This document shows, piece by piece, positions 1-64,000 of a stretch of DNA of 64,000 bases. Under the pieces are notes generated by a model. It was not told the origin of the DNA, did not search any database, and saw only the letters and a list, made by a program, of their open reading frames with translations. Made by a program: the position numbers and the translations under genes. This DNA comes from Boletus sp. NGJ (Eukaryota > Basidiomycota > Agaricomycetes > Boletales > Boletaceae): contig JAGTXK010000112.1 in assembly GCA_019096195.1 (NCBI GenBank), forward strand, positions 27,938-91,937, given 5' to 3'. Each line of letters opens with the position of its first letter. Position 1 is the first letter of the stretch.

Positions 1-952
1 GGTACTGTAATACTCTCTTTGCTGCAGTCCAATGTTCCATATCTGGATTGCTATTGAATGAGCACAGCTTATTTACCACATATGCTATATTAGAATGAGT
101 ACCGATTGCGGTATACATCAAAGATCCAGTTAGTAATGCATAATTCCCATTTTGGGTAGGTGCATCATTTTTTTCTGCTCATGGTTGCAACTTCACATTT
201 GGATTGAGCAGTGTAGATACTGGGTTAATGTCCTGCATATTGTACTTCTCAAGTAGTTCTTCAATGTACTTTGTCTGTTTTATGCAGATTGTCCCCTTTG
301 CTCGATCTTATGTGATTTTGAGTCTGACGAGTTTATTCAGCTTGCCTAGATCAGTGATCTCAAATAGTTCATTTAGTTCCCTTTTGAGATTACTCATATG
401 ATTCTTATCATTCATAAATAGTAGTAGGTCATCAACCCATACTGTGATGATTTTGACCATGTCTCCCTCTTGTCTTATGTAGATGCATGGATCAGAGTAC
501 AATTGTCTGAATTGTATGGTTTTCATTTTTGTATCAAACTCTTTGTTCCATTCTCAACCAGACTGCTTTAGTCCATATATGGTTTTTATTAGTTGGCATA
601 GCCGTGACATGCCATCATGGTAACCGTCAGGCTAACTCATATATATTTCCTCTTTTAGATGTCTGTTTAGGTATGCTTCTTTGACATTCATTTGTTGTAT
701 TTCCCAGTCCTCTGTTACTGCTAGTGCTAGAATAGATCTTATAGTTTCTAGACACATGACTGGTAAGAACGTCTTGTTATAATCCATGCCTGGGATTTGG
801 CTATATCCTCTGGCAATGAGTCGTGCCTTGTATTTCTGTAGATTACCATATTTGTCATATTTTCTGACAAATATCCATTTGTTGGATATGGGTTTTCTAT
901 TTTCGGGTGCCTCAACTAATTCCCAGGTACCCATCTTATGTAATGTTTCCAA
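1..952 (-). pseudogene. Copia reverse transcriptase / start of RNase H
   Basis: The minus strand from about 952 reads the RVT_2 opening (WELVEAPENRKPISNKWIF, then KARLIARGYSQ), followed after frameshifts by the catalytic box VWVDDLLLF at about 430-460, the Copia equivalent of YVDD. It then runs into NPDMEHWTAAKRVLQY at the window edge. RT copies element RNA into cDNA in cytoplasmic particles. The family domain is about 250 residues; here it is split over at least three frames with in-frame stops, so no functional enzyme is made. It continues the same pol gene as the upstream integrase. Confidence 0.92.
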
Positions 953-2075
953 CTCTGTCTTGATGACCTTTTTCCCATTTTGGCCATTCAGATGATTGTT
1001 TGGCTTCGGCTAGATTCTTCAGGTCTTTATTCCCGAGTGCCGTTTTGCTGAACACCATATAGATAGTTTCTGCCATAGTAATCCTAGACTCATCTGTGTG
1101 ATCATTTGGACTCTCTGATGATGATTCTGATATTTCAGAGTCGTCTAATTTCTGTTTCTTATTAGCATTCTGTAATGCCTCGTTATCTACATGTTTGTGC
1201 TTGGTATCCTCCCTTTTGGACCATGGGTCCATTACTGGCATGGAAAGATTTGTCATCAGAGATCTATAATTCCGTGTGACCTTTAGTGTGCGATGTTCTA
1301 CATCATAATATTTGATGCCCTTTGGGCCATCCTCATGGCCCACAAAATTATATTCTTTGGCATGGAGTGTCAACTTAGATAAGTTGAGTGATTCATCAAG
1401 AATCCACACCTTCCGACCAAATTCCTGAATGTGGGAAATATCTGGTTGGCTACTGTGCCATTTTTGGTAGGGTGTCATATTAGGTACTGATTGGGTAAAC
1501 GCGCGATTCCTAATATACATTGCATGTCTCATTGCTTCAGGCCAGAGCTCCTGTGGCATATTTTGACTTGAGATCATGGCATGTTCTAACTCTATGACAG
1601 TTCTATTCCATTGTCCCACAATGCCATTTTGCTCCAGCATATAAGGTGCAGTCATTTGTACCTCAATTCCCTTATCGAGACACCACGTGATTAGGTCATG
1701 GTTGATGTATTCACGTCTGTTATTAGTGTGTATCACCTTTGGTAGTATCTGCTTATGTCGTTCAAGATAATTTAGATATTGTTTTACCTTGCTAGCAGTC
1801 TTGTCCTTAGTCGTCATGAATGAGATCGTAACGTATTGTGTTGTATCATCGATAAACAATACGTAGTACCTATATCCCTTGAGTGATGAGATCCATGCCA
1901 GTCCCCATACATCTGTGTGAATTAATTCACCCAATAAGGATTGCCACTGGCTTCCCATTTTGGGTATCGGCTGTCGTGTGATCTTGGATTGAATGCACAC
2001 AGTACAATCGAAGTCTTGTGGACTCTCACTGATAGATAGTCTGTCAACTAGATGTTTACCATGTAGTTTTCTCAA
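936..2075 (-). pseudogene. Copia integrase (GAG_pre-integrase plus rve core)
   Basis: A 379-codon open stretch. It starts in the zinc-binding pre-integrase region (KLHGKHLV, then CTVCIQSK) and runs into the rve core (ELIHTDVWGL with the first Asp; FIDDTTQYV with the second acidic region; EQNGIVGQWNRT near the catalytic Glu region). The C-terminal part has the Copia-typical FVGHEDGPKGIKYYD and a Ser/Glu-rich linker before RT. Integrase inserts the cDNA into the genome. Several normally conserved residues differ (for example LEQNGIVGQWNRT, where the family has ENGVAERxNRT), in line with decay. It is the longest intact frame of the element. Confidence 0.93.
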
Positions 2076-2299
2076 TCCACTAATATCTATGTGTCCGAGA
2101 CGATGATGTCATTCAGACCAGGTATATGTGTTCTAAATCTTTATTGCCACATGTGTGACATCGCATGTGTCACTTACTATATTGAGATAGTATAGCTTTC
2201 TTTTTAGGTGGCTGACTATAATTAGTTGTTTCTTGTCTTCATAGATCTCTAATGTTCCTCATGCACACACTGATTGTCTGCCCTTGGCATCGATTCATC

Positions 2300-2560
2300 C
2301 AAGTGACAGTAGGTTCTCCTGTGCATCAGGTATATGTAGCACATTATTTAATTGAGTTTGAATGAGTTGTTCTTTGATTCATGTAATGAAAATGACAGTG
2401 CCTTTACCATATATGGTAACTGGCTTGTTACTCAATCCGGTAACCATCTTAGCCATTAATGTCTGATAGTTGACAAATGCTTTTCATTGGGTGCATATGT
2501 GTGTCATAGCACTAGAATCTGCGATCCATGAATAAGCAGAAAATTTGGCCTCATTGGCCT
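2300..2560 (-). pseudogene. Copia aspartic protease region
   Basis: Translation of the minus strand gives ADSSAMTHMC, matching the Copia protease active-site block (D-S/T-G-A-S-x-H-M) with Ser in place of Gly. It is followed by GKGTVIFIT and NNVLHIPDAQENLLSLG, the classic flap and VLYVPxxxxNLLS blocks. It sits between the zinc knuckle and the pre-integrase region as expected. At least three stop codons interrupt it. Confidence 0.8.
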
Positions 2561-2735
2561 CGCTCACATTGCTATCTATAGTTACATGAGCATTAAAACT
2601 CTTGCCGAGTTTGCTATCACTATTATCACTATCGTCCTTATTGACAATTTTAGTGTGCTCTTTCCCCTTTTGGGTGGACTTCTTTCTATCCTGCCCATTA
2701 GTTGTCTTGCCCTTGCCCTTATTGGTAGGGTTCTT

Positions 2736-3540
2736 TTAGCATTTAGCATCTTTGTGACTGAACCTGTCACATATGCTACATTTGGGTTTCCCCTTGAAGC
2801 AGCAATTGGCGGTGACATAGTTGTCATGTCTGTATATGGCGCATTTGCGTGGCTTGCCATTTTTGGCAGCGTGGACGACATCATCCAATTGGCTCGCTTG
2901 GCGACAGCAGCAGTCTTCCTTGTGGATCATAGAGACAAGGTTGTTGACCGTTATGGATGTGAGTCACTTGTTATCCCTAGAGCCACTCCTAGCACCTAGA
3001 TAGGAACTGATGAATGAGCTCCAGCTGTTGGGAAGTGAGCAGATCATCAAATACTTGAAATCTTTCTCCTCGATTGGATGTCCAGCATCGGCTAACAGCT
3101 CACATAACTCATGTAATGTGTTGAGATGTGTTAGCAGATCCATATCTTCATCAGCTAACTGAGTATAGTACTTGTGCCTCCTCTGCCTGATGGATTCATA
3201 TCCTTGAGGTTCATGTATATCCCTCAATGTCTTCCACATCTCAGCAGAAGTGGAACAATCGATAAGATTGTTCATCTGGTCATTTTTAATAGTAGTCATA
3301 ATGACTTCCTGACCATGTATGTCCTTGCATTTCCAATCTTTGAGTGTGGCAGGATCCATGGATGTGGGAACTTCGCCAGTCGCGACTTCCCACATGTCCT
3401 TCTTTTGGAGGATGATCACTACCCGGCATTTCCACGACTTATAATTATTGTTGGAAAGCTTCTCTATCTTCAGAAAGGATGAAGATGAGTTGGAGTTGCT
3501 GATATTGCCCCCACTAGCTACTGTAGTACTTCATGTAGGG
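2736..3540 (-). pseudogene. Copia gag (UBN2-type) with CCHC zinc knuckle
   Basis: The N-terminus reads KIEKLSNNNYKSWK, the usual Copia gag opening (L-x-G-x-N-Y-x-x-W), at about 3440-3490. The capsid-like UBN2 region follows (AEMWKTLRDIHE, then LHELCELLADAG and LPNSWSSFISSYLG). A CCHC knuckle CSICDRFSHKDAKC lies at 2736-2780. Gag packages element RNA into particles. An in-frame TGA occurs upstream of NISNSNSSSS near 3530, so the true start is lost or unresolved. Confidence 0.88.
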
Positions 3541-3882
3541 GCGGAGGTAGCTGATCCAATACTTGATTGGTTTCCTGAATTGGGAGTGGCGGCCCTTGTG
3601 GCAGGTGCTGCATTAGTAGTGGGTGGCTGTGATTGTGACTTAGATGATGGACCTTGCATAGCCCACAGCATTGTTGGGGACTGACCTGATTGGGTGTGGC
3701 AGCGCGACATGTCTTGCCATGTATGGTGGAATAAGTGAAGGGTTCAGATAGGCCTAGAGCATGGGGCTCATAACCTGTAGTAGTAGTGGTAGATATGAAT
3801 AGGATATGATGATCCCCATGATTAGGATGAAGTTCGCACAAGTGGGATGTGAGGGAATGAAAGGTGCAGAACTCTTGTTAGT

Positions 3883-3896
3883 CCCCTCTGATAGCC
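3883..3896 (-). other. Degenerate primer binding site next to the Copia LTR
   Basis: On the minus strand this reads GGCTATCAGAGGGG. It resembles the TGGTATCAGAGC-type initiator-tRNA complement that follows the 5' LTR in Copia elements. It lies directly upstream of gag, as expected. The match is imperfect, so it is a tentative call. Confidence 0.45.
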
Positions 3897-3898
3897 TT

Positions 3899-4067
3899 CG
3901 TACTTATACTAGTGTACTCTATTGATTTTCTAAGCTATTTACTTGTCTGCAATGTGAGGGGACATGCCCTCAATATTCTGGTGTTGTGCCCCTTGCTGCC
4001 ATACTGTATGCTTGGCCGGATGTAGCTTGTACCCCATATTTGGTACACAGCTTACTTAAGCTCAACA
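3899..4067 (-). repeat. Probable 5' LTR of the Copia element
   Basis: In minus orientation the segment would start TGTTGAGCTTAAG at 4067 and end beside the primer binding site near 3899, giving about 169 bp, a normal size for Copia. It includes a TATA-like TATAAGTA just before the 3' end. The partner LTR is outside the window, so the borders rest only on the TG start and the primer site. The inner end is TACGA rather than ending in CA, which may be decay. Confidence 0.45.
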
Positions 4068-4083
4068 ACCTTCAATGGTGCCA

Positions 4084-4100
4084 CACTGTGGGTAGTAGAA
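4084..4100 (+). repeat. Left CACTA terminus
   Basis: CACTGTGGGTAGTAGAA; it pairs with the complement of 35562-35578 at 16 of 17 positions (A/G transition). Confidence 0.78.
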
Positions 4101-5889
4101 TGAATGAAAAATACTATATGCAAGCACTGAACAATGAAAGTTCAATGTTGAAATGACTGAAACTTCTCACTACAGTATTCAGTGATTCTTACTGATCATT
4201 GAGTTTCCATTGTCGATCTGAAATTTAGTGTTGATATTTAATTCAGTAAATTTAGTGATCACTGAGTTCCCATTGTTGGTCTGGAATTCAGGCAGTTGTT
4301 GGGAAATCATTGAATTCTGAGTCTGTGGGTCCATACTATATGCTCAAAAAGATCTACAAACAACTATGACATGCATGCATGTGCAGATGTCCATTTAAGG
4401 TCTAACTTGACTCATCACCAGACTGTGAGTGTTCAGATTCATCAAGTGGCGCAAAGACAACTTGAGCGAGATTTGGTGTCTGATCAATAATGCCCCATTT
4501 CCTTTGTGTTTGTACACACCCAATGGCCACCTTGATATTTTATACATCCATTATTAATGGAGCTGCAAAATGAGAGAACAAGGTATTTGTAGAACTAGCA
4601 TCTTGCCCACTGGTTATAGCTGGCATGACGAGTGCAAGGAGGATAGTACTGTTGCGTAGTGCCTTCTATATCCACTCCAGATCACCTAATGTGCAAACTA
4701 ATACACACTCGAGTCGTCCATAATGAATAGATGTTATTTCTGACCCGTTGGCTAAGTTGTAGACAATCTCGTACTATGGGAACATCAGGATGGACACAAA
4801 CATGAGGAAAAGACATAGATACTATGCACTCGCACAAAGGAGTTGTCACGGAATGTCCCTTGGGATCTCTTTCATAGGCATTTGGCTGTGCATAGTTGGT
4901 CACCACCAGAGCGTAAGCACACCTTCCCCCATAGTGGCATCACTTGTGGCAAATTGGCAATAATTTGATCTTGTCTACCACCGATCACTTGGTGCAGGTA
5001 TACTGCAATTCATTGTCGTAGGTTGTTATCTGGCTGAAAATCAGCTGTGAAAGGACTGGCAAAAATATGGTGTGGATACTATGGGAGGTAAATGTGATGG
5101 TAGCAAGTGATTGATTCACTGGCAACAAGCATCATTTTCAATAGAAATCAATGAAGTCCATTTCTGAGGAGTGACAGGAATCATCACTGATTGCCATTTT
5201 TCGCTACTGGAGATCACTTGTATTTGCGCTAAGTTTTGATGTACATAACACTGTAAAACCCAAATTTCTCCACTGTTCTGAAGTGTGTTTTACAATGTTT
5301 TCTCACTCCTTCTCTGCCTGATTCTAGGGGCCATGTACACTAGCTTTGGGTGATTGTAGTAACACATTAGACTTGGCATAAATGTACATGGGATTATAAT
5401 AGTGTGCATGTGTGCAAATGACTGTGAAAGAATGCATCTAAACGAGCCAAGTCTATGTGTGAATGACTACAACACAACTGAAAACAAGCCAAATCTAGAG
5501 TGAGCCAGTGTGCCTGTTCTATGTTTCTGGTTGGGATTTTGAGCATGCTTGAGTCTGATGTTCCTTAATTTTAACCTAGGGTTAGTGAGATTGGTTAGTA
5601 TGGTTGTGTGCTATGTTGGTTTGTAAAGAAATTTCATGTTTCCTTTACCATGCTTAGCCTTCTGTTGCTTAGCTTGCTTGTTTGTTGTACCCTGACATAT
5701 ATTCAAGTTAGTAGCGTGTCCTCTAGGTGGTTAGTTCTCATACCTGACTGTCTTGAGGAGTCGTATCCGCATCAACTTTGACGTTCATGACTTGATCAAA
5801 GCATCTTGGGAGGGGTTGTGGCTGAGATCATGGCTGTAATTCTGATGATAGACGCTGCATTGGGTCATTAGTAGTTGGTTGCAGAATAT
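4101..5889. other. CACTA subterminal region and non-coding arm
   Basis: The part at 4140-4330 has several TTCAGTGAT / TGATCACTGA-type motifs in both orientations, and CTGAAATTTAG, which also occur at 35,265-35,530. Such repeated short motifs inside the ends are a CACTA trait, where they bind the TnpA-type protein. From 4331 to 5889 I recognise no gene; short open frames such as 4682-4906 have no family features. Confidence 0.55.
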
Positions 5890-6073
5890 AATACAAAGGT
5901 TGTTTAGACCTGATTAGTCTCTGACAATGCTGCTGGGGTAGTGGATGTGTCATTGGCTTTCTATTGTTGGTATTTGATAATGTTGTCACAGTAGATCAAA
6001 TCCAGCTCTTCATCTCCATCAGTATCCTGAAAGAGAATGGAGCCCACAGGGCTGCTCTTGATCATTTGCTAAC
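5890..6073 (-). pseudogene. Gene X-A, 3' fragment (cut off by the KDZ insertion)
   Basis: On the minus strand, starting right at the KDZ border, this reads MIKSSPVGSILFQDTDGDEE then LDLIYCDNI. It aligns with the X-B segment MLDSVAIGESLQSEEDSNEE then LDNILKVNT at 34,320-34,410. The 5' part of the same gene stops at the other border of the KDZ element (23,733). Joining the two across one copy of the target duplication gives DLKCNLKDVYQQMIKSSPVG, same length and frame as X-B. A TAG stop follows in KYQQ*KAND. The duplicated 8 bp (6066-6073) are included here. Confidence 0.85.
6066..6073 (+). repeat. Left 8-bp target site duplication of the KDZ element
   Basis: TTGCTAAC here against TTGCTGAT at 23725-23732: 6 of 8 identical, both differences being transitions. 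The choice of these eight bases is fixed by restoring the interrupted X-A reading frame. Confidence 0.75.
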
Positions 6074-6093
6074 ACATAATGCAGTCAAATTTG

Positions 6094-7990
6094 CCCATAG
6101 CATACGGTGAGCCTGCTTGCAAAATATCCAACATGTATGGATGATACTGTGACAGGCCTGAGATATATGAGATGCGTAAGACATGGCCAGGCCTGCCTAA
6201 CATGCATATATGTAGGATATGGAAGGGCCTGGAAATGGTAACTAGATGAAGGATTAATAGATATGAAACAGCCCCTAGTGGGGTGAGTAAGATTGAGGTC
6301 AATGCATACAATGGGACTGAGCAGGGTGGGGATGACCAAGTGCTGATATATATGACAGGACTGAGCAGTGTGAGCATGGCTGACCTTGATGTATATGATG
6401 AGACCAGGCAGGTTGGGAGTGACAGAGGGCTGATGGATATGACCATACTGAGCAGTATGAGGATGACCAACCTCAATGTATATAGTGGGACCAAGTAGGG
6501 TGGAGGTGACTGAGTGCTGATGTATACATCCACACTAAGTGGTGTGAGTGTCACGACCTCGATGGATATGATGAGACTGAGCAGGGCAGAGGTTACCAAG
6601 TACTGATGTAGATGACCACACTACGCAGGGTGAGGGTGACTAACCTCAATGGTTATGATCACACTGAGCAGGATGGAGGTGGCTGGCCTTGATGGTTATG
6701 GTGGGACCAAGCAGGGTGGAGGTGACCAAGTACCAACATATATGACCACACTGAGTGGTATGAGCATGACTGGCCTTGATGGATACGAGGGGACCAAGCA
6801 GGGTGGGGGTGACCAAGTGCCAATGGATATGACCACACTGAGCAGTGTGAGCATGACTGACCTTAATGGATATGGCGGGACTGAGCAGGATGGAGGTGGC
6901 TGACCTCAATGTATATGGTAGGACTGAGCAGGGCGGAGGTGACCAAGTGCCAATGCATACAACCACACTGAGCAGTGTGAGTGTCACTGACCTCAATGGA
7001 TACAATAAGACCAAGCAGGGCAGAGGTTGCCAAGTACCAATATAAACGACCACACTGAGCAGTGTGAGCATGACTTACCTTGATGGATACAGTGGGACTG
7101 AGCAGGGTGGAGGTGACCAAGTACTGACATATATGACCACACTGAGCAGTGTGAGCATGGCCAACCTCGATGCATACAATGGGACTGAGCAGGGCAGAGG
7201 TAACCAAGTACCGATGTAGACGAACCACACTGCGCAGGGTGAGGGTGACTGGCCTCAATGTATACGACCACACCAAGCAGGATGAAGGTGGCTGACATTG
7301 ATGGATACGACCACACCATGCAGTGTGAGCATGACTAACCTCGATGTATATGGTGGGACCGAGCAGGGTGGAGGTGACCAAGTGCCAATGTATATGACCA
7401 CACCAAGCGGTGTGAGTGTCACTAACCTCAATGGATATGACAAGACTGAGTAGGGCAGAGGTTACCAAGTACCAATGTAGATGACCACACCATGCTGGGT
7501 GAGAGTGACTGACCTCGATGGTTACGACCACACCAAGCAGGGTGGAGGTGACCAAGTACTGATGTATATGGCCACACTGAGCAATGTGAGCATGGCTGAC
7601 CTTGATGCATACGACAGGACCGAGCAGGGTGGGGGTGACCAAGTACCGATGGATATGACCACATTGAGCAGTGTGAGGGTGACCGGCCTCGATGCATACG
7701 ACCACACCATGCAGTGTGAGCATGACAGACCTTGATGTGTATGGTAGGACCAAGCAGGGCGGAGGTGACCAAGTGCTGATGTATATGATGGGATTAAGCA
7801 ATATGGGGGTGACTGACCTCAATACATATGGTGTGACCGAGAAGTGTGGATGTGACTTACCTTAATGCATTTGACCAGACCAAGCAGTGTAAGAGCGGCT
7901 TACCTCAATGGATATAGCAGGACCGAGCAGTGTAAGCATGACTTACCTTGATGCATACGATAGGATTGAGTGAGGCAAGTGTGACCTAGT
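6094..7990 (+). repeat. Left inverted end of the KDZ element: 43/44-bp tandem repeat array
   Basis: About forty head-to-tail units of 43-44 bp. Two unit types alternate irregularly: one with CACACTGAGCAGTGTG and one with GGGACCGAGCAGGGTGG followed by AGGTGACCAAGT. The first contains a near-perfect dyad (CACACTG / CAGTGTG around a 2-base centre). The outer 250 bp (6094-6340) is unique sequence and is repeated in inverted orientation at 23,460-23,703 with few differences. Open frames running through the array are by-products of the repeat period, not genes. Confidence 0.92.
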
Positions 7991-8217
7991 GCAATGGATA
8001 CAGAAGTGATCAAGCAAGGTGCATGTGATGCACCTTGAATATGGGGAGATGCTATGGCTAATGCATTGTTCTGTCCAAAATCTACTCTCCTCAGCGGCTA
8101 TGAATGATTCTCCAAATCAGGACTAACACTTGAAACATGAGTTTCTATGGGAACCTACCACTCTATATATTTTCCCAATTTCTACTTTCCCTGATCCTCT
8201 CAGATCTTCCTTTCACC

Positions 8218-9442
8218 ATGAGCCCCCCTGAAATTCCCAACAATTGGGCCATCTTCTATACCGATAAATTGGCTGCCTATATGGTTTCTAGATTTCAGAA
8301 TTCCCTGCTGCCTACCGATGACAACAATCAGCCAAAAGTTCCTCCTCTGTGCATTTCCATGCAGATAGTTTGCAAGGCAAACAGGATGGTCAGCATCATT
8401 TCAAAAGCATATCAAAACAAGGATATGGCTCTCACATTCGATGATGCCCCACTCATTCCTGCCCAGTGATGATCAGCAATGTTGACATCATTTGGCTTGG
8501 TGAACAAATCAAAAGGAGGGGACATTCAATGGTGCCATTGGATGCTGATGATTAGGAATATACTGCGCTCACTGAACCTGTGGTTGTTACCAATCATTCA
8601 GGCTATGTCTTACTTTGGTACTTACCCAGTGCAATCAGCCACCCTAACCAAGTAAGTATATTCCTGGGTTCCGCAACCTTCTCACCAATAGATCAATCAA
8701 GTGATACATCTGGGAACAGCTACCACTGCTGTCTGGGCCTCTTTCCTGTAGCGTGACCAGGAATACTCACTGGTGCATCTCAGAGGCAAACTTCCACCCT
8801 ACGGCAAAGCTGTAAGGGATGATTAACCTATCCCCTGCTTGGTTTCAACAGGGCTGAAATGTCGGTGTTTATTTGGCTTTTCCTCTTTTTCATTAACCTG
8901 ACATTGGTCAACAGAGGAAAAATGGACCACCCAAGGTCTTGGCACTGCTCAAGGCAACCAAAACCGATAGTGGAGCATGTGAATGGCTGCTGGCCATGAA
9001 AGAGCATTCAGCTCTTTTGGCAGCATTAGTTGCCATCCTGCATCCTGAAATGTATGATTCGGGTCAGGAGGTATTGGTTCAGCTTGGCAATCAGGTGGCC
9101 ACACAGGAGGACCTTGACATGAAGGATGTACTTCCTTTGTGGTCATTAGTGTATAATGTTATTTCCGTCATAGCCAACTGAGCTAGCTCATTTCACACTG
9201 ATATAAATGGAAGGCCCCAGTGGTTGGATCTTCTCATCTCAGTTGGTGACTACACCAGGTTAGATTTTTTAATCCCCACCATCAAGCATTAGCTTTGGTA
9301 TAATCCAGGGATAGTGATTGCATTCTTGGAGCAAATGCTTGAGCATGGAGTCAGTCAAGTTGCAGGGGAGCGGGGGGTGCTCTCATACTACATGTGGGAC
9401 AATGTCCATGAATACATGGATGTTTCTGCTGTAATTACATGA
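8218..9442 (+). pseudogene. TET/JBP-like 2OG-Fe(II) dioxygenase (predicted 5-methylcytosine oxidase), decayed
   Basis: The C-terminal core is clear: NVISVIAN, stop, SSFHTDINGRPQWLDLLIS, VGDYTRLDFLIPT, then YNPGIVIAFLEQMLEHGV, GERGVLSYYM and DNVHEY. The iron ligands are HTD (9194-9202) and the distal His in LEHGV (9344-9346). The 2-oxoglutarate Arg is the R of GERG (9371-9373). Upstream, LLKATKTDSGACEWL and AILHPEMYDSGQEVL match the usual fungal lead-in, and GYVLLWYLPSA lies near 8600. Stops at 9179-9181 (TGA for Arg) and 9290-9292 (TAG, probably CAG), and Trp for Arg at 9395-9397, are all C-to-T changes. The family oxidises 5mC to 5hmC. Introns and frameshifts between 8640 and 8930 are not resolved, and the assigned start is tentative. 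Confidence 0.85.
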
Positions 9443-9632
9443 AATATGAGATCTGGGGAGAACAGTAAAGAATAGGTAGGCAGTCAAAGTTGGACATAGA
9501 TTTGTTGCATTGGTCTGTGCTCAGTTAGTTATATTTGCTGAACTCAGCCAAGATATCACCAGATAAAGCTTGAATTACAAATTACAACCTTTAACTATGG
9601 ACAAGGAGTCTGGATCACAGGCCAAGCATGCA

Positions 9633-10160
9633 TCATCGACACTTCCAAAACAGTTTCCACAACCGAACCATATCTACCCGAGACTCTATTATTGTTGCCT
9701 CTGCCTTTGCAAGCTCGGTGATATTTTGCTGAAGCTTAGCCAAAATTCCAGTTGCCAGGGCATCCAGCCAAGCATTGTGAGCATTGTCCAATGGAGACTC
9801 ATCCATTGGCCAATAGTCCTTGTCATGAATTAGCTGATGACCATGATCCAAGCGATCCACATACCTGGAAGAAGGTTTCCACCCTTGCAAAGGAATCAGA
9901 AATGAAGAATTGAGATGCCTTGAGGTGATAGTCTGGAATGTTGGCCACCTACCATGGATGCTCAAATCCAAAGGTGGGAGCATCCACACTTGGCCACCAA
10001 CCTGGCAAGAGCTCTGGGGTTCGCTTCATGCCATCAAGGTCAATTTTGGAGGTGGCATGGATGATGTCCTGTTGGAGATCCTCTGGACTGGCGCTGACTT
10101 TGATGAATTAGACACAGGATGGGGTCAGTGGAGGTATGGTGTGCATGGGTGCATATAGGC
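9633..10160 (-). pseudogene. Open relic downstream of the KDZ transposase, possible C-terminal extension
   Basis: The minus strand gives RYVDRLDHGHQLI, PLDNAHNAWLDALATGI and AKLQQNITELAKAEATI, preceded in another frame by RTPELLPGWWPSVDAPTFGF. No domain is recognised. It follows the transposase on the same strand after about 600 bp without clear coding, so it could be a last exon or a separate small gene. The predicted C-terminal part is helical and charged. Confidence 0.4.
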
Positions 10161-10779
10161 CTAAGTAAAAGGCCAAGTGTAGCAAGTAATGAACTTAGTG
10201 AACCAGACAGAGTCACTATGTATTAGTACCTGTAGCAAGTAATGAACTACAGGATTGTCAACTAGGTGTAGAGAAAAGATAGATAGGGCCATACCTCAGT
10301 GAACCAGACAGAGTCACTGAGGGAAGGCAAACACAAAGCCAAAAAAACTAAGTACGTGCTTGGTAATCTACCACAGCCACATGACAATTGCTAATTACAA
10401 CACCAAGATGTTCTGCAAATCAATAAAATCAAAGGGCCGATTTGCGATGTGAAATGGAAAAAAACATACTGATTCCATGATCATATTATCATGCCAAGTT
10501 GCCAGCCACTGCTCGGCAGGAAGTCATGCAAGATGTGCCACAGCCACTTCAATCTGGCACTTCTGATACCACAGCATCATGTGGAGAGTGGTGACAGGTG
10601 TGTCGTCAGAAAATGTTTCCATGGCAGGATGATGAGGAATGGGGAATATGATGAAATGGAGGGTGTGAAGAGACTGTGGTTATATATTCCGCCCATGCAG
10701 ACCTCAGAATATCCTGCATTCATTAACAATGCATGACTGTTTCGGACAAGCTGTATATTTTTGTTATGATATGACGTCT
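10161..10779. other. No gene recognised
   Basis: A short imperfect direct repeat is visible: GTAGCAAGTAATGAACT occurs at about 10178 and again at about 10232, and GTGAACCAGACAGAGTCACT recurs about 110 bp apart. No coding signal seen. Confidence 0.5.
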
Positions 10780-12643
10780 ACTTATAAAAAGAGGCTACCA
10801 TCCAACATCTTCATAGAGTGTCTCTTGGCAGCTTTTCCACTCTGCCCAACACTGCTCCTGAAGTCAAGCATAGATGGCCTGCTGGCAGACAGCATAGCAT
10901 ATTTTTCCTTGGCCATCATTCTGCCAACTGTGTGCTCCATGCCCTTCCCATTCCCTTGATTTGTGGTTGAAGTAACCAATGGTCCATTCAAACTTGGCCA
11001 TCAGTAGCTCTGCCTCCTCTCCCCACCGATCTATTGTGGCTTTTGCATGCAACCAATATACCCAGTAGACTGTAGATATATATAATGTCAGCAGAAAGGT
11101 CTCATGAGAATGTGGAACTTACATTCAGACATTCAGTCGTTCATCTTGGTGTCCCCTGGTATATCCATCGACCAGAACCAGGCCAGGTTGTTGGTGCGAT
11201 GATTGCAGGAGTTGGGCTTGGTAACCACAGTGCTAACCTTAAGATCCTCGTCCTTCAACACCTGATATCTGGCCAACATGTCATTCTTGGCTGAAAGATT
11301 TATCATGGCAGATTAGCATTTCTGATATATGGCAACTTGCTGAGCAAGTAAGGCATCCACAGCATTCACCTTTCCCTAGGCTCTGGTGGTCTTCACATGG
11401 ATTGAAGCATGCCAAACATCAGTGTGGAACAATACTGCCTTGTCCGCTAACGCGAGCCAGATTTCATGTAAGGCATCATTTGCTTGGCCTGCACTAAGTT
11501 TGAGCTCCTGTTTAATCAGGTGGTGAGCATTGATCTCCATGCACTTGTCATGACCCAGGTTAGATGGCAATGGCAGCTTTGCCTGATCAGGTCATTTAGC
11601 TCCAAGATTATTGACCACATCTTCATCTTCAATATTAGTATCTTCATCAGATATGTCTGATTCCAAATTGTCATCATCCTCCAATCAAAGGAATGTGGAA
11701 GCTTCAGCGAGGAAGCATGAAATTTCGGCAGCCAGCTGATTGGCTCAGTAGGCAAGGGCTAGCTGTTGAAGTTCAGTGGTCTTGGAAGCCATCTGTCTCA
11801 TATCTCTGCAGAGTGATATCTGCACCTCCTCAATTTTCAAACCATTTGCAAGCCATGTTGCAGCTCTGCAGTGGGCTGCTAGTGTGTGAGTTATGCTCTC
11901 AAGCATTTCCCTCTCAACGGCCTATATGGTCAGTGCTGTACTCAGCAATGCATAAGCAACAGTCTGAGCTCTGTGGCGATATGCACCATGTCCCAACTCA
12001 TCTTTGTGTAGCTACACCTCAAATATATCCATTGCCGATGGATCGCTGATGTGTCTCTTCAAAGCCCTCTGCTCCTTGACCAGCCACTGCTGTCTTTGAA
12101 TATGGGCAACCCCCCCATCAAGGGCATGGAATATCGCCTTGCCAATGCAAATGATTTCTGCACAGCCTTGAGCTTCCTTGCCAGAGTTCTGGCTGGTATC
12201 AATGAGTACAGGCAGAATAAATGGGTAAACAACCACAGCGGAATATACACATTCTGATCATTTTGATAAAATTGAAATCTTTCATTTGGAAGTCAAGAAG
12301 CTCTTGCTGATGGAGGGGAGGTCATTCTTTGGGCAGACCCAGACACAATGTTCAAAGTAGACCATAGGTCTCAATGATCTCACCATTGACCCATCCTTCC
12401 CCAGGAATGAACAAGGGGGAGTACTGAGCAAAACATGAAGATTGATGTCCATGCACGTGCCACATCCCAATGCCAGGTACAATGGCCAGATTTGGCAGCA
12501 GCCAAATGAACCTGTTATCACTTAGCTGAGCTTGGAGCCTCTTTATATAAGAACAGTTGATGTCATAGAAACTTATGACACTCGAAATATTGTCCATGTT
12601 GTGGGTGAGGGCATTAACAAAAGAGTAGTCCATGTTCACCTGC

Positions 12644-12696
12644 CTGCATGGATCTAAGTGATTGGCATATTCATATTCTTCCTACATATTGCTTAC
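12644..12696 (-). other. 53-nt spliceosomal intron of the KDZ transposase
   Basis: On the minus strand the exon ends KGE plus AG, then gtaagc...atgcag, and the next exon opens G-CAG-GTG-AAC-ATG. Splicing gives DFQKGERQVNMDYSF, the expected family sequence. The second KDZ relic has an intron-like break at the same residue. Confidence 0.8.
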
Positions 12697-12842
12697 CTCT
12701 CCCCCTTCTGAAAGTCGACCACCGAGTGTGGTATGAAGCAGCCATGCTGAGCACATGCCAAAATGCTGATTCCAGTGGAGTCCAATTTGCCTTGGCTGGC
12801 ATTCGCCTGGTTCACAGCTCGGTGATTGTTGCAACTTGACCT

Positions 12843-12896
12843 CTATTGATGGATGTCAGCGATTATAGAAATAGTGTTTCTTCATTGTATGATTAC
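12843..12896 (-). other. 54-nt spliceosomal intron of the KDZ transposase
   Basis: On the minus strand CTG-GAG is followed by gtaatc...caatag and then AGG-TCA-AGT-TGC. This joins YHEYLKKIHCPLE to RSSCNNHRAVNQ in frame. Confidence 0.72.
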
Positions 12897-14233
12897 CTCC
12901 AGGGGGCAGTGTATCTTCTTCAGATACTCATGATAGTTTGGCTGAGTTACCATGAAGCTGAGGCCATCCATCAGCCAGATTTGATCATCAGGCTGCCTCT
13001 TCTGCATGTGTTCAGCCTTGAAGCTTCCATCCATGATAAGAGTTCAGCCATACTTCCAGCTGTAGGGATTTTGATCAGATAGTGCAGTGGTGAATGAATA
13101 TTGTCACCAAATCAGAAAGCTTGTCAATGGAGACATGCACATTTAGGGAAGATGTTGAAAGTTATCCTTCAGAGCTTGCTGTAATAGTTCATTCTGGATG
13201 TTCCACACTCCAAATTATCTTGGATGAAGTCATCCAGCAGGGTGAAGGTAAATGCAGTCCTTGGAATTTGTAGTGTTGCAGGGTAAAGCTTGCATCGCAA
13301 AAATTGAAGATATTCTAGGTCAGAATCAGAGCATGTGCAGTAGTTGATGGTCATGAAATGAATTCCCAGTCACATCAACCATCATCAGATAATTTGACCT
13401 GCTTGGTGGATAAAGATGTGGCAGAATGTTATTTTAGTTGATGTCTTCCTAGGCCTCATCATCCACGGATGCTGGATAGTCAGATATATGCAGATGTTTC
13501 TGGCTCCTGCTTGGACATGGCCCACTATCATGACCGAGATGGAGCTCAAAGCCAGTCTGTTGCAGCGTGTTTCAAAATCATCCAAGGCTTAGGGTTGCTT
13601 TACAAAGCTTACCAAGATCAGAGATGAATCGTCAAAGAATGCCCCAGTCCACTACTGAATGCAATAAAAAGGATGCCTCTTATGTCGGTCCCTACAGCAC
13701 CCAGTGCATAATAGTGGCTGACCAAAACAGTCCGAACACTGATAGATACCATCCTGATGGCATATACAACATTCTCGGGGATCAGTGGGAGCTTCCATGT
13801 CCAACACAGCTTGCAGAAATTCTTCCTTGTGAGTGATCCATTCCTGGAGATAATCATTTGAGGTCTAATGTTTGTGTGGATTAGTGCATTCACCAAAATC
13901 AAGGATGGGTACATTTTTAGGGGGCAATCAGATTGGCCAAATGTCATCTAATTCTCCATCAGCAGCATCTGGCCTTCACCAGATATCATCAGAATAGCAA
14001 GTTTAAATGTGACAAAGAACATACATGCTGGCACCGAAAGTAAACTGAGAGTCAGATGGTCCAGGCTTGCTTGGGGTGGACTGGACAGATTGGGATGTTG
14101 TTGTGGAAGTTGGATCCTTGATAGCATCCAATCTGACAAGAGTCATCTTAGGCCCCCTTGTGATATTTTTCATTATCCAAGTGGCATGTGTAACTCTTCC
14201 AGGGTTAATCTTTCGTTTGTAGGCATTAGGCAT

Positions 14234-14787
14234 TCTTAGGATGATGGAAGACAGTACAGCAGCATGAAAAACACAGATACAACTCACTTTACATTGCAAG
14301 CCAAAACACAAATCAGTAATGCATACGTACACCCGTGTGGTTTGTTGGACGCTGTGGTGTCTCATCTTGGCTAGTCAGAACCAAGTCCATGGATATTAGA
14401 ACTCTGATTTCTCTGGCAGCACTTCTGTGATTCAGTCACCTGGCTATGCCCCATATATAGATATATTGCAATCATGATTACTTCAGCTAATTATATGGAT
14501 TGAGGAATATGTCTGCCTAGAGGGATTGCCGGTATCACATAACTAAATTTGCTGCTTGGCGCCTGGCCCTATGCCATATGATTTATTTTATATGACTTCT
14601 CTTGGTGACATTTCAGGCACTTATGGCACCAAGCCCTGGCATATCTTACTTTTCTCGGGAGTATTGCAGTTATTGTGTAACCTTGGCTACTCGGTCTCTG
14701 GCAATCATGACATGGAGACATGGTTGTTGTAACACTATCCAATGAAAAATGAATGCATTGTGCTGCACTTTGAGTCTACCCTCTACT
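14234..14787. other. Divergent promoter interval between KDZ transposase and the next gene
   Basis: No gene recognised. It lies between two divergent ATGs (14233 on -, 14788 on +), so it probably held both promoters. TATATATAG-type A/T runs occur near 14,450. Confidence 0.4.
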
Positions 14788-17700
14788 ATGTCTGACAACA
14801 AGATGGAATACACCATGACTGACTATCAAGGAACTGACCATGATGGCTTACAAGATGACATGGAAGACAAGAAACCCCATGCCAAGGATGTCTCAGCTGA
14901 AAATGAGGCAGGGCCATCTCAGAATCTAATGCGACATGTGAACTCTGGCATATCTGACAACTCACTGCACATTCTCCAGGAGCAATGGCCAGCATGGAAG
15001 GCTGCCAGAGGTAAAAAACAACAAACTATCTGGAGGGCTCTGATACTTCGGATCCAGTGTCTGAGGGAGAACCTTACCCTGGAGGATGCAGTGTGGGAGC
15101 ATCAAGTTCAGGTGAGAAATGAAATGTTGTTTCTATCATGAAGATTTGATTTCAAATTTTTCAAAAGGTATATGAGAAATGAATGCAAAAACAAGGGTGG
15201 ATGGGGAAAAAAAAGGATGGCATCACCCTCGGCAAGACATGGACAGCTTGGTCTATGATTCGGGAAGCAATGGAAAGAAGAAATCAAGGAGATGATCAAG
15301 GAACAGTTTGGCGCAGAGCCGGGATCCTCAGCGATGTTTCAGCATTATCAGACAATGCTCTCAGAAGTCATGAATGGTCTCTCTCCTGATGAGATCCAGA
15401 ATGCTGAGTCGACTGCCGCCACATGGAATTCACAGGGTGCCATGACCAAAGTGAAGGCATGGCAAGTGTTTCTGATTGAATCATATGCTACATGCTAAAA
15501 GTCATACAGGTTTACAACAAGGGGTGTAGCATCAGCCATGAGGCAGTTCTCCCAGGATATGTGGAAAAGAGGAGGGACCCAGATGGTCGTATTGAGTGGG
15601 TTTAAGGATAAGAAAGGGGAGGTGTTCTCAAACCAGTGGGTGGACTCTCAGTGCTCCAAAATTCCCATAGTCTGACCGACATAAGCTTTGACTTCAACTC
15701 GGCAATTGAACATGGCCCATGTTTTCAAGGCTTTCGATGCAATCTAGGGGGACTGGGATAGGTATCTCAGCAGCTGCTTTGCTCCTGCAGATGACAAAGC
15801 AGAGGCAGATGACGAAAATGAGCATTTGGGCCAGGCTGATGTGAAAAGGCAGAAAAAGCCGAGGCAGAAACAAGGAGATGATGCAATAAACATGATAACT
15901 TGGTCAGATGATTCAATCTGAATCCCAGAGTTCACTGGGCGAAGCCAAGCTGATATGCAAAACATGGTCCAAGGCTTTCTCACCTCACACTACCATACAT
16001 TGACCTGGTATCTAACTGTAATGCACAACATTAACTGTTTCCAGGCTTGATATGCAAAAATCTGAAGGTCTCAGCCCCTTTCAAGAAGCTTGCCGAGTTC
16101 CAGGATGCCTGTTTCAGTCTAAACATCTTCCAGATGGCTTTATCTTTTCCAATGATTCTAGTCATCTAAAGGCTGATGATGCCAAACAGTTTCTGGAGTT
16201 TATTCAAAAATGACAACATGACTGGTCAGATGATGTCTTTCAATTCCAATGCTGGTTGGACATGAAGAACAAGCTTCAGGAGCCTGCAGAGAGCGATGAT
16301 GAAGGTTTTGCTGAGGTAGAGCGATCGAAGAGATCTTGGCAAGAAAGGTCAAGGGCAAAGAGGCTCTCTGGGGCTCAGACCCAGGAACAGGATAATGCTG
16401 GCCCGGATAAATCAACCATGGAGAAAGAAGATTCAGTTTGACAGGATTTGAGGAGCCCATCCATCCCCTACAGTGAGTGGTCTGTGAGTGAACAAGAAGT
16501 TGGGGACCTTCCTCGGAAAATGGTGTCATTCAAGGTGGGTGCTTCAACATGCAGTATGGCATCAAAAGTGCACTTAGGTGCTTTATTTCGCTAATTTAGT
16601 GAAAGGATTGACTGCAAGAAAACCCCAGATAGAGAGTGGTGGTGGTCAAAGGGGACCAAAGTGAGAGTGGATGGGTGACTGAGGCCAATCAATATCCAGA
16701 CCTCAGTAAATGGTAAGTGGTTAATGCCCTCAGATATCACATTGTTGATGCAGCGGATGTGTGCCTTGTAGTGGGGCGACCACCAACCAAGAATTCAAAG
16801 AATGTGTCTCACCATCTGCAAGAACCATTCAAAGTTGATGAAACAATCACCAATGATACCCATTAATTATCACTAGACGATACCTATCTATCGCTACCCC
16901 TACTACACTTTCGCACTACCTATAGACGATACACTCGCCTACCCCAACCAAACTCCCCCCTCACCTTACCTCGCATACACCTAGAGTAGTCACTCATCAT
17001 GTCCTCCCCCATACGATACGCCATACAACCGCACACACCCACGTATGCTTTCATTAGCAGTACCCCGTCGTATCTACTATACTACGACACCAAACAACCC
17101 CTATGGCTAAACCCCAGCCTCACGGCCACAAGAAAGGCCCGCACACCTATAAACTATGCCTCCCCCGTGGCTCTACCTGATGCAGCGCTCAGTAGCCACA
17201 TCACGTGACACAATGCCATACGAGGACAATAACCCCTTTGTCACGTACATGCTTGTTACACACACAACACCTGTAGATAGTATCTGATGCAGAGCTCGGT
17301 ACACTACACAAGTACTAGTCAGAAGCTCGCCTCCAGATCCCCAACTCCCCCACTCGCCCCGATCCCTGGCTTATGCCATGGATCATACCCAACGCTATCC
17401 CACGATACCGTCCCCAAGTACTAATCAAGCCCACACTAGATTAACCCCTAGACATAGACAAGATCTGATCTGTTCCCCGACATGATCTCATCTCGATACC
17501 CAATCCACCGATCACCCTATGCAACACTTCACGCATTACCTTTTCATTTCTCCTTTCATCTCACCTATGCATCCCTATTTAAGACTCCCTTAGATATATC
17601 ACATGTAGCCATGCCTAGAGCGTTCTGGACTGCATTTCACTTACATGTGTATACCACGCACATCTCATTCCACCATTTCTCTCTTTTGCCATTGGACACT

Positions 17701-18087
17701 AACATTTCCTCGTTCCTGTGATGTCATACCCAGTACCCTATGACATCATAGCATAGCATGGTCCGTGCGCCACTATTGGTAGTATATAAGTAGCCGGTAG
17801 AGTACCATGTTTCGTTCCTAGCCTTGAAATTGCCTTTCTCTCTGTCACATATTGCCTTGGTTGGCAACGCTTCAGATATTAGGTTTAGATTTCTTTCTTC
17901 TGTCTGTTGCAAGTTCCTTTCAGTTGGACTGCCAAGAAATGCCAAAAAGGCAGATCAGGTAACTTGGGAGAATCCTACTGGACATATTGGGCACAGGAAT
18001 GAGATACCAGCATCAAAGGAACATTCGTTGCTGAAACCAACTTTGAAGAGAACTGCCCTGGGCAACGATGATGACCAAGTTATGTGA
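14788..18087 (+). pseudogene. Agaricomycete-specific transposon cargo gene (gene 3), split by a solo LTR
   Basis: It opens MSDNKMEYTMTDYQG and continues LQEQWPAWKAARGKKQQTIW. An intron follows after HQVQ, then WTAWSMIREAMERR, a frameshift, and FGAEPGSSAMFQHYQTML, LSPDEIQNAESTAATWNSQG. Later parts include DFNSAIEHG, MQNMVQGFLTSHYHTL and FQFQCWLDMKNKLQEPAESD. Proteins with this pattern (a helical block ending in a Thr/Ala-x-x-WN motif) recur across Agaricomycetes, often near transposons, with no known function. Near the end ADVCLVVGRPPTKN...EPFKV is interrupted by an LTR at 16,839 and resumes GLPRNAKKADQ at 17,928 in frame. Several stops and frameshifts make it a relic. The 3' end is uncertain. 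Confidence 0.65.
16839..17922. repeat. Solo LTR, 1084 bp, CpG-retaining
   Basis: It starts TGAAACAATC and ends CCTTTCA, so the termini are the inverted pair TGAAA/TTTCA. It is flanked by GTTGA (16834-16838) and GTTGG (17923-17927), a 5-bp duplication with one transition. Removing it joins EPFKV to GLPRNAKKADQ in the same frame. A TATA-type TAGTATATAAGTAG lies near 17,781, fitting a promoter near the LTR 3' end. It keeps far more CpGs than its surroundings (11 in 17041-17280). Frames inside, such as 16999-17208, are not genes. Confidence 0.72.
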
Positions 18088-18525
18088 CTTGATTTCTCTC
18101 CAGATGGACTTGGCAAATCCATCCACAATACAGCTTTAGCACCATGAAAAAAGAAGTTAAAGTCAGCTTTAAAGACGCTGAATCCATCACCCCCTGTTGG
18201 TCATGCTGGAACCAAGGGTTGTAAAAAACTAAGGTTCCAAGCTCACACCCCAGTTGTATCACAAGGGACAGAAACCTGAACCCAAGATGCGCTAATGTTG
18301 GCCCTTTTTGAATCATGGCTGATTCTAGATTTTTATCCATAGGCACAACTCCACATCAATCAGGAAGAGCATGCAAGGCTCTACTACCCCCCGATGCAGA
18401 AGCATCAACTCTGGGACCTCAGCTGATCAAAAAATAGCTGTATATGGCTCTTTACTCCTTGCATTATCTTGTAAATAGTTCAGACAATATTTGGAAAATA
18501 AGTTCAAAATACAATGCTAAGAACA

Positions 18526-20180
18526 CTACTGAGGGGCCGAGCATTTCCTAGATGTTGCCCCTGCATCTTCCTCCTCATCCTCACCCAAAACCTGCTCTTC
18601 AGTAACTATCTCCTCTACAGCCATGCTCTCTATATCCATGGCATTGTCGTCCTCAGCTTGAATGGTGGTGATAGTCAGCATGAATACTGTCGATCTGGGT
18701 GTGGATTCCCCAGAAATGCCAGCCACCTTGGGATCGAAGATTGATGGAAGCTGTGGAAATAGTTGGGGAGGCCCCCAACTTCCCTCTAAGATTGTGCCTA
18801 GGCCACCACCCCAAGTGACAGTCATGGCAACCCCAGTGTGAGGCTGCAGTGCTTGACGGGGAAGGGGGGCGATTGGCCAAAGGGTTGAGCCTTTGGTTGA
18901 AGAAGGGAGGGGGGGAGCATTGGTAATATCGACATCTGCTTCCAGGGCTTGCTGGCTGAGAGATGGAGTGGGGGAGGAAGGGGAGTCAAGCACACCTGGC
19001 TCAGTAACAGCATTGAAGAATGCAGAGAATGGTGCCCCATTAATGGCTTCGTCACTGGCCTGCTGATGAATTTGTTGGAATGGGAATCACATTGTTGTGG
19101 ATGAAGGACAAACTGTATCATCTGCAGTCCAACTCTGGCAGTCTCTGAGCTTGGTGATGACCTGGCCGAATGTTTCCAAGGAGTCGACCATTGTGTTGAC
19201 CTGATTCTCAAGGCATGAGTGACTAGCCTGCAGTTGCTGGTGTGCTTGAAGCAGACTCTTGTAGTCGCCGGTGTCACTAGGCTCAATGTGGCCAGACCAA
19301 GCATTGCCTGATGTTCCAGTGGTGGACAGTCCAGGTGCTTGCATGGCTGGTACCAATTTCTTCACCCTGGGGATCATCACACCTTCAAGGACTATGTAAT
19401 CAACGTTAGTGGGCAGAATATTGCAAGTGTGCACGACTTACCTTGGGCTGGCTTCGATCATTTGGCATTCTTTTGTGGGGGGCCAACCTTGATGGTCAGT
19501 GCTGGCTTACAGGCTGAGGGTGGTCCACAGTATGGCATGCAAATGGCTGGTAATGGCATGGGGGTAGGTGGTGGTGATGGGGCATCATATTGAACCTTTG
19601 ACCAAGGTGGGCAAGCGCAAGACTCACTGCGTTCCCGCGGTTTCTTTGTTCTCTCCAAGGATGGGGATTGGTGGGTAAGGGAACTCAACTATTGGTGCAG
19701 TCTTGCCAGGGAGCAGCATACCTTCCACTGGTGGCACTGGGTGCAAGCATGGCCAGGATTTGGGGTGCACCTGTCACTGCATCATTTGCAGGCAGCACAT
19801 ACTTGCTCAAAATCCTCTATCTCTTCGGCAGGTGGTGGTGGCCGTGACCTGCCCCACGAGTGTCCATGAGATTTCCCTTTCCCTGACGTGTCTAACAGCT
19901 TGACACATTGCCTTGAATGACCTCGCTCTTTAGAATTGGTTTCCAGCAGGTTGATATGCCAGGCCTTGCCCTTGCCTTTGTCCATACTTTCTGGCACCAT
20001 CTGCACTTTGTTGATGTCAATGTCATCGCCATCCTGCATTGTTGTGATGGCCCAATCCTCAGTGTTGAGCAGCTGTCCTGATGGCCGAGTGACCTTTGTG
20101 GAAGATGTTGGGACCTTGAGCCATGGGTGATCCGGGTGACCAGAAATATCATTCTCAGGATCTTGCTCCAGTCTGGCCAT
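18526..20180 (-). pseudogene. Cys-cluster protein gene (gene 4) of the KDZ element, Agaricomycete-specific
   Basis: From MARLEQDPENDISG at 20180 the minus strand runs through a Lys/Gly/Ser-rich stretch (DKGKGKAWH) to CAACK, stop, CSDRCTPNPGHACTQCHQ and WKVCCSLARL. This is a C-x2-C spaced cluster reminiscent of fungal Zn(II)Cys6-like regions. Then come a coiled-coil segment LLQAHQQLQASHSCLENQVN, a Pro/Ser-rich region, and an acidic tail EDDNAMDIES...GEDEEEDA. The stop after CAACK is TGA where Arg is expected, and VCC replaces VRC; both are C-to-T changes at CpG. Introns are likely near 19,440-19,640 and 19,000-19,090. DNA binding is possible but unproven. Confidence 0.6.
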
Positions 20181-20923
20181 CGGCTGTTTTGATACTGTGA
20201 CATCTCAATGTCATAGATGATGGCCAGGAGAGGTACCTTCTCAGCACTGCCTGCCACAGCTCGAATTGTGTCCTAGCATGCATGTTAGTTAGGCTGTGAT
20301 GGTATGAGTGCTATGATCATGCACCAAGTGGCCCATGATCTTGGCAATGGCCTAGTGCCATGCTGCCATCCAGGCAGCAGCTCCCTCAGTTGTCCCAAGG
20401 ACTTTCATTTTGAGGATGTGTTGGATGGCGGCTGTGGCATTGTTGTGATGGCTTGGATGGTGGAAGACATGGTAGGGAATGGTGATGCAGAATGTGATGG
20501 AAAGAGGTGTGTGGGACATGGCAAGTTTTGCTTCATGAATGCTGAACGGCATTCACTGTTGTTTGGTTCTTCACCATTGTGGCTCGGCAATTCTGGCTAA
20601 TGCGCTATACTCCATATTTCCCATGTAACCACCCACTCCACTGCTGACCACACATGTCACCATTCCCAATCCAACTTCATCCCATTCCTCCCATTCCACT
20701 TTTCCACCATATCTCAGCACAGACTCGCAATGTAAAAGCAAGTTTGGTTTACAATTCCAGGTGAGTGCAACGTTCCTATTCTGAAAAAAATTTCCATTTG
20801 AAAAAAATCGAATTCATATGCCACCTCAGTCACCATCAGTCTTGGCCTACAGCAAATCAGACTCCATTGGTAAGTGATTGGCCTTGGAATTGATCAGTAA
20901 TTGACCACATTTTAGATCTAGAG

Positions 20924-21720
20924 ATGGCAGATGCATCAGATGTGTTGTGGTGCATTCCCACCCCACCTCCATTCCAATCCTATCTGCCATCACTAATGAT
21001 GACCGACTTTAATGATTTCTCTGATGCCTGCTTACCAACCCCATCCCCCTTTGCAATGCCTGACATCCAGCTAGACATGTTCACAAGTGTCTGCATTCCA
21101 ACTCCTCCTCCATTTCTATCAAACGACATCCACATCCCAATGCCACCAAGATTCATTCCAATGGCCAAAGACCCTCTCCCCTCCTCCATTCCACAAGAGA
21201 TGGCACAGGCTGGTATTCCTCAGCAGTCGCCTTGCCGAAAAGGCAAGACACATCTACCCACTCGAAAGCATTGATTGGATGAGCCAGAGTGGAATGTTTG
21301 CATATTGCTTGGTTGTGATGCATGACAAAAGCATTGGGCAGAGGCCATGCAGATCATCAATCAACACTGTGAGTTCAATCATTATCTCAGCTCCATGATA
21401 TATATCTCATTACCTTGTCCGAATCTAGTGGCTGTGAGAAATGATGCCAAGCGTGATCAGTCACCAAACAGGATGTCAACATAGATGGAATTCCAGATTT
21501 CGGTGAGTGCACAATTAATGTGTAAATGGCTCATTCTGACGATATTGACAGTGTTTGAAAATGCTGTCATGGTTGATCACATGGTGGAGCAGGTATCCAA
21601 TGTTCGGCATAAACCAATTGAACATCTGCTTGCTTAGGTGGCGATGGAAATGGCCACAGAGTCTTTCATTTGGGCCTCATGGTGAAGAATGGAATTGTTG
21701 CAGACCCAGGTAAGGCTGTT
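20924..21720 (+). pseudogene. Pro-rich orphan gene (gene 5) of the KDZ element
   Basis: It opens MADASDVLWCIPTPPPF and carries three copies of a [I/L]PTP[P/S]PF motif (residues about 11-17, 37-43 and 58-64) within 75 residues, then PMPPRFIPMAKDPLPSS. After a stop at 21274 the other frames continue SGMFAYCLVVMHDKSIGQ and, further on, ENAVMVDHMVEQVSNVRHKP. The break pattern suggests introns or decay. No family is recognised. The motif spacing suggests repeated short linear binding sites. It lies just inside the right inverted end. Confidence 0.45.
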
Positions 21721-21899
21721 GGATATGCTGGAATATATTCAAGAGCAGTGTGTGTAAGAATAGAATAGACATATACACTAAATCATAGCATGTAGATATG
21801 GTGGTCATACAATGAGGAACATGTGGAAGCAGTTCAAGGCCACAACTGAGCTCAGTCTATTAGCACATTCATGCATGACCTTTGGTCTGCTATGCAGCG

Positions 21900-23703
21900 G
21901 TCGGTAATTCCCACTATTCTTAGTCCCACCGTATGTATTCAGGTAAGTACTCATCCTGCTCAGCCCCACCATATACATCAAGGTCAGTCACACTCACACT
22001 GCTCAGTGTGGTCATATATGTTGGTACCGGTCACCTCTACCCTGCTTGGTGTGGTCATATGCATTGGGGTCAGTCACCCTCATACTGCTCAGTGTGGTCA
22101 TATACATTAGTGCTTGGAAATTTCTACCCTGCTCAGTATGGTCGTATCAATCAAGGCTGGTTATGCTCACACCGCTTGGTGTGGTCGTATGCATCAGTAC
22201 TTGATCACCTCCACCCCACTTGGTCCCACCATATTCATTGAGGTCAGCCACCTCCATTCTGCTCAGTGTGGTCATATCCATCAGCACTTGATCACCCCCA
22301 CCCTGCTCGGTCCCCTTGTACACATCAAGGTCGGTGATGCTCACACTGCTTGGTGTTATTGTATACATTGATACTTGGTCACCTCCACCCTGCTCGGTTC
22401 CACCATATTCATCAAGGTTAGTCATCCTCACACTGCTCAGTGTAGTCTTATCCATTGAGATTAGCCACCTCCACCCTGCTTGGGGTGGTCATATCCATCA
22501 GTACTTGGTCACCCCCACCCTGCTTGGTCCCTTTATACATGTCGAGGTCAGTCACCTCACACCACTCAATGTGGTCATATACATCAATGCTTGACAATCT
22601 CTGCCCTGCTTGGTGTGGTCGTATCCATTAAGGCCGGCCATGCTCACACTGCTCAGTGTGGTCATATCCATCAGTACTTGGTCACCCACACCCTGCTTGG
22701 TCCTGTTGTATATATTGAGATCAGCCATGCTTACACTACTCAGTGTGGTTGTATCCATCAAGGTCAGCCACCCCCACCCTGCTCAGTCCCATCATACACA
22801 TCGAGGTTGGCCATGCTCATACTGCTCAGTGTGATCCTATATGTCGGTACCTGGTCACCTCCACCCTGCTTGGTCCCACCATAACCATTGAGGTCAGCCA
22901 CCTCCACCCTGCTCAGTCCCACCATATCCATTGAGGTCAGTCATACTCACACTGCTTGGTGTGGTCGTATCCATCAGCACTTGGTCACCCCCACCCTGCT
23001 TGGTCCTCTCGTATCCATCAAGGCCAGTCATGCTCATACCACTCAGTGTGGTCATATATGTTGGTACTTGGTCACCTCCACCCTGCTTGGTCCCACCATA
23101 ACCATCAAGGCCAGCCACCTCCATCCTGCTCAGTGTGGTCATAACCATCGAGGTCAGTCACCCTCACCCTACGCAGTGTGGTCATCTACATCAGTACTTG
23201 GTAACCTCTGCCCTGCTCAGTCTCATCATATCCATCGAGGTTGTGACACTCACACCACTTAGTGTGGATGTATACATCAGCACTCGGTCACCTCCGCCCT
23301 ACTTGGTCCCACCATATATATTGAGGTTGGTCATCCTCATACTGCTCGGTGTGGTCATATCCATCAGCCCTCTGTCACTCCCAACCTGCCCAGTCTCATC
23401 ATATACATCGAGGTCAGCCATGCTCACACTGCTCAGTCCTGTCATATATATTGGCACTTGGTCATCCCCACCCTGCTCAGTCCCATTGTATGCATTGACC
23501 TCAATCTTACTCACCCCACTAGGGGCTGTTTCATATCTATTAATCCTTCATCTAGTTACCCTTTCCAGGCCCTTCCATATCCTACATATATGCATGTTAG
23601 GCGGACCTGGCCGTGTCTTACGCATCTCATATATCTCAGGCCTGTCATGGTATCATTCGTACCTGTTGGGTGTTTTGCAAGCAGGCTCACCATATGCTAT
23701 GGG
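21900..23703 (-). repeat. Right inverted end of the KDZ element: 43/44-bp tandem repeat array
   Basis: Inverted counterpart of 6094-7990. The same two unit types occur in reverse complement (CACACTGCTCAGTGTG and CCACCCTGCTTGGTCCC). The outer unique part 23,460-23,703 matches the complement of 6094-6340 closely; for example GGTAACTAGATGAAGGATTA at 6237-6256 is present unchanged as its complement at about 23,541-23,560. Translations through the array are artefacts. Confidence 0.92.
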
Positions 23704-23724
23704 TGAATGTCACCACATGGGCTC

Positions 23725-23732
23725 TTGCTGAT
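23725..23732 (+). repeat. Right 8-bp target site duplication of the KDZ element
   Basis: TTGCTGAT, partner of 6066-6073. On the minus strand it ends the X-A codons TAT-CAG-CAA just before the element. Confidence 0.75.
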
Positions 23733-25904
23733 ATACATCCTTGAGGTTGCACTTGAGATCCTCCATGATAAGTTCAATCGCAATATAAGGAATGAGCATG
23801 TAGGAAAGAAAATCAGAAAAAGAGAGAGGGTGGAACACAGCTGTTGGTGTTCTGGTTTGGAGATAGATGCCAAATAGCATATGCATGATGATTGCATTTC
23901 CCTTCATTCTATAGCTTTAAAATATGAATAGACAATGACCTGAACATTGAGACAAAACTCACTATCCTGTTTCTGCCCATAGAGCTATGTTCAATGCCAG
24001 ATTGATCTCACCTGCTCTGAGTGATGAAAAAGTCTCGATAGATAGCCCATTGGCTGTGAGCGATTTCTTAAACACGTTCCAAATGAATGATTTTTCCAAA
24101 TAGACCTTGTTGAATATCAACTGATTCAGTTCTTCAGACAACACATGCATCCGCTTTGGAATAAGTCAAAAGTTGATCTCAGAGATTGGCCATTTCTATT
24201 TTGCTGCTGTTTCGAGTGCCAGATCCTTCAGCTTCTCTTTGCAAACCAGGTTGCATATGTCCATGGCCATTCATGACACTGGGATAGTGAATTGCCCACT
24301 TTGGCAGCAAAGATTGCAATAATGCTTGATGAGGGAGGCTAGGTAAGGCAGAATTATTGATAGCATGTCTTCCTTACACTCTGGACACCTCTGAAGCCAA
24401 TCCCCATTTGGCAACAAGACACCAGCATTAGAATCACTGTCTGAGGTGTAAGAGAAATCCATGGCATTTCTCTTGAGTGTGGTGGACCCTGCCTCAAAAT
24501 CCTTGTTCTCCTCACTGGACCAGAATCACTTTGCCGTAGTATCCTTGGTTCCATCCACACTGTTGCTGGACTTCAGCAGCTTCAACTTTGGAACCCTGAT
24601 CTTGATTACATAGTTTCCTCTCGTCTGAGTCAGCCTTTGTGCTCCTCACCAGGGTTAGACACCTTCATCAGCACAGTCCCACCTTCACTCATCTTGATGG
24701 ACATAGATGGTCCCAACTTAGACTGCTTGCTGATGACAGGGGGCTCATTGGACTCCTTGTTGGAGCTGCCCTTGTTCGCCTTTGCCTTTCCACCAGACTT
24801 GGACTGCTTGCTGATGATGGGGGGCTCATCGGAGCTACCCTTGTTTGCCTTGTTGGACTTGGATGCCTTTGCTGTTACACTCCCACTTCCACTTGACTTG
24901 CCAGACTTGGATGCTCCTAGCTTAGACAGCTTGGTGATGATAGAATCATTGGACTCCTCATTAAAGCGATTCTGATTTACCTTGTTGGACTGAGATACCT
25001 TCTTTTGTGCTACCATCTCATTCTCAGACTCATTCTCATGCTCTGAGTTGCCCGAGTTAAAGTGGACCAAGTCTGAATCTTCTTCATCCCAACTCCCACT
25101 CTTCTCACTTAATTCAGACTTGGATTCGCTCCTCTAAGTGCATTTTGTTGGCTGGAACGTTGGTGCTAGCTTCGCTTCTTCTTCCTCTTCTGAGTTCCCC
25201 CCATCTATTTCCTTGCGTTTTTTTGCCAGAAATACAATCTATATATGAGAAAACAGTATCATCAATAATATTAGCTTTACGAATCATGATACATACCTTG
25301 ACATCCTATGTGAGTTGGTGCTCTTTTGCAGCCCAATTGCATAGGTATTGTGCCATAATGTTATGAATGGCCCAGCTGCCTTCATACTGTTTTAAAACGG
25401 GGCTCTGCAACCATGCCTGTGGAAATGAGTGAGTAAAAGGCACATATATGTGCTGGATAAGAACGACCTACCCTGGCTATGACCTTCTTGACCAACATTT
25501 TGTCTGGCTGTTGGCTTAGAGTGTGGATGACATTGAGGTACCTGACGACAAGTGTGCAAATACAATGCTAACATTACATAAGCATATATAATTGCAATCA
25601 CTGAGTGAATGCACTTACTGTGACAAAGTTATATTATGCCTTTGACAATTTCATCATGTTCATCACATTGTATGAATCTGGACCAGCACATCCAGGGTGG
25701 CCCCTAGGCTTCAGAATCATTCCAGCCTTCATGGGCTCCTGTAGATGATCATGTCTTTTCTTGTGGTGAGCACATTCTTTCTCTGTAAAATATAAGCAAG
25801 CCATCAAGATATTGAATTGATTACTCACCTTTATCAAAGTCATTCTAAAGACTAGTCAGAGTTGCTTCAAGTTGATCAAGACAGCTGGTCTTGGTCTTTG
25901 CCAT
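23733..25904 (-). pseudogene. Gene X-A, 5' part: CACTA companion gene interrupted by the KDZ element
   Basis: The ATG at 25904 gives MAKTKTSCLDQLEATLTSL, a coiled-coil-like start similar to X-B (MARHNKTSKINSVAAKISRL). An intron of about 45 nt precedes EKECAHHKKRHDHLQEPMKA and LKPRGHPGCAGPDSYNVMNM, matching X-B RRPKGTPSRSPPNGYNIQEA. A Lys/Ser/Asn/Glu-rich low-complexity region lies at 24,630-25,070 (repeats of SKQSK and KANKGSS). The C-terminal block PLSFSDFLSYMLIPYIAIEL, IMEDLKCNLKDVYQQ runs to the KDZ border. It faces Tnp2-A head to head about 100 bp away. By analogy with plant CACTA elements it may be a TnpA-like DNA-binding accessory; this is inference only. Confidence 0.7.
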
Positions 25905-26009
25905 TGCAAAGGTGAGAGTGTGTAGGAGTTGGAGATAAAGTCAATGTCCTATCATGATATTGTTTAATCGTGTGGACTTGGAGGACTGAGTCACAATTGG
26001 GAATTTTCT

Positions 26010-29000
26010 GTGAAGTCTGAGTTGTTTGGCAGGGTGTTGGGTGTCATTGCCAACTTTATCATGGGACATTACCAACAGCAGAAAAAACATACCTGTGGCA
26101 AACTGTTAAGCCATACTGGACAGCAGCAGCATTACACTCATGCTGGCCAGTATGGCCTATTCAACCAAGTAGCATCATCTGAGTTGGAAAGTATTCCCTC
26201 AAATGACTCAGGTGGAACCTCAGATAAGGCATCCAAGATGATTGACCACATCTCCAGTAGGCTATTTTATTTTTTATATGTTCTGATTGTGATCAAATAT
26301 TTGATAGCCTCTGACAAAGACTATTGTGATGATGCTGCACAATCATTGATTAATATGGCTTCAAATCTAGATGTTACCAGCCCAGCCAGCACTGGAAATG
26401 ATATGGAAAGCTCATACTACTTGGCAGTGGACTCTGAACCTGATTGATCTGGCAGCAGCCCAAGCTCAGATCACATGAACTTAGATTTAAAGGATGAGGA
26501 GACTCATCTGAGTCATCATCTAGCATTTTCAATGACAAAGACATTATGGATGATGATTTTATGAGTGTCGAGCATCAGGGGGAACTTTTCTTGGCTCGTA
26601 AGTCATCTTTGCATACCTAAAGTCAATGCGTACTGACATGATTCAAATGCAGGCAACTATATTCTCACTGAGAATGATCGTGATAACATCTGGGCGTTTA
26701 ACCTCATTATGACCAGCAACATGACCTGGCGCATGTTCAATAATGTGCAGTTCATATTCCACCACAAGGTCACATTGCATCACAATTTACCATCTTTCAG
26801 TGGATGGGCATCCTCAGTGGACTCAAGCCAGTTGTTTACGATTGCTGTTCCAGTTCCTGTGTGGCATATACACAAAAATTCATCCACTATCAATCATGTC
26901 CAATCTGTGATGAGCCATGCTTCTGAGCAAACAGCCAACCTTGTTCACAATTTACCTACTTTCCTCTGATCTCCTGTCTCCAAGGATTCTTCCAGAGCAC
27001 TCAAATGGTCATGAAGATGTCCTATTGTCAAAACTTTCAACCCCACCATTTCAAAATATGTGATGTCTTTGATTCAGCTCATTATCAATGCCTCCTTCAC
27101 CACTGTGTCATTATGGATGGAGAAAAGCTTGCACACAAATACTTCTCCAACCCTCGTGACATCACACTCTCATTATGCAGTGATAGCTATCTACTCCATG
27201 GCCAGTATCACAAGGGACCATGCATGACACCCATCGTTTTACAGAACTATAATCTACCTCCTAACTGCCGAACTCACCTCAACAATCTATTGTGTGTCAC
27301 CATCATTCCTGGTTTCCATCAACCAAAGGACATTGGATCCTTCTTATCACCACTTGACAATGAGCTAGCAGAACTTGTGCATGATATACCCACCTTCGAT
27401 GCAACCATCAAGTCTGTCTTTGATCTCCATGCCTACAGCCTCTTCAAGCCTGGGGACATCATTGCTATCAAGAAGTTTCTGAAAATCAAAGGGCATAATG
27501 GAATTTACCCTTGCCAGTTGTGCAAAATCAAGGGGGTTCGTGACGAAGGGCACATGTACTATGTGCTCATCCAACCACCAAGAAATCTCAGCAATGCCAA
27601 TGAACATGTTGAATGGGATCCATACAATCTACTGCTTCACAAACACCAGGATTTTATAGCCACTGCAACACAAATTTTTGAAGCACCAACAAAAGCTGAG
27701 AAAGAGTGAATTGTGAAGCAGACCGGTATCAAGGGTCTTCCAGGGACTTGCCAGGTATAGTCACTTGACTATGCCCATTGTGTGCCATGGGAGTGGTTTC
27801 ATCTACTCCTGGAGAATGTCATTCCAAATCTCGTCAACCTTTGGACTGGCCAGTTCAAGGGTTTGAATGCTAGAGACGAACCATGTCAAATTCAACCACA
27901 TATCTGGCAAGAGATTGGCTGTGAAACAGTGGCAACAATCCAACATATTCCTACAGCATTTGTATGTGTTCTCAGTAACATTGCTTTTGACTGCTCATTG
28001 TTCACAGCAGAATCATGGTGCTTTTGGTATATCTATCTGGCCCTCAAGCTCCTGGAAAATCGCTTCATCAAAAAAAAATACTACAACCACATGTGTGAGC
28101 TCAGGAATATCATAAAGATTACTCTTCAGTTCGAGATTATGGACAAAGAGGTCGACAATATTGAAATACAGCTCATTTAGTGGGTGAGTAACTATGAGAA
28201 GTAAGTTGAATTTGATTTCAATGAAGGATGCCATCAAACTAACATTGCAATTTATTTGTACTACTATCAATATTGAGCAGAATGCCTGTTGACATGTACA
28301 TTGACCATTCATGGTCTCCTTCATTTAGTGCAGGGTATCCAGGACTGTAGGCCAGTTTGGAGCACTTGGACTTTCTTCATGGAATGGTATTGTGGTATAC
28401 TTCAGCATAAACTTCATTCTTGCTCTCGCCCCTGGAAGAACATGGACAAGAACCTCTTGTATTTGATATACTGAGAGCAACTGACAGTACACTACAAGCT
28501 TCAGGACGAGTTAGTGTCATTTGATACGCTCGAGGCCAATAGTCTCATTGGATATGAGTGGGTCATCAATGGGTGTAGGGAATTGTATTTTACATTGATC
28601 ATATTGGTTTGCTAACGAATTTTACAGATCTGGACCATATTCTACACCCTCCATACAAAAGGGTCCATGGCATAGACCTGGAAATACAGCAGAGGATTGC
28701 TATATATGTCACTCAAGTAATTGGTGGACATCTCTCAAGAACTACTCACCTTTTACCAGCCCAGAGTTATTATACTGAAAAGCTACACATCCGGAATGGT
28801 GGTGATTGTTTCTGAACAGAGTAAGTTTGCCAAAAGTCTGGAAATATGGCATGGAGAAACTGTTATATCAAGGTATATCAAGATATTTCTTTAAGGGCAT
28901 GAAGCTGATCTTATTGTCAACAGTACCATGTCATGTTGGACACACGCTCAGAAAATGAAGTCGAGTATGTTGGCTATTGAGACCTGAAGAAGATTTTCAT

Positions 29001-29460
29001 TCTCACTCTACCAAAGGACACATACTGGAAAAGTCTCAGTGACACCACACTTGTTCTCACACTCATTGTTCCATGGAATACCAGGGGCAAATCAGCATCT
29101 GATGCAAATGTGTATATGACATTGTGCCTAGCAAGTGTTATGATGGATGTGCAGAGTGTTCAGGCAGTAGTTGGGCTTGTCAAGACTCGAAATAAGTGGA
29201 GGATCATAGATTGAACACCAGGGATGGTATCAGCTCAGTTTGCAGATGGCGAAATGATAGTCAATGACAATGACAATGACAAGGTATTGTAATATTCAAT
29301 GGATACTGGTAGAGCCACATGGACAGACTATGTAGTAGCTCACACTTGGCCCATAGAGCAACATCAAAAAACAGTGGCAGCAATGAACAATAGTGATAAC
29401 CTTGTATCACTGCATGGAAGTGGACATTAACATAGTGGCCATTTCATTGTATTTACTTTG
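26010..29460 (+). pseudogene. Tnp2-family (CACTA) transposase A, decayed
   Basis: The core at 27,005-27,709 carries FKICDVFDSAHYQCL (Tnp2 Asp-bearing block), ITLSLCSDSYLLHGQY, NLPPNCRTHLNNLLCVTIIP, GFHQPKDIGSFLSPLDNELA, FDLHAYSLFKPGDIIAIKKF and KIKGHNGIYPCQLCKIKGVR. It continues with VPWEWFHLLLENVIPNLVNL, WTGQFKGLN, then LTIHGLLHLVQGIQDCRPVW and FMEWYCGIL (family: ME-R-Y-C-G). These are the standard blocks of fungal Tnp2 proteins. In-frame stops include those after APTKAEKE and TWKE. It starts about 100 bp from the divergent gene X-A. The 5' exons (26,010-26,970) are Ser/Asp-rich and poorly resolved. Confidence 0.88.
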
Positions 29461-29490
29461 ATCAGTGAAAGCATTACCTTTGAAGAGTGG

Positions 29491-29506
29491 CTTTACTTCC
29501 CACAGT
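29491..29506 (+). repeat. Candidate internal CACTA-type terminus of unit A
   Basis: CTTTACTTCCCACAGTG resembles the right terminus TTCTACTACCCATAGTG (about 13 of 17; most differences C/T). It sits right at the A/B junction. It may be chance or coding. Confidence 0.3.
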
Positions 29507-29540
29507 GGGATCTGTGTATGGATTCTATGTGAGCTCTGAG

Positions 29541-32000
29541 TCAGGTTGGTTCTCGCTGCATTATGAACTCACATTCTGCATATTCACGCTCATTGTGGAA
29601 AAGTTTGTCGCCATGATGTACTGGCTGTCCTAGTTCCCCAAGTTCATCCTCCAAGTTGAATTTGACTTTAATTTGGCTCAAGTACAATAGATACAGAATT
29701 CGTTTATTTAGATTACTCCATGGGAAACATCTGGAGTGCAATCCAATCTTGAGAAACCCACAGAAACGTTCCATTGAAAAAGTCCAGGTGGTCCAGACTG
29801 GTCCACAAAATCAGATTCCCTCTACAACATGCAAAAGTCCATGAATCGGCAAAGTGCATGCTGACAGTCGATCCTCGTTATACTGGTAGTAGTACCTAGA
29901 TAGAGATAGAATTGAAGTTACTTTTCCTTGAGTCAGACCTTTACTCACTCCTCATATTGCTCAACCCACTTGATCAGCCCACTCTCAATTATATCAACTT
30001 CTTTGTTGTGAAGTTCCAGTTTTATCATGAGTTTCATTAGGTCAGATAGCTTTAGCATGTGGTCGTAGTACTTGTCATCCTAAAACTGACCATTGAGAAG
30101 AATTGGTGCTAGATACATGAACCAAAACCCCCACACTTCAGCAGTGAATGTCAAGTGATCTTACTAAGAACATGGATGAATATAGAAGGGATGTCTGTGA
30201 CTGCGGCTGCAGTCTTCTCACCAATTTGAGTCCATATGTGTAGGATGATCTCATAGTTCCCACTGTCAGTATTGAGCCCTTTGAACTGTCCTGTCCAGAG
30301 CTTGACAAGAGTAGGAATGATGTTCTTGAGAAACAAGTGCATCCACTCCCAAGGAATGGATTTTGCATAGTTAATACTGCCAACCCAATGCAAGGCTAGT
30401 GGTCCACAGATCCCAGTCTGCTTTGCAATTACTACCCATTGTTTCTTTGTTGTTACTGATTCAAGCTGAGATACTGTAGTCATAAAGTCACTGTGTGTGC
30501 AAAGTAGGAGTTCATGTGGGTCTAGGGATGGATGAGTTTGATGAGGCACATCTGGCATAGTAAGCAGTGTATAGTAAGTTTTCCCATGGCCTGAGATATT
30601 GTGGACACCACATATCTTGCAGAAATGACAAGGGTGGATGGTGTTGTGCCCTTTGATGTTCAGGAGCTTCTTGATTGCAACAATGTCTCCATTCTTGAAT
30701 AGAATGCACCCATGGAGATTAAACTGGCTGCCAAAAAGGACATCAAAAGTGCACATGCCAAATGCAAGTGATGTGGACTTATCATTAAGTGGGGCAAGAA
30801 AGGACTCATAGTCCTTCAGTTGGTGTGGACCTGGAATAACGCCCAAACAGATAAGGTGCTCAAGACATGTTCAGCACTGTGGAGGTAATTGAAGTTTTGA
30901 ATGAGGATCAGGGTTGCTGTCAGGCCACCTCTTCGACAGTTAAATAGTAGGTAATCATCTACAGCCAACCCCAGTGCAATGTTGTTCTTTCCCTCAAAGT
31001 ATTGGTGTTGTAGCTCCATTTCGTCAACTACAACCCTTGTTCAACATAATGTTTGATACCATGATCTGTCATAGATATTATGGATCATACCTGGTTGTTG
31101 CTGGTATATATAATAATATGATAGCAACTGGATGGTGTCTGGATTTTGGAAGAAGGCCTGGAGGTGAGGAATAAGGGGAAGGTAACAGAATATCCACCTT
31201 GCTTTACATGAATGGATATAGCACACCTCCTTGCAGTACAGGCACTCTTTGTGATGAATGTATTGTCTGGTGTACGCAATACAGGAGTTGATACAACAGT
31301 CAATGTTCACTGGCTATATTCCAAAAAAAGAGCCAGTTGATGAGAAGTAATCTACTCTGAATCAAGGGTCATTTTGTGCTGGAATGAGGATTGCAGCTGA
31401 TCATAGACACAACATGGCATATTAGCCATCATTTTCAGCTTGAAGGCTCTAATATTGTCCTGATCCTGCTTGGTCAAAATATCATTCCCTTATTGCATGC
31501 TAATCTTAGCTTCCAAGCTACATAGGCAGGTGATATCAACACTAATATGCACTAATGTCAAAGAATTTTTACTCTCGTTCAGGCCCAAGCCAGGCACATA
31601 ACTGCTCCTGAATCTCATCCAGAGAAAGGTGAAGATCTGCTTTGTCATCACTTTCATTAAATTGAAGTGTGGAGTTTCCTGATTGTTCACTATTTTGATC
31701 TTAATGCTTAGAATGACTTGACAATGAGCCAATGTCCAAACTCCTCATCTCCCCTTCTTAATCTGAGTCATCATGTGGCTCATCGACCTCCATCTGTTCA
31801 TCTACCTGAGCTTTAGCAGGCTGTAAGCCCATTTCTGACTCTTCATCTGACCCATAATCTAACTAGAGAACATAGAGGAGATCACTTAAAGCATAGTGAT
31901 GGTCTCAAGTATGTTTAGATAGCCATTTGTAGCAAGAAGGGCTATAATGACATTGCTTCAAAATGGAGTTCATTGTGGTTATGGTATGACACTCTTGGTC
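29541..32000 (-). pseudogene. Tnp2-family (CACTA) transposase B, inverted second copy, 3' truncated
   Basis: Minus strand: NIDCCINSCIAYTRQYIHHK and ECLYCKEVCY (zinc-binding head), ARWIFCYLPLIPHLQAFFQN, YFEGKNNIALGLAVDDYLLF, GVIPGPHQLKDYESFLAPLN, FNLHGCILFKNGDIVAIKKL, IKGHNTIHPCHFCKICGVH, IPWEWMHLFLKNIIPTLVKL and MERFCGFLKIGLHSRCFPW. It has the same block order as copy A but is diverged, with stops and frameshifts. It ends tail to tail with A near 29,500. Its 5' end lies about 100 bp from the divergent gene X-B, mirroring the A pair. Confidence 0.88.
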
Positions 32001-32113
32001 AACTTGGAGAAATTGTAGCTGTGATGACTAAGATTGCCAAAAATAGATAATAATGTGATCTAACCATCAGCACAAGCAAACTTGATAGCAGCCTCTCTTT
32101 ACTCCTATTAATC

Positions 32114-34540
32114 ATGGCACGACACAACAAAACCAGCAAAATCAACAGTGTGGCTGCAAAAATCAGTCGACTTCAAGAAGAGATACAAAAACTAGAATGT
32201 AAGCTGGCCCATTTCATTTATATTGAGTCTAAATATCATCACAGTAGTGCGTGAGAAGAGGAATCGACCAACACCAGCCAAGCACCCACCAGCTACTACT
32301 AAGCTTATCAGAAGGCCAAAAGGTACTCCCAGTAGGTCACCTCCTAATGGATACAACATTCAAGAAGCAATGGAGCTTGAGGACAAAAAAGAATATAATG
32401 CCTTTGCAGTGTGTATTCATTGCATATACACATTTTTTGGCAATAAATTTAATTTCTAAAGGCTATTGCATGACATCTGTGTCAAAAATACCTTGATCCA
32501 ACAAAAATAATGCAAAATCAAGATGAGTTCATGGTCACAATGGTCCTCAAATTGGTACGTAAGCGAGCTATAGACTCCTCTGAACACATATATTGAGATC
32601 AGAGTTGTATACCACTAGGTCCAATGGAGGTTTCCTAAATTAGCCAACTATGTAAATAATTGGCTGATGCAAGATCTCATGTCCTGCTTTCTTTGCAATC
32701 ACATTCAGTATTTGAAGAACAGTACTAATCTTGGAGACACTACACAGGGACTTGATGAGGTAAGTTCCAAATTGAGCTTAATGTTGTAATGCTAAAATAT
32801 TGTTACTAAGTTCCGTGATATGAATCTCAACGACCTTATAGCATTTGTCAATGGAAATGAACAACACAGAGGGTATGCCAGAGAAATGATTGGACAAGAT
32901 GATCTGAAGTATGAGGGAGATGAACAAGAATAAGAGGACTTGGATGATAACGACTCAGACATCAATGGACATCATGATGATGATCATACTATCCAGTGAG
33001 TCAACTCAAATGTGCCACAATCCAGGCCTGTAAAAAAGTTGCTGAGTTTGAAAAACCCAAAAAACATCATATATATTCTCTTTGCATTATAGTACTGTTC
33101 GTCTTAGATCTTGGAGTCTAAGGCCAGCAATTGCCAATGGAGGCTGTCGTTAGCAAAGCTTCCTACCAAGATACAGCAAAGCAAGGGAAGAAGTGCAAAG
33201 CCACTCTCAGTGAGTCTGAGATATGTCTTTCTAGATAATTAATGCACATTGCTAGTTTTGATTTCCAAGTTGCTCGGTATGCTTAGGTTATATCCAAGCA
33301 TCCTTTGATATAGTACCATACTGATTTAGATCACTTCAATCACTAGGACGAGGGTGAAGAGACAACAAAACAATACTGCCTCACCAGACACTGCCCCAAT
33401 CAGAAGGTGGGCAATGAGAATGAAGACGAGAACAACATTGCCACCAAGTGATGTGGACCTGCCCTCAAGACAAAAAAACATGGCCTTAGGATTCTGGTAA
33501 TGTCCTCTAGCTCAAATAAATTCTCATCTGTTTGTTGTTACTCAACTCAAACAAATACACAGGACTCAGATGATGATGAAGAATACCAGCCAGATGGTTT
33601 GCACACCAATGGTGAATCTTAGACCTCAATGAGTTTGGTCATAAGATGTCCAAGTAATGGGTGCATGGACATCTTGCCCAACAATCCACCACAACATCTC
33701 ATTAAATTAATGAAACAACTTGCCATTTTTAAGCATGATGATGATACTGATTCATAAGAATACTTGCAACTCAAAGCCTTGGTTTGCATTGAGGTTTGGA
33801 AGGCGGGGGAACATGGCTGTCTTATTGAGCATGCACAACACCAAACATGGCCTACATCATTCAAATGGGATGACATGCCAGCCCAGATCATGATCATTAA
33901 GCATAGGGTTGTAGATATCACCACCAACGTATCAGCCAGGGAGCACGACCCAGTTTATCAACACTTATTGAAGACACTACAGGATGCTGGCCTTGGGACA
34001 AATTTCATCAAGTTGGCCAATGCACCTGTAGTGCCAATGCAAGTCTACTTGAATGCACGGCCTGAATAGTAAGTAATGTGGAATTTACTCTAAGAAATGA
34101 CACATTCACACATCATTCTCAGATAAGCTATGGTCCTAAAGGTGCCGCTATCATCAAGTCCACCCTCATGCATATCGTAGACCTTGAGAGGACCCCAAGC
34201 AACAGCTTTGCACCACTTAGCATTTCTTGTTTCATGCAATACTTCTTGGTGCCATTCACCACTACTTACCTCATCTCCCAAGACCTCAAATGTGACCTCA
34301 ACACGGCCTTGAATGAGATGCTAGACAGTGTGGCTATTGGAGAATCTCTACAATCTGAAGAGGACAGCAATGAGGAATTGGACAACATTTTGAAAGTCAA
34401 TACATATGTGAGGATGTGGGAACACAAAGCTGACATTACAGAATGTCAGAGACAGGACAAAGCTGATGCAGAAGAAGCCCTCCAAATCAAAAATTTACAC
34501 AAAGCAGTGCTTCCTTTGCTTTTCCATCAAAACTGACACC
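32114..34540 (+). pseudogene. Gene X-B: CACTA companion gene, second copy
   Basis: The ATG at 32114 gives MARHNKTSKINSVAAKISRL then QEEIQKLE, a coiled-coil start. After an intron come REKRNRPTPAKHPPATTKLI, RRPKGTPSRSPPNGYNIQEA and MELEDKKEYNAF. An acidic middle region follows (32,820-33,600), then KGAAIIKSTLMHIVDLERTP, APLSISCFMQYFLVPFTTTY and LISQDLKCDLNTALNEML, EEDSNEELDNIL. The C-terminal block matches X-A and is the reference that defines the KDZ insertion in X-A. It is divergent from Tnp2-B. Stops at 34067 and elsewhere show decay. Function unknown; always beside a Tnp2 gene here. Confidence 0.7.
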
Positions 34541-35561
34541 TTACTCCTAGGTACCACCTCTACACATTGCTCAGGCTCAGAATGCAAGTGCATCATATGC
34601 TCAGCATGGCACCAGGATATCCTTGTGTCATGCTATGAAGAAGGTCAACAGAGTTGCTGGTAGTCATAAGCCCATGCAGAGTCAGGCTCACAAAGCTCTG
34701 AATTGTGGTTTTCAGGTTGAAAAGCACCCAGTGGTTTGTTCTTATGTCAAACATCCTCATTTATCTAACAATCTATGATAGTCTAATGGGAAGCCAGCCC
34801 AAAATAAAAGTGTTCCACTCTGCTTCCATTGAAGCACTGGCTGTGCTAGTGGACCTACTCATCACCAACTTCTTGAACAAAGATCAACATCTGCCTTTTC
34901 ATTTCGAAGTCCCACTCATCACCTTCCAGCCATTTCATTTCCCTCAAATCTCTTTGCTTCCAAGATTGATCTGAATCCCAGGCTATCAGCTCCAGACCTG
35001 CTCTGAGTCATTCCATGTTCTTCTTCATATCCTGGAAATGGGAGTCAAGAGTCTCCCAGCTGTCTTTCGAGTCTCCTCTCTACTAGGTTACAACATCAAA
35101 TACTTTGACTAGTCCCTCTATTCTTTCCCTGAATGCAAAAGCCCACCTGTGATCCCACACAATGTGCGACTAGTAGCAGTCCAGCCATGACTCCAGCATA
35201 CACTACAAATTTGTCAATTCCTGTACACTACACTTTTTGGAAGTGTTTGCAATCATAATATTGTGGATTGCACAACTCGGACATATCTGTCTCACTAACA
35301 GTGCAATTCAGGAAATGTTGCACTGAATCATCAGTGCTTAGATGTTGGATGACTTAGTAGAAGTAATGATGATAGTCAGTGCATCCAATGCTTAGTACTC
35401 AGTGTAGACAACTCTAAATTTCAGTTATTAATGATCTATGATTCAGGTGTGAGTTTGCACATTTCAGTGATTCATTGATCACTGAATTCTGGTGTTGAAT
35501 AATTGAGTCTCAGTTATCTCTCAACTAAAATTCAGAAGATTCAATCATTGTTTTTTGTTTG
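34541..35561. other. CACTA right arm and subterminal motifs
   Basis: Weak coding-like fragments (34,705-34,974) may be the tail of X-B. From 35,265 to 35,530 motifs of the TCAGTGAT / TGATCACTGAATT type recur in both orientations, as at the left arm (4140-4330). Confidence 0.5.
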
Positions 35562-35578
35562 TTCTACTACCCATAGTG
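35562..35578 (-). repeat. Right CACTA terminus
   Basis: TTCTACTACCCATAGTG; on the minus strand CACTATGGGTAGTAGAA, a canonical CACTA start. The flanking GCCA (35579-35582) equals the bases left of 4084. Confidence 0.8.
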
Positions 35579-35900
35579 GCCAAGCACCCCATTTGCATGG
35601 TCCAATGATGGCCAGCAAATTTTTACCATGTTGGACAGCAAAATCAAGTTGTTTGATGTGTCTATGGGGTCACAGCTCACCGAATCACAAGTTATTGGCA
35701 ACAACGTAGACTCTATCGCTTTAGCTGCCAATGGGAAATTCATTGCTACCTTTGCAAGCAGGATCATCTTGTTTCTAAACACATCAACTCTCTCTCAGAT
35801 TGACAGTGTCATCGAGGACAGCCAACATATATGGACAATTGCCATCTCCCTGGCATTACAAAAGTTGCAAAACTTTGACATTGCCCAAAATGGATGAGAG
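35579..35900 (+). pseudogene. WD40-repeat protein fragment
   Basis: Starting exactly at the CACTA border the + strand reads PSTPFAWSNDGQQIFTMLDS, KIKLFDVSMGSQLTES, NVDSIALAANGKFIATFASR and IILFLNTSTLSQIDSVIEDS, then IWTIAIS. These are two to three degenerate WD40 blades of the type found in fungal WD40/NLR-like proteins. The N-terminal part is missing, so the CACTA insertion or a later deletion removed it. The reading frame stops at TGA after DIAQNG. Confidence 0.72.
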
Positions 35901-36138
35901 AGCTTATGGGCACATGATGAAAATGAGTCATGCACTATCTTGACGTCATGCTGATATGCCAGAGCTATTTCTGGTTGAGCTTGTCCTGTAATATGCATGT
36001 TGTGGCAGCTACCACTCAGACACTGTCCAGACAACAAAACACAAGTATGTGTCATGTAGATTACAGTAGATACTGATCAGAGAATGCAAGAAAGTTCAAT
36101 ATAAGTCATGAGCTTAAATGATAAGAACAAAATGAACA

Positions 36139-38960
36139 TCAGAGTGCACTATAAGCCTCCCAAGCCCATATGTGATCATCTAGCTCTTCTCCACTATCAG
36201 TAACAACACAGTCCAACTTGTCTTTGTGTTCCTCATCCTCACTTCCTTGGCCAGCAGACTCCACATCCAAACTGACACCTTGGTCTAAGTCCTCTCCAAG
36301 TTTCATAGCCTTCTCTTCGTTACTGTCCTCCTTCTTTGAAACGATCTCATGGCTCTGTACAGTATTTTCCTCTGTTTCTTCATCTTCTGTATCATTGTCC
36401 TAAGGTACACACCCTTCTTGTTGCAAGAAATCATCCCAATCTCAGATTACCTTGTGACCAACTCCTCCCCCCTGAAGACACATGAACATGTCCCTGTTGA
36501 CAAATCTTTGATGACTGTCAACAATAGCTAGTAATAGTATTAACTAGATACTCATGTGTTTATGTAGAAATAACACCAATCAACATCCTGCCTATTTGCC
36601 ACAGGGTCTTGATGAACAAAAGAGGGTCCCAGGTATTCATCAGTTGATTCAAATGCAAAGGAAGGAATGAGGTGAATGCCACAAATTATAGACTTGGGAT
36701 CAACAAAACCAAATGCTTTGGTACTCTGCTCTATATTAAAGAACTGGAGTCAATGCAATCTCTTTGCATCCCATCCAGCATAGAAGTTTGAGTCCTGCTG
36801 GAACCATCAAACGAACAAAACATTCATATGCATTGGTTGTGAGTATGGTGAATCCTTGTCCTTTTGGTGTTGTACCATGACATGGAATATTATGATTATG
36901 CACACATACCAGTATGGATGGATAAGCTTGTCCTCCTGAGATAGAAGCATGATGTCGGGTTGAGTCTTGGGATTGATGGTACCCTACTCACATCGAATGT
37001 CATATGTTGTGTAATTTACTTGCAAGAGACTATGTTCATATATCTTATTATTGTAAAGGAGAACACAATTCTGGTCTACATCCAAGAAGTTGTATTCATC
37101 ACCATTGTATGCAAGACCATGAAGACGTGCAAGAAGATGGTCATTAAGGCAAGGATAAAAGTTCTACATTGCAGATATGGCATTAGCAGAAGCACAAGAC
37201 ACAATATACTAGTAATCAAACACACTTCAATGGCAGGATCATCTCTCAGAGTTCCTAACCATTCCCTAATATCACGAAAACATCATGCAATAGCAGCCAC
37301 ATGATATGTAGTGGTCTGACAGTGAATTTTGGGAACGTGGCATATGCCTTCCATTCTCAGCATCTGTGTTCCTAAGAGCCTTACACATATTATTGACTTT
37401 TTGGACAAATTGTTCTATTGCTTCCTGATTTGCTAAGCTCATAATCATGGAGTTCTTCTTCTTTCCTATATGTGGAAAATGTCGCTTTGCACATCTATGT
37501 TCCAGCTTGCCGTACAATGATTAGTACTACTTTCATGTCAGTGATAGATGACAGACAACATACCATTTGTGTTGAGAAGCTATCAGTAGTACCAAATTGC
37601 TGGATGGTGTTAGGATAGTCACCAAGTACATGGTACTTATATGTTGACAAGTTGAGATCCTTGACCCATGGACCTGTCAAAAGCCTCACACCTGATGATT
37701 GGGGCTGCTTTGCAGCAAGGGTGGCCTGGCAGCAACCTTGGGCTGTATATTCTTGGAGGAGCTCTATTGTGTGGTAGAATGAGTGTGTGGTTTTCCAAAA
37801 TTTGTGCACTGCTCTGCTAAGAGAGGTAGTCACTATGTCAAAGAAAGAGAGCATGTTGTCAGTATGCATTTGAAGCTTGGCGAATGCATGCTATGTCACC
37901 AAATCAAATAGAAGGTCTAGAATGATTGTGTCGTGTGGAGTAGGAAGTAGGCCTTCAAATATAGGAATAGCACACTGTATGTAGTGCTTCAATTTGTGCT
38001 TGTTATGCCACTATGTTAATAGATGTACCTGTAGAAGGTCTTCAAAGTCACATGCAGCAAGCCTCTTCATAGCCAACACATTCTTATGAAACCTTCTTAT
38101 TGTCCTGTGACCAAATGTTGGTACTCTTTGATACCTGTTTTCCAATAATGATGTGTTAGATACCATATATCTATCAGTGTACATACTACCATTTCAGTTC
38201 CTAAACTGCTGTGCCTGCAGCAGCATGCAGAATTCACATCAAATGTGTGAATATTGCTTTCCATACTCCAAGTTCAAACTCATGGAGCAGGTCAACAATA
38301 AATAAGAAGAAGAAATTGAATGTTGCATTGGCATCAGATAGTTGCTTAGTGAATGTGTTCTATTACATCATTAGGACAATTTTGGACATGAAGATTAGAA
38401 TGTACTCAAGTCTGTGTGAGGGATTCAGCTTGGGTGTACTTGACAACATAGTTACTATTCACCCCCTTACCTCACCTGAAAATAAGCTTCTGTGCTTTGT
38501 TGACTTTCTGTAGATACTCCTTGTCATTGGATTGTAGCTTCGTCAGCCAGATATTCATGTCAGAGTCTCTTCCCATGTTTGGAATATCAGCTTTCTTCAC
38601 AAGATGGTGAGGACAAGAGGACAAGGGCACTTGCCCAAGAATTTAATACATGATAAAAGTACTCTGAAGAACAACTTTAGATCAGTAACTGACCCATCAT
38701 GTAAACAAAACCAATATATTATTTTTCAGGATAATCTGTGGAATAGGAAAAAAACTGTGGAAAGACATGGCTGACAATGCTATCAGTGCACGTAATCAGG
38801 ACCCCAAACTTGTATGCCTTCACAAATTCATCATCCAAGAAGAACTTCCAGATGGCTTGCATTAGTTCCCACTTGCAATAAATATATACATCATCCATTG
38901 AGGGCTCTTTGTAGACCTCAATATAAATGTCTTGAAAATCATCAGGTAGCTATAGAATGG
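36139..38960 (-). pseudogene. Plavaka/CACTA-group transposon protein, large relic
   Basis: Minus strand blocks in order: LPDDFQDIYIEVYKEPSMDD, CKWELMQAIWKFFLDDEFVK, VFPQFFSYSTDYPEK, then LNLSTYKYHVLGDYPNTIQQ, FGTTDSFSTQ, KLEHRCAKRHFPHIGKKKNS, VNYTTYDIRCE, stop, GTINPKTQPDIMLLSQEDKL, STKAFGFVDPKSIICGIHLI, PSFAFESTDEYLGPSF. It ends with an acidic tail at TGA 36139-36141. This block series belongs to a very common large transposon protein of Agaricomycetes. I place it in the Plavaka/CACTA group by resemblance, but the exact family is uncertain. Many stops. Its 5' part is missing at about 38,960-39,010, where a KDZ relic begins. Confidence 0.68.
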
Positions 38961-39009
38961 TTAAGTGGCATGCTATAACATTCCTCAAGGAGCTAGTATA
39001 GTACTTATC

Positions 39010-40655
39010 TTTCTCCCTTCTGAAGATCACCAACACCATTGGGCAACTTCATATCATGTCACACACAGTCTACAATCCCAACCCTAGTAGCTGCCAGTCC
39101 ATGCGATGATTTTGAGTTGGCCATATTGATAGCATTGTGACCAACACATGTACTTTGCTACTGGGAATATCAGTATTTGTTGTCACATCTATAAATTTAC
39201 TCACCTCTTGACAGACGTTCACTTGAGCCCCCAAATATGCCTGGTAAGATTCCTCTTCAACAAAGTATGCCCATCCGTGGTTGAGACTTGGATTAGTGTG
39301 GTCCAACAATACCGTTTTCTATTTCAAGCAAAAATTCACATCAATTGTGATGAAGAGAGCATAGATCCAGCTAAAAATAATTCATCAGTAATCATGACCT
39401 ATGGAATGCAAGGGAACACAAACCCTTGCAAAATGTCCATCGTCTCCCAACCCCACAGCAAGTTGATCCTTGGATAGGGACAGGTAGGGCATTTTATGGC
39501 ACACTTGCCTTCTTGTGTGGCCTCTATGCCCTTTAGATCATGCCCTCTCCTGGCACATTTGAGTTGCTTCAGGTGGTGATATCCTTATGTCATCTGTATG
39601 AAAGTGCTATAATGATCCTATGTGCTGTCAGTAATGAGGAATGAAAAATAAAAGAACATATATACTCAAACTTCTGCAAGCCACATGTTGTCAGTGAGTC
39701 GCACAAGGCTGTAATAAAACTTGTAAGCAAATACCTTGGACTCCAATGACAGCAAATGAAAATTCTTTAGAACTAAGAATGTCGCCACAGTACATGGCTC
39801 CATTATGGTTGCAGAAAACCAATGCCTGTGAAGGAGTTGTTTGTATGATGTTTGTGCTTGCTCACACCCACAGAAGTCCAAGCTAATTTTGTGTAAACCG
39901 TTAGTGTCAATTACCACAAAGTTGTCTCCAGGAGTCTATTTGCAATTATAGCACACAACACCTGGAGGGTGTCCCAATTGGATACAAAGTCCCAAATGCT
40001 TGAGCATTACATGTTGGAAGTAGTCACCATTCCACTCCTGTATGCATTATTTAAAATTAATGGTGGGGACAAAATAAAAATCTTACCTCAATTCTATGCA
40101 GTGGATAGGCAATATGACATGCCAGGATACATGCAGCACATGTTAGATCCATTTTGAAACAATCTTTGCAATGGTATTAAGGGAAAGCATTACCACCATA
40201 ATCACAAGCTTCATGATCTTCACCCCCTCAGCCATTGAGGTGGATAAATTCATTGAGAAAAGCACTTCATTCAGAAAGCCACTGCAGTAGAGGGTGGTCC
40301 TGTTGGTGGCAAAAACTTGTACATGAAATGAGTATATGTGCTGATGAATTACACTGACTCTGGCTGTTTTCTTTCTCCCTTATGCATTGGTATCTCCATC
40401 AGTCTCCAAAGGTTTAGTGAGTTCATTTGATTGTCTGACTTCTTGCCAAGTGCCATACAAGGTGTCTACCATGGCAGGTAGTTCATCGACATTTGACTTG
40501 GATGTCTTACCAGCAATAAATGCTGTTTGGATAGAAATATCACCATCTTCATGAGTGTGGAATATATGATGTCATCTATATTCTACCTCTTCCCCAGCCA
40601 TTTGGTCATCAAACTTGACAAGGCGAGGCTTTTTAGAGGCCCATTTGCAAGACAT
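39010..40655 (-). pseudogene. Second KDZ transposase relic (5' half only)
   Basis: The ATG at 40655 gives MSCKWASKKPRLVKFDDQMA. CxC2-type region: EWNGDYFQHVMLKHLGLCIQ, LGHPPG, NFVVIDTNGLHKISLDFCGC, then QLLHRHWFSATIMEPCTVAT, FHLLSLESKVFAYKFYYSLV. Core start: LDHTNPSLNHGWAYFVEEES, SKSSHGLAATRVG and KLPNGVGDLQKGER. The gene breaks just after KGER, the same residue where the first KDZ gene has an intron; here the donor reads ataagt, a G-to-A change. It belongs to a different KDZ subgroup from the 10.8-14.2 kb copy. The catalytic C-terminal half is absent. Confidence 0.85.
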
Positions 40656-40882
40656 GCAGGGAAAGAAGAAAGAAGGGATGGCATGAGTGTAACAAAGATC
40701 AAGATGAAATGAAATACTCAGCGATAATGATATATGACTATGCCTTCTACGTAAGAAAGGCCTTCTGGGTGGGACTCATAAAGAGTTGGCAAGGACCTAC
40801 CAGCAAGTGTTAATGATTATCCTTCTAGTAAAAAAAAATGTAAGTTATTTGCTCCCCCGCAACTTGTCTAGGCTTACTACCT

Positions 40883-41251
40883 GTGGCCAGGCCAGCAAGC
40901 ACACACAGTCAGCATGCTTACAACATTTATCCATTCGACCTCCATACTAACCAGATGGCATGGATTGTGGACTGCTTTTATAAGAGAGGCAATTGGAAGT
41001 TTGCTTTGAGTGAGGAATGGCTTGAGTACTTTACCAAGCTTATCTTCAACTTTGAGACTAGATGGCCAGTCAAAGTGTTGGTCTTCCCTGACATCCCTGA
41101 GGAGGTTGAGTTGAGCAAGCAGCAAAAAGATGAGATGAAGAAGATTTGGGGTGACTTCTATGTTGTGAGTGCTGTCCTGCATACATCTCAGATGCAACTA
41201 ACATACCTTAGCACTTGTGGAAACTTTGGAGGTGGATTGCATTCGATCTAG
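40883..41251 (+). pseudogene. Orphan gene Y1 fragment (paralogue of the 42.9-kb gene)
   Basis: The + strand reads WIVDCFYKRGNWKFALSEEW, LEYFTKLIFNFETRWPVKVL and VFPDIPEEVELSKQQKDEMK. The block FxDIPxxxELSxxQKxxxxK is shared with gene Y2 (LFSDIPSIMELSAEQKNKLT). No known domain. It lies between two transposon relics, so it is probably element cargo or a duplicated remnant. Confidence 0.5.
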
Positions 41252-41375
41252 TGCACTTTGGTATCAATTTTGCTGTGTGTGACCAAATGCAGAGGTCTAA
41301 TAGCTAGTCATGTTATCTTTGTCACTATGATGTTGGTAGGAAATCCTTGTGGCAATCTGTGTAGAAGGGCATGAA

Positions 41376-41756
41376 TTACCATGTAGTCCCAAGTGACTGG
41401 TAGAGTAGCACACCATGCAGCCACATCTCTGCAATATCCAAATCCTCCATTGCACTGCATAATAAATTGTCCATCACCCTGAGAGTTCTTCCAACAATTG
41501 CCTGCAGAATGTGCAGCTCCTCTAATTCACATGGCAAACTTGCGATGGTACATCTGATAGCCTTCTCAACCTCCTCCATGGCTGTGTGTATGACATTAAT
41601 TCTACTGTAATTCTTGGTAGTGATGTAGTCTAAAGTTAGCAAATCCATGAGTGAATGGAGATCTGAAGGATCAATGAAGCTGTCAAGACAATAAGTGTGC
41701 AATAAAACTATGAGAGTTTTCAATGGTATATATCTGGGTGTGGCTTGTCCCTTCAA
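41376..41756 (-). CDS. Hypothetical open frame, unrecognised
   Basis: A 126-codon minus-strand frame starting MKGQATPRYIPLKTLIVLLH. Leu/Ile-rich and helical in look, with LPCELEELHILQAIVGRTLR. Upstream minus-strand sequence to about 42,200 has broken coding-like stretches with cysteines. It may be one exon of a decayed gene. No family identified; coding status uncertain. Confidence 0.3.
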   Translation of the reverse strand: MKGQATPRYIPLKTLIVLLHTYCLDSFIDPSDLHSLMDLLTLDYITTKNYSRINVIHTAMEEVEKAIRCTIASLPCELEELHILQAIVGRTLRVMDNLLCSAMEDLDIAEMWLHGVLLYQSLGTTW

Positions 41757-42899
41757 TCACTTGAATCTTGCCTTCACATTGATTTCAGCTTGATGGCTTG
41801 ATTCTGGTGTCAAGATAGGTCAAGTCTGTTTCAAACAAAGAAACTCACCAATCATAGTATTTTGCATGTGATGCTCAAGCTGCAAGCTGCCTTTTCTGCA
41901 AAGTTGTATGTACCTTTGGATGTGGCATTGTGAGTGTTGAAGTTGAGGATGTCAGACAGTCACCTGGACAAACAGAGAAGTCATGCATCACAACTCAAAG
42001 TGGATGATAACTACTACTAGATGCATACTGGGAGTTGGTGGCTGAGACCTCCAGCACAGTGACTCATGCAGCTCATGGCTGCAATGTTCAGTTCATTTGT
42101 GATACCATTAATTAATCCTGGAAATAATGTTCACTACAAATGATACCATCATATGACCAACATAGAAAGAGAGCTCGTAGAACAAAACTGATGTCTCCTC
42201 AGTCACCTCATATGATAGGAGATTTAGTCCAGCAACTCTGGCCGCACATCTGATGGGAAATTTATAAGGTCATAATATTGACAACCAGAGTGCCTACCTG
42301 TTGTGAATCTGCTACCGCTGATGCAAGCTATCAACCTTTGCAGCAGAATCAAAGGGCAGCTACTGACTATTGTGGCAGAATCAGGTGGCTACTGACCTTC
42401 ACAGCCATTGTGGCATATTTAGCCATACATCTGTTTATCTCTAGTGATTACCTGTGTCAAAGTGACCAGGATGATATGGTATATGTAGAGGAATGGTGAT
42501 TGAAACTGACATACCTATTCATCATCATGACTCTGACGAGCAATTACCTGTAGAGAGGGTGTGAAGGTAGTCAGTAGAAAGACAAGCAAACCAGCAATTA
42601 GTGAAGCTTCTTGAGAACATTCTTTGGTTGCATTGGTGCCAGGAAACTTCATGTTAACTTGCAAGTCTGTCAATCTAGCCACATTCATCAGCAAAGACAT
42701 CTGCAGAATTATACATCAGAGGGCCAACAAATGGTCAGTAATCAACCTTTCCATCTGATGCATTTCAGCATTTTTCTCCCATTCTACACCTTTCTGTATT
42801 TCTCTCCCATTGTGTCTCTCTTACTATGTCCACATTTCTCTCCCACTGTATGCAACCCTGGACCTAGCTGAAGCCAAAGATATCACCAACAGCATGGGC

Positions 42900-44798
42900 A
42901 AGTCCCGAGTAGAAGTTATTCCTACAGGAATTTTTCAATCAATTTGAGCAATGTCAGGCAAAGTGGAATTACAGTGGCTTTTGGGCACCGTTCTTTGAAT
43001 GCTGGTTTGCAAAATATCCCGAGCAAGTGGTCTTGTTTTCAGACATACCCAGCATAATGGAACTGTCAGCAGAACAAAAAAACAAGCTCACCAAGGCAGT
43101 GGAAAACTGTAAAGATGTACATACCCGGTATAGGGAAGTTGAGGCCATCATGCTAATGGATTTATGTTAGCAATTGCAGAACAAGTTATAAAACAAGTGG
43201 GGGGCCAAAAGAAAATCTCAAATAGCAAAGGATGCCAATGCCAAAATCTGCATGGCATTGATAGCTGACCTGATCCAATCAAAAGATGTTCATACACACA
43301 AACCTTAGAAAGTAGAGGCTTACTTAAGTCTCTACTATAAGGTATTGTCGAAGGTTGATGAGCACTGGAAGGAAATGGTTGCTGGAAAAGAAACCAAAAA
43401 TGACTAGAAAATGAAAGATAGGCAGTAGTGGGTTTTGTGGAAAATGTGACAATACTGAAGCCTTACATTGCCGACAATTATATTGACTGACTTGCTCTGA
43501 CACTAGCTCAATTCTTTACGGGCTTGCAGAAGCTAACTGGTTGGTCATTTAGTGTCTTGATGGGAGGTCCTACATCTGAGGCTGAGGGAAAAATTGAAGC
43601 CTGCAGCTTGCATGTTGGCACTACTGAACTAGGCAACATATTCAATTGAGCCTATGCAGAGTTCAACAATGGTGTCATATGGCCATATAGAGAATTCTTG
43701 AGCCACATTCCTAGTAAGTTGGGACAGCAGGGGTTTGGTTGGCTGGTACTCACCAAATCGTTAGTGTTTAACAAGGCATTGAGCATAGTTAACATCGAGG
43801 CCAGATCAGAGAACATTGATGTGACTGATGTGACCAATGCAAGTTCTAGCCTTATGTCAGCAGAGGTCTTGCTACCAGGCATACCAGGTCCGAGTCATAT
43901 AGATGCAACCTCACCAAGGCTTGTGTCAGTGAATAATTCTGCCACCCCACTTGCATTACAAACCTGGTCAGAATTCTCACACAATGGCACTTTGGACTTC
44001 TATCCAATGGATGCCTCTGATGTGGTTGACTACAACCATGAATTTGGCAGCCACTTAGCTATTAAATCCACTTGATACCTTCCTGGCCAAGTATGCATCT
44101 GAAACAACGCTCCAAGCTTTTCTGCTAAAAGATGGTATCTTCCCCACTCCATCTGGCTTGCAGACCTGCATGTCTGCACCATTCCATCATAAGGTTCCCT
44201 CCCCCACAGCTAACATCCCTGCTGTTAACATTTAGACACTGACCATATCATTCATCAACATGGTTCCCTCTCCTGCAGTTGGTGAATCCACACCACCAAC
44301 CATACCATCCATCAACATGGTTTCCCCTCCCACAGTTGGTGAATTCACACCACAGATGCTGGCCATACCTGTGCTGTCCACTGCTCCTGCAGTCAATGTC
44401 TCTGCCATGGAGGCTGTGCCACCATCCACCAATGAGGTTCTCTCTTCTGCAGTATCCACTAATGCTGAGGCCCTTCTACCATCCACCAATGAGGTCACCT
44501 TTCCTGCAGTCAATGTCCCCATCATGCAGTCGCTGGCTGTATCTGCACCATCTGCTAATGAGGTTTCCTGACCCACACTTCATGTCTCTGCCTTGCAGAC
44601 ACTGCCAGGTGGTGTATCTGCACCATTCAAGGAAACCTTACCAAGCATCTCTGAGAAAATGAGTAGAAGGCACCCACATCAACCATCAATATGCAATCTC
44701 ATGGCAGATTCTATAGGCACAGATTCCAGTGCCCCTAGGAAACGTTCGTCAGCAAACAGCATCGAGCCTGCAACATCTAAGTATGTATATCTGTAAAT
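42900..44798 (+). pseudogene. Orphan gene Y2 with Pro/Ser/Thr-rich repeat tail
   Basis: The N-terminal block reads NQFEQCQAKWNYSGFWAPFF, ECWFAKYPEQVVLFSDIPSI and MELSAEQKNKLTKAVENCK. The middle block is LQKLTGWSFSVLMGGPTSEA, GKIEACSLHVGTTELGNIFN, then GVIWPYREFLSHI. A Pro/Val/Ser/Thr-rich tail lies at 44,260-44,570 with repeats of PPTVGEFTP / VPPSTNEVLSS. The end is near SAPRKRSSANSIEPATSKYV. This gene type is lineage-specific to Agaricomycetes, with no known function. TAG/TGA stops occur at about 43,170, 43,308 and 43,650. Confidence 0.55.
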
Positions 44799-44849
44799 CT
44801 ATTATCATAACTAATGTTGGGTCTAGAAAATGGAAGGCAAAGTGAATTG

Positions 44850-47800
44850 AGATGGTGATATGTTCATACCCATTAACCAGACTTGTTTGTCCACATTGCG
44901 AGATATATCTATCCGGTGCTATAGGTGCAAACATAGACAATGACATCTGTTCATGTGATGTACTGATCCTGTCATCAACAACCATGCACTCAAAGGTGCT
45001 CACTATGATGATATACCACTTGGCCAATTGGTTTCTCTACATGTATGATATATCAGATACATGCATCAAGGCCTGTCTCTCATATCATGGAGGGGCAGTC
45101 AATAGCACGATAATGATGTATGAAACATATGGTAATTAGCACATCATGATAGGCTAACTATGTTTCTCCCTCTTCTCACCTTCCTCTGTTGTTTGCTCAC
45201 ACTCCACTGAGCTTGTACACACTTGCTCTAGTCAGAGCCCTTAAAGATCACTTCATGACATAAATAACCTGCATGTGTGTATCAATTGTGAGGAAGCATC
45301 ATTGAGAAAGATCTTTTCCAATATATTATTGAGGAAGGATGGACCAAATGATTTGCTGGCATATCTGATGCATCAGTCTTATCCTGGGAGGGTAAGTAAG
45401 CTGTATGTAGGTGATATATGATGCATGAGTGTTTGAGTGATCATCAGGGAGGATCTTCTCTGATAAGGTGATATAGTGATTAGTTCCCCTGCATGTGTGA
45501 CATATCAGTCTTTGAATGATTGTTGAGGAGGATCTTCCCTAATATATCATTGAAATATACCCAATTGGTTTCCCTGCATGTGTGTGATGTATTACTTGTC
45601 AAGGGACAGCTGGCCTGCATGCATAATGTATCAGTCCCACAGTCCCATCATTGATGACCATGTAGAATGTGCTTACCAGTCCCAATATATCATTTGAGGG
45701 ATATGGCAATTGGTCTCCTTGCTTGTATGATGTATCAGTCCTGTTGTCCAGCCCCAATACATCATGGAACAAGTTACCTGCACATGCCAGCATGATGTAT
45801 CAGTCCCCTTGTTGATGGCCATGTGCATGAATATACTTACCAGCACTGATACATCATTGAGAAGTGATACTAATCAGTCTTCTCTCGGGTGTGATGTATC
45901 AGTTCCATCTGTAGAAAAGGACTATTCTTGATACATCATCAAGAGGGTCTGTCCCCTCATTGATGGCTGTGTATGAGAATTTACTTACCAGTGCTCCCAT
46001 TGTAGAGGAGGACTGTCCTTAATATATCATGGACCCAAAAGGGGAAAAAAAACTGTGTGGGGTGTATCATGATGTATCAGCCATGTCATCCATGTGTGAG
46101 AACCCACTAACCAGCACTGATACATCGTTGAGAGGGGATACTGATCAGTCTCCTCGCAGTTGTGATGTATCAGTCCCATCCTTGAGGGGGGCCATACTGA
46201 TAGATAACTTGCATATGTGATGTATTAGTTGCTTTATCAGTGGCGGACATGTACTTACCAGCATTGATGTATCAATCCCATCATAGAGGACTGTCCTTGA
46301 TATATCATTGACTGCAAGAAACTTACATATATGATGTATTGTGATGTATCAGTCATATCATCCATGTGTGAGAACTTACTTACCAGTGCTGATACATCAT
46401 TGAGAGAGGACACCGATCAGTGTCATGAATCTTGTGATGTATCACCCTGCCATTTGTTACACCAGGTAACAATGTGACACATTCCCATATAATCCCTGTT
46501 GGATTATAGGACTAGCAGGACTTGAGGAGAAAATACCTCCAGAGGCTCAAGGTTTCCTCTGACTGGGGACCAGCTGCTAGCCTTATGTAGAGTCCTCTTG
46601 TTACCTCTACAACCAATGGCGGAGTCTTGGATTTACCACAGTGGCACAATCCTCTGAGAAGAAAGGGCAGACCAGAATGCAGATGCCTAAGACTAGTTCT
46701 TAGGACTTACATGGCCTAGTGCCGGTGGCGGAGTCTTGGGCTTTCTCAGTTAGTGGCGAAGTCCTAACCGGTACGAGGCAACCTCTGTTGCCATTGGCAT
46801 TGCCAAAGCTTAGAAGCATGTAGCGGCAACGATACCACACAAGTGCATAGTGAAGAGAAGGATGATCACTAGCACAAGGGTAATCACCTCCAGAATAGTG
46901 ATAGACTTCTGAGGTGAGCGGAATCGAAGAGCTGGTGGAGCTGGTAGATTACACGGGAAGATGTATAGATCTAGGTTAAGGTTACATGAAGGGCCAGCAT
47001 CCCTATTTATAAGCCTCACCCATCTAGGGCAGGCTTTATAACGGATATAGTAATCATAAGTCTCAAATGAAAGATTACTATAAAAGGATCTAGGCATGAA
47101 TCAAATGGGGAAGGTAGGAATACTGGGCTGTGTGCAAGAGAGCACAGCCAAGGAGGCAATGTCTGTGATTGGATCAAGAAGGAGAAAGGCATATATCAAT
47201 GAAATAAAGAAGGCAGTGTCCTGATCAAATGGATAGCTTCCAGAATAGGAAGTCGCAAGTGACTTCCTTAAAAAGGAGATTCCGAATGGGGCGATGCCAG
47301 AGTCGGTGTTGCAGAGGAATCCCAGGTCCGAGTTGAAGAATAGGTTCTCCCCAAGTCCTTTGGGAGGTGAAGGAAGGGAAAAAGATGTATCCCCTTCGGT
47401 AACTGTAACACCATCGACAGCCATATATGAGAATGTACTTACCAGTGTTGATATATCAAATGAGATATACCGATCGGTCCCCCTACATGTGCAATGTACA
47501 GTATCAGCCACGTTATTGACGGGTGCATGTACTTACCAGCACTGATGTATCAATAAAAGACAAATCAGTCCCCTTGCATGTGTGATGTATCAGTTTCGTT
47601 AATCAACCGTGTGTGAGAACTTACTTACAAGCATTGATATATCAATGAGAGATTCTGATTAGTTTTCTCACATAGTAGACATATCAGTCACATCATTGAG
47701 GACTATCCCTGATATATCATGAAAAGGGTCAGTAACATGTGTATATGATGTATCAGTCGCATCATTGACGAATTGTACTTACCAGCACCAATATATTGAT

Positions 47801-48235
47801 AAAAGGGGATAGTCCTATTGCAGAGGACAATGTTCTTGATATATTATGGAAAGGGTGGCTCACCAGCATGTGTGATGTATCAGTCCAATCATAGAGGAGG
47901 GCTGCTTCAAGTTTGATATATCATGGAAGGGTGGCTCACTGGCGTGCATGATGTATCAGTCCAATCGTAGAGGAGGGCTGCTCTGATATATAATAGAAAG
48001 GGTGGCTTGCCAGCATGTGTGATGTATCAGTCTCATCAACAACCATGCATGTGAACATACTCAACAGCATTGATATATCAAGGCTGCTAACCTGCATTTG
48101 TAATGTATTATTTGCTGAGGGGGATGGCTGTGTGTGCAAACATACCTACCAAGGATCACTGATGTACAGTATCAGTGCAATGCCCAGTTGGCATAATGAG
48201 TGGTGGTCTGATAAGTAGTTAAGTGATGTATCATG
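44850..48235. repeat. Array of TGATGTATCA-centred repeats, about 100-130 bp period
   Basis: GATGTATCA(GTC) recurs at least a dozen times (for example near 45728, 45791, 45891, 46161, 46340, 47582, 47741, 47873, 47950, 48020). It alternates with the palindrome TGATATATCA or TGATACATCA (for example 46112, 46299). Recurrent spacers are CTTACCAGCACTGATACATC and GAGGACTGTCCTTGATAT. The motif occurs on both strands because it is near-palindromic. The array is split by a solo LTR. Such clustered short dyads resemble subterminal binding-site regions of DNA transposons. No gene in it. Confidence 0.82.
46455..47410. repeat. Solo LTR, 956 bp (family shared with 57622-58469)
   Basis: It begins TGTTACACCAGG and ends AACTGTAACA, giving inverted termini TGTTACA/TGTAACA. 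Flanks are CCATT (46450-46454) and CCATC (47411-47415), a 5-bp duplication with one transition. It interrupts the TGATGTATCA array. Most of its length matches the reverse complement of 57622-58469. A TATAAATA box lies on the minus strand near 47,008-47,015. Confidence 0.85.
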
Positions 48236-48308
48236 ATTATATAAGATTACCATGGGGTATATCACTTGCACAGTGCAGTTGGTAGAATATAGACTGGGTA
48301 ATACCAGG

Positions 48309-49996
48309 ATGTCCAGAAAATCTTGTGGACAAGGTCGAGACACAACAACCAAGGACGAGACCACAAATTTCTGCATCATCTGGGAGACCACCACCAACAC
48401 TGGCTGTACTAGCAAAATGGTAAGGTGGCTGGTAGACCATCCTGTTGACTGTATAGTACTATTCTCCAAGGACAAGAGTGCTCTGCATTCCAAAGACAGG
48501 CCCTCAGGACACATGAAGATGGAGATTTGTGGGGTAATATCAGAAGTTGTATTCAAAGATGATGAAGACTATGCATCCTTGTTTGCGGCACATACCTCAA
48601 AGTTCACGAAGGCGATGCAAGATCATCTCAGGATGTAAAGCATCTCCTAACTTTATATCTCATTACTATCACCTCCAAATCCATACTAATGTGCCACCAC
48701 TTAGATTAAAGAAGGGTTATTGTGAGCAAGCAGCAAAATTCACACAAATAGGTAATGGAGTTGTGCCAAACACAGATGAGCATCAAAATCTGCTTCATAA
48801 GTCTTTGGTTGCAGTGTTTTTTTTTTTAATCATCTGTCACAGAGGTTATCAAAAAGGACTTTCCATGGTATTCTGACCTTCATGGTCTCTGGCAAGGCAT
48901 TCCATTGTACACACCAAAGGCTGTGATCAATTCCACTCCTCAGATATCACATGGCACTCAGCTTCTTGTGCTTGTTTAAAAGAAATCACCTGCCGATGCT
49001 GCTGCTACTACCTTTGATGCCACTACAACAAGTGCTGTTCCCACTACCTCTATCTCTCATCCCATTCCATCTACTCTTCCCTTAGATCCTATTCCCCCTC
49101 CTGATTGTCCTGTTATCTCTTGAGCTCTATCTAGTGGTCCAGATCCACTCATTGAAATTTCCTCTGAGAACGAGATTGAACATCATGACAAGAGAAAAGG
49201 TCATGCAGTTGATCCACCATTTGAAACTGAACCAGAGTTCTATAATGACTACAACATGGAGGAAGGTGATCATGTACTAGATGATATAGGTATTACCATA
49301 GAGGTAGATGCTGAGTTGTCATGGGGGAATCAATGTTTGATAGGTAAAAAAAACTCATGCTAGATATGTGTTTATTGGTTTTCAGATATCCATGCGATCA
49401 CTGTCTCCAACCTTTACTGCTTTCATCCACTCAAAGAAAAATCTTATGCCTGATACTGACAACTGTTCTGCCTTCTGTTTCGGCTCCCCTGCTTCACAAA
49501 GTTCATCGTCTCATGGTCCCCAGGCTTATCATGCCACCAACCCTTCTTTTCGCAGTTCATCAGTTGTATCATCTACCAGTAGCCAAGCATTATTCTCCTC
49601 AGCTAGTGGATCATTTAGCACATTGGCATCACAAGACACATGGTCAAAACACTTGAAAACACTTGCTCCTTCCACCCATGAAAGTATCCATGACCTTCTT
49701 GACAAGGAAATGGCAGCTATCAATGATTACCAAGCACATTTATCCAGCATTAAGCTTGAATCGCTTTGCTTGAAATATAAGCATCCGCATGCCAAGGAGG
49801 CCCATACAAGTGAGTACAAGCAGTGTAATACTGAGCTTGCAAATGCTGCATTTGTCCATCAATGAGAGCAAGAGCATGTCAAATCACAGATTCAACTAGA
49901 AAGCAGAAGGTGAAGCATATGAACTACAAATGAAGATGTTCCTGGTGCAGGCGGAAGTTATGAGATTGCAACAGGGTAAAGGGGAAACATCATGAA
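48309..49996 (+). pseudogene. Agaricomycete orphan gene Z, comparatively intact
   Basis: The start MSRKSCGQGRDTTTKDETTN leads to KMVRWLVDHPVDCIVLFSKD and ICGVISEVVFKDDEDYASLF. After an intron (gtaaag...cttag, about 48,637-48,703) comes LKKGYCEQAAKFTQIGNGVV, PNTDEHQNLLHK; after a second, EVIKKDFPWYSDLHGLWQGI, PLYTPKAVINSTPQISHGTQ. A Ser/Thr/Pro linker, an acidic stretch and a third intron (about 49,343-49,385) precede a Ser-rich region and helical tail STHESIHDLLDKEMAAINDY. The head resembles Myb/SANT-like transposon-associated proteins, but that is only an impression. Four in-frame stops (V*KKS, IS*AL, HQ*ES, N*KAE) are seen. Confidence 0.6.
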
Positions 49997-50159
49997 GTTC
50001 AAATGAAAATCTTTCATAGTATTGTTGTCATAATGTTGTACTTAGCTGTTAGAACTGTTTTCCAATTATGTCTAGGATTCAAATTGACTCGGAATTCTTC
50101 TTCTACATGCATTGTTATTCATTTACATCATGAGAAACTGCTGTAGTGTGTGGAGATTC

Positions 50160-51460
50160 AAACAACAAACTCATTAGTGTTCTACAGAAATTCTGACCAG
50201 TTGACCTATACTCTGTCTGATCACCAATAGTCCCATTACCATCAGATTCCTCTGGTCCTCTGCCTTCAGGATCTGGACTTTCATTCTGAGCCCATTGAGT
50301 TATAAGCCTATTTGGATCTGGTTAGTCTCCTAATGGCCCATAGAACTTTTTCTCAAATCAAATGATTATGTTGTGCATGATCAAGCAGCAATTGGCCCAA
50401 TGGATGACATATTGAAACTGCTGCTCATTCTGGATAGGATAACGGAGCTCTTATAAGGACTGGAAATGACCTTTTAAGGCAGTAAATGTATGCTCCACCC
50501 ATACACGAATCTATTTTGAAAAAGAAAATCATTATTAGTTTTCAAAATGTAAGAAAATAGATTATTTACTATTGAAAGATATCAATGGAAGGTATTTTGA
50601 TCCTGGGACAACCAACCTCCCTGTGGCTTTTGAATGGTACCACAGACTGTGGCTCTGATAGGTATGCACTATCAGCCCAGAGTAATCAGCATATTCTCTT
50701 GATGTTGGAAAAGCATATATATCATGAACACTTCCTGAAAGCCCAAGTCCATAATCTATAATGAGCAAATTATGGGGTAGTATAACCAGCTATTAAGCTA
50801 GAGCATAAGAAAATATTTCAATGAATTTATATGCACTTACCTGGCAATTCAGAGAATAGTTTGATTTACGGTCAAAAAAGGTTTCACCATGCATTGTTGG
50901 TTTGGCATAGAGATGAAAAGCAGATCCATCTGCAGCCAAGATTCCACTGCATCATTCAGGACAGGAGTGGGATTCAGCATAGATACAGGCATGTTCTGCA
51001 TCTTCAGAATAGAGATCAGGGAATTGAATGAAGGTATCATGAAGGTCCAGAATTGCAACCATAACATGATTAGTGCAATTAATCACTGAACCAACACTTA
51101 TTCCTGCCCACTGGATAACATATTCTGGACAGATGGCATTGCCATAGTGGCCAGTATGATTGAGGAAGATTGCTCGCTAGATAGCAATAGAAAGTTGGTG
51201 ATTTGATGATCCACCACTTGAGAAATGTGATGACCACTAATGTGATCCAGGATTTCATCAAATATCTCAGGGTCTACCCTGACTCATTGGTGAAAAAGAT
51301 ATGAGCAATGATCTGCAAAATGTTCCAATAGATGAAGCTGTGATGACTTTATCATTGGCACCAGAGGCCTGTGAAGTACTCGGACACAGGCAACTTCATC
51401 TGCAAGAGCCTGAATGCCATGCAATAGGAGCTGTACTGTATACAATACACTCTACAAGGT
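50160..51460 (-). pseudogene. PIF/Harbinger transposase relic
   Basis: Minus strand: FDEILDHISGHHISQVVDHQ and IILATMAMPSVQNM (helical DNA-binding part), LDLHDTFIQFPDLYSEDAEH, then AADGSAFHLYAKPTMHGETF, FDRKSNYSLNCQ (first Asp). An intron follows (gtaagtgc...), then LLIIDYGLGLSGSVHDIYAF (second Asp) and, after decay, RVWVEHTFTALKGHFQSL (Glu) and ELRYPIQNEQQFQYVIHWAN, CCLIMHNIII. The DDE set and order are those of Harbinger DDE_Tnp_4 proteins. Stops and frameshifts show it is dead. The usual Myb-like partner gene is not obvious, though gene Z lies just upstream in divergent-free (+) orientation. Confidence 0.85.
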
Positions 51461-51829
51461 AGATATCTATATAAACTAATTAGCTACAAGTTGACATTGG
51501 TTTGCTGTGATCAATTCACCTCGTGTATAATTCAATGCTATAATTGGCTAGTGACTACGGTGTTTGGAGTGATAAAGGTAGAAATACTGATTTGGGAAAT
51601 GTGGAAATGTGGACACATATAATGCAGAAAGTGTGAGAAAGCAATGCTGATCTGGGAATGTGGAAAGTGCTTGCAAGGGGAAAGTAGGTAATGCTGATTT
51701 TGGAATTGTAGATAGAGGTAGATAACTACTCTACACCATAACCAGTAATACAAGATAGATACAATATAACATAATAAGAAAAGAGACAAGACTGCTGGAC
51801 TACCTACTGCTTGGAGTAAATAATACTGT

Positions 51830-53700
51830 TCCCACTAATCATCAACAAAGGAGCTGTTGCCTTCATCAGGGGTTCTCAACAAGCCTAGGAACAGGATTGC
51901 TAGAAGACATAGAAGTGGTGAACACATTCACAGGTGATCCAATGATGCTCTTTGTCCCCTCCATCACAGATTTCTCAATAAGAGGAGGATGAGGCTCACT
52001 AGACAGCACAGGAATGGCAAGTGCATCATCAGGTGGGGGCATGTGATGGCAAGGTATTGGAGATTTTTGGTAGACTGGAACAGCAGGAGCAGACTGGTGT
52101 GGAGTTGGATTGGGTATGATTGTTGACAGTTGCAGAAGGTCAGTAATTGCAAGAGAAGGGAGCAAAGAATGAATGTATTCCATCAAGACATTGATGAATA
52201 CACAGACTATAGTGAAGGATAGTATTTGCTTGAAGGAAGATTTGGGCAACTGTGATCGTAACTTGGTGATTGGGGGGAGAGGTGGGCTAGTGACCTGCAA
52301 AAGTGTCATCCCCGACCAGATGAGTATAATAAACTGGTGACTTACTGGGTGGTCCTGAGTCCACACTTTGATATTACTATGACCCTTCAGCATGCTGCCT
52401 GTCACAATAGTGCATCTATGCACTCCTTCAAAGACCTACAAGGACATCAATAAAAATAAGGGGTAACTTGCAATGGCGTACATCTACTGCAACTACTATA
52501 TCACCCACTGATGGCTCCATGTCAGTCTGAATGTGTGCACAGAAATAGCAATGTACCATTTCTGTGATCCAGTTGGTCATGGAATGCACCTATCTGGTGG
52601 TCAAAGATTCGAGCGAAGCCGTTGTCATCTCCGACAATGACCAATCTAGCTTCGTGAGCAACTGAGAGCTGAAGTGGCACATTTACCAAAATTGCATGGT
52701 GGTAACTTTGCACACGATGAAATGCAGGAATGGCATACTTATTGACACTATCATGCAGATTGGAAACCAGAATGTGCTAACCATCCAAGCACATATCATC
52801 ACTACACAAAAAATGTCAGCATAAAAGCCCTTTGAGAATATGGGGGAAAACACTTATATACATTCATTAGTCTTCTTCTTCCATTTTAGATCTCAAGAAT
52901 CAATCGAGTAACAAAAGCTGTGTTGGAAATGAGGAAGCAAGCAAGGGATTTAAAAATCAACACATACATGTATCCGCGCTTGAGGTAAGACACCAGAACA
53001 CTGGAGCCATTGTCCAGGAAATGCACTGACCGAGTGACATATGGTTGCTTCTTGGTGTTGGTGTGGAGGGAAATAAGGGATTCTGTGCAGTGATAGATGA
53101 AATGAACTGAGAAAAGCAAGAATTATAGTCTACTTACTTTGGTCTAGACTGACTTTCCACACATGGATTTCACCATCACCAATGCTGGCCAGTCGGTGGT
53201 GGTGTTGATTCCATTCCAATGATTCTATGGCTCTCGCATGTGTGAGCATGATAGACAGAAAACAAAAAAAACACAGGATTTTCGTTCATATGCTGGTAAA
53301 AATGAGTATTACGATCTGACACACCAAAAACAAAGGCATTCTCATCCTGATTGGCAAGCTTAATCTATGCAAGACAACTGATGAAACCTGTAGATGGGAC
53401 ACATATTTCCTGTAACATTTCACCTGAGGAGAGGTTCCAAATGACTACACGACTGTTGTTACCTGCAATAAATGTAAGATCCATATTCCACAAGCATCAA
53501 TAAAGAGGCCATTTTGTCTACCTCCACTAAGTAGTAGAGAGCCCTGGGGGCTAATCACAAGTGCATTGACTGCATTGGTGTGGCAGGTCAAGGTGAGCTT
53601 GTGGGAGATCTGATTGGATTTCAGCAGAGTGAGTAGAGTGGTAGATGAACCATACCTTAGGAGCTTGAAGCATGGCTATTTCGATTGGAGGTAGAGTTAT
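51830..53700 (-). pseudogene. WD40-repeat protein gene with C-terminal membrane segment, decayed
   Basis: Minus strand exons: TCHTNAVNALVISPQGSLLL, NNSRVVIWNLSSGEMLQEIC, LANQDENAFVFGVSDRNTHF, TKKQPYVTRSVHFLDNGSSV then LVSYLKRGY, NVPLQLSVAHEARLVIVGDD then NGFARIFDHQIGAFHDQLDH, and TIVTGSMLKGHSNIKVWTQD. These are WD40 blades, separated by short introns, of the type common in basidiomycetes. The tail (52,420-51,866) has a likely membrane helix QILSFTIVCVFINVLMEYIH and a Pro-rich end. At least one in-frame stop (SCLA*IKL) is present. No partner can be named. Confidence 0.75.
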
Positions 53701-54079
53701 TGAACTCATTGAGATATGAAGACTGGCTTATATGTGCAGCACCTAACATCTAACAATTGTAGTATGCCTTCACTACATCCAGCAGAACTGGGAAGTTCTA
53801 TGGTTGGTCTGGTGGAATCAAATTGCTCAACTAACAGTAATATATCAAAATGACATACCTCAACTGATAAGTGACATCCAATTAAAATGTTCGTTCAGCC
53901 ATCGCAACACTAGATTGAATCTAAATGTTCTTATTCTCTACTTTATAACCATGCTACCCAGTATAAATACAACTTAACTAATAATAATCTTCTTTGCTCA
54001 TCTTTTTTGTCCATATGTTAGACAATATATTATTAATGATGGGGGTATGGTGGGTAAAGTGGCTTGTAGTGGAAAGTGG
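53701..54079. other. No gene recognised
   Basis: A/T-rich non-coding stretch between the WD40 relic and a dispersed repeat. Confidence 0.5.
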
Positions 54080-54480
54080 AAAAGTTGTGCATGAGAAGAT
54101 TCACCCCATAAATAGTGCTCAGTGATTTTTATCATGTGACTTCTTTATATGGTTTCAGACTTGCCTAACAGAGCACCACACACTATTTAGGCAGCCACTC
54201 TAAAGAATTTCTCCTTTTTGCCATTTCCCATCCATGTAACAACTGAAGTGGTGCAATGCCACTTTGAAGTAGTAGTAATTGTAGTAACTGAGCAACAACA
54301 TAATAATAGAATAGAGTGAATCGAAACAACAAAAGGTTATGCCAATGACATAATGTACAAGATTTATCTTTGAATGGGTGCACCGATGGCCACTTCTGGA
54401 TGCATCATCCCTAATATTCCAGGAGTACATTGTCATGCTGATTCATTGTATATCACCCTTGCAGTCAATCAGGATTATGC
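54080..54480 (+). repeat. Dispersed repeat copy 1 (possible solo LTR), uninterrupted
   Basis: This matches the reverse complement of 57,340-57,621 plus 58,470-58,600. Shared stretches include CCCCATAAATAGTGCT, ACAACTGAAGTGGTGCAATG and GGCCACTTCTGGATGCATCA. It contains GGCAG at 54190-54194 exactly where copy 2 is split, so it serves as the empty site. Outer borders not determined. Confidence 0.8.
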
Positions 54481-54540
54481 ACACAATCCCTTCAAGGGCA
54501 GCCAGTTATAACCATATTAAATAGTTAGCTCACAAATATG

Positions 54541-55560
54541 CCTAATGTCACTTCACACTGGTTGTTCCACCAATACTTTTCTCCTCTCACTCACCATGCC
54601 ATTTTCTCCTCGAAACATGCAATCTCCCCACCTCTACTGACATAGCACATCATATTTCCTCATGATGAGGCCCCGATTGTTCAAGAGCCTGCTCACATGG
54701 CACTATCCATATCATTGACCAAAGTTTTGATACCTAAACCTCAAGGAGAGGTTTCAAGCCCTCATTGAGGCAGTTATAACCTACACCACCAGCTTGGTTG
54801 GCCACTAACTGAATACAAGGAAATTCATGTGAGTCGAGGTGTAGATTGTTACATGTAATTTCTAAGTAACTTGGCAGACTTTCATCATTCATCTAGCTCG
54901 AGAGCATCTCACCACCTAGAAACCATGGAGCAGGCAGTCGAGGGAGTAACTCCAGATTGTTTTTGTAACAGTTGTGTCTCACATCCACTGTGATTTCTAT
55001 CTCTAACCAGTCATTTAGGCTAAGGAGAGGTATCCCTAGCTTCTAGAGTATGAAGGTGATTGGGCTGTGTCTCATTTCCTGAGAATTTACCTAAAGAATA
55101 GCTCCTGGTGTGGACATATTAAACAGTAATCAATCATGTTTGATTTTATGTTATGCTTGTATTCTAATGGTATATATCGATGAAGTTCTTTACCTCTGTT
55201 GGAAGGCTTGAGTTCAAAGAAATAGTTCACAAGGACTTTGTCAGTCCCAACCCACTGCCAACCCCTCTGTAGCCTCATCAAGTGCGAGTCTGTCTCTGTC
55301 ATATAGGCATTACTACCCAAGCCAGCATTCCTCCCTCTATGCACAAATTGCCTTCATCATTATGTTCAATGTTTGCACCATTATTGACATCCCACCCCTT
55401 CTGGCAACCAAGAACTATGCTGCAAAGATCATGTTGGCATCATGCAAGGGAAGGTCAGGTTTATTATGTCAAATTTAAACCAGACAGAGTTCAGCTTTCC
55501 CCACATTCCATGAAAGAGTGAGTTGGGGCATACTACAAATGACAGAGGCCAGAGATACTG
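54541..55560. other. Decayed coding-like sequence, unrecognised
   Basis: Plus-strand fragments (for example IAFIIMFNVCTIIDIPPLLA and KNYAAKIMLASCKGRSGLL near 55,340-55,460) and a minus frame at 55,087-55,344 are visible, without a family match. Likely transposon-gene remains. Confidence 0.3.
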
Positions 55561-55784
55561 GTACATGTTTATTGGTACATTCTAGCAGGTTGATATTTCA
55601 ATTGTAATGTCATCTGAATTGATTATATTCTCCATAAAAGAACTCCATACTTCATTGATCTCTACCTTTGAGGGGACTATGTGCCTCAAAACTAGTTTCA
55701 CTGTTTTAATGTGAGGGAAAGCCCTCATTCATGGCACACATGATTTCTAGTATGAAATACATCAATCTGTGTCCATGTCCACAT

Positions 55785-56834
55785 CTATATGCAGAGCATA
55801 CCATAATTTTCTCCTCCCCATCTGTCATGGTGGGCTCCACAAGTGCACATCTCATATTTTGAAATGAGCAACCCTGTTACTGGAATAACACTGGTTGAGT
55901 TACGATGGAGAGATATGTTGATGTCATGCAAGCAAGGAAGGTGCTGAGCACAATTCAATACCTTCGAAATTTGAGGGACACCAGGCTTGACATTACTCAA
56001 ATCGACTGTAAGTGCCTTGACTGAGCTAGAATGATCAATGTGCTGCAGGAGTGATTTTAGGTACTCCAGTGGTCCCCCTAGCACTTTCAAGGAAAGGAGA
56101 TCAATAGATATCAGTTGTGATTGTCGCAGCCCCTTTAATTCACCATGTACAGAAATACAGAGAGATTAGATGTGGGGATGTCATTGCAAGAACATCAGAA
56201 GAGTCTTGACCAAACATTAACAATCTACCTCAAGGTGCAGAAGGAGAGGTAAGTCCAAAGACTGAAGCAGTCTTCCCCACATGATGGTAGAGAGCCCTGC
56301 ATCTTGCAAGACAAGCTCTTTGGAGGGAGAATTTTGAAGTGTTGATAGGGTGAAGGATGCTACAGGTGGTGAAAAGATAATGTTGCAGCTTGACAAGAAT
56401 GGCTCAAGTTTGCTATACAGTGCACATGAAGACCTCAGGAATGAAGCTATGTGGAGTGCAGAGTGATCAAAGCAAGCAGTGTATGATAGCATCTGACATC
56501 CAGATGCCCTAATACTTGCAAGGATGGCCGCAGTGCATGCCAGCAATATCTCACTGCTGTAGCAAGACAGATAAATGACCAGTATATTCACACACTGGGG
56601 TGACTCGAAAAACATCCCCAGAACTTCCAAGTGGCTATTGTTTGTGTTGAACAGGGAGAAATATATGGTACTTGGGCAGGAGAAGTTGGCCATGCATCTC
56701 CAAACCATAAAGGCTTCACAATTTTTTTCATCCATACTTGTCCAGAAATGTCCCATTGACTCCAAGGAGATCAATGATTTTGTGCAACAGCTCATTTGGG
56801 AGTATAAGCAGGGAGGGTGAAGTGGAGTCTTCAT
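55785..56834 (-). pseudogene. Leu-rich hypothetical gene, possibly F-box/LRR-like
   Basis: Two long minus-strand frames, 56,834-56,217 (205 codons) and 56,090-55,785 (101 codons), are separated by about 120 bp that may be an intron. Stretches such as HLEVLGMFFESPQCVNILVI, LVLQDAGLSTIMWGRLLQSL, DLPLLLHLEVDC and LEYLKSLLQHIDHSSSVKAL, LTVDLSNVKPGVPQ have the Leu spacing and tone of fungal F-box-associated LRR proteins. No F-box is seen. The frame is unusually open for this window. Assignment is tentative. Confidence 0.4.
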
Positions 56835-56990
56835 TCCCTTTCCACTGTGAGTGCTGGTATTAGAGTCAGAAGCTCTTATGAGAGGAGAGAATTTACCATG
56901 TCGGTTTCATGTATAGCAATGGCAGTACATTTTGTGAGTGGTAAATCAATGGGATCTCTGTCCCTCTTCCGTTTCAGATGCTGCTACAGG
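56815..56990 (+). repeat. Direct repeat copy 1 (about 175 bp)
   Basis: Shares with 57,060-57,235: TTCCCTTTCCACTG, GTCAGAAGCTCTTATR, and GTGGTGAATCAGTGGGATCT-type sequence (here GTGGTAAATCAATGGGATCT). Function unknown. Confidence 0.65.
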
Positions 56991-57059
56991 ATAAGGAGCT
57001 CTGGCAAGAGGATCGAATTGAATAACTTACCCTGCTGATCACCTGTACACTGGTGGAAG

Positions 57060-57235
57060 GGCATTGTGTGGGTAAAGTGGGGTTTTTGTTCCCTTTCCAC
57101 TGCAGGTACTGGCATTAGGGTCAGAAGCTCTTATATGAGAAGAGCCCCAAGCAAACTTACTGTGTTGGTTTCCTATACAACAGTGGGGGGGGGTGTTTTG
57201 ACAGTGGTGAATCAGTGGGATCTTTGTCTGCCTTG
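57060..57235 (+). repeat. Direct repeat copy 2 (about 175 bp)
   Basis: Same order of blocks as 56,815-56,990, spaced about 245 bp start to start. Includes a run of ten G at about 57,184-57,193. Confidence 0.65.
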
Positions 57236-57339
57236 CAACTAAAATTATTTCCCATTGCAGAACAGCTTGATTGATGGATGTGAGCATTGACGATGTGGCC
57301 TATAAATATGGCTATCTTGTGCACATGCATAATCCTGAC

Positions 57340-57621
57340 AATAGTTTTGACTGCAAGGATGATATACAATGAGTCGGCATGACAATGTATCCCAGGAATA
57401 CCAGGGATGATGCATCCAGAAGTGGCCATCAGCACACCCATCTAAAAATCTTGTACATTATGTTATTGGCATAACCTTTTGTTATTTTGATTTGCTCTAT
57501 TCTATTGTTATGTTGTTGCTCAGTTACTACAATTACTGGTACTTCAAAGTGGCATTGCACCACTTCAGTTGTTGCATGGATGGAAAATGGGAAAGAGGAG
57601 AAATTCTTTAGAGTGGCTGCC
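57340..57621 (-). repeat. Dispersed repeat copy 2, part a (split by a solo LTR)
   Basis: Reverse-complement match to 54,190-54,460. It ends with CTGCC (57617-57621), the target duplication of the inserted LTR; the other part resumes at 58,470. Confidence 0.78.
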
Positions 57622-58469
57622 TGTTATGGTTATGGAAGGGGGTACATCTTTTTCTCTTTCTTCACCTCCTCTTAAACTCTGGGATGACCTCTTCTTTGAC
57701 ACCTCCAACTACCCAGGATTCCCCCACAACACCCACGCAAGCATTGCCCCATCCAGAATTCCCCTTCTAAGTGATGCACCACTATGGCTGTGACACAGCC
57801 TATCTTATTTCACTTCATATGTATTTCAACTCTGATCTGATCATAGATTGCCTCCTTGGCTATGTTCTCTCGCACACAGCCCAATATTCTAGTATTACCA
57901 TATATGATATGAAGCCTGCCCTGAATAGGAAAGGCCTATTTATATGGGCATCTGCCCTTCATGTAAACTCCAATCTAGATCTATACAACTTCTCATGTAA
58001 TCTACCCAGCTCTCAGTTCCACTTCACCTCAGAAGCCTGTGCCTGCTCTGGAGGTGATCACCACAGTGCTTGTGATCATTCTTCTCATCACTTTGCACTT
58101 ATGTGGCCTTGTTACCATCTGGTCTTGCACTTAGCCAATGGCAACTCCAATGCAGACAGAGGTCTGCCCATCTAAGCCCAGAACTCCACCATTGGCAGCA
58201 CCATAAATCCAGGACTCTACCACCAGCCCTTGTATATGATTGGTCTGTGCCTCTATCAAGACTGTGCCACCCTCGTCAAAGTCCAAGACTCCACCATCGG
58301 TCATAAAGTAGGCTTCAATTCCAAGGGAGGCTTTATGTAGAAGCTAGCTGTTGGTCTCTAGTCCGAGGAACATTGGGCCTCAGAAGGTATTTTCCCCTCA
58401 AGTCCAGCTAGTCCAGTAATCAAACAGGTTGATTACTCGGAAATGTGTCACTTGTTATCCAGCATAAAA
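57622..58469. repeat. Solo LTR, 848 bp (family shared with 46455-47410)
   Basis: It starts TGTTATGGTTATGG and ends near CAGCATAAAA, matching the inverted copy at 46455-47410 throughout. It is flanked by a perfect CTGCC duplication (57617-57621 and 58470-58474). The host repeat is continuous at 54,185-54,195 in its other copy, which proves the insertion. Confidence 0.88.
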
Positions 58470-58600
58470 CTGCCTAAATAGTGTATGGTGCTCTGTCAGG
58501 TAAGTTCAAAACCAGATAAAGAAGTCATGTGACAAAAATCACTAAGCACTATTTATGGGGCAAATTTTCTCATGCATAACTCTTCCACCCACTATCATCT
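58470..58600 (-). repeat. Dispersed repeat copy 2, part b
   Basis: Reverse-complement match to about 54,080-54,194, separated from part a by the solo LTR. Confidence 0.75.
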
Positions 58601-59291
58601 GAGCTGTATCTAGTGGCCTAGAGTGGCCTAGGGCCACTAGTTGTATATTAATAAATATAGACAATAAATAATATAGTCTAAATAACAACCCTTAGTTGTC
58701 TAGGCATACAGATGAAGACCCAAGAATGAAAACAATCATGTTGGTTGGTCATTGTTGTGCCTTCAACAAGCTAATGGTATGTATCTTCCATTATCAAATT
58801 AACAATAAACAACTGATTAACTTGGCCATTCATTTTAGGCATGAAAACAATATACCCTTGCGTCATGATCTCATCATTGTGCCTCCAGTGATCTGATGGT
58901 ATGTCCCTTCCATGTTATCAATTGTCTAACTCTACTCATATCACCAAAATATTTGTTGTCATTCATCATCATCATTATGCTTTGCAATGATTTGTTGGTC
59001 ACTGCTTTCTTCAATAATTTATACAGTTGGTCCTCCATGAGTTCACCCTCTGTTCATTACCCATAATACCATGTCTGTTCATATTGAGAATCCAGACTTG
59101 CCACCTTCAATCAGATTCTCAATGCAAGCTATTGAGAAGATAAGCTGTACAGTAAGCATGCTACACATATCTCACAGTGAACAAGGAGGTTGAATTCCTT
59201 ACAGGCAGAGCAATACACAAGATACAGAATTGGCTTTGGCCAGTGCCTTCTTCATACACCCCTCATTTAAAACCATCAAACTGATATTGAG
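58601..59291. other. No gene recognised
   Basis: A/T-rich. The short frame at 58,696-58,896 has no recognisable features; two related stretches CATTCATCATCATCATT/ATTGTGCC hint at local duplication. Confidence 0.4.
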
Positions 59292-61563
59292 GTGCAAGTG
59301 ATGGCTTCCTCTGACACTACCTGTTCTGCTCTGTATACCCCATATATCCACTTTAGACCTTGTGGAAGCGAGGCTAGATCCACCTCTACTTCATCCACCA
59401 CTGAAGATGAAATACTTCCTGAAGAGGCTCTCCACAGCAGCCCTACCCCCCTAGTAGGTCTTAGTCTTTTCTCTCATTCACTCATACTCCTTCCATTTAG
59501 CTAAAGCCATCCTCTCTGTCATCTAATTCACCATCAAGTTCCAATAGGCATGATGTCAATAACTCTCAATGTTTCATCCATCCATCATGTCCCATACATA
59601 TTAGTCATGCCCATGCAATGGGAGACTGGAATAAACACAGAAATTGCAACCCTCAATCTCTCAGCCCTTGGGAACATCAGCACCCTCACTCTCCCATCCA
59701 GTCTCCCCATTGGCGATAGCCTTCTCCAAACTCACATAGCATATCCCCCAGCTCTTGGATGCAATTAATGGCAACTGCTATGCCAAGTGCTCTACCCCTA
59801 GCCAATGCCCCTTCACAAACAGACTTCATCCCAATGAACAAAGGGTTCCTCCCATTGAATCATCAAGATCGGGACAAACCCTATTTCACACTGTCCCTCC
59901 ATAACTCCATCCCAAATAAGCAGGACCAAGCCCTTCCACTGTCTCACCACCCAGCTCTGGAACATCTTCCAATAGATCCAAAACCAACTCTTCCACCCTT
60001 CCTACCTACAACCTCTTCCTTGCCATTAGATGGCACTACCCCCATCCCTTCTTTCCATGACCCCATCAGGCCTGCCAGACTACTGCCACTCCCCCCAGCA
60101 TTGGGGTCTGTCATAGACCAAGCAATAGCTGAGTGCCTGACTTCAGGGCTTGTTGAACCCACTGTCCAAGGAATTGTTGATGCCTGTATCCCTTGTTTGA
60201 CAGAATTGATGGAGTCTCACTTCACAACATTAACCCCTTCACAATGTTTGGGCAAAGCCACACCCCACAAGGCGAAGAACACTCATCCTGAGTCTCATGA
60301 CGTAGACTATGATGGCAACAATAATCATGAGGGGGGAAATGATGGCAACAATACAGCTGATGAAGCCACTGTGATGTGAAGGCGGAAGAATCCTGGGCCA
60401 CAAAGGAAGATGAATCATTTACTTGTAAGCAGAAATTGTCAGGAAGTCATTAATTCATCTGATTTATATTTATGTAGACCACCTTCTGCATTTACCTTTG
60501 GCAAAAGAAAATTATCCCATCTGAATCCAAAGGTGAACTTCCTGTTTCAGCCCTGGCTGATGCTGTACACACATTTAATCAAGATGGAATCTCACCCCCA
60601 TTACTGGAGAACATTGCATTAAATTGGCATTGCAGTCCACTAACCTCCTTGCATTGGAACTCTGAAGCCATATCTAGTCTATCACTCAATTCCTACAACA
60701 TTCTTAAAGGTGGTGGTGCATGTCAAGGTGTCATTTTCAACGAGAAAACAATGAACCTTGAAGCCATTTGTAAATTATGTGAACAGAAACTAATTCAAAT
60801 GCACCAAGCTCATCAAATGCAGGCCAAGATCAATATGGCTGACAAAGACAAGCGAGCCCAGATAATGGCCCATATAGCTGCAAAGGAGGAAAAGCATTGC
60901 AAAGGCAATAGAATGATTGCCCACCACCATGGAGTATATTATCATGTCAATTGTGTTTCATTTTTGTTCATGATTTTGATTGAAGACTCTTGCAAGGTGC
61001 AACAAAATCATATCACAGAATCATTCTTGAGATCCTGAGAAGTAGGATACCATTCATTAGATTATTGACAGACTTGGTATCAAGGGTATGAGTGGTGATG
61101 AAACTAATTGTCCCCCTGCTTTGAAGCTGAAGGTCCTGTGGTGTCTTGAGTTTCCTTGGATCACTCCAGCTGTTTCCCTTTTATTCCAGTTCATGGAGAC
61201 CCATGAATCAGCCCTTAGGATGGAAAACATGCTGGAACAAATTGGTAATTCATTGTTGAAGTGTCATTGGGAGGTAGGAAAAAAAGAAACAAAATCAACC
61301 CCAGTCCTGGGCCTTCCACACAACTGATACAATGACCACTGGTTCCAAGGTTTGACCACTGAAACCCACTCGATGCTCTTTGTCTGGAAGGACATCACTA
61401 TTCCTAGTCTAGTAAGTCAAATGCACATAGCATTGAAAACCTTAGCTCACACATTATGGAGATATCATACTGAGGTAGCCACCTGTTGGTGTTACTCTAA
61501 GAGGGCCACTAAGTGGCCCTCTAAGTGGACTCCAAATATGCCCTTTGTACATATTTTTAATTG
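59292..61563 (+). pseudogene. Agaricomycete orphan gene W (transposon-associated type)
   Basis: A Pro/Thr/Ser-rich N-terminal part contains a 206-codon open frame (59,759-60,379; VIDQAIAECLTSGLVEPTVQ, then a tail rich in Asn/Asp). After introns come LHWNSEAISSLSLNSYNILK, TMNLEAICKLCEQKLIQMHQ, GMSGDETNCPPALKLKVLWC, LEFPWITPAVSLLFQFMETH, STPVLGLPHNWYNDHWFQGL. The blocks MSxDET, PW(I)xP and VxGLPxNWYxxxWF are those of a gene repeated in many Agaricomycete genomes, of unknown function. Some frames need introns; at least one stop (HNW after TGA-like break at 61,325) suggests mild decay. It is the last element gene before the CpG-rich zone. Confidence 0.55.
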
Positions 61564-62870
61564 ATCCTTGAATCTGTGTGCAGACTATTTTCTTAGCCAT
61601 TTTTTAAGTTTGTATTATGATATGCATTCCGAGCCAGGGACTGTATAACTGACAGATATAGACTTAGTCTCAAATATGTTATGAGTATGTACACTTGTGA
61701 TATCCTGAATAAATTTTCCAGTTTGTATTCTGATTGTATATTCCATCTATTGTTTCAAATCTGATAACCCATCATTACCTTGCAGACAAGGTTAGCCTAT
61801 TTTAGGTAAACTCGTGCTCTATCTTAACTAAGATAGCAATTGCATACATATCCTTGAAATCTTTCAAAATTTGGTTATCAATTTGTAAGGCAAACAAATT
61901 TACAAACACAGGTGCAATATGTTAATGGGTAAGCATCAGATTTGCTGGGTGAACATTTTCGGCTGTGTCTCGGGTGTTACTATCTCTGCCAAAGAAAATG
62001 ACACAGACAGCTCCTAGGTAAACATACCTGCAACACACAATACAATATATTAATTCCATTATATTCGATACCTGCTCCAGTGAATGGATGTCATATTGAA
62101 TGTGCCGGACCCTCACGGGACATTACGGGAGAAAATTGAGCCTCGTGTTTAATGGGCTATATCCTTCGGTCTTCGGTGCCTCCGCGAGACTAGTCTCGTT
62201 CCAGTGGTGACAGGCGGAGTTTAAGTAAAAAGCAATTAGTCACGTGAGCGAATTGCGTCTATCTGAGCCCAAATGCAGCTTTGACATACCGTGCACAAGT
62301 CCACATGTCGACCCGCCAATGCCACCGACACAGCACACGACTGACGACTCGGACAGCCATATTACTGCCCGCGGGGGCACATGACGGCAAGGCTGAAACC
62401 GGCGTTCCGAACTGTAAGGGTTCAAACTCTTGTCCAAAAGTGCGCTTGTTTTTCGATGTCTATAGTGACCACTTCACATGACACGCACGTTGATCAATTA
62501 ACATCTTGAACAACGCCGCATCACATTGAGTGGCGATATGGCATTGGGTGTGGCCCAAACGTATGTCATGAGACGTTTCCATGCGCTAACATCCACCAAG
62601 TATCCACACACTGAGCCGATGTTTACAGTGCTTTTCCGCCGGTAACCTTTGAAGCTGCGCAGATAATCCACTCGCATGGCCCATCCCAGGATCAATACTT
62701 CAGCTGTGAATCTAAAACGAAGATGAAGACATGTGGCGGACATCTCGAACGCGTTTTAAATTTATGGGTCACAGGTCCACATGGCATGGAACAGAACGGG
62801 TTAGCACTCAGGAAACCATCTGATCCTCCAAGAACATCTGAACGTGCCAGTGTGCCGAGCGTATAAAGGT
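61564..62870. other. Transition from transposon block to CpG-rich intergenic DNA
   Basis: No gene recognised. From about 61,950 CpG becomes frequent: 18 CpGs in 62101-62340 against 2 in 30001-30240. The part from 62,100 is probably the ordinary upstream region of the peptidase gene. Confidence 0.7.
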
Positions 62871-62871
62871 T

Positions 62872-62878
62872 GCAGGTT
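62872..62878 (+). promoter_or_regulatory. TATA box of the G1 peptidase gene
   Basis: TATAAAG in GAGCGTATAAAGGTTGC, 62 bp before the ATG. The ATG itself has a strong context (CACCATG). Confidence 0.7.
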
Positions 62879-62939
62879 TCTCTCTCTCGGGTTCTCGTTA
62901 TATCGACGATTAACAATTCCATTATCCATCATCCCCACC

Positions 62940-63829
62940 ATGATCTCCAAGTTTGCCCTCTTCGGAACCTTTTTGCTCTCCTCTTCCGCTCTACATCTTC
63001 CCTCTCAGGCGGGGGCTCCCCTTGCTCGCCGTGATGAGAATCCCCAGTCACTATCTCTCGGCCATCTCGGTTCACGTGGTATCGATCCCTCCCATGTAGT
63101 TTGGAACTCAATGACGGCTGGTTCTGTGTTGAGCGGGGTTCGGATCATTCCATTGTCCATCATCATGCATCATGGCTGAACTAATGACAGAACCCTTACG
63201 ACATGATCACTGCTAGAGTCACCGTCCCCAGGCTTACGGGTGCTGACGGTACGGTCGTAATTTCAGTGGGTCTCGACGGTGGCTGCTGGTCCGGTTCCAT
63301 CGGGATGGCTATTCAGGGAAGGTACACTCGTGGTGTGAGCTCGTGGTATGGTGAGAGGGGTCGAACCTTTAGTCCGAATTGGTTCTCATTATTCATGCAT
63401 CGAACAGCCTCGTCCCAGTGGTCACCTGCGCACCCCATCAATTTCAGTCTCCCAATAAAGACTGGTGACATGATCAAATTCACCGTTTTTGCTTTCTCAG
63501 CGACAGTGGGTGTAGTGATATATGAGAATGAGTCCACTGGCCTTGCCACCGCCCAAGAATATACAACTGATCAACCTCTTTGCATGTATTCTGCTGGCTG
63601 GGCCGTCCGAGGCGCTTTGGATGACATGGGCCAATTCCTTCCCCTTGCGAACTTTGGCACCGTGGACTTCGTTGATGCTATGGCCTTTGCTTCCAACACA
63701 CAGACCACCGACTTTCCGGGTGGACCTTCCTGGTACAGCATCTACGCCATTAGGGGTCGTATCACGCCCATGCAAGCCAGTGGCCCTACCCTCACCATCG
63801 AGCAAACACCATCAAGCAAACTTAAATAG
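62940..63829 (+). CDS. Secreted peptidase G1 (eqolisin)-like protein, two exons, 278 aa
   Basis: Exons 62940-63137 and 63191-63829; the 53-nt intron starts gttcgg and ends acag, joining VLSG to NPYDMITARVTVP in frame. A signal peptide (residues 1 to about 20, MISKFALFGTFLLSSSALHL) and RR at 30-31 (possible propeptide cut) are seen. Family hallmarks: VWNSMTAGSVLSG, the VTARxTVP strand, VGLDGGCW followed by AIQG (Q108 fits the catalytic Gln) and LPLANFGTVDF. Where eqolisins have AEW with the catalytic Glu, this protein reads AGW (G202), so activity is doubtful. Length is normal for the family (about 260-280). It is the only intact ordinary gene here and lies in CpG-rich DNA. It would act outside the cell at acid pH if active. 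Confidence 0.82.
63138..63190 (+). other. Intron of the G1-like gene
   Basis: 53 nt, GT..AG, phase 0; splicing restores the conserved LSG-NPYDMITAR junction. Confidence 0.8.
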
Positions 63830-64000
63830 AGTGACGACGGACTGGTGGTTGCTTTTGTGAGGAAATGATGTAATCCTTTATGCCCATAGTGTTATTTGTG
63901 TATACCCCTAGGAATGTGTTTCGACTTCTCAGTGTCTACAACTATTTTACAAGCGGCCGGTGCTGCTGGCGAAGACCTTGCTTGTCGGAAAACTTATTCG

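Follow-up and report, generated by a model that had tools for sequence, protein, structure and literature searches.

Features of the locus

The window analysed is a 64,000-nucleotide stretch of contig JAGTXK010000112.1 of Boletus sp. NGJ (GCA_019096195.1), and all positions given are counted from its first nucleotide. Positions 4084-35578 are occupied by two related, CACTA/EnSpm-like elements, designated A and B, each with a Tnp2 transposase gene and an RTC4-like gene (X-A and X-B, respectively), and by an element of the KDZ superfamily located within X-A. The features assigned to elements A and B are as follows.

4084..35578: element B, of CACTA/EnSpm-like type and split by element A; inverted ends alike at 23 of 28 positions, flanks GCCA/GCCA
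4483..5069, minus strand: C-terminal part of Tnp2-B, on the far side of element A; similar to Tnp2-A at 28636-28806 (E 6e-7) and 28984-29211 (E 6e-13)
29682..31489, minus strand: Tnp2-B, N-terminal and middle part; blastn and homology to Tnp2-A, PF02992 at 30151-30870 (6.9e-4, below cut-off)
34066..34536, plus strand: last exon of X-B, the RTC4-like gene carried by element B; PF14474 4.4e-9
5077..29507: element A, CACTA/EnSpm-like; ends TACTATGGGAGGTAAA / CACTGTGGGAAGTAAA, alike at 13 of 16 positions, flanks GGA/GGA
26652..29211, plus strand: Tnp2 transposase gene of element A; PF02992 6.6e-16 at 26927-27706, matches to the parts of Tnp2-B
23733..25855, minus strand: X-A, 5' part of the RTC4-like gene of element A (start approximate); RTC4 PF14474 4.6e-6, collinear with X-B
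5958..6065, minus strand: X-A, 3' end, on the far side of the KDZ element; gap-free match to the X-B tail, RTC4 profile gain of 7.5 bits when joined

Elsewhere in the window, the remains of a Copia-type retrotransposon (integrase core, SH3-like, GAG-pre-integrase, and copia gag domains) were found at 936-3530 on the minus strand, and a weak match to a Plavaka transposase (PF18759 0.004, below cut-off) at 38722-38949 on the minus strand. An inverted DNA pair (54189-54481 and 57326-57622) was 88% identical over about 300 bp, and further, shorter inverted matches were present between approximately 46 and 58 kb. At the right edge lies a Peptidase A4 family gene (63188-63826, plus strand; PF01828 1.8e-24), which is likely an ordinary host gene.

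Elements A and B

The blocks forming elements A and B were collinear, diverged, and inverted relative to each other, and in both the RTC4-like gene (X-A on the minus strand, X-B on the plus strand) was divergent to the Tnp2 gene. A Tnp2-type transposase was recognised in element A by PF02992; the corresponding match in element B was below the cut-off, yet the gene was homologous to that of element A. The matches of Tnp2-A reached 29211, and the strong matches of Tnp2-B stopped at 29682 and resumed at 5069-4483. Tnp2-B is therefore interrupted by a segment that carries X-A, the KDZ element, and Tnp2-A, its two parts having been found on either side. The joint itself could not be proven by alignment. 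At the DNA level a local match (15 of 18 nucleotides) spanned it and was compatible with the joint, but three joins were equal at 22 of 38 nucleotides, a score found in 0.4% of random 38-mers, and at the protein level the predicted join ranked 15th of 75.

The ends of element A were taken as the top-scoring inverted 16-mer pair with equal flanking triplets in the zones where the segment must end. The sole other pair with a score of at least 10 scored exactly 10, and in 300 random pairs of zones a score of 13 was obtained once and a score of 12 seven times. Scanning the window with the end motif of element A returned 4084 as the best further plus-strand match (14/16) and 35578 (13/16), tied with 42814, as the best further minus-strand match. 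Positions 4084 and 35578 bracket all parts of element B, and their mutual agreement was the highest among pairs in the zones searched. The ends of element A read TAC../..GTG with a 3-bp flanking repeat, and those of element B read CAC../..GTG with a 4-bp flanking repeat, or CCA plus one extra base. With the guests removed, coordinate arithmetic gave lengths of 6,772 bp for element A and 7,061 bp for element B.

The first-pass annotation, made from the DNA letters alone, had presented X-A as a gene split by the KDZ element. The split is real, but the interrupted gene is probably not a host gene. Because X-A and X-B are divergent to Tnp2 genes in collinear elements with CACTA-like ends, X-A very probably belongs to another transposon as an accessory gene. 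The contrary reading, in which X-A and X-B belong to the host, A and B are the diverged copies of an inverted segmental duplication of host DNA, and Tnp2 is present by chance, appears improbable: common inverted end motifs with flanking repeats bracket exactly these blocks, and the Tnp2-B gene is broken at the ends of element A. That reading draws on the fact that no third copy is known and that neither A nor B shows a sign of ever having moved. Searches with the Tnp2-A and X-B proteins returned no relatives in viral contigs; the collections searched comprise viruses and prokaryotes and are uninformative on fungi.

The KDZ element

The features assigned to the KDZ element are listed below.

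6074..23724 with an 8-bp duplication, or 6073-23724 with a 7-bp duplication: KDZ element, based on the inverted arms, the KDZ and CxC2 domains, and the join supported by X-B
6066..6073, plus strand: proposed target duplication, left copy TTGCTAAC, alike with the right copy at 6 of 8 positions
23725..23732, plus strand: proposed target duplication, right copy TTGCTGAT, the only copy that keeps X-A open
6094..7849, plus strand: left arm of the inverted pair, composed of arrayed ~43-bp units; blastn, tandem repeats
21911..23703, minus strand: right arm of the inverted pair, composed of arrayed ~43-bp units; blastn, tandem repeats
8897..9439, plus strand: decayed TET/JBP dioxygenase gene with two in-frame stops; matches to the CcTet structure
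12355..12681, minus strand: KDZ transposase domain exon; PF18758 2.4e-14
13172..13369, minus strand: exon of the KDZ transposase gene that encodes the CxC2 cysteine cluster; PF18803 7e-18

The long inverted ends and the KDZ transposase described in the first-pass annotation were both recovered. A repeat search aligned 6079-7030 with 22767-23718 (952 nt, 92%), and between 6094-7030 and 22767-23703 there was identity in 863 of 937 columns. The mismatches of the latter pair included 66 transitions, 41 of them in a CpG-type context, and 8 transversions. Using blastn, the inverted match was widened to 6094-7849 and 21911-23703 (81% over 1805 columns), so that the arms comprise approximately 1.8 kb of inverted DNA built of ~43-bp repeats; the tandem-repeat periods were 43, 86-87, 130, 173-174, 217, 261, and 303, with a single odd row of 24. 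Two patterns derived from the arms gave 0 exact matches, one against viral contigs and the other against genome contigs, in collections of viruses and prokaryotes that are uninformative on fungi.

The transposase domain together with its associated CxC cluster, both on the minus strand, places the element in the KDZ superfamily. For the TET remnant, the sole structure matches of the first piece (E 0.67-0.71) and of the third piece (E 0.0014-0.0015) were the TET/JBP entries 8jkk and 7vpn (CcTet), and the middle piece had no match in the search of solved structures. In the Pfam search, Tet_JBP scored 0.18, under the cut-off, on the first piece and was absent for the second and third. The CcTet-like remnant, together with CxC2, would suggest a mushroom-forming fungus as the source. 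The element had been called complete, a description that holds at most for its ends, given the two stops in the TET frame. A second CxC2 cluster at 39669-39935 on the minus strand (PF18803 4.8e-32) represents another KDZ gene remnant; it was without DNA similarity to the KDZ element among the self-comparison matches listed.

CpG was strongly depleted across the window, with observed/expected ratios of 0.12-0.44 in the eleven segments measured. Depletion of this strength resembles that of long-methylated, transposon-rich DNA. It was considered as a mark of the TET-bearing element and rejected, the KDZ segments having ratios of 0.24-0.27 (n=3) vs 0.12-0.44 for the others (n=8).

Splitting of X-A and the proposed target duplication

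The flanks of the KDZ element are two parts of a single gene. When X-A was aligned with X-B over the joint, the join proposed in the first-pass annotation was gap-free and scored 73, and the runner-up among 100 joins scored 41. In the 22-residue tail, 9 residues were identical and the score was equalled in 1 of 100,000 shuffles, or in 54 of 100,000 when the last four residues (EELD) were left out; across the joint, 53 of 111 nucleotides were identical. X-A and X-B also corresponded upstream of the joint, in three stretches that scored 94, 58, and 53 (each equalled in 0 of 300 shuffles) and in two further stretches that scored 44 (1/300) and 41 (17/300). The RTC4 profile provided a test of the join that is independent of X-B: the joined peptide scored 34.7 bits, the peptide reading into the element 27.2 bits, and the right flank cut short 26.2 bits. 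The join over one repeat copy held with the right copy, which gives DVYQQMIK; the left copy gives a stop.

The evidence thus supports a KDZ element that splits X-A and has its borders just beyond the strong inverted match. The outermost 20 bp beyond that match agreed at 10 of 20 positions, compared with 92% inside, which puts the proposed extreme ends beyond the inverted repeats. In the first-pass annotation the borders were placed well, 20 bp outside the match, as candidate positions of the exact ends.

An 8-bp duplication had also been regarded as provable by reading frame. This was overstated: the X-A frame fixes the net length alone (17,659 bp for the element and a single repeat copy) and not the length of the repeat. 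On the diagonal that keeps the frame, the two copies agreed at 5/5, 5/6, 6/7, 6/8, and 7/9 positions for increasing lengths, and in 5.7% of random trials the best 8-mer within 21 offsets of the fixed diagonal agreed at 6 or more positions. A duplication of 8 bp is therefore consistent with the data, short of proof, and lengths of 5 and 7 bp fit as well. With 7 bp, the strong inverted match is 21 bp away from either end, which makes the ends symmetric, and the element has 5'-CA at one end and TC, rather than TG, at the other. Most likely, the target duplication begins with TTGCT and is 7 or 8 bp long.

When the frame was ignored, 17 pairs of 8-mers on six diagonals near the ends were alike at 6 or 7 positions. 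Among them is the repeat GCTCTTG (6054-6060 and 23721-23727), perfect over 7 bp but on another diagonal, on which the X-A frame is broken. If this repeat were the duplication, the element would span 6061-23720, and X-A would have had, or later gained, an 8-nt deletion relative to X-B. Identity of 7/7 is better than 6/8, and 7 bp is the length given for TET-bearing Kyakuja elements in PMC12730594. Such an origin is nevertheless judged very unlikely, since the frame is lost, the RTC4 profile falls to 26.8 bits, below even the unjoined peptide, the ends are asymmetric (the strong inverted match is 33 bp away on one side and 17 bp on the other), and perfect 7-mers were shared in 186 of 1500 random pairs of equally sized zones. 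That the element instead ends at the strong inverted match (6094 and ~23704), with the approximately 20 bp beyond each side being flank or filler, is extremely doubtful, because about 40 added bases would disrupt the X-A frame and 10/20 slightly exceeds chance (P 0.024), even though the drop from 92% at this point is abrupt (P 9e-7 under 92% identity).

Probable nested insertion of three transposons

The locus is, with high likelihood, a nest of three decayed cut-and-paste DNA transposons, with the KDZ element inside element A and element A inside element B. On the basis of the nesting, element B would have come first, the related element A would then have inserted into its Tnp2 gene, and the TET-bearing KDZ element would subsequently have entered X-A near the 3' end with a short target duplication. 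The ends and the inverted subterminal arrays of ~43-bp units are the presumed sites of action of the KDZ transposase, and the TET/JBP enzyme presumably once oxidised methylcytosine on the element. Points against the nest are the imperfect duplication (6/8), the outer 20 bp that are not inverted, the difference between the flanks of B (4 bp) and A (3 bp), and the unproven joint of Tnp2-B across A; moreover, the searches, in collections of viruses and prokaryotes, yielded no further copy of any of the three elements.

The nest is a well-preserved, ordinary instance of transposons nesting in one another. It would place three transposition events in sequence, and it means that the KDZ border was argued from a gene which is itself cargo of a transposon. 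Any copy of element A that lacks the KDZ element would represent the empty site, so the KDZ border should be easy to test.

Comparison with known systems

CACTA/EnSpm elements have a Tnp2 transposase, CAC..GTG ends, and a 3-bp duplication. Elements A and B resemble them in the Tnp2 (Transposase_21) protein, in the CAC..GTG-type ends, and, for element A, in the 3-bp flanking repeat; they differ in that the second gene is RTC4-like, the flanks of B fit 4 bp, and one end of A reads TAC. In plant CACTA elements, TnpA is the DNA-binding partner of the transposase.

The statement that KDZ elements make 8-bp duplications applies to part of the superfamily. According to Kojima 2025 (PMC12730594), Zisupton and one TET-bearing Dileera make 8-bp duplications, whereas TET-bearing Kyakuja of Laccaria have 7-bp duplications, CA..TG ends, and no TIRs. 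In PMC12810828, Cryptococcus KDZ1 is described with 8-bp duplications and KDZ2/KDZ3 with 4-8 bp; these elements have TIRs of 139-241 bp and a CxC1 domain. For Pleurotus, PMC7641404 reports that a CxC2 region precedes all intact KDZ elements. Passages of PMC9297572 and PMC8290104 contained no end sequences for comparison.

Like the TET-bearing Kyakuja of Agaricomycotina, the present element combines a KDZ transposase with a TET/JBP gene, whose remnant is nearest to CcTet among solved structures, and a 7-bp duplication with 5'-CA is possible. Unlike Kyakuja, it has inverted arms, and the 7-bp fit (6/7) fails to give CA..TG ends. Canonical Kyakuja ends were rejected, since among 56 CA/TG pairs near the KDZ ends the best duplication agreed at 4/7. 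As two Kyakuja features are lacking, the element was classified as KDZ alone. It shares inverted repeats with Zisupton and Cryptococcus KDZ1-KDZ3, and an 8-bp duplication like theirs would fit at 6/8 at the proposed ends; it differs from the Cryptococcus elements in its longer arms, in CxC2 scoring best, and in the extreme 20 bp, which are not inverted.

A literature search found no paper linking an RTC4-like gene to a transposon or transposase, and no description of either design (a KDZ element with inverted ~43-bp arrays, or a CACTA-like element with an RTC4-like gene). It is tentatively suggested that the TET-bearing KDZ element, with non-inverted extreme ends and ~1.8 kb of inverted ~43-bp arrays, might be a structural link between the TIR-less Kyakuja and the TIR-bearing Zisupton, and that elements A and B might exemplify a CACTA-like element of fungi in which an RTC4-like protein is encoded by the second gene and perhaps serves as the DNA-binding partner of the transposase, as TnpA does in plants. 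If the pairing of Tnp2 and RTC4-like genes recurs, it would mean that Tnp2 transposases in fungi carry RTC4-like genes along with them.
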